From the NCBI GenBank assembly GCA_002898795.1, contig BEIG01000017.1:1-43013 (forward strand): a stretch of 43,013 bases of DNA, in the 5' to 3' direction. How positions within the stretch are numbered: position 1 is the first letter of the stretch; every line of letters starts with the position of its first letter. The stretch comes from a bacterium HR30 (GTDB lineage: Bacteria; Desulfobacterota; Binatia; HRBIN30). Of the stretch, positions 1 through 43,013 are shown one piece after another. The notes under the pieces are model-generated. The model was not told where the DNA came from. It saw only the letters and a list, made by a program, of their open reading frames with translations, and searched no databases. Made by a program: the position numbers and the translations under genes.

Positions 1-517
1 AGAGTGCTGCGTGGCGCATGCTTCGCTCGACGATCTCGGTCAGCTGCCGACGGTTACGGGTGCCGGCAGTGCGCGGTCCGTACGCCACGTTCTCGTAAAC
101 AGACTTGGGAGACGGGTTCGACTTCTGGAACACCATACCAACCCGCTTCCGCAGCGCGGTAACGTCGAGCCGCGGATCGTAAATATCCAGACCATCGAGT
201 TTGATCGTGCCTCGAATCTGTACGCCGTCCACCAAGTCGTTCAAGCGATTCAAGCAGCGCAGCAGGGTAGATTTGCCGCATCCTGACGGGCCAATGAAGG
301 CCGTGACCTGGTGGCGGGCGATATCCAAGCTGATGTCCTGCAAGACCCAGTGATGCCCATCGTACGTGAGCGCCAGGTCGCGGATGCTCAAAACCGCATC
401 CTGAATGGCCAGCGGCTGTTCGCGCTCGCGCACGCGATCCACCACGTCCAACTCGTCCTGCCGCAGTGCACGGCCCAGCGGCAACGCAAATGGGACACCG
501 GCCACGGGAGTGGTCAT
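1..517 (-). CDS. pstB: Phosphate ABC transporter ATP-binding protein PstB (C-terminal part outside window)
   Basis: This is the ATPase that powers inner-membrane phosphate import by PstSCAB. The first 172 residues are visible. Walker A (GPSGCGKST) lies at about residues 76-84 and the Q-loop glutamine near 131 sits in [14 protein letters not shown], a PstB-type Q-loop. The signature motif, Walker B and H-loop lie beyond base 1. There are roughly 45 residues ahead of the ABC core, a longer N-terminus than the compact 250-260-residue PstB. The ATG at 517 follows GGAG about 8 nt upstream and starts 9 nt after the pstA stop, so it is the last visible gene of the porin-pstSCAB operon. Identity is secure from motif, order and neighbours. 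Whether phoU follows cannot be seen. Confidence 0.95.
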
Positions 518-526
518 CGCAACTCC

Positions 527-2152
527 TCAAAACACTCCTGCCGACAAACGACGCCGAATGCGGGCACGCAGCAAAATGGCAGCAAGGTTCAACATGACCA
601 CGATTCCCACTAACAACAGGGTCGTTGCATACACCATCGGCTTTGCTGCTTCCACATTGGGCGACTGAAAACCAACGTCGTAAATGTGAAATCCAAGATG
701 CATGAATTTTCGCTCCAAGTGAAGGAACGGCCAGTGGGAATCGAGAGGCAAGGTTGGGGCCAGTTTCACCACGCCCGTGATCATCAGCGGTGCTACCTCA
801 CCGGCACCCCGCGCCATCGCCAAAATGAGGCCCGTGAGCACCCCAGGCAACGCTGCAGGCAACACAACGTTCTTCACGGTTTCGAACTTGGTCGCTCCCA
901 GAGCGTAGGAACCTTCTCGCAATTCTCGCGGCACCGCTGCCAGTCCTTCCTCCGTCGCCACAATGACCACAGGTACGGTTAACAGCGCAAGGGTCAAAGA
1001 TGCCCAGAGAATTCCGCCAGTGCCGAAGGTCGGGGTGGGCAACCGCTCGGGGTAAAAGGCAGCATCGATACTGCCACCGACAAAGTACACAAAGAAGCCA
1101 AGGCCAAACACACCGAAGACAATGGAGGGAACACCGGCAAGGTTATTGACCGCAATGCGCACGATGCGTACGGCCGGCCCAGCCTTGGCGTACTCTCGTA
1201 AATACAACGCAGCAAGAACACCAAACGGCACGACCGCCACACTCATGATCAGCACCATCAACACGGTGCCAAAGATCGCGGGGAACACTCCTCCTTCGGT
1301 ATTGGATTCTCGCGGGTCTCCGCTGACGAACTCCCACAACTTGCTCAAATAAATGCGGATTTTGCCGCTGAGCGATAAAGCATTCGCTCGGTACGCCCGA
1401 ACAATCGCGGCCAGAGGCAGTTCCTTCGTGGTTCCATCTGCCGCCCGCAGTACTACCCGCTCACGGTCGATTTCCGCCCGCAACTGCTCGAGCTCTTCGT
1501 GCAACCGGTCGTAATTGGCTTGGAGGGCAGCCACACGCTGACGAACTTGCTCGATCTCCGACGCAGGCGCGTTGCGGTACTCCAGCCGGCGCAAAAGCAA
1601 CCGTTGTTCTTCGATCGACTGATTCACGTCGCCGAGTTCTCTCCGCTCGAGGTCTCGAATCCGCGCTGCGAGCTTGCGGGCCGCAGGCAGCCGTTCAACC
1701 AGCGCACGCCAAGCGGCTTCGTCCCCCGACGCAACTGTTTCGCTACCAACGCGAACCGCATCTACCCAGCCGTAAAAATTTCCCCACTCTTCTCGTTCCA
1801 GTGTGACCAACGGCAAGGGATAAGTGACCTTACGGATGTTCTTGCTTTCCAGCCAACGGAAATCGGCTCCGAAAAAATCCCGATTGCCCACTTGAACCAA
1901 CATCCGCCTTTCTGTGCCCCGGCCGCTTTCCGCATTTGGCATGGCCTCTTCGGCACGCACCGGACCGACGACGAGTCGCCCGTCGACGAGCTCGATTTGT
2001 GCAACAGCACTGGGCCAAAAGACCCCCAGGGCTTGGGTGCAAATCAGGGTGAGCAAACCGAGAATCATCAGTACCGCCGTGGCCAAAGCTCCGGCAGTGA
2101 GCCAAACGAACGGGTCCCCCGTTTTCCACAATTGGCGAAGAGTCCCAGACAT
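527..2152 (-). CDS. pstA: Phosphate ABC transporter permease PstA, extended form
   Basis: Inner-membrane permease half of the Pst importer. At 541 residues it is nearly twice the classical PstA length. A first membrane helix (about 14-46) is followed by an extracytoplasmic segment whose heptad-rich part (about 160-245, many Leu/Glu/Arg) predicts a coiled coil. A six-helix-type permease domain then occupies the last 250 residues. The permease EAA loop is visible (EEGLAAVPRELREGSYALGA). Long PstA proteins paired with long PstC proteins are known in some gammaproteobacteria such as Pseudomonas, so the size is a recognised variant. The ATG lies 3 nt after the pstC stop, which implies tight translational coupling. 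The periplasmic coiled coil could contact PstC or PstS, but that is inference. Confidence 0.95.
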   Translation of the reverse strand: MSGTLRQLWKTGDPFVWLTAGALATAVLMILGLLTLICTQALGVFWPSAVAQIELVDGRLVVGPVRAEEAMPNAESGRGTERRMLVQVGNRDFFGADFRWLESKNIRKVTYPLPLVTLEREEWGNFYGWVDAVRVGSETVASGDEAAWRALVERLPAARKLAARIRDLERRELGDVNQSIEEQRLLLRRLEYRNAPASEIEQVRQRVAALQANYDRLHEELEQLRAEIDRERVVLRAADGTTKELPLAAIVRAYRANALSLSGKIRIYLSKLWEFVSGDPRESNTEGGVFPAIFGTVLMVLIMSVAVVPFGVLAALYLREYAKAGPAVRIVRIAVNNLAGVPSIVFGVFGLGFFVYFVGGSIDAAFYPERLPTPTFGTGGILWASLTLALLTVPVVIVATEEGLAAVPRELREGSYALGATKFETVKNVVLPAALPGVLTGLILAMARGAGEVAPLMITGVVKLAPTLPLDSHWPFLHLERKFMHLGFHIYDVGFQSPNVEAAKPMVYATTLLLVGIVVMLNLAAILLRARIRRRLSAGVF

Positions 2153-2155
2153 TCT

Positions 2156-4393
2156 TCACATCCGCTGGTATCGTTCACGCAAGCGTTGGCGCACCAACTC
2201 AGCCGCGGTGTTCACGGCAAAGGTGACGAAAAACAGCAGCAGAGCGGCCAGAAAGAGCACCCGGTAGAGCGTACTCGCGTAAGGTGCTTCGGGAATCTCC
2301 ACGGCAATGTTCGCAGATAGGGTCCGCATGCCGGTGAAAATACTCCAATCCATCACCGGAGTGTTGCCCGTAGCCATGAGCACAATCATCGTCTCTCCGA
2401 CCGCCCGCCCAAAGCCAATCATCACTGCGGAAAAGATGCCGGGGCTTGCCGCCGGCAGCACCACTCTGGTTGCGGTCTGCCAAGGCGTGGCCCCCAAGGC
2501 CAACGAAGCGGAAATCAACCGTTGTGGCACGTTGGAGAGCGCCTCTTCGGTGATGGAAAAAATCAACGGAATGACCGCGAAGCCCATGGCCAAACCCACA
2601 ACCACGCAGTTCCGTTGATCGAACCGTAAATCCAGCGTTGCGGCCAGCCAGTGCCGAAAATCACCTCCGAACATGGTCCGTTCCAGCCACCCGCTGGCGA
2701 ACCAAAAAGCCGCGCCCACGCCACACAACACCACGGCCGCCAGCGCCACTTCGACACCATGGGGCAAAGCTCCCTTCCATGCCCGCGGTGTCAGGAACCA
2801 CAGCACGCCCAAGGCACTCACGATCAGTGGGGCGGCCACAACTGCCGCCAAAAACCCGGGCATGTGTCGCTCCAGTGCAGGCGCCAGAACCAACCCGGCC
2901 ACAAACCCCAGCACGACGCTCGGTAGCGCGGCCATGACCTCCACCGTTGGCTTGACCAGATTGCGCAGCGCCGGCGGGCTGAACAAGGCGGTGTACAACG
3001 CTGCGAGCACCGTAATCGGTACCGCGAACAACAACGCATACACCGTACCTTTCACCGTGCCGAAGAGAAGCGGAACCAGGCTGAATTTGGGTTCGAAATC
3101 ATCCGTGCCGCCCGTAGACTGCCAAACGAAGGCGGGCGCATCGTATCCCTCGTACCACACCTTCCCAAACAAGGTTCGCAGGGTGATTTCCGGGTGCGGA
3201 TTGTCCACGCGCCAACTGGTCACCGTTCCGTCGGCACCAACGGCAACGATGCCGTTCGCTTTAGGCGCCAACACGGGAGCAACCATCGCTCGCTCACCGA
3301 GCGCAAGCTCCAGTAACGTTTGCTCCGACGTAGAGTGCCGTAGTGCCACACGGCCTTCGGCATCTGTGGTGACGAACCCCTTATCGCGTTGCGACGGGGC
3401 AATCCACGCCACCGACGCGGCATGAGGCGCGAACGTGTGAATGCGCTGAAGTACCCACTTCCCTTGCTGCTGCGCACTTCGCACGGGCTGCCACACCGTC
3501 ACGCGCCCGCGTGCATCCCCGACCACAAATGACTGGTCGCCAATGAGGTATTCGACCGCCGTAATGGGGGAGGTCTCGCCCTCGGTTGCCGCACGCTCGT
3601 CGAGCAGCACTGGCGTCTGCGGGTCGGAAATGTCCCAAACCTGCACGCCTCCGTTTCGGCGGCCAATTGACAACCGGCTTCCACGTCGGTCCAGCGCGAG
3701 CGCTGTAGCATCGTCCACCGCAAGCGTCGTTCGGGCCTCGGTTGCTTCCGCCTCTCCAAACAAACTCGTCTGCACTTCACGAAACCAAAGCGCGACCCGG
3801 CCTGAACCCTCGATCCAAGCGACCTTCAAGGCGCCGTCACGGAAGCGCGAAACGGCAAAGGTCGCTGCAGTCTGTTCCTCGGAGGGGACGGGCCAATCTC
3901 CGAGGCTTTCCACCGTAGTCACGAGGCGACGGCCACTGGCCTCGAACACCGGCTCCACCTTCAACCTTGCGGCAATCAAGTGACCGTTCTCCAACCAGGC
4001 GAACACCTGATCCGGATCGAGCCGGCGAGCAGAACGAATCGCTTGTCCTTCGACCCCGGGTAGCTTCAGACGCTCAGCAATTTGCCCGTCACTCAAGCGA
4101 ACGAGTGCGATAGTACCGTCGGCATGAAGCACCTGGAGAGATTCCTGGTACTCGTCCACACCGATGGCCAATACGCCTGTGTTCTTGGGTAGGCGCACCT
4201 TGTCGACGCCGACCACCCGCGCGCCTTGCAACAAGGGCCACGTCTCCGCGGAAAGGAAAGCCAACATGGTCAGGATGCTGACCACCGTTGCCAATCCGCC
4301 TACGGAAACCACGTACCGTGCAGCTACATCGCTCCACCGACGACGCACGGTGCGCGCGGCCCACAGTGCTGCACGAGCGGCATCGGGTCGCAC
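2156..4393 (-). CDS. pstC: Phosphate ABC transporter permease PstC with periplasmic beta-propeller-like domain
   Basis: Partner permease of PstA, 745 residues against about 320 in the short form. After an N-terminal membrane helix (about 30-55) comes a roughly 350-residue extracytoplasmic part. It has repeated beta-strand blocks resembling WD40 blades (for example GGVQVWDISDPQTPV and GRVTVWQPV) and is probably a propeller. The permease domain fills the C-terminal 300 residues, with an EAA loop EEALSNVPQRLISASLALGA. The start is a GTG at 4393 with AAGGAG 6 nt upstream, 34 nt after pstS. The propeller may dock PstS or sense the periplasm. Its function in extended PstC proteins is not known to me. 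Confidence 0.94.
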   Translation of the reverse strand: MRPDAARAALWAARTVRRRWSDVAARYVVSVGGLATVVSILTMLAFLSAETWPLLQGARVVGVDKVRLPKNTGVLAIGVDEYQESLQVLHADGTIALVRLSDGQIAERLKLPGVEGQAIRSARRLDPDQVFAWLENGHLIAARLKVEPVFEASGRRLVTTVESLGDWPVPSEEQTAATFAVSRFRDGALKVAWIEGSGRVALWFREVQTSLFGEAEATEARTTLAVDDATALALDRRGSRLSIGRRNGGVQVWDISDPQTPVLLDERAATEGETSPITAVEYLIGDQSFVVGDARGRVTVWQPVRSAQQQGKWVLQRIHTFAPHAASVAWIAPSQRDKGFVTTDAEGRVALRHSTSEQTLLELALGERAMVAPVLAPKANGIVAVGADGTVTSWRVDNPHPEITLRTLFGKVWYEGYDAPAFVWQSTGGTDDFEPKFSLVPLLFGTVKGTVYALLFAVPITVLAALYTALFSPPALRNLVKPTVEVMAALPSVVLGFVAGLVLAPALERHMPGFLAAVVAAPLIVSALGVLWFLTPRAWKGALPHGVEVALAAVVLCGVGAAFWFASGWLERTMFGGDFRHWLAATLDLRFDQRNCVVVGLAMGFAVIPLIFSITEEALSNVPQRLISASLALGATPWQTATRVVLPAASPGIFSAVMIGFGRAVGETMIVLMATGNTPVMDWSIFTGMRTLSANIAVEIPEAPYASTLYRVLFLAALLLFFVTFAVNTAAELVRQRLRERYQRM

Positions 4394-4427
4394 GGTCAGC
4401 TCCTTGCTCCAGCCAAAGCCTGCCTCC

Positions 4428-5393
4428 TCATTCCACCTTCGCTCGTTCTTCTTTCACCACCTTCGCCGGCAGGGGCAGGTACCCATCCTTGACCACGATT
4501 TCTTGCCCTTCCTTCGACAAGACAAACTTCAAAAACTCTCGCACGAGCGGATCCAGCGGCTTCCCAGGCTCCTTGTTGATGTAGATGAACAGAAACCGAG
4601 CCAATGGGTAGGTTCCTTTGTACACAGTCTCGCCCGTCGGCGCCACCGGCGCAGCACCTTCCTTCGGGGCGAGCGCCAAAGCCTTGACCCCGGAAGTACG
4701 GTAACCGATGCCACTGTAGCCAATACCGGCAACGTCCTCCGTCACCCCCTGGACCACAGAGGCAGAGCCCGGTTGTTCTTTCACTTCGTCCTTGAAGTCG
4801 CCACCACCTAAAGCATGTTCCTTAAAAAACCCGTACGTTCCCGAGGCCGAGTTTCGCCCATACATACTGATTCGGCGATTTTGCCAAGCTCCTCCCAGCC
4901 CCAACTGGCCCCACAGGTCGATCGACGTTGGATAACCCAAACGCCGGGTCTTCGAGAAGATGGCGTCCACTTGCGGCAACGTCAGCGAGGTAATCGGGTT
5001 ATCCTTGTGAACATACACAGCGAGTGCATCGACCGCAGTTTTGATTTCTGTGGGCTTGTAACCAAACTTTGCTTCAAACTGGTCGCGTTCGGTTTCCTTC
5101 ATCGGGCGCGACATCGGTCCCAACTGAGCCGTGCGAGCAATCAACGCCGGAGGCGCCGTGCTCGAGCCTTTGCCCTCGACCTGCACCCGGACATTCGGGT
5201 ACACCTTGGCAAAGCCCTCGGCCCAAAGGGTCATTAGGTTGTTCATCGTATCGCTGCCAATACTATTCAAGGTACCCGACACGCCGCTGACTCGTTCGTA
5301 CGCGGGCAGTGCCGGATCCACCTTCACCGCCTCTTCTGCCTGGGCGCCTATGCTCACGAGCAATACGACTAACGGGACAACGCGCTTAGCCAT
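4428..5393 (-). CDS. pstS: Periplasmic phosphate-binding protein PstS
   Basis: Captures inorganic phosphate in the periplasm and delivers it to PstCA. The 321-residue protein has a cleavable signal peptide (residues 1 to about 19, ending AQA). The mature part is a type II periplasmic-binding fold with PstS hallmarks: GSDTMNNL near the N-terminus, [20 protein letters not shown] and [12 protein letters not shown], phosphate-contacting loops rich in Ser/Thr. The ATG at 5393 has GGAG about 8 nt upstream. It sits between the porin gene (33 nt upstream) and pstC, as expected for a phosphate-starvation operon. It resembles the Pseudomonas-type PstS more than E. coli PstS, a judgement from memory of the motifs. 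Confidence 0.95.
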
Positions 5394-5426
5394 TTCTCGC
5401 TCCTTTCTTGCTGATTCACGAAGGGA

Positions 5427-6866
5427 CTAAAAAATCACTTGCAATTGCGTGCGGGCTTCGAGATCGCGCCGATCGGGTGCCTGGGGGATTTCGTAAACGA
5501 GCGACCCAACGTCCGCCTGCACTTTGAGTGCGTGCTGCCACACGAACCAACCAACTCCAGCACGATACTCCTCCTGGCGATTGCCCGCACCCTCGGGGTC
5601 GACCCGCGCATAGCGGGCAGCAATTTCTACGGTGGAAGGAATCACGAAATAGCCAGCCTGAACGTTGAAGCCGTGGGTCTGCGTCGTGCCTCTCGGTACT
5701 CCAAGCGATGCACGAATGGAAGGTGGTTGACCAAACAACAAGTCGGTCATCCTAAGTCGTGGAGTTTTGTCGTCGCGCGATTCGAAGAAGTAGTCGGCCA
5801 GCACCGAGGCCCCGCGCCATTTGGCATGGAAGTCAGCCGTCGCACGGTGATACTCCGCATTGCTGATCGTTTCGGTGGTGCGCTGGCCAATTTGCGTGGT
5901 GAGCAACCGCTCGGGATTGGCTGGATCTGGAAACGTTGTGGTTAACGCGGAAGTGGCGGTGCTCCGGTTCTGGACAACGTTAAACACGTATCCAGCTCCG
6001 ATTCCCACGAGCGGGTGGGGAGAATGGTCGATGTCGGACTCGCTGTATTTCAGGGATCCTAGCGGCGTCCAATAAACGCGAGCGGCTCCCATGTGGTCCG
6101 AGTCTTCCTTTTCCGCACGGTTGCGCCCGGTGCCATTGAATACACCAACCGCATATTCGAGCCACGGCTTTTCCACCTCTCCGAGAGCTCCGTGCAAGGT
6201 AACTCCCTGGTCGCGCACGAGAGAAAAACGGGCATTGGTAATCGCCCGATCGACAAACTGCAGGGCTCCGGAAGAGGTCAGCTCCGAGCGATTGAAGGGC
6301 ACCTTGTACTGCCCAACCTGCAACTGAGCCAACGGGAAGTAAGTCACATCGACGAAGGCATCGTCCAGTTCCGGACGTTGAGTATTTGCTGCCTGGTCGT
6401 GCCCACCAACCCAGTCGGCTTGCAACTTGAATTTGAGCCACGGGTAGAATGCGTTCCCATTTAGAAAGAACTTGAACCGCCGAATCCGAAACGTGGAGCT
6501 TTCGCTCGGCCCGGCAAGGTCACGATCGAGATACGTGTACCGCACCTGCAACCGGTTACCCAAAGCAAGGGAAAACCGCGGCTTTTCCGTAGCATCGCCA
6601 AAGCCGGCTGGGGCCTTGTCCGCACTCGTCCACACGAACCCGGAACCTACTTTGTACGTCATGCCCTGCGGTAGCGCGGCTTTTGCAGGCGCTTCCGACC
6701 CACTGCTCCCTTGTCGAGCCCCCGCCCTCATTTCTTCCCGACACGCTCGAGCTTCCTCCGCGCTAATCACGCCCTTGGCCTCTAGGAGGTCGCAAATGCT
6801 TTTGCCTTCTCCCACCGAAGCAACCAACAGCACTGCCCACCCAAGAAGACGGAACCAACCTTTCAT
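5427..6866 (-). CDS. Phosphate-selective porin of the OprO/OprP family
   Basis: Outer-membrane channel that would let phosphate or polyphosphate reach PstS. It has an N-terminal signal segment, a short helical Cys-containing region (about 25-50, SICDLLEAKGVISAEEARACR) and then a long barrel with alternating aromatic strands. Typical phrases are FRIRRFKFFLNGN, FKLQADWVGG, QVGQYKVPFNRSELTSS and ALQFVDRAI. The chain ends in VIF, with the terminal Phe expected for barrel assembly. Length (479 residues) fits the porin O/P family. The ATG at 6866 has GGAGG 5-6 nt upstream, better than the TTG one codon earlier. It is the first gene of the pst operon, behind a three-repeat Pho-box-like site. Substrate preference between phosphate and polyphosphate is not readable. 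Confidence 0.9.
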   Translation of the reverse strand: MKGWFRLLGWAVLLVASVGEGKSICDLLEAKGVISAEEARACREEMRAGARQGSSGSEAPAKAALPQGMTYKVGSGFVWTSADKAPAGFGDATEKPRFSLALGNRLQVRYTYLDRDLAGPSESSTFRIRRFKFFLNGNAFYPWLKFKLQADWVGGHDQAANTQRPELDDAFVDVTYFPLAQLQVGQYKVPFNRSELTSSGALQFVDRAITNARFSLVRDQGVTLHGALGEVEKPWLEYAVGVFNGTGRNRAEKEDSDHMGAARVYWTPLGSLKYSESDIDHSPHPLVGIGAGYVFNVVQNRSTATSALTTTFPDPANPERLLTTQIGQRTTETISNAEYHRATADFHAKWRGASVLADYFFESRDDKTPRLRMTDLLFGQPPSIRASLGVPRGTTQTHGFNVQAGYFVIPSTVEIAARYARVDPEGAGNRQEEYRAGVGWFVWQHALKVQADVGSLVYEIPQAPDRRDLEARTQLQVIF

Positions 6867-6931
6867 CAAGCCCTCCTTTCCAACACCAAGACAAGATGTG
6901 GGCAGGACTACAACAGCAAGATGAGGAGAGC

Positions 6932-6959
6932 ATGATGAAATTGTTACAAAATCGTGAAA
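6932..6959 (-). promoter_or_regulatory. PhoB-box-like triple repeat ahead of porin-pstSCAB
   Basis: Read on the minus strand, three 11-bp units follow one another: TTTCACGATTT (half-site at 6954-6959), TGTAACAATTT (6943-6948) and CATCATGCTCT (6932-6937). The 11-bp period and TTTCAC/TGTAAC half-sites match the layout of enterobacterial Pho boxes, which are 11-bp direct repeats of a CTGTCAT-type core bound by tandem PhoB monomers. The site lies about 70 bp upstream of the porin start, inside the 123-bp gap after the tonB operon. No convincing -10 element was identified. Confidence 0.72.
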
Positions 6960-6989
6960 TGCGACCCTGTCGCGGGCACCAGGCGCACC

Positions 6990-7391
6990 CTATCGCGATT
7001 CCCAGCTCGCCTTAGCGGGCGCCAGGCCACACCGCCGCGTGTCCAGCTTGTACCCGACCCCGCGCACCGTAACAATTGCCGCCCCAGCCCCTTTGCGTCC
7101 GCCTAGGTGTTCGCGCAGCCGTCGGATGTGGACGTCGATCGTTCGTTCCTCTACTGCGCCTTCGTCGCCCCAGATTGCCGCGATGATTTCCTCTCGTCTG
7201 AGCACGCGGTTTGGATTTCGCAGCAAGAGAACCAGGATTTCGAACTCGCGTAGGTACACGCGGACTGGCTCCCCCTTCACGGTAATTTCGTACGCATCGA
7301 GGTCAGCACAGATCCAACCACACTCCAGCACTCGCCGCTTCTTTTCCGGCATCTGCTCGAGCCCCCAACCTTCGACCCACGAGCGCCGCAT
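6990..7391 (-). CDS. Receiver-less PhoB-like winged-helix DNA-binding protein
   Basis: A 133-residue protein that is essentially one OmpR/PhoB-type winged-helix domain (about residues 20-117) with no receiver domain. The recognition helix ERTIDVHIRRLREHL and the wing IVTVRGVGYKLD keep the PhoB-type pattern, including residues equivalent to those I recall as DNA contacts in E. coli PhoB (here R83, H88, R91, R93, T108, R110). It is the last gene of the tonB-exbB-exbD-exbD operon and starts next to the second exbD stop. The ATG at 7391 is 12 nt from GGAGGG. A TTG at 7400 is an alternative. Without a phospho-acceptor it cannot answer a histidine kinase directly. It could bind Pho boxes constitutively or compete with PhoB. 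No receiver remnant precedes it. Confidence 0.85.
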   Translation of the reverse strand: MRRSWVEGWGLEQMPEKKRRVLECGWICADLDAYEITVKGEPVRVYLREFEILVLLLRNPNRVLRREEIIAAIWGDEGAVEERTIDVHIRRLREHLGGRKGAGAAIVTVRGVGYKLDTRRCGLAPAKASWESR

Positions 7392-7396
7392 GGTGC

Positions 7397-7831
7397 TCAA
7401 GAGCCCTCCGCTCCCAAAGGTTTCGTCAAGGGAGCAATCGTAACCGCCCCAGCCTCGCGCGCGAGGTCCATGGCTTCGACCACGTGCTGGTAAGGCACAG
7501 CGTCGACCGCAGACACGAACAAAACATGGTCACTGCGCGCGGCAAACATTCTCGGAAGTCTCTGAAGAAACTCTTCTTTCGTCAGCGTCACGCCATTGAT
7601 CTCGAACTCTCCGCCAGCGCCAATGCGTAGCACCAAAGGGGCTTCGTTTTCGTCGGGTTGAGTGACCTCCACCTTCTCCTGTTTTGGCGTGTGCACCCAG
7701 AACTTGCGGTCCAGCAACGGCGTCACCACCATGAAAATAATCAGCAACACGAGCACCACATCCACCAGAGGTGTCACGTTGATCGTGGGCGCGGCGCTTT
7801 TTCCGTGCGGGGCTTTCACCTGCATGGCCAC
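7397..7831 (-). CDS. exbD: ExbD-family biopolymer transport protein (second copy)
   Basis: Inner-membrane component of the TonB-ExbB-ExbD proton channel that energises outer-membrane receptors. It is 144 residues with a short cytoplasmic N-terminus and one membrane helix carrying the essential Asp in TPLVDVVLVLLIIFMVV. A periplasmic ExbD domain follows (FEINGVTLTKEEFLQRL and the ALD-like stretch after it). A GTG at 7831, 8 nt from GGAGG, is the likely start, with an in-frame ATG two codons later. It starts 3 nt after the first exbD. Two different ExbDs in one operon resemble the Xanthomonas arrangement. They may form a mixed dimer or serve different receptors. Confidence 0.92.
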   Translation of the reverse strand: MAMQVKAPHGKSAAPTINVTPLVDVVLVLLIIFMVVTPLLDRKFWVHTPKQEKVEVTQPDENEAPLVLRIGAGGEFEINGVTLTKEEFLQRLPRMFAARSDHVLFVSAVDAVPYQHVVEAMDLAREAGAVTIAPLTKPLGAEGS

Positions 7832-7834
7832 GCG

Positions 7835-8284
7835 TCATCCCTCCTCGCGGCTACCATCAGCACCCCGTCGGCGTTCGTTCACCAGTAGGGAAGCTCCTGG
7901 GTAGCCAGCGTTTTGTACTTCGGCCAGCACCGTACGGACTTCTCCCCATTGCAGGCCAGCATCGGCTCGCACCACGACGCGTCGGTTCGGATCTGCCTGG
8001 CGGAGCCCAAAAAGCAAGTCTTTCAACGCCTCGCGCTCGACCGCCTGTTCGCCCACGAAAATTTCACCCGAACGCACCACCGTAACCGACCACGGATCCA
8101 ACCCCTGCTTTTGCTCTGGGTCCGCCTGCCGCACCCGTGGCAACTCAACTGGCCGTTGTTGCTGCATCTGGGGAACAACCACCATGAAGATGATGAGCAG
8201 CACTAGCACCACATCGACGAGCGGCGTCACGTTAATTTCGGGCTCGACCGCGGCGTAGCGACCGCGGAGGACTTGCCGTCTCAT
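7835..8284 (-). CDS. exbD: ExbD-family biopolymer transport protein (first copy)
   Basis: First of two ExbD subunits in this operon, 149 residues. The membrane helix contains the protonatable Asp (NVTPLVDVVLVLLIIFMVV), preceded by a basic N-terminus (MRRQVLRGRY) and followed by a periplasmic domain with VVVRADAGLQWGEVRTVL, the usual ExbD/TolR strand-helix signature. The ATG at 8284 overlaps the exbB stop as ATGA, so translation is coupled. ExbD and TolR are close relatives. The adjacent tonB gene and absence of tolA, tolB or pal favour ExbD. The periplasmic part differs clearly from the second copy, so this is not a recent duplication. Confidence 0.92.
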   Translation of the reverse strand: MRRQVLRGRYAAVEPEINVTPLVDVVLVLLIIFMVVVPQMQQQRPVELPRVRQADPEQKQGLDPWSVTVVRSGEIFVGEQAVEREALKDLLFGLRQADPNRRVVVRADAGLQWGEVRTVLAEVQNAGYPGASLLVNERRRGADGSREEG

Positions 8285-9045
8285 GCCAACGCCCCCGCCC
8301 CCACAGCCACCTTGCCCGACCCATTGGCAGGCGCGAGGCTCTCCACTGGTTCGTGCGTGCCTGCGGCAAAGAGCTTGCCGGATTCCTCTAAGTCTTCCAT
8401 TTGATCCAGCAGCTCTCCAACTGCATTTTTCAGCCGCATCTCTTCTGCATTTGCTTTTGCGGACAGAAAATTAAACGCCAACACCGCTGGGATGGCCACG
8501 GTCAGGCCTAACGCGGTCTCGACCAGCGCTTCCGAAATTCCACCGGCCACTGCCGAAAGCCCCCCGCTGCCAGTATCGGCAATTCCCTGGAATGCGGAAA
8601 TGATCCCCAGCACCGTACCCAGCAACCCGACAAAAGGAGCAATCGAACCCACTGCAGCAAGCACGGTAAAGCCACGGCGCAATTCTGCGCCCACCTGTTC
8701 GAGGTAGCGCTCCATGTGCCGCTGGGTCTTCTCGAGCGGCGACAAGCCGCCGGCGTGATGTTGCAGCGCGTGCAAGTAAGTGTCGAGACCAACGCCCATG
8801 ACCCGAGCCAAGTGCGCGCGGGGAAATTCCTTACTTTTCTCCGCCACGGCTCGTAAGTTCCCTGCGGCTCGCAACCTGCCCACAGAGGCCAAGAATCGAC
8901 GCGAAGAGTAGCGCGAAAGAGTGAACATCAGGACCCGCTCGAGAAAAACCACCAGAGAGGCAAAGCCCATTGCGAGCAGCGTTGCCGCCACAACCAGAGC
9001 CGGAAGCCCCATGTGTTGCCAAAGCTCTTGCCAGGTAAATTGCAT
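8281..9045 (-). CDS. exbB: ExbB/TolQ-family proton channel subunit
   Basis: Forms the pentameric proton-conducting scaffold around ExbD. At 254 residues it has a first membrane helix (about 14-35), a cytoplasmic helical region, and two C-terminal helices with family signatures (VGSIAPFVGLLGTVLGIISAF, then GISEALVETALGLTVAIPAVL). A Glu/Asp-rich cytoplasmic tail follows. The ATG at 9045 has GGAGG about 6 nt upstream and lies 18 nt after the tonB stop. It is transcribed with tonB and two exbD genes and probably shares their phosphate-starvation control. TolQ is the alternative family name, but the operon partner is TonB. Confidence 0.93.
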   Translation of the reverse strand: MQFTWQELWQHMGLPALVVAATLLAMGFASLVVFLERVLMFTLSRYSSRRFLASVGRLRAAGNLRAVAEKSKEFPRAHLARVMGVGLDTYLHALQHHAGGLSPLEKTQRHMERYLEQVGAELRRGFTVLAAVGSIAPFVGLLGTVLGIISAFQGIADTGSGGLSAVAGGISEALVETALGLTVAIPAVLAFNFLSAKANAEEMRLKNAVGELLDQMEDLEESGKLFAAGTHEPVESLAPANGSGKVAVGAGALA

Positions 9046-9063
9046 TTCTCCTCCTTCGTAGGC

Positions 9064-9819
9064 TTACGCTTGCAACTTGAACGGAATTTGAATGATGCGG
9101 TACACGGTAATTGGCTTCCCTTGATACATCGCTGGCTTGTACTTCCAGCCACGCACCGCGGCGATCGCAGCCGACGCAAACGGCTCGCCTCCTCGCAAAA
9201 GTTCCACCTCGCGAACCGATCCATCGGTCGCAATCACCACCTTCAGCACCACCAACCCCGTTCGGCCTTCCGCACGCGCCTCCTGCGGGTAGGCCGGTGG
9301 CCGATTGCTGGGCAACGGCACCGGCGGCTCCGCATCTTCTGGTAACGCAATCGGTGCAGCCACTTGCGCCCCCGCCACACCCCCTTCCAGACCTGCAGGG
9401 TCGCCGCCCGCAGCCGCGTCGCCCACAACTGCCACCCCTTTGTCTTCCGATGGATCCGCCTCCGGCACAGCCTCTTTCGGCATCTCCTTCGGGGCGACCA
9501 GCGGTTTCGGAGGAGGGGCCGACTCGACTTTCCTCACCTTCAGGCGCTTCGGAACCACTGGTGCCGCTGCTGGTGGCATCGGTGGCGCGGCTACTTGCGG
9601 TTCAGGCTGGGGCTTTGGCTGGACCAACTCCCGAAAGGTGACCTCCTGTGGCTTTTCCCTTTCCCCACGGGGCGGAGCAACCGCCGACATTCGTAACACG
9701 GCCACCACGATCAAACCGTAAAACGCGACTGCCAGGACCGCCGAAACCCACCAGTTTCCCCGCGGGCCGCGCTCATCATCGTAACCCCAGTTGGTGTCCC
9801 AATTCACTGCTGGCACCAT
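9064..9819 (-). CDS. tonB: TonB energy-transducing protein
   Basis: Spans the periplasm and pulls on the TonB box of outer-membrane receptors. About 251 residues: one N-terminal membrane helix (VSAVLAVAFYGLIVVAVL, about 23-42), a proline/lysine-rich spacer (about 60-150 with repeated KPQPEP- and PPKP-type stretches) and a C-terminal TonB domain (RPPAYPQEARAEGRTGLVVL, GWKYKPAMYQGKPI). The ATG at 9819 is chosen. GTG and TTG codons lie 1 and 3 codons upstream, with only a weak ribosome site. It is the first gene of a five-gene operon led by a Pho-box-like triple repeat. The obvious client is the TonB-dependent receptor at 14187-16946. Confidence 0.93.
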   Translation of the reverse strand: MVPAVNWDTNWGYDDERGPRGNWWVSAVLAVAFYGLIVVAVLRMSAVAPPRGEREKPQEVTFRELVQPKPQPEPQVAAPPMPPAAAPVVPKRLKVRKVESAPPPKPLVAPKEMPKEAVPEADPSEDKGVAVVGDAAAGGDPAGLEGGVAGAQVAAPIALPEDAEPPVPLPSNRPPAYPQEARAEGRTGLVVLKVVIATDGSVREVELLRGGEPFASAAIAAVRGWKYKPAMYQGKPITVYRIIQIPFKLQA

Positions 9820-9871
9820 CACGACCAATCCACTTACTTGGCCAAGGATGGCACGCGTTTCCTACGGAACA

Positions 9872-9899
9872 GTGAACGGCAGGTTACGAAATGTTGAAA
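9872..9899 (-). promoter_or_regulatory. PhoB-box-like triple repeat ahead of tonB
   Basis: On the minus strand three 11-bp units run TTTCAACATTT (half-site 9894-9899), CGTAACCTGCC (9883-9888) and GTTCACTGTTC (9872-9877). Phase and half-site type match the sites before the porin and the receptor gene. The site ends about 52 bp upstream of the tonB ATG, a plausible promoter distance. PhoB boxes are direct repeats with this 11-bp period. Binding here is inferred. Confidence 0.7.
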
Positions 9900-9920
9900 C
9901 ATTGGGGCCTTTTGTGCGAG

Positions 9921-9934
9921 CCGGCGCTCGCCGG
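9921..9934 (-). terminator. Short GC hairpin after the lipoprotein gene, possible terminator
   Basis: Directly after the lipoprotein stop on the minus strand, CCGGCG and CGCCGG can pair around a 2-nt centre (or CCGGC/GCCGG around 4 nt). No T-run follows, so an intrinsic terminator is only suggested. The hairpin separates the leftward secreted-protein operon from the tonB promoter. Confidence 0.35.
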
Positions 9935-9936
9935 AC

Positions 9937-10488
9937 CTAATCAGCGAAGTAGGAAAGCATCTTCACCTTGTCCTCGAACACGACCACACTTCCCGGGCGC
10001 AACTCCACCTCGGCACCACCACCGTCGCGGAACAAGAGGCGAGGGTTCCGGTACAATGTGTACCCCGCGCGCTCCTCTGGCTGAGGCAAGTCCACACCTT
10101 GAAACTCGAGCGACCCGAGGGGACAGGCGGCCAGCAGCGCGCTCAGCGCATAGATGCTCTTGGTTCGATGGAGCCGCGTAAAAAAGTCCGCTTTCCGCTC
10201 CGGCATCGCTACCCATTGCTCGCCGGGTGGCACCGACCCGGGCAAGATCCTGGTGCGATACTCCTCATCGGAGACTGCCAAGCGTTCCAGCGTCTCCCGG
10301 TCCTGTCGGCAGAGGGCAGCCGCAACCTCGCGCAACAATGCCTCGGCTCTCACCCGACTTTGCCCCGTGCTCGACTGGGCGCCAGCAGCGTCCGTGGAAC
10401 TACGAGCCTCGGTACGGGGGCAGCCTGCCACTGCCAGGGCAAACACCCCGGCCAGCAACAAGAAACAGACTCTGGCTTTTCTGTGCAT
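9937..10488 (-). CDS. Putative lipoprotein of unknown function
   Basis: 183 residues with a lipoprotein signal: basic MHRKAR start, hydrophobic core and lipobox VAGC (Cys at about 22), then a Ser/Thr-rich tether. The mature domain contains an Arg/Glu-rich helix (LLREVAAALCRQDRETLERLAV), then mixed alpha/beta sequence ending in strands (VELRPGSVVVFEDKVKML). I do not recognise the family. The helix-then-barrel pattern recalls NTF2-like or SnoaL-like folds but is not diagnostic. The ATG at 10488 has GGGAG 9 nt upstream. The ATG three codons earlier has its ribosome site too close. It is the third gene of the leftward operon that starts at the divergent Pho-box region, so it may be a surface or periplasmic part of the same system. 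Confidence 0.8.
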   Translation of the reverse strand: MHRKARVCFLLLAGVFALAVAGCPRTEARSSTDAAGAQSSTGQSRVRAEALLREVAAALCRQDRETLERLAVSDEEYRTRILPGSVPPGEQWVAMPERKADFFTRLHRTKSIYALSALLAACPLGSLEFQGVDLPQPEERAGYTLYRNPRLLFRDGGGAEVELRPGSVVVFEDKVKMLSYFAD

Positions 10489-10518
10489 CGTTCTCATCTC
10501 CCTGCCGCAAAAGAACCG

Positions 10519-10552
10519 GCGGTGGGCACCTGAAGGCACCCACCACCGGTGG
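10519..10552 (-). other. Stem-loop between beta-helix and lipoprotein genes
   Basis: The 84-bp gap between the two genes holds an inverted repeat, GGTGGG...CCCACC, with inner pairs CC/GG around a TGAA loop and two unpaired positions. There is no clear T-run. It could be an attenuator or an mRNA-stability element that sets lipoprotein expression. Position is approximate. Confidence 0.35.
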
Positions 10553-10572
10553 CACCAGCAACATTTGGGCGG

Positions 10573-12312
10573 CTACTGCGTTACGTAGCTAATCCAACCT
10601 CCAGGCGTGACCAGCCAATTGCTGCCATTCGGGTCGAACGCACCGACGTAGGTTGCGCTGTCAAAGAACGGATCGCCAAATTGCACTCCGCAGTCCACGC
10701 CACCCGACACAGCGGAGGCAATTCCCGGTCGCGGGTCCACGACTGCTGGGGAAGGGAACGAACCTCCGGTGCTCAAGCCAGGATCCGCTGTCGAAACCTC
10801 ACCAGCGCTTTGCAAGAGGCTCATGTACTCGCACGAGTTGCACCGCGAGCCTGTGTTTCCCGATCCCGTACGGTTGCGACACAGTTCCGTGCCTCCCGTG
10901 CCGTTGTTGAAAAGCACCAAGCGATGATGCCGCAAAACCGGTGCGGTACCGCCGAGGCTAAAGGGCGGTGCGTCGCACGCCGTAACCCCATCGGTCCGCG
11001 GGTTGCCGCCGACCAGACAAGTACCAGAGCAAGCGTGCTCCCCTGTGGCAGCATCCCGAAGCTGCAAAGCTGCGTCGTCCATCGCGGTGACGAGGATGTT
11101 GGCCAATTGGCCCCCCGTGCCACGACGGTGGAAGAGCCCAAAGAAATCTCCGGAGGGGTGTCCCGACTGCCCTTTCGCCCCGACCAAGGTCACGTTGCAG
11201 AACCGCGGGTCGGAAACCGGTGTGGCGGTAAAGTTGTTTTCGTTATTGTCACTCTCGAAGCCGTGGCTACCCGCGGTATCCAAATTGCCAGCATACTGAG
11301 CTGCCAAGGCGAACTGCACTTTCGACTGGGTTCCAAGTTGCCAGTCCAGTTGATCATCCGCGTTCGCAGTCGCCACGAGGTACTTGGAATGATTCGTGCC
11401 ACCGAACCATTCGAAACCGTCGTCCTTGCCCATGTGAGCCTGAATCCAATCGAACTGCGTGCAGCTTCCCAATGCGTTCATGGTCCAGACGTTCAGTTCG
11501 TTGTCTGGCGATAGCTCTCTGCCTGCGAACTCTGCCCGAACGTACCGCGCTAAACCGCTACTTTCGTTGGGCTGGGGAGTGGCCCCGCCGCCGAAGGTAA
11601 CGCCCACCAGTCCTTCCGGAGTTCCGCTTCCTCCGGGCAAGTTGACAATGGAGCAGCCTTGGAACGACACACCGCCCCAGTCGCCTGCCTGGCGGGATCC
11701 TACCGGCTGATCCGAGGTAAAGACGATTGGCGAACTGGGAGTACCCGCCGCGTTGATGCGGGCGGTGAAGGGGTTTTCGTCGCTACAGTCCCCTTGCAAG
11801 AAAACCAATGCAGAAGGGCTGCCGTCGGACGAAACCTTGCGGCCCTTGATGACCGCCCCAGGGCGGATGGTCACCACGTTTCCGGGCTGCACGAACACCG
11901 TGCCATCGAGGAAATACTCGCAGCTACCCAGCACGACGTTGCTGGTGATATCCGCGGAAATCGTCGTGCCGCACGGCAGGACGGGTCCCGGGCTCGAGCA
12001 CATGGGGACAACGTTGCGGTTGCAGCCAGGGCTGGTCTCGTTCAGCACAATGACGGCGTCGTTGATGTTGAGCACCCCGTCCAAGTTGACGTCAGCGCAG
12101 TTCAAGATGCCAGCGCCACCGCAAGCCGAGCTACACGCTGATGCTGCGGGGTTGTTGATGCACGTGAGCATCAACGAGACGTCGGCCAGGGTAATGCCCC
12201 CTCCGTTCGGATCACCGGTGCAGGCGGCTCGCGCGGGCACACTCGCCGACCCTAAAGCCACGGTTGTGCCGAAAGCCACCGTTAACCACCAAACAAATCC
12301 TTTCCGCTTCAT
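10573..12312 (-). CDS. Secreted beta-helix-like protein with N-terminal dockerin-like repeats
   Basis: 579 residues with a signal peptide (MKRKGFVWWLTVAF...ARA). Two dockerin-like calcium loops follow at once: GDPNGGGITLADVSLML and ADVNLDGVLNINDAVIVL, each flanked by Cys. From about residue 105 the protein matches a family I remember mainly from Bacteroidetes, often encoded beside TonB receptors. Its hallmarks are GTVFVQPGNVVTIRPGAVIKG, GDWGGVSFQG, ARYVRAEFAGREL, DGFEWFGGTNHSK and GFESDNNENNF. Repeated short strands suggest a right-handed beta-helix. Catalytic activity is unknown. The ATG at 12312 has AAGGAG 9 nt upstream, which excludes an in-frame upstream extension. It is the second gene of the leftward operon, 41 bp after the cohesin-like gene. 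A phosphorus-related surface role is inference from context. Confidence 0.85.
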   Translation of the reverse strand: MKRKGFVWWLTVAFGTTVALGSASVPARAACTGDPNGGGITLADVSLMLTCINNPAASACSSACGGAGILNCADVNLDGVLNINDAVIVLNETSPGCNRNVVPMCSSPGPVLPCGTTISADITSNVVLGSCEYFLDGTVFVQPGNVVTIRPGAVIKGRKVSSDGSPSALVFLQGDCSDENPFTARINAAGTPSSPIVFTSDQPVGSRQAGDWGGVSFQGCSIVNLPGGSGTPEGLVGVTFGGGATPQPNESSGLARYVRAEFAGRELSPDNELNVWTMNALGSCTQFDWIQAHMGKDDGFEWFGGTNHSKYLVATANADDQLDWQLGTQSKVQFALAAQYAGNLDTAGSHGFESDNNENNFTATPVSDPRFCNVTLVGAKGQSGHPSGDFFGLFHRRGTGGQLANILVTAMDDAALQLRDAATGEHACSGTCLVGGNPRTDGVTACDAPPFSLGGTAPVLRHHRLVLFNNGTGGTELCRNRTGSGNTGSRCNSCEYMSLLQSAGEVSTADPGLSTGGSFPSPAVVDPRPGIASAVSGGVDCGVQFGDPFFDSATYVGAFDPNGSNWLVTPGGWISYVTQ

Positions 12313-12353
12313 AGACGTGATCTCCTTTTTCTGGTTGTCTTCGTTCGCCGTGG

Positions 12354-13775
12354 TCACGGTTCCGTAATCGTGACGGAACAGCTCACCCCATCGACCGGGT
12401 TACCGCTGGGGTCGGATGCCGATTCGACCTCACACGTCGTCAAGGCAAACTGCGACAGGCATGACTCTGTTGCCGGACAGTCGGCATCCGTCGAGCAGTT
12501 GATCCACTGACTCACACTGCAGGAACGCCCCTGGGCGATGCACTTCTCGCCGCACGTGCCATTGCCGACACATTGAGCGTCCGAGGTACACGAGGTAACC
12601 CCGTCGCCCGTGCACTTGTTTTGCGGCGCACAGGTCGGACAAGCGGGCGCGCGACACTCATTGGCCGACGAGCACGCCTGCGTCGTGGTGACGCTGCATA
12701 AACCCACCGGGTACGCCGGCCGGCAAACATCGAACTTCACGCTCGCCAAAAGGCCCGACGAAATGCCGGAGCTGTCGAGGGCGGAGATTCGCAAGGCATC
12801 GTCGAGATCGAACGCATCGAGAAATGCCGCCGAGTAAGTGAACCGCCCCGCGATATCGATGTTGCTGCCATTTTCATCCACACCCGCGTCGAAACGGGGA
12901 TACCGCACGAGCACTGTGACGCCGCCCAGCGGAACCGGAGTCTGCAAGTTGACATTGACCGTGCGGGCGTTCGGGCTTGGGGTCCCCTTGGTGCAATTTT
13001 CCCCTGGGTAAGCGATGGTCGCCAGACTTTTCCCCTCAGCCAACGCAGCCTCGGCAACGCAGTCGGGCAAAGGATCGCAACTGCCCACTTGCGCGCCCGT
13101 CAAACCAGTGCAGGCTGCTTGGATGGCCGTTTTTCGGCCATTGATGAAACTGAGTAACGGAGCATCGTTCAGACAGGCGTTACTCAGAGGCGAGCCCGGC
13201 GATTGCGTTTTCTGGCACTGGATGGCGGTGTTCATCATTTTATCGGCAATCGCCCGCCGCGCAGACGAAATGACCTTAAAGCACTTGAGCTTGGCCGGAT
13301 CGTTTCCAAGGACAGCGTTTCCAAGAAGTCTGTCGGCTCGCTCCGACACGATAGAACGCAGCGAGGGCAGCTTGTTCGATGTGCTGTCGCCGGGGAGCAT
13401 GTCCGTGGCGGCAGCCGCCGCTGGCTGCGGGCATTTACCCGTCGGACCGTGCAGTTTGGCCAGCGCCTTTTGCTCCGCCTGTTGGTACTTCCCTCCATTG
13501 ATGATCGTAAACGGAAACCCCTCGATGTTGTTGCACAGCCCGCCGGGTACGCCCACCTTCTGTGCAAGCTGATGGCACTTCTCTTGACCTAACGCTGCGG
13601 CTTTGCCCAAGCCGCGAGTTTCCAACCCTACCGCGGCGTAGCACTTGGGCGCGTCTTGACCGCGCACACTTGAGGGCCCCACACTCACGAGCGCTGCGGC
13701 AATCGGCACCGCAAAAAACGCCCGCCCCCATCGTAACTTTTGCCAGAGAGTCACTTCATTGCTTGGTCGCACCAT
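12354..13775 (-). CDS. Secreted Cys-rich protein with cohesin-like domain
   Basis: 473 residues, first gene of the leftward operon. A signal peptide (to about residue 39) precedes a helical Cys-containing region (about 45-260, CYAAVGLETRGLGKAAALGQ...) that I do not recognise. A beta-sandwich segment (about 280-370) then reads VNVNLQTPVPLGGVTVLVRY...LLASVKFDVCRP, which looks cohesin-like. A run of Cys-rich repeats of CxxDxxC type (CSSANEC, CTSDAQC, CSTDADC) follows, and the end is DGVSCSVTITEP. The secreted gene at 16964 ends almost the same way (AGVTCSVTTP), so the two share a C-terminal module. The ATG at 13775 has GGAGG 5 nt upstream. The upstream in-frame extension lies across the promoter and is rejected. 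Confidence 0.85.
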   Translation of the reverse strand: MVRPSNEVTLWQKLRWGRAFFAVPIAAALVSVGPSSVRGQDAPKCYAAVGLETRGLGKAAALGQEKCHQLAQKVGVPGGLCNNIEGFPFTIINGGKYQQAEQKALAKLHGPTGKCPQPAAAAATDMLPGDSTSNKLPSLRSIVSERADRLLGNAVLGNDPAKLKCFKVISSARRAIADKMMNTAIQCQKTQSPGSPLSNACLNDAPLLSFINGRKTAIQAACTGLTGAQVGSCDPLPDCVAEAALAEGKSLATIAYPGENCTKGTPSPNARTVNVNLQTPVPLGGVTVLVRYPRFDAGVDENGSNIDIAGRFTYSAAFLDAFDLDDALRISALDSSGISSGLLASVKFDVCRPAYPVGLCSVTTTQACSSANECRAPACPTCAPQNKCTGDGVTSCTSDAQCVGNGTCGEKCIAQGRSCSVSQWINCSTDADCPATESCLSQFALTTCEVESASDPSGNPVDGVSCSVTITEP

Positions 13776-14004
13776 AAAAACCTCCATTGCACGACTTCGT
13801 TTTCCGTTTTCTTTGTTGACCGCCTCGCACCAGAGGCGTTCCCACGTGAGCCAAAACTTTCGTTCCGACTTCAGCCTGCTGCATTTTCCGCCCTCATTGT
13901 CTCTCCCTCCTCTCGCGAGCCTCCAATTCGCTTGCCTGGCCGAGGAGCCGGCTCGCAGCACTCCCCAAAGGCCTTCACACGGCCCCGGAGTGTACGCGGG
14001 CAAC

Positions 14005-14032
14005 GTGAACGGTCGGTCACGAGATCGCGAAC
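14005..14032 (-). promoter_or_regulatory. PhoB-box-like triple repeat for the leftward secreted-protein operon
   Basis: Minus-strand half-sites with 11-bp period are GTTCGC (14027-14032), CGTGAC (14016-14021) and GTTCAC (14005-14010). The middle one is the weakest match. The final unit is one arm of a 13-bp inverted repeat whose other arm lies in the rightward box. It lies about 230 bp upstream of the 13775 start, so a long leader would result. Confidence 0.55.
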
Positions 14033-14058
14033 TTTTCGCGAAATCCGTGCGTGCGAAG

Positions 14059-14086
14059 TTTCACCGACCGTTCACATTCGTGTAAC
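14059..14086 (+). promoter_or_regulatory. PhoB-box-like triple repeat for the TonB-receptor operon
   Basis: Plus-strand half-sites at exact 11-bp spacing are TTTCAC (14059-14064), GTTCAC (14070-14075) and TGTAAC (14081-14086). These are the best-preserved repeats of the four sites seen and lie about 100 bp upstream of the receptor ATG. A matching -10 element was not evident. Confidence 0.72.
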
Positions 14087-14186
14087 GTCCGCCCAACACG
14101 CCGGTGCTTTTCACGGGCGCGTGATTCGGACCCGGCTTAACGTGTTGACTCTTCGCGCTCCCCACTGGTTGCACGTGTGGCGAGCG

Positions 14187-16946
14187 ATGTTCGCTCTCCT
14201 CCTGTGCATCTTGCCGGTCACCGCCAGCGCTCAGGCAGCGACCGGGAAATTGCGAGGAGTTGTTCGCGACCAACAAACGAAAGAGGCCGTCATCGACGCG
14301 GGAGTGGAAGTGGTGGGCACGGGAAAGCAAACGCGCACCGATTTAGACGGCCGCTTCGAGTTTACCTTGCCTGCGGGCAGCTACGAGCTGAGGGTGTTCG
14401 CCCCCTTTTACCAAAGCGTGCGCGTGCACAACCTCCGCGTCAAACCTGGCGAGACCACGGAAACCACCGTGGAACTGCGTGGCGAAGGAGAAGCCGCAAC
14501 GGAAACCGTCGAGGTGGTTGCTCGCGCCGAACGTGGAAGTGCCCGTGTGCAGCTCGAGCTCCGACGCGAAGCCGTCAGCGTTACGGAAAACATCAGTGCG
14601 CAGGAAATTCGCGCAAGCCCGGATTCCGACGCTGGTGAAATTGTCCAACGGTTGCCTGCCGTGGTCGTCAAGGACGACAAGTACATCAATGTACGCGGTT
14701 TGAACGAGCGTTACTCTGCCGCACGCTTACAGGGCAGTCGGCTCCCGAGTACGGACCCAGAGCGGCGCGTTGTCCCACTCGACTTATTTCCGGCAGAGTT
14801 CATCGAATCCATTTCGCTGGTGAAGACATTTCAGCCGGATTTGCCCGGGGATTTTTCCGGCGCGCTGGCGGATATTTTCCTCAAATCGTTTCCCGAGCAA
14901 ACCTCCTTCAGCGTCGGCCTCCAGTCTGGAGTGAACACCAACGCTACCTTCAAAACCTTCGATACCTATCGTGCGGCGGGGCCAGCCGACTATTTTGGCC
15001 TCGGGGAACACTTCCGGCGCCTGCCAGATGCGATTCCCGACCGCGCCGCCGACGTCAACAGCACCCCAGCTCGCGCTCAGGCGTTTGCTCGGGCTTTCGA
15101 CAATATTTGGGAACCGTCGCACATTTCGGCGCCGCCCAACCTGGGTTGGAACTTTTCCGGAGGGGGAAGCTGGGGCGCTTTGGGCCTAAGCATCGCGGGC
15201 CTCTACCGAACCGAGTACAAGCGGCAGAATCTTTTCACCTCCAACGTGCTGTTCGCGGGAGATCGCGCCGAATTCGCCGACCGGTTCGACCATCGTGCGA
15301 GCACGTTCGACGTACGCCTCGGTGGGCTTCTGAACGCGGGGTACCGCATCGGCGATGGCCACAACCTTTTTTTCCGGGCGCTCGTGAACCGCAATGCGAC
15401 GGACGAAACGCGCCGATCGATCGGTGTAGAAGATTCCACGGCTCACATCCTGGCGTTCACCCGGTTCAAGTACACGGTCGACACCCTAGCCTTTGGCCAG
15501 CTCGGCGGAGAACACCGCCTCGGACCTTTCGAAACGCGCTGGCGCACGGCATACGGCTATACCACGCAAGATCAGCCCGATGGCCGGCTGCAGACACGGG
15601 ACCTAAGCGAAGGGAACATTTTCACCAACAACAACTTTGGTGGCCGGCGTTTGTTCGGTTCTCTGGAGGAACGACTGACGGACTCGGCCATCGATTTCAC
15701 GTCGCGTCTACCCAAACCAGCCGCCTTGATTCCTGCAGAGCCCGTGCTTCGGTTCGGGCCTGCCTACGCATTCCGCGAGCGCGACCAGGGGCTCAGGCAG
15801 TTCATTTTCGACGTCAAAGACGTTCCCGAACTCCAGCCCCTTCCGACGGAGAAAATTTTCGCTCCCCAGAATTTCCGGCCGAATCCCTTCAATCGTGGCG
15901 TCAGCTTCCGGGAGGAAAGCAAACCTCGCGACTCCTTTACTGCCCAAGAAGAGGTGCTCGCTGGCTACGCCATGCTCGAACTCCCCGTTTTCCAGAGCTC
16001 TGCCGGTCTTCACGAAGTGACCATGTTCGGCGGGGCTCGGACCGAGTACTGGCACCTGAAAGAACGCTTCTTTGGCGCGAACAACAAACCGGTTCCGTTG
16101 CGGAAAACCGAAGTGGATCCACTTCCTGCCATGGGGCTCCGCTACCGGCCTGTAGCGAATATGAACCTCCGCCTATCGTGGAGCGAGACTCTCACCCGGC
16201 CCGATTTGCGCGAGCTTTCCCCCACCCAGTATCCAGAGCAAGGATCGCTGGAGACCAAAGCGGGCGACCCCACCCTCCGAACTGCCTCGATCCAAAATTA
16301 CGACTTTCGCTGGGAGTGGTTTGTGGGTGGCGACGAACTGATCTCTGCCAGCCTGTTTTACAAGGACTTCACCAACCCCATCGAACAGGTGATTTTTTAC
16401 GAGGGATCGAATCGCGTCTTCAAGCCGCGCAACGCGCTCAGCGCCAAGGTGTTCGGCTGGGAGATCGAAACACGGGCGTCCTTGAGTCGAGCCTGGAATC
16501 GCCTCGATGGCTTGTTCTTCCTCACAAATGTCACATGGGCCGACTCCGAAGCGAAAATCCTTCAAGACTCGGGGCAAGTGCGCTCGCGCCGTTTGCAAGG
16601 GCAGGCTCCCTTCATCGTCAACGCTGGTTTGAGCTACCGCCACTCGCGTTGGGGGGAGCTGCGCCTACTTTACAACACCGCGGATCGCCGAGTCGAAGCG
16701 GCTGGGCCTCCAGACTCCGATCCGCTGACGGGTCGCCCCCTGATTCCCGAGGTATACGAAGAGCGGCGCGACCAACTCGATGCGGCGTATCTGACCAAGG
16801 CAGAGGTTTTCTCCGTTCCCGTGCAAATCAAACTCACCGCAGAAAATCTTCTCAACGACCAATACGTGTTCACGCAAGCCGACCTCGTTCAAAAGCGCTT
16901 CACCACCGGGGTGAAATGTTCGCTCAGCCTCACCTACGCGTTTTGA
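14187..16946 (+). CDS. TonB-dependent outer-membrane receptor with CarboxypepD-regulatory-like N-terminus
   Basis: Large outer-membrane gated channel of about 919 residues. After a signal peptide (ALLLCILPVTASAQ) comes a carboxypeptidase-regulatory-like beta domain (about 20-100, GKLRGVVRDQQTKEAVIDAG, TDLDGRFEFTLPAGSYELRV). A plug domain follows (about 120-245, GEIVQRLPAVVVKDDKYINV, RLQGSRLPSTDPERRVVPL) and then a long barrel ending SLSLTYAF with terminal Phe. Barrel landmarks include LRLSWSETLTRPDLRELSP near the end. The ATG at 14187 is used, but GTG codons at 14175 and 14142 would add an Arg-containing n-region and neither choice has a strong ribosome site. It heads a four-gene operon and is the natural partner of the nearby TonB-ExbBDD. 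The ligand is unknown; a phosphorus compound is inferred from the Pho boxes. Confidence 0.92.
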   Translation: MFALLLCILPVTASAQAATGKLRGVVRDQQTKEAVIDAGVEVVGTGKQTRTDLDGRFEFTLPAGSYELRVFAPFYQSVRVHNLRVKPGETTETTVELRGEGEAATETVEVVARAERGSARVQLELRREAVSVTENISAQEIRASPDSDAGEIVQRLPAVVVKDDKYINVRGLNERYSAARLQGSRLPSTDPERRVVPLDLFPAEFIESISLVKTFQPDLPGDFSGALADIFLKSFPEQTSFSVGLQSGVNTNATFKTFDTYRAAGPADYFGLGEHFRRLPDAIPDRAADVNSTPARAQAFARAFDNIWEPSHISAPPNLGWNFSGGGSWGALGLSIAGLYRTEYKRQNLFTSNVLFAGDRAEFADRFDHRASTFDVRLGGLLNAGYRIGDGHNLFFRALVNRNATDETRRSIGVEDSTAHILAFTRFKYTVDTLAFGQLGGEHRLGPFETRWRTAYGYTTQDQPDGRLQTRDLSEGNIFTNNNFGGRRLFGSLEERLTDSAIDFTSRLPKPAALIPAEPVLRFGPAYAFRERDQGLRQFIFDVKDVPELQPLPTEKIFAPQNFRPNPFNRGVSFREESKPRDSFTAQEEVLAGYAMLELPVFQSSAGLHEVTMFGGARTEYWHLKERFFGANNKPVPLRKTEVDPLPAMGLRYRPVANMNLRLSWSETLTRPDLRELSPTQYPEQGSLETKAGDPTLRTASIQNYDFRWEWFVGGDELISASLFYKDFTNPIEQVIFYEGSNRVFKPRNALSAKVFGWEIETRASLSRAWNRLDGLFFLTNVTWADSEAKILQDSGQVRSRRLQGQAPFIVNAGLSYRHSRWGELRLLYNTADRRVEAAGPPDSDPLTGRPLIPEVYEERRDQLDAAYLTKAEVFSVPVQIKLTAENLLNDQYVFTQADLVQKRFTTGVKCSLSLTYAF

Positions 16947-16963
16947 AGACCCGGAGGACCACC

Positions 16964-17902
16964 ATGTCGTGCAACAACCGAATGTTGCGACCCCTGCTCG
17001 TAGCTGCCCTGAACCTTTGGGGCATGGCCACTCTAGCTTGCCCTGGCGACTGCAACGGCTCCGGCACACTCACGGCCGGCGACCTCACCCGCATGGTCGC
17101 CATTGTGTTGCGTTGCGATGGCGATCCAAACGGGTGCACCGCTGTTCCTGGCTCGTGCCCCAATGGGGACTTCAATGGCAACGGGCGCATTGACGTGGGC
17201 GACCTCATCGCTGCCATCGATCAACTCCTCGCTTACACGACTGGCTGCCCGCCGACGCCAACGCCAACTCCTACGGTAACCGCAACCTTCACTCCGAGCC
17301 CTTTGGCCACGGCCACGCTTGTTCCTTCCCCTTCGCCTTCGGCGACCCCACGACCCCCGAGCCCTACCCATACGGCTTCACCCAGTCCGACACCGTCGTT
17401 CACTCCCGCCCTGGCCATTTGTGGCAACGGTGTCGTGGAAGCTCCGGAAACGTGCGACGATGGCAACACCGTTACCAACCCACCGCAAGATACCTGCCCG
17501 GCCGACTGCACTATTCTCACCTGTAGCCCATCGGCCAACCGCGCGGAGGTTGCCGTGAGCTTTTCGAGCCCGCGGGGTGTCGCTTCGATTGCTGTTCTGG
17601 TCGAATACCCCGACGGCAACGTACAGCTTCCCGGAACGGGCGATGACCCGAGTGTGGCAGCACGCGTCGTGGGCCGTCCCAGCGGGTTTTTAGCGACCGT
17701 TTTCGATTTCGATTACGCACTCCGGGTTGGGCTTGCTGGGACACGGGCACTGAGCGGAACACAGTTGTTCCGCATCCAGTTCGATCTTTGCCGCGACACA
17801 TCCAACCCGCCCGCGGCGAGTTACCGCTGTCGGGTGATCGAAGCGAACGACACTAATTTCCAACCCATCGCGGGCGTTACCTGCAGTGTGACAACGCCTT
17901 GA
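16964..17902 (+). CDS. Secreted dockerin-like/cohesin-like mosaic protein with Pro-Thr linker
   Basis: 312 residues. The signal peptide ends around LACPGDC. Two dockerin-like loops come first (GDCNGSGTLTAGDLTRMV and GDFNGNGRIDVGDLIAAI, about 26-90). A Pro/Ser/Thr linker follows (about 97-155), then one Myxococcus-type Cys repeat (CGNGVVEAPETCDDGN). The C-terminal cohesin-like beta-sandwich (about 195-312) contains GVASIAVLVEYPDGNVQLPG and LFRIQFDLCRD and ends AGVTCSVTTP. The ATG at 16964 has CGGAGG 6 nt upstream and lies 17 nt after the receptor stop, so it is co-transcribed. Dockerin and cohesin are the pairing modules of cellulosomes. Whether these bind each other is untested. No catalytic domain is visible. 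Confidence 0.85.
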   Translation: MSCNNRMLRPLLVAALNLWGMATLACPGDCNGSGTLTAGDLTRMVAIVLRCDGDPNGCTAVPGSCPNGDFNGNGRIDVGDLIAAIDQLLAYTTGCPPTPTPTPTVTATFTPSPLATATLVPSPSPSATPRPPSPTHTASPSPTPSFTPALAICGNGVVEAPETCDDGNTVTNPPQDTCPADCTILTCSPSANRAEVAVSFSSPRGVASIAVLVEYPDGNVQLPGTGDDPSVAARVVGRPSGFLATVFDFDYALRVGLAGTRALSGTQLFRIQFDLCRDTSNPPAASYRCRVIEANDTNFQPIAGVTCSVTTP

Positions 17903-17950
17903 GGGGAAACGAGAAAACCAAAGACCGCGGAAGAGGAAAGGAGACAGACA

Positions 17951-18619
17951 ATGAAATCGTTGGGCCAAACGATACCCGTGTGGTTGTTCGTCTACGCCCT
18001 CGCTACCGCGCCCAGCGCGGCGGCCGCTGTTTGCGTGGGCGATTGCAATGGCGATCGCGAGGTAACCATCGACGAACTGGTCACGATGGTGAATATCGCT
18101 CTTGGCACGCAACCGGTGGCAGGCTGTTTGGCTGGGGATGCCAATAACGACGGCGAGGTGACGATCGAGGAAATCGTCACAGGTGTCAACCATGCCCTCA
18201 GCGGCTGTCCACCGTCAGAGGCTTGCACCGAGGCCATTGCCACCATCGCGCTCAGCTTCGATCTCAACCAAGTGCCGAACCTTGCGGGACTTACTCTCGA
18301 CTTGACCTACCCCGCCCAGCTCGTCAGCCTCCCCGCGGCGGAGCAACTGGCGGAACGTTTGCTCGATGTGAGCGATGCAGGGGGCTTTTTCGATGCACAA
18401 GTCGTTTCCGGAAACGGTTCCGCAGAGCCCACGCTGCGCGTGTCGTACCTCACGCCAGGGCAAATTCAGCCAGGACCCCTCCTCGAGGTAACCTTCGACT
18501 GTATTTCCACCACCCCACCAGCAGAAACGCAATTTCCGTGCGTTGTCCGCCAAGCCTCCGACGGCGGGGGTTTCAACGTGCAGGGCGTCACATGCCAAGT
18601 AGTTCTCGATGTGGAGTGA
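17951..18619 (+). CDS. Secreted dockerin-like/cohesin-like protein
   Basis: 222 residues. The signal peptide ends near SAAAAVC. It is followed by two well-formed dockerin-like loops with Asp/Asn ligands and a helix after each (GDCNGDREVTIDELVTMVNI and GDANNDGEVTIEEIVTGVNH, about 33-88). The remaining 130 residues are a cohesin-like beta-sandwich (ATIALSFDLNQVPNLAGLTL, LDLTYPAQLVSLP, GPLLEVTFDCI) ending VQGVTCQVVLDVE, related to the ends of the 16964 and 13775 proteins. There is no Pro-Thr linker. The ATG has AAGGAG 8 nt upstream, 48 nt after the previous gene. It is the simplest member of the family here and the best candidate for testing calcium-dependent pairing. Confidence 0.85.
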   Translation: MKSLGQTIPVWLFVYALATAPSAAAAVCVGDCNGDREVTIDELVTMVNIALGTQPVAGCLAGDANNDGEVTIEEIVTGVNHALSGCPPSEACTEAIATIALSFDLNQVPNLAGLTLDLTYPAQLVSLPAAEQLAERLLDVSDAGGFFDAQVVSGNGSAEPTLRVSYLTPGQIQPGPLLEVTFDCISTTPPAETQFPCVVRQASDGGGFNVQGVTCQVVLDVE

Positions 18620-18665
18620 GAACAAGGCGGGCCGGCGTTGCGGCAAATCGATGAGGGTCCAGGCA

Positions 18666-19208
18666 ATGACTCCGTTCGCTCCGTTTACCGTCGTGCTGCT
18701 CTTGACCCTGCTTCTGCCGTGGTCGGTAACCTTTCTCGTTGGCTGCGACGGCGGCAATGGCCCTGCATTCCAGCGGTGCGGAAATGGCACGCTCGATCCG
18801 GCCGAGCAATGCGACGATGGCAATCTCTACGACGATGACGATTGCTTGAGTACATGCGTACCAGCCCGTTGCGGCGACGGCTTCGTTGCAAGTTTTGGCA
18901 CGGAGTTCCCAGAGCAGTGCGATGGCGGCAATCTTGGGTCTTTCTGTCTCGACCGCCTACCGGAGCTTCGGCCCTGCCGGGAGAACAGCGATTGCCCTCG
19001 GCAGCCAGACGGGCCGTTTCTGGCAAACCCGTGTCAGCAGCCTAGCTGCGTGTCGTTTGGCCTCAGCGGTGGTCCCCTGCGATGTTCGGCCACTTGTGTT
19101 TTCGACTTGGCCAGTTGTGGCCCCCCGCCCACCCGGACGGCTACGCCGGTACCGCCGAGTCCCACCCCAACACGTACTCCGCGAATCCCGCGCACTCCAA
19201 CGCCGTAA
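18666..19208 (+). CDS. Cys-rich lipoprotein with Myxococcus-type repeats
   Basis: 180 residues. A hydrophobic N-terminus leads to the lipobox LVGC (Cys about 29). Two Cys repeats of the Myxococcus/DUF4215 type follow (CGNGTLDPAEQCDDGNLYDD and CGDGFVASFGTEFPEQCDGG), then more disulphide-type Cys pairs. The tail from about 150 is Pro/Thr/Arg-rich and ends TPTP without a further domain. In the 16964 protein a similar Pro-Thr stretch is a linker, so this one may have lost a C-terminal domain. The ATG at 18666 has GAGG 9 nt upstream. An in-frame ATG at 18651 is the alternative. It is the last gene of the receptor operon and could anchor the secreted partners to a membrane. Confidence 0.78.
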   Translation: MTPFAPFTVVLLLTLLLPWSVTFLVGCDGGNGPAFQRCGNGTLDPAEQCDDGNLYDDDDCLSTCVPARCGDGFVASFGTEFPEQCDGGNLGSFCLDRLPELRPCRENSDCPRQPDGPFLANPCQQPSCVSFGLSGGPLRCSATCVFDLASCGPPPTRTATPVPPSPTPTRTPRIPRTPTP

Positions 19209-19593
19209 AGACGTTGGCGAACCGTCACCCAGGGGCATCTCGGGCTCTCGCACCACGCGGTATCTGGTGCTGGCAGGCCCTTCTTCACTTTTTGCCGCCC
19301 CGAAGCACACGCTTCTCACCATCATGCCCGTCTCGACAAACCCACGTCGAGGAAGCGTGCCCGTTCACGGAGCGCGCGCCAAGCCGTGGGGAGGACAATC
19401 TTGACCAGGTCCGAAGGCTCGTTACGCGCGCTGCTGCAAAGCGCCACACTTCCTCCAGCTTCGGTAGGATCATCGCTGCCCTTCGACGGGAAGAATCGCT
19501 CGTTGCTCCACCGGCCTGTGCCACGCGCTCCCCTATCGACGTTCGCCAGCAATTCAGGCAAAAGGCTTGAGACGACGTACACGGAGGTCATCG
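19209..19593. other. Gene-free stretch after the receptor operon
   Basis: I see no supported gene, RNA or repeat in these 385 bases. Short open frames on both strands lack ribosome sites and recognisable sequence. It marks the boundary between the phosphate-starvation locus and the housekeeping genes that follow. Confidence 0.5.
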
Positions 19594-20202
19594 ATGATCA
19601 AACTCTATCATGCACCACGCACTCGTTCGGTTCGACCGCGTTGGTTGTTGGAAGAAATGGGCGTCCCTTACGAACTTGTGCGGCTCGACCTCGGGCAAAA
19701 AGAGCACAAGCGGCCCGAGTATCTGGCCATCCATCCCCATGGCACTGTGCCCGCGCTCGTTGACGGCAATCTCGCGTTGATGGAGTCGAGCGCGATCTGC
19801 ATGTATCTTGCCGATAAATTTCCGGAGAAAGGGTTGGCGCCTGCGCCGGGAACGCCGGAACGTGGCCTTTACTACCAGTGGATGGTGTACGCTGTTGCCA
19901 CACTAGAGCCGCCACTCATTCAGATATTCCAGCATACGATGATGCTGCCGGAAGCAGAGCGCTCGCCTAAAGCTCTCCAGGAGGGGCAAGAAAAATTTCG
20001 CGAAGTCGCGCGTGTGCTCAGCGATGCTTTGCAGGGAAGACCCTTTCTGCTGGGCGATCGCTTTACGGCTGCCGACGTCATGGTCGGGTCCACGCTCGTT
20101 TGGGCCTCGTTGCTCGGGTTGCTCGGTGATCAACCTACCCTGCAAGCTTACGTTCAGCGGCTGCAGGAACGGCCAGCTTGCCAAAAAGCCCAAGCCGACT
20201 GA
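19594..20202 (+). CDS. Glutathione S-transferase family protein
   Basis: Cytosolic GST, 202 residues, probably detoxifying electrophiles or acting as a glutathione-dependent reductase. The N-terminal thioredoxin-like domain has IKLYHAPRTRSVRPRWLLEE, the cis-proline loop HGTVPALVDG and the glutathione-binding MESSAICMYLADKF. The C-terminal all-helical domain contains the N-capping stretch GDRFTAADVMVGSTL. The residue after YHAP is in the class Beta/Theta-like position (Arg-Thr-Arg-Ser), so the catalytic residue is probably Ser. The ATG at 19594 has GGAGG 6 nt upstream. It is followed 7 nt later by a DUF1614 gene, so the two are probably co-transcribed. The substrate is unknown. Confidence 0.9.
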   Translation: MIKLYHAPRTRSVRPRWLLEEMGVPYELVRLDLGQKEHKRPEYLAIHPHGTVPALVDGNLALMESSAICMYLADKFPEKGLAPAPGTPERGLYYQWMVYAVATLEPPLIQIFQHTMMLPEAERSPKALQEGQEKFREVARVLSDALQGRPFLLGDRFTAADVMVGSTLVWASLLGLLGDQPTLQAYVQRLQERPACQKAQAD

Positions 20203-20209
20203 TCTCTGG

Positions 20210-20893
20210 ATGCGTCGCAGCAGCCTTTTCTTCTTCCCGCTCGCTTTGCCGTTCGTTCTGGCCCTCTTTGTCGTTTTCTTCCTGCTGTTCGCCTTTCTTC
20301 AAATCGGGCTGATCTCGATCGCCTATGAAAAGCTGGGCATTCCGCCGCAACACCTGTTTTCCCTTTTGCTGCTTTCGTTGGTGGGAAGCTATGTCAACAT
20401 TCCCGTAGGAAAGGTGCCAGCCGGAGAGCGGATGATCGAAGCGGTAACCATTCGCCGCTTCGGCATCACCTATGTGGTACCTCGCGCCGTGATCCCTCAG
20501 ACAGTGATTGCGGTGAACCTCGGGGGAGCCATCGTGCCAGTCGTACTCTCGTTGTACCTGATCGTACAAACCCAGGAGTTCGTCGCCGCCGCCATTGGCA
20601 CGGCTGTCGTTGCCGCCGTGGTGCACCGCATTGCCCGCCCCCTTCCTGGGTTGGGCATCGCCATGCCGATGCTCGTGCCGCCAGTGTTGGCTGCTCTCGC
20701 TGGAATCGCTCTCTCGAGTACTCATGAGCCGGCCATCGCTTACATCTCCGGCACCTTGGGAACTCTCATCGGTGCAGATCTTCTCAACCTACGCAAAGTC
20801 GGGGGGCTGGGGGCTCCCGTGGCCTCGATCGGAGGCGCAGGCACCTTCGACGGCATCTTTCTCACGGGCATTTTCGCGGTTCTGCTGGCGTAA
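20210..20893 (+). CDS. DUF1614 family membrane protein
   Basis: Integral membrane protein of 227 residues with about seven hydrophobic segments. The first (FPLALPFVLALFVVFFLLFAFL) is followed by family landmarks IGLISIAYEKLGIPPQ, LLLSLVGSYVNIPVGKV and VNLGGAIVPVVLSLYLI. The end has YISGTLGTLIGADLLNL and a Gly-rich last helix (SIGGAGTFDGIFLTG). I recognise the DUF1614 pattern. Its biochemical role is unknown to me. The polar Gly/Asp/Thr motif near the C-terminus looks like a substrate or ion path, which is speculative. The start at 20210 is set by the hydrophobic N-terminus and the 7-nt gap after the GST gene. The ribosome site is weak, consistent with coupling. Confidence 0.85.
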   Translation: MRRSSLFFFPLALPFVLALFVVFFLLFAFLQIGLISIAYEKLGIPPQHLFSLLLLSLVGSYVNIPVGKVPAGERMIEAVTIRRFGITYVVPRAVIPQTVIAVNLGGAIVPVVLSLYLIVQTQEFVAAAIGTAVVAAVVHRIARPLPGLGIAMPMLVPPVLAALAGIALSSTHEPAIAYISGTLGTLIGADLLNLRKVGGLGAPVASIGGAGTFDGIFLTGIFAVLLA

Positions 20894-20951
20894 AAAACAA
20901 TGCACGAGCTCCATTGTCTCGGAAAACGTTTCCAGTAGAAGGGACCAATCT

Positions 20952-22313
20952 ATGGAAGTCGTTCCCGTCACCCATGGGTCCACGAACCAGTTCGCCACCA
21001 AGCCGGCACGGCGCCGCCGCCCCCTCCAACGCCGCAGTCATCGCTTTGCCTTGGTGGCGGGCACGGTCGGGCAAATTTACGCCGGGTACAAGGGCATTCA
21101 ACTTGTGGAGAAATTGCTTGGAGCTGAGCGGGTTCGCTGGATGTACCGGCGGCAACACGCGGCCTCGGCGCAAGCCATCTACCGGACCGCCGTGCGTCTC
21201 GAGGGCTTGCTCATCAAGGCGTGCCAATTTCTCGGAACCCGCGCCGACCTCCTCCCCCACGAGTACATCGAGACGTTGTCGCAGTTACACGACCGTGTTC
21301 CACCCCGTTCCTTTGACTCCGTGCTCGCCCCACTGGTCGAAAAGGAACTCGGAAAACCCCTACGAGAAGTATTTGCCGATTGGGACCCGTCGCCTCTTGC
21401 CTCGGCTTCTCTGGCGCAAGTCCATCGCGCGCGGTTGCGCGACGGGCGTGAGGTGGTGATCAAAGTCCAATACCCGGAAATCGCTCAACTGGTCGAGGCC
21501 GATCTAGCCAACCTGCGGTTTCTCTTCGGCGTGTTGGCGCGCTTGGAGCGGAATCTCGACTTGCGCATCGTTCTACGGGAAATTCAGCGTCACGTTCCGC
21601 TCGAGCTGGATTTTCAGAACGAAGCGCGCAACGCGGATCGGATCCGCCAAAATTTGAGCGACCGTACCGACGTGCTCGTGCCCCGCGTGGTTTGGGAGCT
21701 CACGACGCGTCGCGTTCTGGTGCTGGAGTACCTGGAAGGAATCAAAATCACGCACGTTCAGGAACTCGACCGCGCTGGGATCGACCGGAATGCCGTTGCC
21801 CGCTTGCTCACCGACGTATTTTGCCAGCAGATCCTTCGCGACGGCTTCTTTCATGCCGACCCTCACCCGGGCAACATTCTCGTGCAGCCCGGGCCACGCA
21901 TCGTACTGTTGGACTTTGGCTTGGCCAAAGCGCTCCCTTCGGGCTTCCAAATCGGGCTAGCACAGTTGGCGGGAGCGATTCTCACGCAAAACCGGGTGGC
22001 CGCGGCCGAAGCGTTTCGCACCCTTGGCTTTCGCACCAAAAACGACAATCCAGAAACGTTGATTGCCCTTGGCGATGCTTTTCTCGGCCACGTGGCTCGC
22101 AGTGGCAAGGCTTACGCCGACCGGGAACTGGTGGAAATGATTCGCGACAACATCGTGCAGGTGCTGCGCGAGAATCCTCTGGTCGATGTTCCGTCCGACA
22201 TTCTCCTAGTCCTTCGGGTGATGGGGTTACTCAGTGGCATTGGCAAGCAACTCCACGCCCACATTGACTTGCTTCAAGTCATGCTGCCGCATGTTGTCGG
22301 TACCAGCCCGTAG
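20952..22313 (+). CDS. UbiB/ABC1 (AarF) family atypical kinase
   Basis: Atypical protein-kinase-like ATPase of the UbiB/ADCK family, linked to quinone or isoprenoid-lipid handling. 453 residues. An Ala-rich loop replaces the usual P-loop (PLASASLAQVHRARL). The VIKVQYP lysine, the catalytic FFHADPHPGNILV and the metal-binding LLDFGLAKAL are all present. The family KxGQ motif reads K89-A-C-Q92, with Cys in place of Gly, in LLIKACQFLGTRADLLP. The ATG at 20952 has AAGGGA 8 nt upstream. The two C-terminal helices that anchor many UbiB proteins are not obvious, so it may be soluble or peripheral. It follows DUF1614 by 58 nt, and no quinone-synthesis gene is adjacent. Confidence 0.9.
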   Translation: MEVVPVTHGSTNQFATKPARRRRPLQRRSHRFALVAGTVGQIYAGYKGIQLVEKLLGAERVRWMYRRQHAASAQAIYRTAVRLEGLLIKACQFLGTRADLLPHEYIETLSQLHDRVPPRSFDSVLAPLVEKELGKPLREVFADWDPSPLASASLAQVHRARLRDGREVVIKVQYPEIAQLVEADLANLRFLFGVLARLERNLDLRIVLREIQRHVPLELDFQNEARNADRIRQNLSDRTDVLVPRVVWELTTRRVLVLEYLEGIKITHVQELDRAGIDRNAVARLLTDVFCQQILRDGFFHADPHPGNILVQPGPRIVLLDFGLAKALPSGFQIGLAQLAGAILTQNRVAAAEAFRTLGFRTKNDNPETLIALGDAFLGHVARSGKAYADRELVEMIRDNIVQVLRENPLVDVPSDILLVLRVMGLLSGIGKQLHAHIDLLQVMLPHVVGTSP

Positions 22314-22381
22314 AGCGGTGCCCCACTTCTAGGGGCGAGGCGTTCTTCAGCCAGGCGAACTTTGACCGGGCTCGAAGGGGA

Positions 22382-22482
22382 ATGTGGAGTGCGAAAGCCA
22401 TGCTTTCGCCGGCATCGCGCTAGCGATGCCACGTCCGCGCCCCCCTGGGAGCGCGGACGTCCTCGTCCGCAAAAAACCCCCG
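22382..22482. repeat. Composite hairpin repeat, copy A
   Basis: After GTGGAGT come three consecutive perfect stem-loops. GCGAAAGC pairs with GCTTTCGC around CAT (22391-22409). GGCATCGC pairs with GCGATGCC around GCTA (22411-22430). ACGTCCGCGC pairs with GCGCGGACGT around ten bases (22431-22460). An A-run follows at 22471-22476, so the last hairpin could also terminate ubiB transcription. Confidence 0.7.
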
Positions 22483-22598
22483 ACACATGCGTCGCTACGG
22501 GGTGTTGGTGACGTATCCACCGCGGTGGGGACGTGCGTAGCGGTGCAAGCACGGGCGCATTGCCGTTGCCATCGCAAACGTGGGTGGTGATGGAGCCG

Positions 22599-22622
22599 AG
22601 GGCGCATTGCCATGCGCCCCTA
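22599..22622. repeat. GGGCGCA-type palindromic repeat
   Basis: A REP-like palindrome: GGGCGCATTGC followed by the near-complementary CATGCGCCCC and TAC. Sister copies lie at about 22726-22747 and 22993-23016, with a degenerate one near 22555. The arms keep pairing while the centre varies (ATTGCCAT or ACTGCCGT), a sign that the hairpin is maintained. Confidence 0.65.
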
Positions 22623-22725
22623 CGATGGTTTGGGGGCGTGGTCATTGCGCCGGCAACGTTCGTGATTAGGCGGCCCGCACGCGGCGGCATGGCTGCCGTG
22701 GAAACGTCGGTGGCGACGGAAACAA

Positions 22726-22747
22726 CGGGCGCACTGCCGTGCGCCCG
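22726..22747. repeat. GGGCGCA-type palindromic repeat
   Basis: Second copy: CGGGCGCACTG then CCGTGCGCCCG, self-complementary apart from a small centre. It matches the copy at 22993 almost exactly and the one at 22599 with paired substitutions. Confidence 0.65.
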
Positions 22748-22827
22748 TGTTTCCATTCCCACCAATGCGCCCGGCCAAGACCACCGGTTCACCCACGTCG
22801 TCGTGTGGCTCGGAACCAGGGCAGTGA

Positions 22828-22913
22828 ACATGGAGTGCGAAAACCATTCTTTCGCGGGCATTGCACGAGCGATGCCGTAGCGACGCCCTGGGAGGGCGGG
22901 CGTCCCCGCCCGC
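22828..22913. repeat. Composite hairpin repeat, copy B
   Basis: Same order of elements as copy A: ATGGAGTGCGAAA, a degraded first hairpin, GGCATTGC with GCGATGCC around ACGA, then a GGGCGGGCG-rich arm pair. Downstream of both copies there are related stretches (CTACGGGGTGTTGGTGACG after A, CTACGACGTGTTGGTCGCG after B), so the repeat unit may exceed 150 bp. Confidence 0.65.
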
Positions 22914-22992
22914 ACAACGCGCGAACCCGTGCACCCCTACGACGTGTTGGTCGCGCTTCGGCCGTACGGCAACGCAATTGCGGGTGGAAGCA

Positions 22993-23016
22993 CGGGCGCA
23001 CTGCCGTGCGCCCCTA
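22993..23016. repeat. GGGCGCA-type palindromic repeat overlapping the DUF2333 stop
   Basis: Third clear copy, ACGGGCGCACTG then CCGTGCGCCCCTA. Its outer CTA is the minus-strand TAG stop of the DUF2333 gene, so the repeat supplies or abuts the gene's 3' end and may act as its terminator or mRNA-end hairpin. Confidence 0.65.
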
Positions 23017-23928
23017 CTTCTCCAACTCCTCGCGGATCGAGTACATCTTCTGCCGCGCTTCGGTAATGAAGGCATCGAGGTTCCGCCGGTGATTGGCGAA
23101 CAGGCCGTCGGGTTTGCCATCCAGCACGAACAGCGGCTTCAACGTTGCAGCCTTCCCTAGAGGCTCTGCCACTTCCATCAGGAGGTTCGCCAGCACCGCG
23201 CGACCGGCAAAGGCTTCGCGGTATTCCCGGGCAACCGCCAAAACCAAGTAGTGCAACGCGTGGGCGACGCCTTGCCCGTAGTAAAATTCGTCGTCGGTAC
23301 GAAAGAGACCAACGTCTGCGCGGTACAACCGAGCATGCACATCGCCGAGCAAATCGGTCCAAGCTTGGAACAACCGAATCAACTCCACGTTGCGCAAATT
23401 GATGGGCCGCGATTGCGACGGTGTGGTCCGCAGCCCCGCAACGTACGCCTCCAAGGCGCGCACCCCTTCGCGAAGTTTCGACTCCGCAGAGGGAAACCAA
23501 AATTTCGTTAAGTCGTTGCGGAAGGCAGTATCCGCGCGGAGCAGGTTGGCATCGAACTGGTCGCTCGAAATCTTGGTTAGGTGATCCTTGAACACTCGCA
23601 CACTCTCGCGCACGGCTTGCAGAATGCCAAGCTGGCGGTTGGCATTGTTGTCGGCCCACAACGCCGGCCCCCACAACACAAAATCGTTCGGGCGCCAGCC
23701 CGTCGTGCCCTCGAGCTCGTGTTGCACCACGGCAGCTAAAGTGGTGGCGAACACCTCGCCACTGATCGTGGCGCGATCTCCGGGAAAGCGCTCTTCGATC
23801 TTGTAGTCCAAGCGGTTGTGTCGTTTCTGGCTGAAATGGAGCAAGAGTGGCAACCCAGCCACAAGCACGGCCAGCAGCACCGCAACAAAAATCCCGACCC
23901 ATGTCCCTCGGCCCTGGTCATCGATCAT
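23014..23928 (-). CDS. DUF2333 family membrane-anchored protein
   Basis: 304 residues with one N-terminal membrane helix (about 11-32, VGIFVAVLLAVLVAGLPLLL) and a large, mainly helical extracytoplasmic or cytoplasmic domain. Family-like landmarks are GWRPNDFVLWGPALWADNNA, NRQLGILQAVRESVRVFKDH and DDEFYYGQGVAHALHYLVLA. I recognise this as DUF2333, a family without a known function. The ATG at 23928 overlaps the end of rarA by 11 bases, so it is translated together with RarA. The stop lies in a palindromic repeat. The pairing with rarA does not by itself reveal a role. Confidence 0.85.
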   Translation of the reverse strand: MIDDQGRGTWVGIFVAVLLAVLVAGLPLLLHFSQKRHNRLDYKIEERFPGDRATISGEVFATTLAAVVQHELEGTTGWRPNDFVLWGPALWADNNANRQLGILQAVRESVRVFKDHLTKISSDQFDANLLRADTAFRNDLTKFWFPSAESKLREGVRALEAYVAGLRTTPSQSRPINLRNVELIRLFQAWTDLLGDVHARLYRADVGLFRTDDEFYYGQGVAHALHYLVLAVAREYREAFAGRAVLANLLMEVAEPLGKAATLKPLFVLDGKPDGLFANHRRNLDAFITEARQKMYSIREELEK

Positions 23929-25288
23929 CGCTTCCCCTCTTTCTTCGCCGTTCGCGCCATCGGGCGAGACGCTCCGCTATTGCCTTTTCTTCCCCTTGAT
24001 CGGTGGGAAGGTAATAAGTTCTGTCCCGCAAAGCCTCGGGGAGATGGGGTTGATCGGAAAAATGTTCGGGAAAGTCGTGTGCGTATTCGTAACCGCGGCC
24101 GTAACCAAGCTCGCGCATCAACTTGGTGGGCGCGTTGCGCAAATGCAACGGCACGGGCAAAGGGCCAAACTCACGCACGTCCTCGCTTGCCGCTAACATG
24201 GCTTTGTACGATGCGTTCGACTTCGGAGCGGTCGCCAAATACGTGGCGGCTTGGGCGAGCGGGATGCGTCCCTCCGGAAGCCCCACAAAGTGCACGGCAT
24301 CTTTTGCGGCTACAGCGACCAGCAATGCCCGGGGATCGGCATTGCCGATATCTTCCGCGGCAAAAATGATCATGCGCCGCGCGAGGAACAACGGATCTTC
24401 TCCCGCCTCCAGCATGCGCATCATCCAGTACACGGCCGCGTCCGGGTCGCTGCCCCGCAAGCTTTTGATGAAAGCTGAAATCACGTTGTAGTGCTCTTCC
24501 CCAGCTTTGTCGTACAACAGCGCCCGGTGCTGCGCGGCTTCCTCGGCCAAAGCAAGGTCGATTACGGTCACTCCCCGCACGCGGGCGAGCTCCGCTGCCG
24601 ACTCGAGCACGTTGTACGCCACTCTGGCATCGCCGTGTGCGTTCGCCGCCATGAATTCGAGGGCTTCGTGGCTGATCTCCAATCCCCAGCCACCCAAGCC
24701 ACGCTCACGATCGCTCAAAGCTCGGCGCAACAAGAGTTGGATGTCCGCAACACTCAGCGGTTCCAACACCAGTACCCGGCAGCGAGAGAGCAAAGGCGCG
24801 ATAATCTCGAAGGAAGGATTTTCCGTCGTCGCCCCGATCAGGGTCAGGGTTCCGTCTTCCACGTGGGGAAGAAACGCGTCTTGCTGCGCCTTGTTGAAGC
24901 GGTGAATCTCATCGACGAAGAGCACCGTTTGCCGCCCGTACAAGCGCTGATTTTCTCGTGCTCGGTCGATGATCGCCCGGAGTTCTTTCACGCCGGACAA
25001 CACGGCAGAAAACTGAACGAAGTCCGCATTCACTTGCTGGGCCAAAAGCAACGCCAGCGTGGTCTTGCCGCAACCCGGCGGCCCCCAGAGGATCAGCGAG
25101 GGCAATTTGCCACCGCGCACCAGCTCGCCGAGAAACTTCCCACTTCCCAGCAGGTGGCTTTGGCCCACGAACTCGTGGAGTGAGCTCGGGCGCATGCGTT
25201 CCGCCAGAGGGGCCGCCTCTCGGCGGACAGCACTGCCCCGGGCAGCAAACAAATCGCTCCCGGCACTCGCGGGCCTTCGCTTCGCCAT
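23918..25288 (-). CDS. rarA: Replication-associated recombination protein RarA (MgsA) AAA+ ATPase
   Basis: AAA+ ATPase related to clamp-loader subunits that acts at stalled replication forks. 456 residues. Walker A GPPGCGKTT is at residues 69-77, Walker B and sensor are in TVLFVDEIHRFNKAQQDAFL, and IGATTENPSFEI plus LLSRCRVLVLEPLS supply the Arg finger region. The C-terminal tetramerisation domain contains HYNVISAFIKSLRGSDPDAA and YWMMRMLEAGEDPLFLARRM, diagnostic for RarA rather than DnaX. The N-terminus lacks a zinc finger. The ATG at 25288 is chosen by comparison with the family. The upstream open frame overlaps the four-Cys gene and is rejected. The downstream DUF2333 gene overlaps by 11 bases. 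Confidence 0.95.
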   Translation of the reverse strand: MAKRRPASAGSDLFAARGSAVRREAAPLAERMRPSSLHEFVGQSHLLGSGKFLGELVRGGKLPSLILWGPPGCGKTTLALLLAQQVNADFVQFSAVLSGVKELRAIIDRARENQRLYGRQTVLFVDEIHRFNKAQQDAFLPHVEDGTLTLIGATTENPSFEIIAPLLSRCRVLVLEPLSVADIQLLLRRALSDRERGLGGWGLEISHEALEFMAANAHGDARVAYNVLESAAELARVRGVTVIDLALAEEAAQHRALLYDKAGEEHYNVISAFIKSLRGSDPDAAVYWMMRMLEAGEDPLFLARRMIIFAAEDIGNADPRALLVAVAAKDAVHFVGLPEGRIPLAQAATYLATAPKSNASYKAMLAASEDVREFGPLPVPLHLRNAPTKLMRELGYGRGYEYAHDFPEHFSDQPHLPEALRDRTYYLPTDQGEEKAIAERLARWRERRRKRGSDDR

Positions 25289-25355
25289 GGCAACGAGCCT
25301 AGCACACTTGTCGCCGCCAAGCCGCAACAGCGAGCGAAGGCCAATCGGGCCAAGC

Positions 25356-25625
25356 TTACTTTGCCGCTGTAGGCTGCTCTGCCTCCTCCATCGGTTCCCA
25401 CCACTGGCACCACCAATTCTCGCCGACCAAGATGCGAATTTTCGGATGCCAGCAGTAAGCGATGTCTTCGTCGGGATTGAGGTAGTAGTAGCAATTCCGG
25501 CAGCGCTCTTCTCCGTTCGGCTTGCCCCGCAAGATGGCATCTTCAGCGAGATGCTTTAGTTGCAATGCCAGCTTTTCGTCTTCTGGCTTTGGTTCTAGCC
25601 GGGGTAGCTCCACATCTTCGGGCAT
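25356..25625 (-). CDS. Small four-Cys protein with HiPIP-like cysteine pattern
   Basis: 89 residues. An acidic, charged N-terminal half with a short helix (EDEKLALQLKHLAEDAIL) precedes a Cys/aromatic module, CRNCYYYLNPDEDIAYCWHP and then GENWWCQWWEP. The four Cys (42, 45, 58, 73) are spaced C-x2-C-x12-C-x14-C and the last sits in WWCQWW. High-potential iron-sulphur proteins have the same order, similar spacing and a final GWC-type turn. However, no Tat or Sec signal is present, whereas HiPIPs are periplasmic. A zinc ribbon is the alternative. The ATG at 25625 has GGAGG 9 nt upstream. It lies 67 bp upstream of rarA on the same strand. Confidence 0.8.
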   Translation of the reverse strand: MPEDVELPRLEPKPEDEKLALQLKHLAEDAILRGKPNGEERCRNCYYYLNPDEDIAYCWHPKIRILVGENWWCQWWEPMEEAEQPTAAK

Positions 25626-25741
25626 CGAAACTGACCTCCTTCGTTTGGCCTCCAAGCTGCTGCATCCGCGTTTTCCCCACGTCCGTCGCGGGAGAGTCGG
25701 GTTGCAGCACCGAATCGCAGCGCATATAGCAAAAGCACTCT

Positions 25742-26227
25742 ATGGGAGAAGCAGAATCCGACTCGCCGGTGTTCCGCCGCCCTTGGCTCAACCGTGAGCC
25801 GGGCCAATTGATTGGCCGGGGCCATCCTGCTGGCGATTTCCTCGAGGCATACCGGTGGCAGTTACTGGAAGAAGCGCCAGGGGTGTTGCGCGTGCGGGCA
25901 CATTTGCCTGATCACGTGAAGAACCCGCGCGGACAACTCTTTGGCGGCTTTACCCCGACGTATATCGACCTCATCGCGTTGCTGACCGTGCGTGCGGGTC
26001 AGCCCCGCCAAGGTTGGAAGACCTGGCTCGCCACCACCAGTATGCGCATCGACTACTTCGAGCCTATCGTGGGGCCGCACTTCCTCATCGAAAGCAAGCT
26101 CGCCAAAGCGCGTGGGCGTACCCGCGCTGTAGAGACTCGTTTCTACGATCCGGAGGATACGCTGGCCGTTTTCGCCTTTACGTTAATTCGCGAGATGCCC
26201 CTCGGGCGCCCGCTCGGCGACGGCTGA
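25742..26227 (+). CDS. Hotdog-fold thioesterase, PaaI-like
   Basis: 161 residues, probably hydrolysing acyl-CoA or aryl-CoA thioesters. The hotdog fold shows as HVKNPRGQLFGGFTPTYIDL, where the central helix follows the Gly-rich turn as in PaaI and 4HBT proteins, then TTSMRIDYFEPIVGPHFLIE and RAVETRFYDPEDTLAVFAF. The Asn/Gly/Asp positions around the helix fit the 4HBT-II group, in which an acidic residue of the helix (here D in YIDL) acts as base. The ATG at 25742 has no strong ribosome site. The fold begins around residue 45, so the start is not critical. It is single and divergent from the four-Cys gene. Confidence 0.85.
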   Translation: MGEAESDSPVFRRPWLNREPGQLIGRGHPAGDFLEAYRWQLLEEAPGVLRVRAHLPDHVKNPRGQLFGGFTPTYIDLIALLTVRAGQPRQGWKTWLATTSMRIDYFEPIVGPHFLIESKLAKARGRTRAVETRFYDPEDTLAVFAFTLIREMPLGRPLGDG

Positions 26228-26285
26228 CGGCCAAGTTCCAGCCGAAGTTCCCACTTGTTCTCCGGCCGGATTTGGCGGGCGACGC

Positions 26286-26708
26286 TCAGCGAACGGCCAA
26301 CACCCGCACGTCGAAAATCAACGTTTTTCCAGCCAGAGGGTGGTTTGCGTCGATCACAATGGTCTCTTCCCGAACTTCGTGAACTCGCACTTGCCTCTCC
26401 CGCCCGCTCGAGTCGCGCGCCACTAACTCCGTGCCGACTACCCAAGCCCCAGCAGGGACGAGCTCCTTGTCCACCTCGTAAAAGGCATCGGGAAGCACCG
26501 GACCGTACGCGAGCTCCGGGGGAATGCGGATCTCTTTGACATCGCCTACGTCAAGCCCCTCCAGCCCTTGCTCGAGTCCAGGGATAATTTCCTCTCTCCC
26601 CTGCGTATACTCGCACGCCTCTTCCCCCACGTTGCTCTCGACGATACTGCCATCCTCGAGCCGCAACGTGTACTCGATGGAAACGCGGCTGCCAGCGTGA
26701 ATCCCCAT
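26286..26708 (-). CDS. FKBP-type peptidyl-prolyl isomerase, SlyD-like
   Basis: Prolyl isomerase/chaperone of 140 residues. The FKBP part is split by an insert-in-flap domain, as in SlyD: VSIEYTLRLEDGSIVESN, then EEIIPGLEQGLEGLDVGDVK, the flap insert beginning ELAYGP, and NHPLAGKTLIFDVRVLAVR closing the FKBP sheet. There is no His/Cys-rich metal-binding tail as in E. coli SlyD. The ATG at 26708 has AAGGAGG 6-7 nt upstream, so the upstream in-frame extension is excluded. It is convergent with the thioesterase gene and shares a 360-bp region with the divergent flavoenzyme gene. Confidence 0.92.
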   Translation of the reverse strand: MGIHAGSRVSIEYTLRLEDGSIVESNVGEEACEYTQGREEIIPGLEQGLEGLDVGDVKEIRIPPELAYGPVLPDAFYEVDKELVPAGAWVVGTELVARDSSGRERQVRVHEVREETIVIDANHPLAGKTLIFDVRVLAVR

Positions 26709-27068
26709 TGGTTCCTCCTTGCTCGAATAAGCGCGAGCTTCGTGTCGCGCGGACGGCCGTTGCGCTGCTTCGTCCTGAGGGGCGACGGCCACCCCAAAGG
26801 AACCAACTGACTTGCCCTCAGCTCTTCACTAAGGTGCTTCCAACCAATCAGAAGTCATTGCCGGTGTCAATGCATCGCTGCCGAACCCAAAGCGGACCCA
26901 CACGCACTCGATACACCGCCGACGTGAGCGCCCCCTGCTGCGATTGCGGCCCCTGGCAGACATTTCCACAAAGGATAAAAGACGCAGACACGTGAAACTG
27001 TTACAGCAATGGCCCATTGACTCTCGGCCCGTGCCGGCAAGCGCACGCTGGTCCGGGGTTATGCCTCG
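26709..27068. other. Divergent intergenic region between slyD-like and flavoenzyme genes
   Basis: No gene is supported in this 360-bp stretch. It must carry promoters for both flanking genes. I saw no repeat or riboswitch-like structure. A GTGAAA...GTTACA pair at 26992-27005 recalls Pho half-sites, but its spacing is 8 rather than 11. Confidence 0.5.
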
Positions 27069-28184
27069 ATGAACACTGCCGACGTTGTCATCGTAGGAGC
27101 CGGCTTTGCCGGAGCCGCCACGGCTTTTCACCTGGCCCGACAGGGGGTGAAAAACATCATCGTGCTGGAGCGAGAACGGATTCCCGGCTACCACGCCTCT
27201 GGCCGAAACGCAGCCCTAGGGTTTAGCTCGATTGCAGCGCCCGAGGCAGCAACACTGGCGCGGGAGGGGCTTGATTTCATCCGCACCGAAGCTGCGGCGC
27301 TTGCTGGGCGTAGCATTTTTCGCCCTTGCGGTTCGTTGTTGATTGCCTCGCAGGAGAACACGGGTCGCGACCTCCGCGCGATGCTGCCCCATCTCGACGG
27401 AGGCTCGGCTTGGTGGAGCGCTGACGAAGTGTTTCGCGCTCTGCCAATTTTGCAGGGAGCCAACTTTTTAGGAGCGGTTTGGGCTCCGCAAGATGGGGTC
27501 GTCGATATTCACGCCTTACTGGAGCTCTATCTGAAGGGAGCCACCTCCCGTGGCGCTCAGGTGTTTTACTGCACCCCGGTCCTCGCGATCACTGCGGCAC
27601 AAGGGCAGACACTGGAAGTTCGCACACCTGCTGGTTCATGGAGCTGCGCTGCGGTTGTCAACGCCGCAGGCGCCTGGGCGACCGAGATCGGCCGGCTTGC
27701 TGGTTCTCCCCTTCTGCCGCTCGAGCCGCGGCGCCGCCACCTATTTGTGGGCAAGCCGCACATCCAAGTGGATCCGCACTGGCCTTTTGTGTGGCACGCT
27801 GACGTCGATACGTACTTCCGCCCCGAAGGCGATGGTTTGTTGCTCAGCCCCTGCGATGCCACCCCACACCCGGCAGTGGAACCTACGACCGACGAAAACA
27901 GCAAACTCCTCCTTGCGGAAAAATTGGAGCGGGCCTTTCCCCAGCTCGCGGACCTCGCCATTGCCCAAGCTTGGGCGTGCTTGCGCACATTCGCTCCGGA
28001 TGAGCGCTTTGTCATTGGCCCGGACCCGGAGATTCAAGGATTCCTTTGGGTTGCCGGTCTCGGTGGCCACGGAATGACCACAAGCGCGGCAGTGGGGCGC
28101 CTCGCAGCCGCAGCGCTCCTCGGCGAGAAATCCGAGGAGCTCGGTTGGTTTTCTCCGGCTCGCCTGGTTCAGCGTGGGAGTTAA
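27069..28184 (+). CDS. FAD-dependent amino-acid dehydrogenase, D-arginine dehydrogenase-like
   Basis: DAO-superfamily flavoenzyme of 371 residues. The Rossmann FAD motif is at residues 10-15 (GAGFAG), followed by VLERERIPGYHASGRNAALG. That glycine/tyrosine/histidine stretch resembles D-arginine dehydrogenase DauA. Other DauA-like pieces are VVNAAGAWATEIGRLAG, EPRRRHLFV, YFRPEGDGLLLSPCD, AWACLRTFAPD and FLWVAGLGGHGMTTSAAVG. It would oxidise a D-amino acid to the keto acid and pass electrons to the quinone pool rather than oxygen. Glycine/sarcosine oxidase-like activity is the alternative. No L-arginine dehydrogenase (DauB) gene is adjacent. The ATG at 27069 has a weak ribosome site. Confidence 0.85.
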   Translation: MNTADVVIVGAGFAGAATAFHLARQGVKNIIVLERERIPGYHASGRNAALGFSSIAAPEAATLAREGLDFIRTEAAALAGRSIFRPCGSLLIASQENTGRDLRAMLPHLDGGSAWWSADEVFRALPILQGANFLGAVWAPQDGVVDIHALLELYLKGATSRGAQVFYCTPVLAITAAQGQTLEVRTPAGSWSCAAVVNAAGAWATEIGRLAGSPLLPLEPRRRHLFVGKPHIQVDPHWPFVWHADVDTYFRPEGDGLLLSPCDATPHPAVEPTTDENSKLLLAEKLERAFPQLADLAIAQAWACLRTFAPDERFVIGPDPEIQGFLWVAGLGGHGMTTSAAVGRLAAAALLGEKSEELGWFSPARLVQRGS

Positions 28185-28187
28185 GCT

Positions 28188-29210
28188 TCACCAGCGGCGC
28201 GTCTCTCCGACGGCAAGCACCCAAGCATCCTCTTCATCGTAACCGAGGCGCTGCGCCGCTGAGCGAAAGCGCTGCGGTGGCTCGAGAATTGGCTCGTCCG
28301 TCAGGTCGAATGTGCCCCAGTGCATGGCAACCACCCGACGAGCACGCACGTCGCGCGCCGCTTGTACGGCCTCTTCCGGATTCATGTGCACGAACCGCAT
28401 GATCGAAGGGGGGTCGTAAGCACCGATGGGAACGGCCGCCAGTTCGATCGGGCCCAAGCGATCGCCAATCTCCTTGAACCCAGGGAAATAACCGGTATCG
28501 CCCGCGTGAAAAAATTTGCGCTGTCGTCCCTCCACCACCCATCCTGCCCACAGCCGACGGTGATGATCGGTGACACCACGTCCGGAAAAGTGTTGGGCCG
28601 GCACGCAGTGGATGCGTACGCTGCCGAGCTCGAACGACTGCCACCAATCGAGCGCGACAAATCGTCCGCCCACGCTATGCACGAGATCCCCCATGTTCAA
28701 CGGTACGAGAAACAACACCCCACGCTGGGCCAAGGCTTTCCAGGTGGGCAAGTCGGCGTGATCGTAGTGATCGTGCGAGACGATCACGAAATCCACCTGC
28801 GGTAGCTCCTCCAAGGGAATTCCGGGCGGCTGCAACCGGCGCGGCCCGGCAAACGACACGGGGCTCGCCCGGGAAGAAAAAATCGGATCGGTCAGGAAGG
28901 TCACGCCTTCCATGCGCACGAGAAAGGTCGAATGCCCAACCCACGTAATGCTCGGATTGTGTTGGATTGCTTGGCGGTCGTAAGGCACCCAGGGAGCAGC
29001 GCCGCTACGAGGAAGCCAAGAGGTCCATGCCTTGCGCAAGAAAAACGAAAGCATCTCCCCGGTTCCCGGCCAGGGCCGGGGGCCGGCAAGGTTGCAAAAC
29101 TCGTCCCCGCAACGCGGTGCTCCTGCGCGTGCCATCGGGGCGAGAATAAGCAGAACGAGCATGCCGAGCCCAGTGCAAAGCGCGACTTGCCACCGCGCCG
29201 CTTTTTCCAT
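28188..29210 (-). CDS. Exported metallo-beta-lactamase-fold hydrolase
   Basis: 340 residues with an N-terminal signal or anchor (WQVALCTGLGMLVLLILAPM). The metal site HxHxDH is present as SHDHYDH (H146, H148, D150, H151). The later ligands sit in HAGDTGYFPGF and AMHWGTFDLTDEP. The domain order (ITWVGHSTFLVRMEGVTFLT first, then a long loop) resembles the NAPE-phospholipase-D/UlaG-like group, which cleaves phosphodiester or lactone bonds. The ATG at 29210 has GAGG 8 nt upstream and follows the HAD stop by 8 nt, so it is the last gene of the five-gene operon. Two Cys after the signal (CGDEFC) may form a disulphide. The substrate is unknown. Confidence 0.88.
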   Translation of the reverse strand: MEKAARWQVALCTGLGMLVLLILAPMARAGAPRCGDEFCNLAGPRPWPGTGEMLSFFLRKAWTSWLPRSGAAPWVPYDRQAIQHNPSITWVGHSTFLVRMEGVTFLTDPIFSSRASPVSFAGPRRLQPPGIPLEELPQVDFVIVSHDHYDHADLPTWKALAQRGVLFLVPLNMGDLVHSVGGRFVALDWWQSFELGSVRIHCVPAQHFSGRGVTDHHRRLWAGWVVEGRQRKFFHAGDTGYFPGFKEIGDRLGPIELAAVPIGAYDPPSIMRFVHMNPEEAVQAARDVRARRVVAMHWGTFDLTDEPILEPPQRFRSAAQRLGYDEEDAWVLAVGETRRW

Positions 29211-29218
29211 GGTGCCCC

Positions 29219-29887
29219 TCAGTTAACCGAACCAGCATTGGCAAGGAAGACGAGCCCAGCGAGGTCGCCGGGTGACTGGGCAACCAGCCCCTCCCCAGTG
29301 AGTTCCGCCGGACGGTAACCCCAAAGAGCAGCGCAAAACGCCACGCCGGCGCGCGTGGCGGTCATGCGGTCAATTCCCGAGTCCCCGACCAGCAACGTAT
29401 CACCAATGCCACGCCCCACTCGCTCACACAGGTAGAACACACCAGCGGGATCTGGCTTTCTTTGCGGTAACGTGTCGCCACCGCACACTACACCAACAAG
29501 TTCGCTGAGCCCGAGCCGGCGTAGAATCTCCTCGCTCAGATCGAACGGCTTGTTGGTTAGAACCGTAGCCACACCCCCATGCTCCTTCAGTTTTTGCAGC
29601 AGTTCCTGCACGCACGGGTACAATCGACTGTGAACAACCGGATTTGCCCGGTAGGACTCGAGAAATGCCTGCAGAACCTGCTCCCGCGTTTGCTCGTCGG
29701 CATTCGGCAATGCCTGCTCGACTAACCGCCGCGCCCCCTCGCCAACCATCTCGCGAACGGCATCAACCGAGCGCGGTGCCAACCCAAAGCGCACGAGCGC
29801 GTGGTTCAGTGCCGCCGCGATATCCTCTACCGTGTCCACGAGCGTACCGTCGAGGTCGAAGATGATGTGCCGCCAACGGAGTCGCAT
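29219..29887 (-). CDS. HAD-family phosphatase, phosphoglycolate-phosphatase-like
   Basis: 222 residues with all four HAD motifs: DLDGT (D11 nucleophile, D13), VLTNKPFDL (motif II Thr), K in PQRKPDPAG (motif III) and GDSGIDRMTATRAG (motif IV). A type C1 helical cap follows motif I (VEDIAAALNHALVRFGLAP). The sequence is closest in style to Gph, which removes 2-phosphoglycolate. Other small sugar phosphates or pyrophosphate are possible. It starts 15 nt after the OYE-like gene and ends 8 nt before the metallo-hydrolase gene. Confidence 0.88.
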   Translation of the reverse strand: MRLRWRHIIFDLDGTLVDTVEDIAAALNHALVRFGLAPRSVDAVREMVGEGARRLVEQALPNADEQTREQVLQAFLESYRANPVVHSRLYPCVQELLQKLKEHGGVATVLTNKPFDLSEEILRRLGLSELVGVVCGGDTLPQRKPDPAGVFYLCERVGRGIGDTLLVGDSGIDRMTATRAGVAFCAALWGYRPAELTGEGLVAQSPGDLAGLVFLANAGSVN

Positions 29888-29902
29888 CGCTGTACAACGC
29901 TG

Positions 29903-31120
29903 CTACCGGTGGCCAAGAGGCAAGCCTGGGCGCTCCTCGGGTGGAACCAATACACAATGCGTGCCCCGATAAATTGTCGCCATGCATTTGTTGCAGTGAA
30001 TGCAAAGGCCGTCGGACGTATCGCCCCTAGCCCACCGGGCAATTAAGTTGGGTTCGCGCAGCAACGCTCGGCCCATGGCCACGAAATCAAATCCCTCTTG
30101 CATCGCTGTGCGAACACTCGACAAGCGGTTCAAGCCTCCCAGAAGAATCAAGGGCAACCGCAAGGTGGCACGGAACCGCCGCGCCAAGGGTAAGAAGAAC
30201 AACTCTTCGAACGGATAGGCGCGCAAAAACCTGCGCCCGAAAAGCCAAAAGCCCAGCCGCAACCATGGCGGAACCGATGCCGCCATCTCGGCCAACGGCA
30301 CATCCCCCCGAAATAAATACATGGGATTTTCAAAGGAGCTTCCCCCACTGAGTTCGAGAGCATCGAGATGGCCGTCCGACTCCAAGAGTCGAGCAACCTC
30401 CAAGCTCTCTTCCACAGCAAGCCCACCTTTGACCCCATCGCTCATATTGAGCTTGGCGGTTACCGCCATCGCTTGGCCAACCTGCTGGCGCACGTGGGCC
30501 GCAATTTCGCGGGCAAGTCGGGCGCGCCCCTGCACCGTTCCGCCCCAAGCGTCGCGGCGCTTGTTCAGGCGTGGACTCAAAAACGCGCTTACCAGGTAGC
30601 CGTGTCCGAAGTGGAGTTCGATTGCGTCGAACCCAGCATCCAGTGCAAGCGTGGCGGCTTTGCCGAAGTTCCGAACAATCCTCCGCAAATCTTCTTCGCT
30701 CGCCTCTCGGAGAAAACGCAAGGCCCGCCCAACCCAGCGGCGCGACGGAGCCAGGCCTAGCCCGAGCGTGACCCCGACGGGTCCTGCATGCCCAAGCTGA
30801 ATGGACACGGCTGCCCCGGCATGGTGAACCGTGTCTGCCAGCACCCGAAGGCCCGGTAAGCAACCCTCGTTGACCACAATCTCGTGTGGGGCACCACGTC
30901 CGTCGTCGCTGACGGCGCAGTACGCAAGCGTTGTTAGCCCCACTCCTCCTTCGGCGAACGCACGATGAAACTCGATCAGGTCCTCGGTGACCACACCGCC
31001 ACGCGCGCGGCCTTCGAAGGTTGCGGCCTTGATGAAGCGGTTTTTCAGGCGCACCGGGCCGAGATGGGCGGGGGAGAACGGATCGACGGCCACTTCCCGG
31101 CTGGACACAGCGCTCGGCAT
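29903..31120 (-). CDS. Old-yellow-enzyme-like NADH:flavin oxidoreductase
   Basis: FMN-dependent ene-reductase-type TIM barrel of 405 residues. FMN and active-site pieces are visible: PVRLKNRFIKAATFEGRARG at the N-terminus, SIQLGHAG, the His-x-x-His-type FDAIELHFGHGYLVSAFLSP, NKRRDAWGG, ILLGGLN and FVAMGRALLREPN. The C-terminus has clustered Cys (C-x2-C-x2-C in CIHCNKC). It lacks the FAD/NAD domains of 2,4-dienoyl-CoA reductase, so it is a stand-alone OYE with an extra Cys tail. The ATG at 31120 overlaps the amidase stop (TGATG). The substrate is not known; an alpha,beta-unsaturated carbonyl would be typical. Confidence 0.88.
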   Translation of the reverse strand: MPSAVSSREVAVDPFSPAHLGPVRLKNRFIKAATFEGRARGGVVTEDLIEFHRAFAEGGVGLTTLAYCAVSDDGRGAPHEIVVNEGCLPGLRVLADTVHHAGAAVSIQLGHAGPVGVTLGLGLAPSRRWVGRALRFLREASEEDLRRIVRNFGKAATLALDAGFDAIELHFGHGYLVSAFLSPRLNKRRDAWGGTVQGRARLAREIAAHVRQQVGQAMAVTAKLNMSDGVKGGLAVEESLEVARLLESDGHLDALELSGGSSFENPMYLFRGDVPLAEMAASVPPWLRLGFWLFGRRFLRAYPFEELFFLPLARRFRATLRLPLILLGGLNRLSSVRTAMQEGFDFVAMGRALLREPNLIARWARGDTSDGLCIHCNKCMATIYRGTHCVLVPPEERPGLPLGHR

Positions 31121-32547
31121 CAAAAGCGATCGGGCCAGTGCGGGTGCCAGGGCCGCTCCCGCTCAAAGGCCCGAGCCAGTTGCAAAACCAAATCGTCGCG
31201 GTGGCGGGGTCCGACAATTTGCATTCCCATGGGCAGCCCGGCCCGAGAAAGACCAACTCGCACCGTGGCTGCGGGGTGCCACGATAAATTGAAAGGAATG
31301 GTGAACGACGCCACCCCGGCAAGGATTTGTGGTCGCCCTTCCGTTTCCTGTGGGAAAGGCCCCCCGGCGGGCGGCGGGTCGTACGGCACCGTGGGAGTGA
31401 TTAACGCGTCGAACTCGGCAAACAACTCCGCACACCAGGCGTTGAGTTGCGCTCGCAACTTTGCTGCCTCACCCCAAAATTCGGGGCGCATCTCCCACCC
31501 GAGCTTGACGCCGCTCAAGAAAGTGCGGCCAAAGTCCTTTTCCTTTTCCGGGATCAGGTGGTGCAAGTGCGAAGCCAGTTCGAAGGCCCCCAACACCGCC
31601 CACTCGCGACCCAATTGCGGCGGGCCTCCGTGAATGCGGCACACCCGGTGCCCCAAGCGCTCGAACACTCGCACGTTTTCTTCCACGGCAGCCGCGATGT
31701 CCGACTGGACCACGGCGTAGCCCAGGTCGGGGGAAAACGCGATCCGCAAGCCCCGCGGCAACTCACCGCGCACGGCAGCCAAATACGAGATCCCCGGATG
31801 CGGTAAGCTGTTTGGGTCCCACGGCGACGGGCCCACTACTTGATCGAGAAACAGCGCGGCATCTTCCACTGTCTTCGTCAGGGGACCGTACACGGAAGTG
31901 TCCTGATAATCCCAATACTCCGACGGACCCCGAGGCACCCGGCCAAACGATACCTTGAGGCCGAAGCAGCCAGTGAAACTCGCAGGAATGCGGATCGAAC
32001 CGCCGCCATCGCTCGCTGTGACCAACGGAAGCACGCAACCAGCCAGTGCTGCTGCGGAACCTCCACTCGATCCACCGGGAGTTCGCTCGAGATTCCATGG
32101 CGACCGGGTCACGCCGTACACGAGATTTTTCGTGATTGCCGTGTAACCGAACTCCGGCGCGTTGGTTTTGCCCACGACGATCGCCCCCGCGGCTTTCAGC
32201 CGCTCCACTTGCACCGAGTCGCGCTGGGCTACGTTCCCCCGAAAGGGCAAAGAGCCAAAAGTCGTCGGCAAGCCAGCCACGTCTTCCAAGTCCTTGACGC
32301 CCAAGGGAATGCCTTCGAGCGGACGCGCCTCGCCACGCCGGATTCTCTGCTCGGCTTCGTGGGCCTGTTTTTCTAGAGTCTCCAAGTCGAACCGCGCCAC
32401 CACCGCATTGAGCTTCTCGTGCGTCTGATCGATCCGTTGCCAGGTCCAATGCAGCAACTCCCGTGGGGAAAACTCGCCCCGCCGGAGCGCAGCGCAAAGT
32501 TCCACTAACGACCATTTGAGCGGCTCGGGTAAAGACTTTTCCATCAT
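31120..32547 (-). CDS. Amidase-signature family amidase
   Basis: 475-residue enzyme that hydrolyses amides with a Ser-cisSer-Lys triad. The Lys is in GIPLGVKDLEDVAG, and the signature is PGGSSGGSAAALAGCVLP with a Gly/Ser-rich run then SDGGGSIRIPASFTGCFGLK. The triad residues and oxyanion loop all look intact. It could act on fatty, aromatic or short aliphatic amides. GatA is less likely because no gatB or gatC neighbours exist. The ATG at 32547 is chosen; another ATG follows at 32544. It lies 20 nt after dedA and overlaps the OYE gene by one base. Confidence 0.9.
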   Translation of the reverse strand: MMEKSLPEPLKWSLVELCAALRRGEFSPRELLHWTWQRIDQTHEKLNAVVARFDLETLEKQAHEAEQRIRRGEARPLEGIPLGVKDLEDVAGLPTTFGSLPFRGNVAQRDSVQVERLKAAGAIVVGKTNAPEFGYTAITKNLVYGVTRSPWNLERTPGGSSGGSAAALAGCVLPLVTASDGGGSIRIPASFTGCFGLKVSFGRVPRGPSEYWDYQDTSVYGPLTKTVEDAALFLDQVVGPSPWDPNSLPHPGISYLAAVRGELPRGLRIAFSPDLGYAVVQSDIAAAVEENVRVFERLGHRVCRIHGGPPQLGREWAVLGAFELASHLHHLIPEKEKDFGRTFLSGVKLGWEMRPEFWGEAAKLRAQLNAWCAELFAEFDALITPTVPYDPPPAGGPFPQETEGRPQILAGVASFTIPFNLSWHPAATVRVGLSRAGLPMGMQIVGPRHRDDLVLQLARAFERERPWHPHWPDRF

Positions 32548-32566
32548 GGCCAACGCAGTTTTGGTC

Positions 32567-33241
32567 TCAATCGGTCGCAGGGCGAGCGGCCAGTCGTGCC
32601 TCCCGGCGGCTGCGAAGGTATTCGATCACCGGAGGCATCACCGAGATCACGATGATGGCCACAATGACAAAGTGAAAGTTGCGCTTCACCACCGGAACGT
32701 TGCCGAACAAGTAGCCAGCGTACACGAAGCAACAAACCCAAGCGACCGCGCCGATCACGTTGTAAGCTGCAAAACGTGGGTAGCCCATCCGCCCGATGCC
32801 GGCGACAAACGGAGCGAAGGTTCGGATAATGGGAATAAACCGTGCCAAGATAATGGTTTTCCCTCCGTGGCGTTCGTAAAATTCGTGCGTGCGCTGAAGG
32901 TGCTGTTTGTTCAGCCAGCGGGAAGTTTCGCTCTTGAACACCGCGGGCCCAACGTAGGCACCGATACTGTAGTTCACCGCATCCCCCAAGATCCCCGCGA
33001 TCATGAGCAAGATCGCCGCTAGGTGAACGTTGATCACTGCCCCTTGAACGGCAGCCAGTGCGCCAACAGCAAAGAGCAGGGAGTCTCCTGGGAGAAAGGG
33101 CGTGACTACCAATCCGGTCTCGCAAAACACGATGACGAAGAGCAGCAAATAAAGAACGGGGCCGAGTTGGCCGGCCAAGTGGTTCAAGTGGGCATCGAGG
33201 TGGAGAAAGATGTCGATGCCCTGTTGCACGTACTCGATCAT
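32567..33241 (-). CDS. DedA-family membrane protein
   Basis: 224 residues, an inner-membrane protein of the DedA/SNARE-associated family, whose members include flippases for undecaprenyl phosphate or phospholipids. Landmarks are GPVLYLLLFVIVFCETGLVV followed by TPFLPGDSLLFAVGALAA, the half-helix region GDAVNYSIGAYVGPAVFK, and the conserved basic loop LARFIPIIRTFAPFVAGIGR. The last helix carries a basic tail. ATG at 33241. It leads the DedA-amidase-OYE-HAD-metallo-hydrolase run, though this order tells little about its role. Confidence 0.92.
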   Translation of the reverse strand: MIEYVQQGIDIFLHLDAHLNHLAGQLGPVLYLLLFVIVFCETGLVVTPFLPGDSLLFAVGALAAVQGAVINVHLAAILLMIAGILGDAVNYSIGAYVGPAVFKSETSRWLNKQHLQRTHEFYERHGGKTIILARFIPIIRTFAPFVAGIGRMGYPRFAAYNVIGAVAWVCCFVYAGYLFGNVPVVKRNFHFVIVAIIVISVMPPVIEYLRSRREARLAARPATD

Positions 33242-33793
33242 AAACTAGGCAGCTCCTTCATCGGCGACGATGGCACGGCGCACACAGCGGCATTGGTCTG
33301 GCTCCTGTAACATAGAGGAAAGCAAGCTCGCAACGAGGTTCCGCTTCGCCCACAAGTAGCGGCAAGGGCCCGCCCCAGGCCACCAAAGCCTACGCCGCCG
33401 AAGAATCGACTCCTGGGTTTCTCCCACGCATGCGTCGTGCAGCGCGTGGCAGTTGGAAGGGGCGTGTTAGTGAATGTGTTTCTCCCACGCGTGTCCCGTG
33501 CACCGTGGGGGAAGGACACGTACGCCGGCGCACGCATCGCGTTGTCCAAACATGCCTGTTGCAGCGGGCGGCCAACACGAAAAAGACAGCAGTCGTCCCA
33601 CTGCCCCCAACGTGGGCGCAGCCTAACCCGGTGCAACCCCGGTCGTGCGCACCTCTGGCGCAACATTGCCGCCCCCAAGGCACTTTGCCCTGGCGCTTCT
33701 GCGGGCCGTGCGCAAGCACGAAGACGCCTTGTCAATCCTGCGGCAAAGCAAGAAAGCAGGATCACCGCAGAAGCGGGCCACACCGTAGGTCGC
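33242..33793. other. Gene-free stretch with a short direct repeat
   Basis: 552 bases between the E2 stop and the dedA start. I see no supported gene. A near-repeat begins GTTTCTCCCACGC at 33418 and 33478. A long minus-strand frame across it gives Arg/Cys/Ala-rich sequence without recognisable motifs, so I do not count it. Confidence 0.55.
33418..33516. repeat. Two-copy direct repeat, 60-bp period
   Basis: GTTTCTCCCACGC followed by a GTG-containing half-palindrome occurs at about 33418-33459 and again at 33478-33516. Both copies end in a GTGG...GGAAGG stretch. The copies have diverged, so the unit may be old. Confidence 0.5.
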
Positions 33794-34996
33794 TCACAGA
33801 ACGAGGACCACCGGTTGCTCCAGGGTGCGTTTTAAATCCTCGAGGAACCGGCCAGCCTCGACGCCATTCAATACCCGATGATCGGCGGACAACGTTACCC
33901 GCATCGTTTTGGCGACGGCCAGTAGACCGTTGCGAACGACCGGGCGCTCCCGAATGCTCCCGACCGCAAGAATGGCCGACTGTGGCGGAGTAATGACGGC
34001 GGCAAAGGAATCGATGTCCAACATACCCATGTTGGAAATGGTAAATGTGGCGCCAACCAGCTCGGCGCCGGTAAACTTTCCTGCTTGAGCTTTCTCGACC
34101 AAGCCCTGGGTTGCTTGCGCGATTTCGCGCAAAGTCATGTTCTGGCAGCGATGGATCACCGGGGCCACCAAGCCATCTTCCACCGCTACGGCGATGCCGA
34201 TGTTGATGTCCGCATGAATTTCCACCGAGCCATCGACCCAAGAAGCGTTTGCCCGCGGGTGGCGCGGCAGCACCAGGGTGAGAGCGCGAATTAGCAAGTG
34301 GGTGTACGTGATCCGCTCAGGGAACACCTGCGCGGCCAGCAACTGCTCCCGCAGCCGCGTCGCCTCGGTCATGTCGATCTCGCTCGTGACATAGAAGTGG
34401 GGAATTTCCCGTTTCGACTGCGCCATTTGCTTGGCCACCGTCTGTCGGAGCCGACTTTCCGGATGGCGCCCTGGCGCAGGTCCAGCCGCAGCCGTCAAAC
34501 GGGGCTTCCAACGCAGCGAGGACGGCGGAGGTGGTGCGGGAGACGGAGCCTCGGGGGGCGAAGGTGGTGGTTCGGCTTTTGCCGCTTTTGGGGTTTCCGG
34601 CGGAACCGGAGCCGGGGTTGGTCGTGCTGCTGGTTTCGCCGAAGCCACGGTCACACGTTGCTCTCCAGCAGAAGGCGCGGGAGCTCCGGGTCGCAGTTGC
34701 CTCGCCTCTTCGCGCGATTCCGTTTCTGCCACAGGTCGCGTTGGCCGTTCCGCAGCGGCAACCTCTTCCAGAAGCGCGAGCACCGCTCCCACCGGGGCAC
34801 TCTCCCCCTCCGGGACGCGAATTTCCTTGACGACGCCACTAGCCTCGGCTTCCACCTCCATGTCGGCCTTGTCGGTTTCCACCTCGGCAATCACTTCGCC
34901 TCGTTGCACCACGTCGCCGACGCGTTTGTACCAACGCAAGATCGTTCCTTCTTCCATCGTATCGCTGAGCTTCGGCATGCGAATCTCGATCGCCAT
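33794..34996 (-). CDS. Dihydrolipoamide acyltransferase (E2) of a 2-oxoacid dehydrogenase-type complex
   Basis: 400 residues. An N-terminal lipoyl domain has the lipoylation Lys in ETDKADMEVEAEASG (K43). A long Ala/Pro linker (about 80-165) precedes the catalytic acyltransferase core (about 180-400), trimming with KREIPHFYVTSEIDM and ending SADHRVLNGVEAGRFL. The catalytic His is H373. The family Asp four residues later is Asn here (N377), in DHRxxNG. No peripheral-subunit-binding domain of the usual ARxxAxExGxDL type can be seen between linker and core. The ATG at 34996 has GGAGG 7 nt upstream. No E1 or E3 gene is adjacent, so it must work with subunits encoded elsewhere. It may be acetyl- or branched-chain-type. 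Confidence 0.9.
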   Translation of the reverse strand: MAIEIRMPKLSDTMEEGTILRWYKRVGDVVQRGEVIAEVETDKADMEVEAEASGVVKEIRVPEGESAPVGAVLALLEEVAAAERPTRPVAETESREEARQLRPGAPAPSAGEQRVTVASAKPAARPTPAPVPPETPKAAKAEPPPSPPEAPSPAPPPPSSLRWKPRLTAAAGPAPGRHPESRLRQTVAKQMAQSKREIPHFYVTSEIDMTEATRLREQLLAAQVFPERITYTHLLIRALTLVLPRHPRANASWVDGSVEIHADINIGIAVAVEDGLVAPVIHRCQNMTLREIAQATQGLVEKAQAGKFTGAELVGATFTISNMGMLDIDSFAAVITPPQSAILAVGSIRERPVVRNGLLAVAKTMRVTLSADHRVLNGVEAGRFLEDLKRTLEQPVVLVL

Positions 34997-35120
34997 CGTT
35001 TAACCTCCTCCGTGGCCCGCCCACTCTTAGCATCTTCGTTCTAGTTGGAGATTCCCAAGATTGCCGTGCTCCGGTAACTTTGTCCCGGTAGTTCACCAAC
35101 GAAACGGACATTCCAAGGTT

Positions 35121-36299
35121 ATGCCCGCGCGGGTGCTCGTTCTCAATGTCGGCTCGTCGAGTTTGAAGTTCGGCGTTTACGACGGCGCGTCCGCATCGGC
35201 AGAGTGCGCGGGCAACATCACGGGCATCGGTAGGCAAGCCCAAGCAGAGGTTCGTGATCTATCGGCTGAAGAACGGCGCTCTTTCTCTCTCGGGCCCATT
35301 ACAAGCCGTGAAGCCGTGGAGTGGGTGCTGGCCTGGTACCGACAACGACACCCCGGCGAAGCGCCGGCGGCCATTGGCCATCGCGTGGTTCACGGCGGTA
35401 ACCGCTTTACTGGCCCTACCGTGGTCACACCGGCTGTGTACCAAGCCCTTGCCGAGCTCAGCTACTGGGCACCGCTCCACCAGCCGCGGTGCCTCGAAGG
35501 AATCGAGCTCGCTCGAGAACTCTGGCCCCATGCCTTGCAGGTAGCCTCGTTCGACACAGCCTTTCACGCCACGCAACCGCGGGTGGCACGTTTGTTCGCA
35601 CTGCCGCGGTACTTCGTGGAGCAGGGTATCATGCGTTACGGGTTTCATGGGCTCTCGTTCGCTTCTGTGGTGCGCCAGCTCTCTCAGTTTGCGCCCGAAC
35701 TGCGCGAGCGCAAATGGGTCGTAGCTCACCTCGGCAGCGGCTCGAGTTTGTGCGCCATCCAAGGTGGTCAGTCGATAGCTACCACGATGGGCCTCACGCC
35801 CCTCGACGGCGTGCCCATGGCTTCCCGATGCGGGTCACTCGATCCTGGCGTTTTACTCTACCTTCTACGACACGGCGGTCTCGACGTGAATCAGCTCGAG
35901 CGGATGCTCTACACGGAGTCGGGGTTGAAAGGACTCGGCGAACTTTCCGGGGACTTCCGCGAGCTCTTGGCTAGCCAGAGCCCGCAAGCGCACGAGGCCA
36001 TCGGCGTGTTCTTCTATCGAGTTCGACGCGAAATTGCCTCGCTGGCAGCGGCCCTGGAGGGCCTGGACGTGCTCGTGTTTACCGGCGGCATTGGGGAACA
36101 CTCGGCCGAGGCGCGCGAGCAGATTTGCTCAGGGCTCCAGTGGCTCGGCGTGGAACTCGACCCGGAAGCCAACCGTGCCGGCAGCGGGCGGATCTCCCGC
36201 AGGGGCAGTCGCGTTGCTACATGGGTCGTCGCTAGTGACGAAAACGGCGAAATCGCGCAAGAAGCTTGCGCTCTCTTGCGTGCGTCTGGCACGCACTAA
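35121..36299 (+). CDS. ackA: Acetate kinase
   Basis: ATP:acetate phosphotransferase, 392 residues. Diagnostic motifs are NVGSSSLKFGVYD at the N-terminus, GHRVVHGG with the substrate Arg, ASFDTAFHATQP with the catalytic Asp, YGFHGLSFAS, TTMGLTPLDGVPMASRCGSL, TGGIGEHSA and the late DENGEIA Glu. All expected catalytic positions appear intact. The ATG at 35121 has AAGG 6 nt upstream. It is divergent from the E2 gene (124-bp gap) and followed 25 nt later by a cupin gene. No phosphotransacetylase gene is next to it; in many lineages an XFPK or PTA partner is encoded elsewhere. Confidence 0.93.
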   Translation: MPARVLVLNVGSSSLKFGVYDGASASAECAGNITGIGRQAQAEVRDLSAEERRSFSLGPITSREAVEWVLAWYRQRHPGEAPAAIGHRVVHGGNRFTGPTVVTPAVYQALAELSYWAPLHQPRCLEGIELARELWPHALQVASFDTAFHATQPRVARLFALPRYFVEQGIMRYGFHGLSFASVVRQLSQFAPELRERKWVVAHLGSGSSLCAIQGGQSIATTMGLTPLDGVPMASRCGSLDPGVLLYLLRHGGLDVNQLERMLYTESGLKGLGELSGDFRELLASQSPQAHEAIGVFFYRVRREIASLAAALEGLDVLVFTGGIGEHSAEAREQICSGLQWLGVELDPEANRAGSGRISRRGSRVATWVVASDENGEIAQEACALLRASGTH

Positions 36300-36324
36300 A
36301 ACCAACGACAGAGGGAGGTTGGTC

Positions 36325-36657
36325 ATGCGCCTCGAGTTACGACCTTGGCCAGGTGGGAACGTGGACGAGGAAGCCCTGAGAAACCAGCTCATCGAAGAAG
36401 GCTTCGACCCGTTTCGCTGGCAAGACCCAGCAGGCACGACCTACCAGCCCCACGCGCATGCACACGACGAAAGTATTTGGGTCGTGGCAGGCGAAATCAC
36501 CTTTCAAGCGAGCGGCCAATCCTTTCGCTTGGGTCCTGGCGATCGCCTGATGCTCCCGGCCGGGACCTTACACACCGCACACGTGGGAAACTCCGGGGCC
36601 GTTTACCTGATCGGCCAAAGGCCCCCGCAAGCAGCACCACGCCCAAAAAAGACCTAG
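36325..36657 (+). CDS. Small cupin-domain protein
   Basis: 110 residues forming one cupin barrel. The metal-binding His set is YQPHAHAHDESIWVVAGEIT (two or three His and a Glu), then the second motif GDRLMLPAGTLHTAHV with His. Such single-domain cupins bind Fe, Mn or Zn and act as sugar or small-molecule enzymes or sensors. The substrate cannot be read. The ATG at 36325 has GGAGG 6 nt upstream. It follows ackA by 25 nt and is probably co-transcribed. Confidence 0.85.
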   Translation: MRLELRPWPGGNVDEEALRNQLIEEGFDPFRWQDPAGTTYQPHAHAHDESIWVVAGEITFQASGQSFRLGPGDRLMLPAGTLHTAHVGNSGAVYLIGQRPPQAAPRPKKT

Positions 36658-36720
36658 GGTCGGGCCTTCACCGGACGAGCCGTGGGACCGTGGCCTCGAC
36701 CCTTCCGAGGCCCGAAGCCC

Positions 36721-36755
36721 GATGGAGTGCGAACGTACGGCTTCGGCATTCCATC
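36721..36755. repeat. Isolated hairpin related to the 22382 composite repeat
   Basis: GATGGAGTGCGAA pairs with TTCGGCATTCCATC, and the first arm shares GGAGTGCGAA with the repeats at 22382 and 22828. It lies between the convergent cupin and GDT1-type genes, where a terminator is expected. The family is therefore dispersed in the genome rather than local. Confidence 0.5.
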
Positions 36756-36785
36756 AGGGCACCGCTCAGCGGCAGTCCCATCCAC

Positions 36786-37064
36786 TCAAGACTCGCCACG
36801 GCCAAACAAAAACCAAACCCCAAGCAGCAAAAAACACACTCCTGCCAAGCGGCGCAACAGGTTTGGCGACACCCAGCGCGACACCGCCTCACCGGCCAAC
36901 ACGGCTACGGCGGACGTAGCCGTGAGAGCCAAGGCTGCGCCCAAAAACACCGCCCATCGGCTTTGACCTCCGGCTGCCAGGGACAGAATGGCCAACTGAG
37001 TCTTGTCACCAATTTCCGCCAAGAAGATCGCGGCAAATGTGGAGAGGAAAAGTTTGAAGTCCAT
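36786..37064 (-). CDS. Half-size GDT1/UPF0016-type membrane transporter
   Basis: 92 residues with three hydrophobic segments. The first carries the family motif E17-x-G-D-K-T in LAEIGDKTQLAILSLAAG. Full-size UPF0016 (Gdt1/MneA-type) proteins have two such repeats. This protein has one, so it must form a dimer, possibly antiparallel, to transport Mn or Ca. The start at 37064 has GAGGT 7 nt upstream and removes a 10-residue tail belonging to the upstream frame. It follows the alpha/beta hydrolase by 33 nt on the same strand. Single-repeat forms exist in other bacteria, so this need not be a decay product. Confidence 0.82.
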   Translation of the reverse strand: MDFKLFLSTFAAIFLAEIGDKTQLAILSLAAGGQSRWAVFLGAALALTATSAVAVLAGEAVSRWVSPNLLRRLAGVCFLLLGVWFLFGRGES

Positions 37065-37097
37065 CGCAGCTACCTCGTTCTCTGCAACCACCAAGAG

Positions 37098-38018
37098 TTA
37101 CACTCGGGCACGTTGTTCCTGCACAGCTTCTTGTTTCTCTCCCAGCAAAAACTCGCGGATGGCAATAACCAGTTCGCGCGGGCGATCGAAGTGTACCATG
37201 TGGCCAGCACCGGGGATTTCGACGAACTGGTGGTTGCGAAAGCAGGCAAGGCGGCGTTCCAAATCCCATGGCTCGAGGTAAATCGCCCCGGGCCGATTGC
37301 GCCAAAACTCGCCGGACTCCGCCCCGTGAATGATCAACACCGGTGCCGTGATGTGGCGCCACACCGCCATGTTGTACTCGAGATGATATGGGCCCGTAAC
37401 GGCCATGGTGGCCAACATGGGGTCGAACTTCCACTCGAGGGTACCGTCCTCCCGTGCACGTGTGCCCAACAAAGCCAGTTCCCGTGCTTTGGCTTCGGGC
37501 AAGCGCGGGTTGCGTTCCCGCAGTCGCCGATAAGCCGCCTCGAGATCGGGTAAACCTGGGTGACCTGCAAAGGCACGGTCGACACGGGCAAATCCTTCGA
37601 CTGTGCGCCGAACGGCGTCGTCCATGTTGATTGGCGGGGGGCCAAGCCCTTCGATCAAGATGACCTTCGACGGCACGTCGGGAAAGCAGCCGCTGTAGTG
37701 CGCCACGACTTCACCGCCGAAGGAGTGGCCGAGCAGCACCGGCTTCTTAAGCCGCAATGCCCGCACCATGTTGTGCAAGTCGAGCACGAAGTGGCCGAAG
37801 GCGTAGTACGGCGTCGTCTCGCTGTCGCCGTGACCTCGCAAGTCAATGGCTAGCACGTGAAAGCGATCAATGAGGCTGCGTGCCAAGTCATCGAAGGAGT
37901 GCGAATGATCCCGCAGCCCATGCACGATCACCAGTGGTGGGAGCTCGGGCCGACCCCAATCGCGAAAGTGAATCCGCAACGTACCGCTGCGAAAAAAACG
38001 TTCTGAGTACTCTGGCAT
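37098..38018 (-). CDS. Alpha/beta-hydrolase fold protein
   Basis: 306 residues. The oxyanion and fold start is VIVHGLRDHSHSFDDLA, then AIDLRGHGDSE, the nucleophile elbow GHSFGG (Ser) in VLLGHSFGGEVVAHY, an Asp/Glu acid region near VLIIHGAESGEF, and the catalytic His in PGAGHMVHFDRP. The core resembles esterases and haloalkane-dehalogenase-like hydrolases. A short lid (about 145-205) contains LPEAKARELALLG. The ATG at 38018 has GGAGG 6 nt upstream. The substrate is not predictable. It shares transcription direction with the downstream GDT1-type gene. Confidence 0.88.
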   Translation of the reverse strand: MPEYSERFFRSGTLRIHFRDWGRPELPPLVIVHGLRDHSHSFDDLARSLIDRFHVLAIDLRGHGDSETTPYYAFGHFVLDLHNMVRALRLKKPVLLGHSFGGEVVAHYSGCFPDVPSKVILIEGLGPPPINMDDAVRRTVEGFARVDRAFAGHPGLPDLEAAYRRLRERNPRLPEAKARELALLGTRAREDGTLEWKFDPMLATMAVTGPYHLEYNMAVWRHITAPVLIIHGAESGEFWRNRPGAIYLEPWDLERRLACFRNHQFVEIPGAGHMVHFDRPRELVIAIREFLLGEKQEAVQEQRARV

Positions 38019-38163
38019 CACATTCCTCCTTCACCAGCATGGCTGTCCCGCGCCGGGACCGCCGCGCCCCTCCGCGCCTTTCGTACCAGCACGAGGGAAA
38101 AGACTCGTAGCGAGTCCCTACCGATGGTGCACCGTCGCCGATCCCTACCTGCGTGGGCAGTGT

Positions 38164-39195
38164 TCAGCCCCCGTGAGGGGTCACGATGATTTTGGCATGC
38201 CGTTCGGGCTGAGCCAGATCGTGAAAAGCAGCCGGAACCTCATCGAGGCCAACCCTGCCCGTGACCAAAGGTGCCACGTCGATTTCTCCCTCGGCAATGT
38301 GGCGCAAGGTTTGGGCGAACTCTTCCGGCGTGTAACCAAGCACAAATTGAAGCGACAGCTCCTTGTTGATGCCGTAAATCGGGGCGATGCGGTCCATCTC
38401 CATACACACCCCGGCCACGATCACCCGCGCGCCGTGAGGAGCATGGCGGAAGATGTCTTGCAAAATTCCCGGCACACCGACGCACTCGAAAATCACCGCT
38501 GGCCGGCCCCCCGCTCTCTCCCGGTACACCGCAAAGGGAGATTGCTCGTGTGGATCGACCACTACGTGTGCCCCCATTTTTTCCGCCAGCGCGCGCCGCG
38601 TGGGCGAATAATCGGCAGCAATGATGGGCTCGACACCCTTTAACTTCAGTGCAGCCACAACGGCCAAACCCACGGGCCCGCAACCAATGACCAGGGGACA
38701 ATCCCACGCCTGCAGATGTGCTTTCGCCACAGCGTGCACCCCCACGGCCATGGGTTCGGTAAGCGCAGCGTGCTCTGTGGCCAAACCATTGGGCACCGGC
38801 AGTAGGAGGGCTGCCGACAAAACCATGTACTCCCCGTAACCGCCTGGAACCTCGTTCGAGTACCCGACGCCTTGGATGCCACCGCCGCGAAACACCAGCG
38901 GCATGGACACCACTCGCTGCCCGCGTGGCACGGTTGCCGTGGTGCGCGGACCGTAGTCCAACACCTCGCAACAAAACTCGTGCCCCATCACCACGTCACG
39001 TTCCAGGTCGAGATGAAACGGTGCCCCCGTGTCTCGTGCTGCCTCGACGAGTTTGTCTGCATGCTGAAGGGTGTGAAGATCCGATCCACAAATGCCGCAG
39101 GCTAGAGTGCGCACCAAAACTTCGCCCTCTAGCGGCTCCGGGTCGGGAATTTCATCCACCACCAATTGCTGCTTGCGCATCACCACTGCTCGCAT
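38164..39195 (-). CDS. Zinc-dependent alcohol dehydrogenase (MDR superfamily)
   Basis: 343 residues. The catalytic zinc ligands are visible as ACGICGSDLH (Cys) and MGHEFCCEVLD (His with Glu). The Rossmann motif GCGPVGLAVVAALK marks NAD(P) binding, followed by the acidic strand end and IAADYSPTRR. The four-Cys structural zinc loop of classical ADHs is not obvious. The N-terminus and the C-terminus (DEVPAAFHDLAQPERHAKII) are typical of threonine/polyol/butanediol-type MDR enzymes, but the substrate cannot be assigned. The ATG at 39195 has AAGGAAGG 8 nt upstream. It stands alone between the hydrolase pair and mutS2. Confidence 0.88.
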   Translation of the reverse strand: MRAVVMRKQQLVVDEIPDPEPLEGEVLVRTLACGICGSDLHTLQHADKLVEAARDTGAPFHLDLERDVVMGHEFCCEVLDYGPRTTATVPRGQRVVSMPLVFRGGGIQGVGYSNEVPGGYGEYMVLSAALLLPVPNGLATEHAALTEPMAVGVHAVAKAHLQAWDCPLVIGCGPVGLAVVAALKLKGVEPIIAADYSPTRRALAEKMGAHVVVDPHEQSPFAVYRERAGGRPAVIFECVGVPGILQDIFRHAPHGARVIVAGVCMEMDRIAPIYGINKELSLQFVLGYTPEEFAQTLRHIAEGEIDVAPLVTGRVGLDEVPAAFHDLAQPERHAKIIVTPHGG

Positions 39196-39509
39196 TGGCT
39201 ACCCTTCCTTTCAGCCCGTTGGCCACAGGGCGCGCAGGTTAGCAGAGCCTTGCCCGTTCGTCTGTAAGCGGCAACGGCTTCGGAGCGCTTGGCTTTCGCC
39301 ACATCCAGATGCCCGCCGAGCGTTCGGGAACGCCTTCGGCGATGCCCCCGCACGCGATGTCTCGCCGGCGAACGAATCGCGTACGCACGGCGAAGTCGCG
39401 TGCCACCGGTGCGCGCCACAGCCAGGGCCGCGTGGAGGGGTGCGCCAATCGGTGACGGGCTGGCCCAGGCAACCTTCGGAGTTGCCTTTCGGCGCCTGCA
39501 CCAGACCGA
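39196..39509. other. Gene-free stretch between ADH and mutS2
   Basis: 314 bases without a gene I can support. Small frames on both strands read as Arg/Ala-rich shadows. I saw no repeat, tRNA or convincing terminator. Confidence 0.5.
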
Positions 39510-41861
39510 TCACCATGAGCGTTTATCCTCGCCTTCCAGATTCACAATCGTCACCCCTGCTCCCCCTTCTTCCGGCTCTGCCGGGTGGAAGCTCACTGGA
39601 TAGGGCGAGTGCTGCAAGTATTCGCTCACGGCCCGCTTCAGGGCCCCACTCCCCACTCCGTGAATCACGCGCACTCTGGTTGCGCCGGCGCGTACGGCTC
39701 GATCGAGGAACTGTTCCAACCGCTCGATTGCCTCGCGAGCGCGTAAGCCGAGCAAGCTAATTTCCCTCGGCTCCTCGGTTGTGGGGACCGTACCGGTTGC
39801 TCCTTCTCCCCGCTGCGGTGCCGACCCGGGCGGAGGCGCACTGCGCAGGCGCGCCCGCGGCACCTCGAAACGCATACTGCCGCGCTCGATCCAAGCTCGT
39901 TCGCCGGCCACCTTCGTTAGCCGGCCACGTACTCCCTGCCCCACAACTTCCACCCAATCACCAATGGCAGCCTCCCTCTCCGGGGTTACCGGCTGCTGCC
40001 ACTGCTCCAGGGCTGCGTCCACGGCGTCGTGCTCTCGTTGCAAGAATTGGCGCAACGTAGTCCGATCGGCCTCGCCCTGTTGCACCCGTGCCAGCAGCTC
40101 TTCGCCTCGCGCGCGGAGTTGTCGCAAAAACTCCTTGGCTTCATGCAGCTCCGCCGACCACTGGCGCTGCTTTTTCTCGCGAAGTTCGGCAGCAAGGCGC
40201 TCGGCCTCTTTGCGGGCCTCTTCCGCCCTTTGGCGAGCTTCTTCCGCGCGAGCCAGCCGTTCCTCGTACAGCCTGCGGGTTTCCTCCAAGCGAGCCAACG
40301 CTTCGGCTAGTTCTTGCCCTTGCCGCGACCGCGCCTGGCTAGCCGCCTCGAGCAGCGCCGGAGGTAAGCCTAGGCGTTGAGCGATGGGGAACGCCAAGCT
40401 TTCCCCTACCGTGTGGTAGACGAGCCGGTATTTCGGCTCGAGTGACGACACATCGAAATCCACCGAGGCCGCCAAACACTGAGGCTCGGCCAGTGCGAAC
40501 AACTTCACGGGCGAGTAGTGCGAGGTGACAGCGAGCAACATGCCCGGACGTGCCAAGGTGCGCAGCAAGCCCACGGCTAACGCTGCGCCCTCCTCCGGAT
40601 CGGTGCCCACCCCAGGCTCGTCGAGCAAAATCAGTGCAGGGGGATGTGCATCGCGAACGATCTCCACCAAATTAGCGACGTGGGCAGAAAAGGTGGACAA
40701 GTTCCGGGCTAGGCTTTGCTCGTCGCCGATATCGGCAAACACCCCGGAAAAATGCGGCAACTGGCTTCTCTCGGCAACGGGCAAAAGAAACCCGCTTTGC
40801 GCCATCAGCGCGAGCAACCCCAGGGTCTTCAGCGCCACGGTTTTCCCGCCAGTGTTCGGTCCGGTGATCACCAGCACGGTTTTGTCTCGCGGCAGCAAGA
40901 GGTCGATGGGCACGACCGTGCGCGGTTGGGCCAGCAGTAAGGGATGGCGAGCGGAGCGCAATTCGATCTCTTCGGCGCCGATCTTGGGCACCGTGCCTTG
41001 ATACGAGCGACCGTAACGCACCAGCGCGGCCAAGCAGTCGAGCTCCGTCAGCGCCTCGAACGTGGCCAGCAGGGCCGGTTGTTCCGTTCGCACCATTTCC
41101 GTAAGGTCGGCCAGAATCCGCCGTACCAAGCGCTCTTCCTCTTTCGCCGCCATCATCAGGCGGTTATTGGCCTCGACCGCGAACAACGGTTCGATGAAAG
41201 CAGTCTCGCCGGATGCAGAGCGGTCTTGTACCACTCCTTCGAAGCGGGCTGCATGAGTGCTCCGCACTGGAATGACGTAACGGTTGTGGCGCAAGGTAAC
41301 GAAATGGTCGGCAAGCACTTCTTGCATGTGCGGCTCATGCAGCAGCGCTTGCAACCGCCGCTCGAGGCGGGCGCGCAAGTGGCGGATTTCCCGCCGCACT
41401 TTAGCCAGCTCTTCGCTGGCATCGTCGGTAATCTGTCCGTGCTCGTCGAGGGCACGGTGCAATGTTGCCCGCAATTCCAGCAGCGGGGCGATCCGGTCGA
41501 GCCAAGGTTGCAAGGCAGGGTAAGGGCGCACGTGCTGTCGGAGAAATCTTCGCGTGTCCTCGGCGGCGTCGACCACCTGTCGGATTGCGAGTAAGCTCGG
41601 GCCATCGAGCACCCAACCCGGACGGGCAGCGGCGAGCAAGCTAGCGCGAATGTCGGGGAATTCACCCAGTGGCAGTTCGCCATGTTCGCCCACCAGCGCC
41701 GCAAGCTGAGCTGTGCGGGTAAGGGCTGCGTTGGCTTCTTCGAGGTTGCTGTGGGGGCGGAGGGCCGAGCAAGCGGCTTTGCCGGAAGGCGACCGCGCGA
41801 AGTTAGCGAGCTGCTCGAGAACGCGGGGAAATTCTAAAGCTTCGAGGTCGCGCTCGCGCAC
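39510..41861 (-). CDS. mutS2: MutS2-family DNA-binding ATPase
   Basis: 783 residues. MutS2 lacks the mismatch-recognition domain of MutS and acts on recombination intermediates or collided ribosomes. The MutS2-style N-terminus (EALEFPRVLEQLANFARSPS) is followed by helical clamp domains and an ATPase with Walker A VITGPNTGGKTVALKTL (about residue 340) and Walker B LILLDEPGVGTDPEEGAALA. Coiled-coil linkers rich in Glu/Arg/Ala come next (about 520-600). The C-terminal Smr domain has HGVGSGALKRAV. Its usual LDLRG motif appears as ISLLGLRA, which lacks the Asp/Arg pair. The GTG start at 41861 is the only good choice. It follows the 41869 gene by 7 nt. Confidence 0.92.
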   Translation of the reverse strand: MRERDLEALEFPRVLEQLANFARSPSGKAACSALRPHSNLEEANAALTRTAQLAALVGEHGELPLGEFPDIRASLLAAARPGWVLDGPSLLAIRQVVDAAEDTRRFLRQHVRPYPALQPWLDRIAPLLELRATLHRALDEHGQITDDASEELAKVRREIRHLRARLERRLQALLHEPHMQEVLADHFVTLRHNRYVIPVRSTHAARFEGVVQDRSASGETAFIEPLFAVEANNRLMMAAKEEERLVRRILADLTEMVRTEQPALLATFEALTELDCLAALVRYGRSYQGTVPKIGAEEIELRSARHPLLLAQPRTVVPIDLLLPRDKTVLVITGPNTGGKTVALKTLGLLALMAQSGFLLPVAERSQLPHFSGVFADIGDEQSLARNLSTFSAHVANLVEIVRDAHPPALILLDEPGVGTDPEEGAALAVGLLRTLARPGMLLAVTSHYSPVKLFALAEPQCLAASVDFDVSSLEPKYRLVYHTVGESLAFPIAQRLGLPPALLEAASQARSRQGQELAEALARLEETRRLYEERLARAEEARQRAEEARKEAERLAAELREKKQRQWSAELHEAKEFLRQLRARGEELLARVQQGEADRTTLRQFLQREHDAVDAALEQWQQPVTPEREAAIGDWVEVVGQGVRGRLTKVAGERAWIERGSMRFEVPRARLRSAPPPGSAPQRGEGATGTVPTTEEPREISLLGLRAREAIERLEQFLDRAVRAGATRVRVIHGVGSGALKRAVSEYLQHSPYPVSFHPAEPEEGGAGVTIVNLEGEDKRSW

Positions 41862-41868
41862 AAACCGC

Positions 41869-42174
41869 CTACTTTTGCGTCGCGTTTCGCCGCCGGTCCA
41901 CGGGCCGTAACACGATCACCCGCCCATCCGCAGGTGCGACTTCCCTTCCTTCTTGGCACGCAGGCGATGTCGGCGGCCCCAATCTGGTACGCACTGCCCT
42001 TCCCGGATTGCGCAAAATCACTTCCGCCTCGGCAACGGAAATGGGGCGACCAAAGAGGTACGTTGGCCGGTCCCACGGCTCCTCGCGAAAGGTATTTGCC
42101 CAGGCAGCGAACTCCTCGGGCGAGGGCTCGTGCCCAATTGCGTGGGCGCAACGCCGCACGAGGAAGCCCAGCAT
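41869..42174 (-). CDS. Short protein of unknown function between ispG and mutS2
   Basis: About 101 residues from the ATG at 42174 (GAAGG 7 nt upstream). A GTG at 42249 overlapping the ispG stop would add 25 residues but has no ribosome site. The N-terminal half is compact (MLGFLVRRCAHAIGHEPSPE, then EFAAWANTFREEPWDRPTYL, FGRPISVAEAEVILRNPGR). The tail is low-complexity Arg/Pro. I do not recognise the family. Placement 7 nt before mutS2 suggests co-transcription with ispG and mutS2. Confidence 0.6.
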   Translation of the reverse strand: MLGFLVRRCAHAIGHEPSPEEFAAWANTFREEPWDRPTYLFGRPISVAEAEVILRNPGRAVRTRLGPPTSPACQEGREVAPADGRVIVLRPVDRRRNATQK

Positions 42175-42245
42175 GATCTTGCCTTCGCCGCTTTGCTCTG
42201 CCACGGCCGGTTCCCTTCGTTCCGCTTTAACGCTGTCCACCCACT

Positions 42246-43013
42246 TCACGCTTGCGCCCGAGGTTCGCTCGCCGACTGCTCCGCAATCAGGCGGTCCACT
42301 TCCATTTTGAGCCGAGGAAGCACGTCTGCGTAAGAAAAAGTGCCCAATTTTTGCGAGCCGCGCTTGAGGTTGACCGTGGTTGGCCCGCACCAAAGTCCGA
42401 TGTCGGCATCGTCGGTCTCGCCCGGACCGTTGACCCTACATCCCATCACGGCAATGGTGATCCGGTAGTTGGCCGCGTAACGGGTCAACTCTCGCACCTG
42501 CTCCGCTAGTTCCACGAAGCGCTCGTTTTCCACGCGCGAGCAGCTCGGGCACGAAATGATGTTCAATCCCTCGCCGAAATCGGGCACTGTGAGGAAACGT
42601 TGGGCGGCGACGTCGGCCAAAATTTGCTTACCGGCCAGCACCTCCTCGTGTTTGCGCGCATTGGGCAAAGTCAGGCTCACTCGAATCGTTTCACCGACAC
42701 CCTTGGCCAGCAGCGGTTCGAAGGCAAGCCTGGTCTTGATCACTCCTTCTGGGGGCATGCCCGCCTCGGTAACCCCGAGGTGCAGCGGCACGTGAGGGCG
42801 TTTTTCGGCGAAGCGCTCGTTTGCGGCCACCACCTTGCGGGGGTCGGAATCCTTCAGCGACACGACGAAGCGTTCGAAGCCAAGGTCTTCCATCAAGTCG
42901 CAGTGGTACATGGCCGACTGTACCAATGCTTCCAGCGGGTCGGGTGGGTACTTGTCCAGAAATTCGGGAGCGACCGAACCGCAATTGACCCCGATGCGCA
43001 GGGCGACTCCATG
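42246..43013 (-). CDS. ispG: 4-hydroxy-3-methylbut-2-enyl-diphosphate synthase IspG (N-terminal part outside window)
   Basis: Iron-sulphur enzyme of the MEP isoprenoid pathway. It turns the cyclic diphosphate MEcPP into HMBPP. The 255 visible C-terminal residues include [15 protein letters not shown] at the window edge, [19 protein letters not shown], the cluster Cys pair [15 protein letters not shown] and the third Cys with its Glu in [19 protein letters not shown]. These give the CxxC plus C and E ligand set. It ends ASEPRAQA. The first part lies beyond base 43013. The first ATG seen inside is internal; there is no reason to begin there. It leads into the small gene and mutS2. Confidence 0.95.

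Follow-up and report, generated by a model that had tools for sequence, protein, structure and literature searches.

A predicted phosphate-starvation module with a dedicated TonB motor at the outer membrane of an uncultured member of the Binatia

Known systems of similar composition

The passage across the outer membrane of phosphorus compounds that are too large for porins is a poorly known process. Among the closest described counterparts of the locus considered here is ElpS (CC0170) of Caulobacter crescentus, which is encoded next to a TonB receptor and is produced under phosphate starvation and secreted, crossing the outer membrane independently of the T2SS as reported, while the receptor gene cc0171 is reported to be constitutive (data not shown) (PMC2996285). 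In the available parts of the open-access literature, no role is demonstrated for the receptor beside ElpS. In Flavobacterium johnsoniae, the PUSIV phoBR operon holds the receptor Fjoh_0545 and the lipoprotein Fjoh_0546 (IPR011050, FII), for which transcript FC values of 8.0 and 9.9 are given in phosphate depletion, the text of the paper counting in log2FC; OprP is reported not to be induced, and plant-associated Bacteroidetes are said to lack PstSABC (PMC8115612).

TonB motors with related features are known as well. The exbB2-exbD2-tonB4 set of Pseudomonas aeruginosa belongs to the PhoB/sigma-VreI regulon at low phosphate and is called uncharacterised by the authors in the passages available. 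In Xanthomonas campestris, a tonB-exbB-exbD1-exbD2 set serves iron uptake and the pectate response, exbD2 being tied to the latter and not to iron (PMC3551730). Furthermore, Oar and its Ton system are required for secretion of the PopC protease during development of Myxococcus xanthus (PMC6434023).

Gene content of the locus

The window, i.e. the whole stretch of 43,013 nucleotides that was analysed, contains the following features, with G360 denoting a genome of the same genus.

1..517, minus strand: PstB, N-terminal part (residues 1-172 of G360 PstB, 78%)
527..2152, minus strand: PstA-type permease (Pfam BPD_transp_1; purpose-built PstA HMM)
2156..4393, minus strand: PstC-type permease with a WD40-like propeller segment (Pfam; TIGR02138 PstC above cut-off, NCBIfam)
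4428..5393, minus strand: PstS phosphate-binding protein (TIGR02136 above cut-off, NCBIfam)
5427..6866, minus strand: phosphate-selective O/P-type porin, Porin_O_P (Pfam PF07396 above cut-off); start at 6866 chosen by eye for the AGGAGG ahead of the ATG
6932..6958, minus strand: Pho-box-like triple repeat of the porin-pst unit (equivalent site in G360)
6990..7400, minus strand: PhoB-like DNA-binding domain protein without receiver, wHTH (Pfam: Trans_reg_C only)
7397..7831, minus strand: second ExbD (Pfam PF02472)
7835..8284, minus strand: first ExbD (Pfam PF02472)
8281..9045, minus strand: ExbB (Pfam PF01618)
9064..9828, minus strand: TonB (Pfam PF03544, TonB_C)
9872..9898, minus strand: Pho-box-like triple repeat of the tonB unit (core 15/15 kept in G360)
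9937..10497, minus strand: small lipoprotein, lipo200 (LAVAGC lipobox in the translation)
10573..12312, minus strand: secreted right-handed beta-helix protein, elpS-like, SecBH (homologues; predicted model)
12354..13775, minus strand: secreted protein Sec549 (signal-peptide-like start, set by a GGAGG site)
14005..14031, minus strand: Pho-box-like triple repeat of the secreted-protein unit (core 15/15 kept in G360)
14060..14086, plus strand: Pho-box-like triple repeat of the receptor unit (core 15/15 kept in G360)
14121..16946, plus strand: TonB-dependent receptor with CarboxypepD_reg N-terminal domain, Plug and barrel (Pfam); start at GTG 14121 or GTG 14142
16964..17902, plus strand: secreted dockerin-like protein (translation; weak Dockerin_1 match on the longer in-frame ORF 15107-17902)
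17951..18619, plus strand: secreted dockerin-like protein (EF-hand/Dockerin_1 matches below cut-off; homologue in G360)
18609..19208, plus strand: secreted DUF4215 protein (Pfam PF13948 above cut-off; homologue in G360)

The interval that the first-pass annotation had delimited begins to the right of both the pst genes and the porin site. Two of the secreted proteins and the small lipoprotein are without a Pfam family, and the Pfam scan recognised no phosphatase, phytase or nuclease in the cluster, where several proteins belong to no family. The proposal that the receptor and the secreted proteins capture a phosphorus source whose size keeps it from passing the porin gained no support from gene content, and an alternative in terms of export, discussed below, stands beside it. 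Membership of the SusCD/PusCD systems was rejected, as no SusD (PF07980/PF14322) match was found among the cluster proteins at E≤0.01.

The TonB motor

The TonB_C protein, ExbB, the two ExbD proteins and the receptor with its plug and barrel make up, by Pfam, the set of a TonB transport system, and besides the window TonB the genome contains two further TonB_C matches. In other lineages, a DUF3450-TtpC-ExbB-ExbD-TonB layout takes the place of this motor, and the replacement of the first layout by a second speaks for the need of a motor encoded on the spot. The order tonB-exbB-exbD-exbD, with its two exbD genes, is identical to that of X. campestris, but the available passages on the latter contain no tie to pst (PMC3551730). 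The Oar system likewise combines a CarboxypepD_reg receptor with linked tonB, exbB and two exbD genes; it differs in showing no phosphate link in the passages available (PMC6434023). The P. aeruginosa set is likewise a TonB motor that belongs to a PhoB-dependent regulon of low phosphate, but is under ECF sigma factor control together with the Hxc T2SS and LapA, and no elpS-like pair appears in the passages available.

The presence in phoBR-pst clusters of a dedicated TonB motor, of which there are two layouts, is new: the P. aeruginosa case aside, nothing closer was found in the open-access literature on TonB motors with phosphate genes, and the top listings of open-access literature on Binatota contained nothing on this system. 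The first-pass annotation had credited the receptor with a TonB motor of its own, which agrees with the Pfam assignments and with the position of the operon inside the phoBR-pst cluster. It had also known of no described system of this composition, and this holds for the dedicated motor in such a cluster but not for the other parts, as the elpS/cc0171-type pair, the Flavobacterium pair and exbB2-exbD2-tonB4 are already described in the available portions of those papers.

Linkage to the phoBR-pst genes

The end of contig C18 carries a histidine kinase, a PhoB-like regulator, PhoU (phoR-phoB-phoU) and the rest of the split pstB, which matches residues 166-290 of G360 PstB at 94% in the alignment. 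In G360 the gene order is intact, with phoR-phoB-phoU-pst joined to the module, and this order is common to G360, G362, G365 and G366, apart from members missing or unannotated, while G356 contains the same parts in a rearranged cluster. The neighbourhood survey recovered the predicted linkage of these operons to pst in related genomes and in some distant ones.

Among the loci listed, at least two pst genes lie within reach in 14 of the 58 long loci (≥18 kb, 18-43 kb) versus none of 20 control stretches (20 kb, from four genomes only); the Fisher p of 0.016 ignores the kinship of these related loci. Within the size range of 18-24 kb the proportion is 9/50 among the loci listed. Linkage of receptor loci to pst or phoB occurs in several phyla. 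Conversely, 32 of these 58 listed long loci contain fewer than two pst genes and no PhoB-type regulator, and the surroundings of a Pseudoalteromonas copy include siderophore genes but no annotated pst.

The receptor and its beta-helix partner

Of 105 loci, which come from several phyla and comprise the best 80 of at least 564 matches, 21 loci of the class and four of the phylum, 100 contain a beta-helix homologue beside the receptor, in 82 cases within 500 bp of it. The HMMs used to find the families were themselves derived from the loci under study; G391a, G355, G356, G358 and L053 duplicate L060, L061, L062, L094 and L079, respectively, and were dropped, and L056, a partial match on a short contig, was left out. 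Homologues of lipo200 are found in 36 of the 105 listed receptor loci, and relatives of Sec549 are encoded beside the receptor in many loci of the Binatia. Pairs on Sphingomonas and Indioceanicola plasmids match both the beta-helix and the receptor profiles and are arranged in elpS-receptor-gsp order. By way of these pairs, the receptor and its partner are homologous to the elpS/cc0171 type; the comparison with the Caulobacter pair, likewise a secreted protein beside a TonB receptor, runs through these homologues. According to the available text, ElpS carries a lipid anchor as a lipoprotein and its gene adjoins T2SS genes, whereas SecBH has no lipobox (by eye) and no T2SS next door, none of the 30 window proteins scanned being a T2SS component. 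Unlike ElpS/CC0171 as far as described, the window pair is accompanied by a TonB motor of its own and is part of a phoBR-pst cluster. A lipobox-like pattern occurs in 27 of 103 SecBH homologues, with frame starts uncorrected. The Flavobacterium pair, matched by description alone, resembles the window in combining a receptor and a pectin-lyase-fold lipoprotein with an OprP-type porin gene and phoBR, but exbB is absent from the main text of that paper (PMC8115612). On a Marinobacter plasmid stretch, the beta-helix gene occurs without an annotated receptor.

The near-obligatory adjacency of the two genes could also be read in favour of TonB-driven export, in which the receptor with its own motor would secrete SecBH, and perhaps also the dockerin-like proteins, under phosphate starvation; we consider this unlikely, though a serious rival to import. 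Surface-partner and importer pairs of the SusCD type are equally tightly linked, which counts against the argument from adjacency. The Oar-type CarboxypepD_reg domain of the receptor, a motor composed like that of Ton-Oar (PMC6434023) and the reported T2SS independence of ElpS (PMC2996285) would fit export. However, the CarboxypepD_reg domain alone is a weak sign, as the Oar architecture is reported for 28% of TonB receptors (PMC6434023), and the related Sphingomonas receptor has no such domain by Pfam and adjoins a T2SS. In addition, GspG was found above cut-off on contig C24 of the same genome, so another export route may exist. An extended version, with phosphate-triggered TonB-driven secretion of the beta-helix partner, a receiver-less PhoB paralogue latching the response and such pairs spread over many phyla, seems quite unlikely.

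The predicted model of SecBH (pTM 0.80) adopts a right-handed beta-helix fold, as pectate lyases and polygalacturonases do, with a conserved acidic motif around D297/D298/E301/D319/D323. It aligns to beta-helix enzymes and tailspikes with Z scores of about 18-24, up to 23.6 (VIA-align 2 on Foldseek candidates), whereas Foldseek itself returned no match at E≤0.001 with this model. No Pfam or NCBIfam family was assigned to SecBH, and a solved homologue by sequence was rejected on a single weak PDB profile match (E 0.005). Enzymes acting on polysaccharides typically have beta-helix folds, and the receptor might import something other than a phosphorus source that is needed during phosphate shortage, such as a metal ion or a glycan, or act in signalling. 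The Pseudoalteromonas copy near siderophore genes and the tie of Xanthomonas exbD2, from the same layout, to the pectate response (PMC3551730) would agree with this reading, but we consider it quite unlikely; the pst/phoB linkage in several phyla and the low-phosphate response reported for similar pairs (PMC2996285, PMC8115612) speak against it.

For lipo200, the predicted model (pLDDT 81) has a single Foldseek match below 0.001, the SEC-C motif protein 2jq5 (E 6e-4); further structural matches are mostly NTF2-like, and no function was drawn from them.

Pho-box-like repeats

The porin-pst, tonB-exbB-exbD-exbD-wHTH, secreted-protein and TonB-receptor units are each preceded by a triple repeat with a period of 11 bp. 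All four sites reported in the first-pass annotation are present, although of unequal quality, as the third half-site of the porin unit is poor (CATCAT) and the first half-site of the secreted-protein unit reads TTCGC. They are the top four distinct places in the window with a half-site matrix, a circular result because the matrix was built from the same sites. In G360, the top four distinct sites of that matrix fall at the same four promoters, two of them scoring 17.5 and 17.0, below the highest of 20 shuffles (17.9). Between G360 and the window, the cores of three sites are identical at 45/45 positions compared to 22/42 in the spacers (Fisher p 2e-8).

Across the class, every one of the 19 Binatia loci covered by the test, out of 25, has a receptor-promoter site (the window and 18 others, the latter with p≤0.03 against shuffles); the class loci G369, G371 and G174 contain no site locus-wide above shuffles. 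The signal is specific for the period of 11, with a mean best score of 10.7 versus 4.5-5.2 at periods 8-10 and 12-14. Outside the Binatia, the repeat is found at p≤0.05 in 27 of 78 receptor promoters among the loci listed (about four by chance), a low share partly because some receptors lie mid-operon. The receptor-promoter test covered 97 of the 105 loci; L060, L061, L106, L117, G352, G369, G371 and G174 were left out for a short upstream region or a late profile start. Counted over the whole genome, the pattern was not over-represented relative to its reversed control (36 vs 63 with up to two mismatches, 6 vs 5 with up to one), so the evidence for the sites is positional and no wider regulon is claimed.

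Chance repeats were rejected on the basis of the G360 promoters, the conserved cores and the receptor-promoter sites of the class, and the same observations uphold the earlier assignment of the repeats to the PhoB-box architecture. The repeats and the linked phoB, phoR, phoU and pst genes fit membership of a PhoB regulon, from which we infer PhoB control.

Proposed mechanism

On balance, we favour a phosphate-starvation module of the outer membrane, driven by PhoB, in which a surface partner and a motor-driven receptor would import a phosphorus-bearing molecule and the wHTH protein would reinforce the response; this reading seems somewhat more probable than its negation. Low phosphate, sensed by Pst, PhoU and PhoR, would bring PhoB onto the four Pho boxes and thereby switch on the porin-pst unit, the dedicated TonB-ExbB-ExbD-ExbD motor, the elpS-like beta-helix protein with the small lipoprotein, and the CarboxypepD_reg-type TonB receptor with the secreted dockerin and DUF4215 proteins. 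The beta-helix protein, placed at the cell surface, would assist the receptor in capture or processing, and the receptor, powered by its own motor, would import the phosphorus-bearing molecule. The wHTH protein would probably bind the same boxes without phosphorylation and thus reinforce or prolong the response. As with PhoB control, we infer the surface location, the direction of transport, the substrate and the feedback role, and import of a phosphorus compound is the most likely of the functions considered.

The sites, the phoBR-pst linkage, the second motor layout, the predicted beta-helix fold, the PhoB-type recognition helix of the wHTH protein and the low-phosphate response of similar pairs, as reported for ElpS and Fjoh_0545/0546, support this phosphate-starvation module, while the loci without a phosphate link, the Pseudoalteromonas copy and the reports of constitutive cc0171 and uninduced OprP argue against it. 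The share of repeats outside the Binatia, the genome-wide counts, the negative Pfam result for phosphatases and phytases in the cluster and the missing lipobox of SecBH also count against it. The proposed module would join induced 'hypothetical lipoproteins' and 'orphan receptors' in one testable device, with a pair that recurs in phoBR-pst clusters, and would include the receiver-less PhoB-like protein as a candidate for feedback.

The receiver-less PhoB-like protein

The wHTH protein matches the full-length PhoB-like regulator of its own genome at 42% as well as the PhoB DNA-binding domain (1gxp/1gxq), and has a PhoB-type recognition helix. G360 has its orthologue, and G365 a counterpart that likewise lacks the receiver. 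The occurrence in such a module of a PhoB-like protein with the DNA-binding domain but no receiver is new.

This protein, rather than PhoB, might be the main regulator of the four units, in which case the module may answer to a signal other than phosphate; of the alternatives considered, we regard this as the least probable. The genomes G362, G366 and G356 contain only long-frame matches to wHTH, so apparently no receiver-less copy, but keep the boxes and have a full PhoB-type regulator beside pst, and Pfam recognised no sensor or receiver domain in the wHTH protein itself. In its favour are its PhoB-like recognition helix, its location in one of the units, and the two best matches of one genome-wide pattern search, which lie in this cluster, as does, at the receptor promoter, the only perfect match of its own genome in a second such search. 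Perfect matches to the second pattern in other genomes are found on C6 of G366 and on C44 and at C49:54989 of G356.

Gene content and regulators of the cluster

The window is contig C17 of G000, a metagenome-derived assembly of 3.73 Mb, and the cluster on it is organized as follows:

Minus strand, first block: PstB (partial), PstA, PstC, PstS and an O/P-type porin
Minus strand, second block: a receiver-less, 136-residue PhoB-type DNA-binding domain protein (wHTH protein, 6990-7400), two ExbD, ExbB and TonB
Minus strand, third block: a small lipoprotein (9937-10497), a beta-helix protein (10573-12312) and the further secreted protein Sec549 (12354-13775)
Opposite strand, divergent: a TonB receptor, which has a CarboxypepD_reg domain, plus three secreted proteins

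The PstC-type permease (2156-4393) contains a WD40-like beta-propeller segment. Ten more proteins were scanned in 22937-41861, of which eight belong to ordinary Pfam families and two to none; the families are MgsA-type AAA ATPase, FAD and FMN oxidoreductases, metallo-beta-lactamase fold, amidase, lipoyl acyltransferase, acetate kinase and MutS/Smr.

Three Trans_reg_C matches were found in the genome itself: the local wHTH protein, a full-length regulator on contig C18 and a third on C77. The end of C18 encodes a histidine kinase, the full-length regulator and PhoU. It also carries the C-terminal portion of PstB, whose N-terminal portion is in the window. The two PstB pieces share a seven-residue overlap when aligned to PstB of G360, a genome of the same genus. 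Because no exact overlap was found between the C18 and C17 ends, their join is a putative one; the inexact ends at this break (window 1-517; C18 end, L058 12437-12814) might reflect strain variation. G360 carries on one contig, in this order, the kinase, the regulator, pstB-A-C-S, the porin, the wHTH protein, exbD-exbD-exbB-tonB, the lipoprotein, the beta-helix protein and Sec549, with a PhoU-like frame between the regulator and pstB. Given this gene order, the full-length regulator on C18 is assigned by synteny as PhoB.

The receiver-less wHTH protein is a paralogue of PhoB type whose recognition helix closely resembles that of PhoB. G360 retains it, as does G365 in a more PhoB-like form; searches of G362 and G366 gave long-frame matches only. 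The DNA-binding domain of PhoB can by itself act without phosphorylation, and the receiver-less protein may have a feedback role. On contig C547 of G352, receptor and Exb genes are flanked by two PhoB-type regulators, one on each side.

Triple repeats upstream of the four units

Triple repeats with an 11-bp period precede the porin-pst, tonB, secreted-protein and receptor units. The window alone is no proof of them, as the scoring matrix was built from the same repeats. Three tests outside the window support them, and the first-pass observation of one repeat type upstream of all four units is confirmed. First, the top four distinct sites in G360 fall at the corresponding four promoters, the weaker two scoring within the shuffle range. 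Three of them match the window at 45/45 core and 22/42 spacer positions (Fisher 2e-8), and the equivalent porin site is present in rearranged form. Second, 19 of the 25 Binatia loci could be scored, the window and 18 others, and every one of these has a site upstream of the receptor at p<=0.03 against shuffles of that same region. Third, the mean repeat score over 97 loci is about twofold higher at period 11 than at six other periods. Outside Binatia, 27/78 loci have a site at p<=0.05 against about four expected. No site scored above shuffles in the Binatia loci G369, G371 and G174, and a genome-wide count revealed no over-representation of the pattern; the case for the repeats is their position and not their genome-wide number.

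GTAACA or TTAACA tends to be the half-site on the Bacteroidota side. Pho-box-like triple repeats with half-sites of this type, not TTCAC, precede the receptor in loci L068, L069, L099, L111 and L122.

Distribution and phosphate linkage

The receptor was found at E<=1e-30 in 10 of the 297 phylum genomes drawn and in 24 of 148 class genomes, own genome included in both. Of 105 loci (the best 80 of at least 564 listed, 21 from the class and four from the phylum), 100 encode the beta-helix protein and 36 the small lipoprotein. PhoB-type regulators occur in 33, TonB together with Exb proteins in 23, and two or more pst genes in 15. These 15 belong to Binatia, to G034 and G077 of the window's phylum, and to records titled Acidobacteria, Gemmatimonadaceae, Gemmatimonadales and Gemmatimonas; single PstS-like frames lie near the receptor in L087, L118 and L129 (KSB1, Kapaibacterium and Gemmatimonadota by title).

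Linkage to pst is present in related and in some more distant genomes. At least two pst genes are present in 14/58 loci of 18 kb or more (9/50 among those of 18-24 kb), compared to 0/20 in chosen 20-kb control stretches from four genomes, which also gave 0/20 for the beta-helix protein and 1/20 for a PhoB-type regulator. However, 32/58 long loci have neither two pst genes nor a PhoB-type regulator, and the pair is therefore not always tied to phosphate genes.

Several Sec549-type proteins surround the receptor in G362, G366, G356 and G092, seemingly multiplied in Binatia. In L111, L116, L124 (about 18-20 kb) and L131 (about 14-16 kb), the receptor and beta-helix genes have a Ppx/GppA-like and an HtrA-like gene downstream of them.

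The beta-helix partner and the direction of transport

The beta-helix protein matched no family in Pfam or NCBIfam. Its predicted structure (35-sequence alignment; pTM 0.80; pLDDT>=90 at 291/579 residues) is a right-handed parallel beta-helix, for which VIA-align 2 gave Z 18-24 against tailspikes, alginate epimerases, pectate lyase and polygalacturonases; Foldseek alone returned nothing below 0.001. A conserved acidic motif may serve in binding or catalysis.

The partner would work outside the cell, and the receptor would take in a phosphorus compound, powered by the local motor; taken whole, this statement is modestly favoured. The main rival is export, whereby the receptor and its motor would secrete the partner across the outer membrane. 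PopC secretion in Myxococcus xanthus is reported to require Oar and a Ton system of the same composition (PMC6434023), the window receptor shares its N-terminal domain with Oar, and ElpS is reported to cross the outer membrane independently of T2SS (PMC2996285). The adjacency of receptor and partner (within 500 bp in 82/100 loci of the set that includes the best 80 of at least 564 listed) is compatible with import and export alike. The phosphate-starvation uptake module proposed in the first-pass annotation is partly supported: its own motor and the pst linkage stand, phoR-phoB-phoU are linked as well and the predicted PhoB control is very probable, with phosphorus import the most likely function and export its main competitor.

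Comparison with known systems

By tblastn against plasmids, the partner was found in Sphingomonas and Indioceanicola, adjoining receptor and gsp genes, and the receptor and partner profiles used here match both proteins of the pair there. This order is that described for Caulobacter cc0170(elpS)-cc0171-T2SS. For Caulobacter, ElpS is reported to be made under phosphate starvation and cc0171 as constitutive (PMC2996285), and several TonB receptors as PhoB-controlled (PMC11208175). The Flavobacterium johnsoniae phoBR operon is described as encoding OprP along with a TonB transporter and lipoprotein FII (IPR011050); the transporter and the lipoprotein are strongly induced and OprP is not, and FI-FIII are described as similar to the Caulobacter lipoprotein (PMC8115612). 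Pseudomonas aeruginosa exbB2-exbD2-tonB4, called uncharacterised, is assigned to a PhoB-dependent regulon (PMC7035377). The separate parts are therefore of known kinds, which narrows the earlier statement that no described system of this composition is known to its author: what appears new is the assembly of the pair with a motor of its own and a regulator lacking a receiver, all within a phoBR-pst cluster, for which no published match was found in the literature searched.

Two motor layouts occur: tonB-exbB-exbD-exbD in the window, G360, G092, G038 and L082, and DUF3450-TtpC-ExbB-ExbD-TonB in G356, G358, G034, G071 and L063. In the Pseudoalteromonas plasmid locus L208, DUF3450-TtpC-ExbB-ExbD-TonB-TPR forms an uninterrupted series with the beta-helix protein and the receptor; pst is absent from it, and siderophore genes lie a few kb away.
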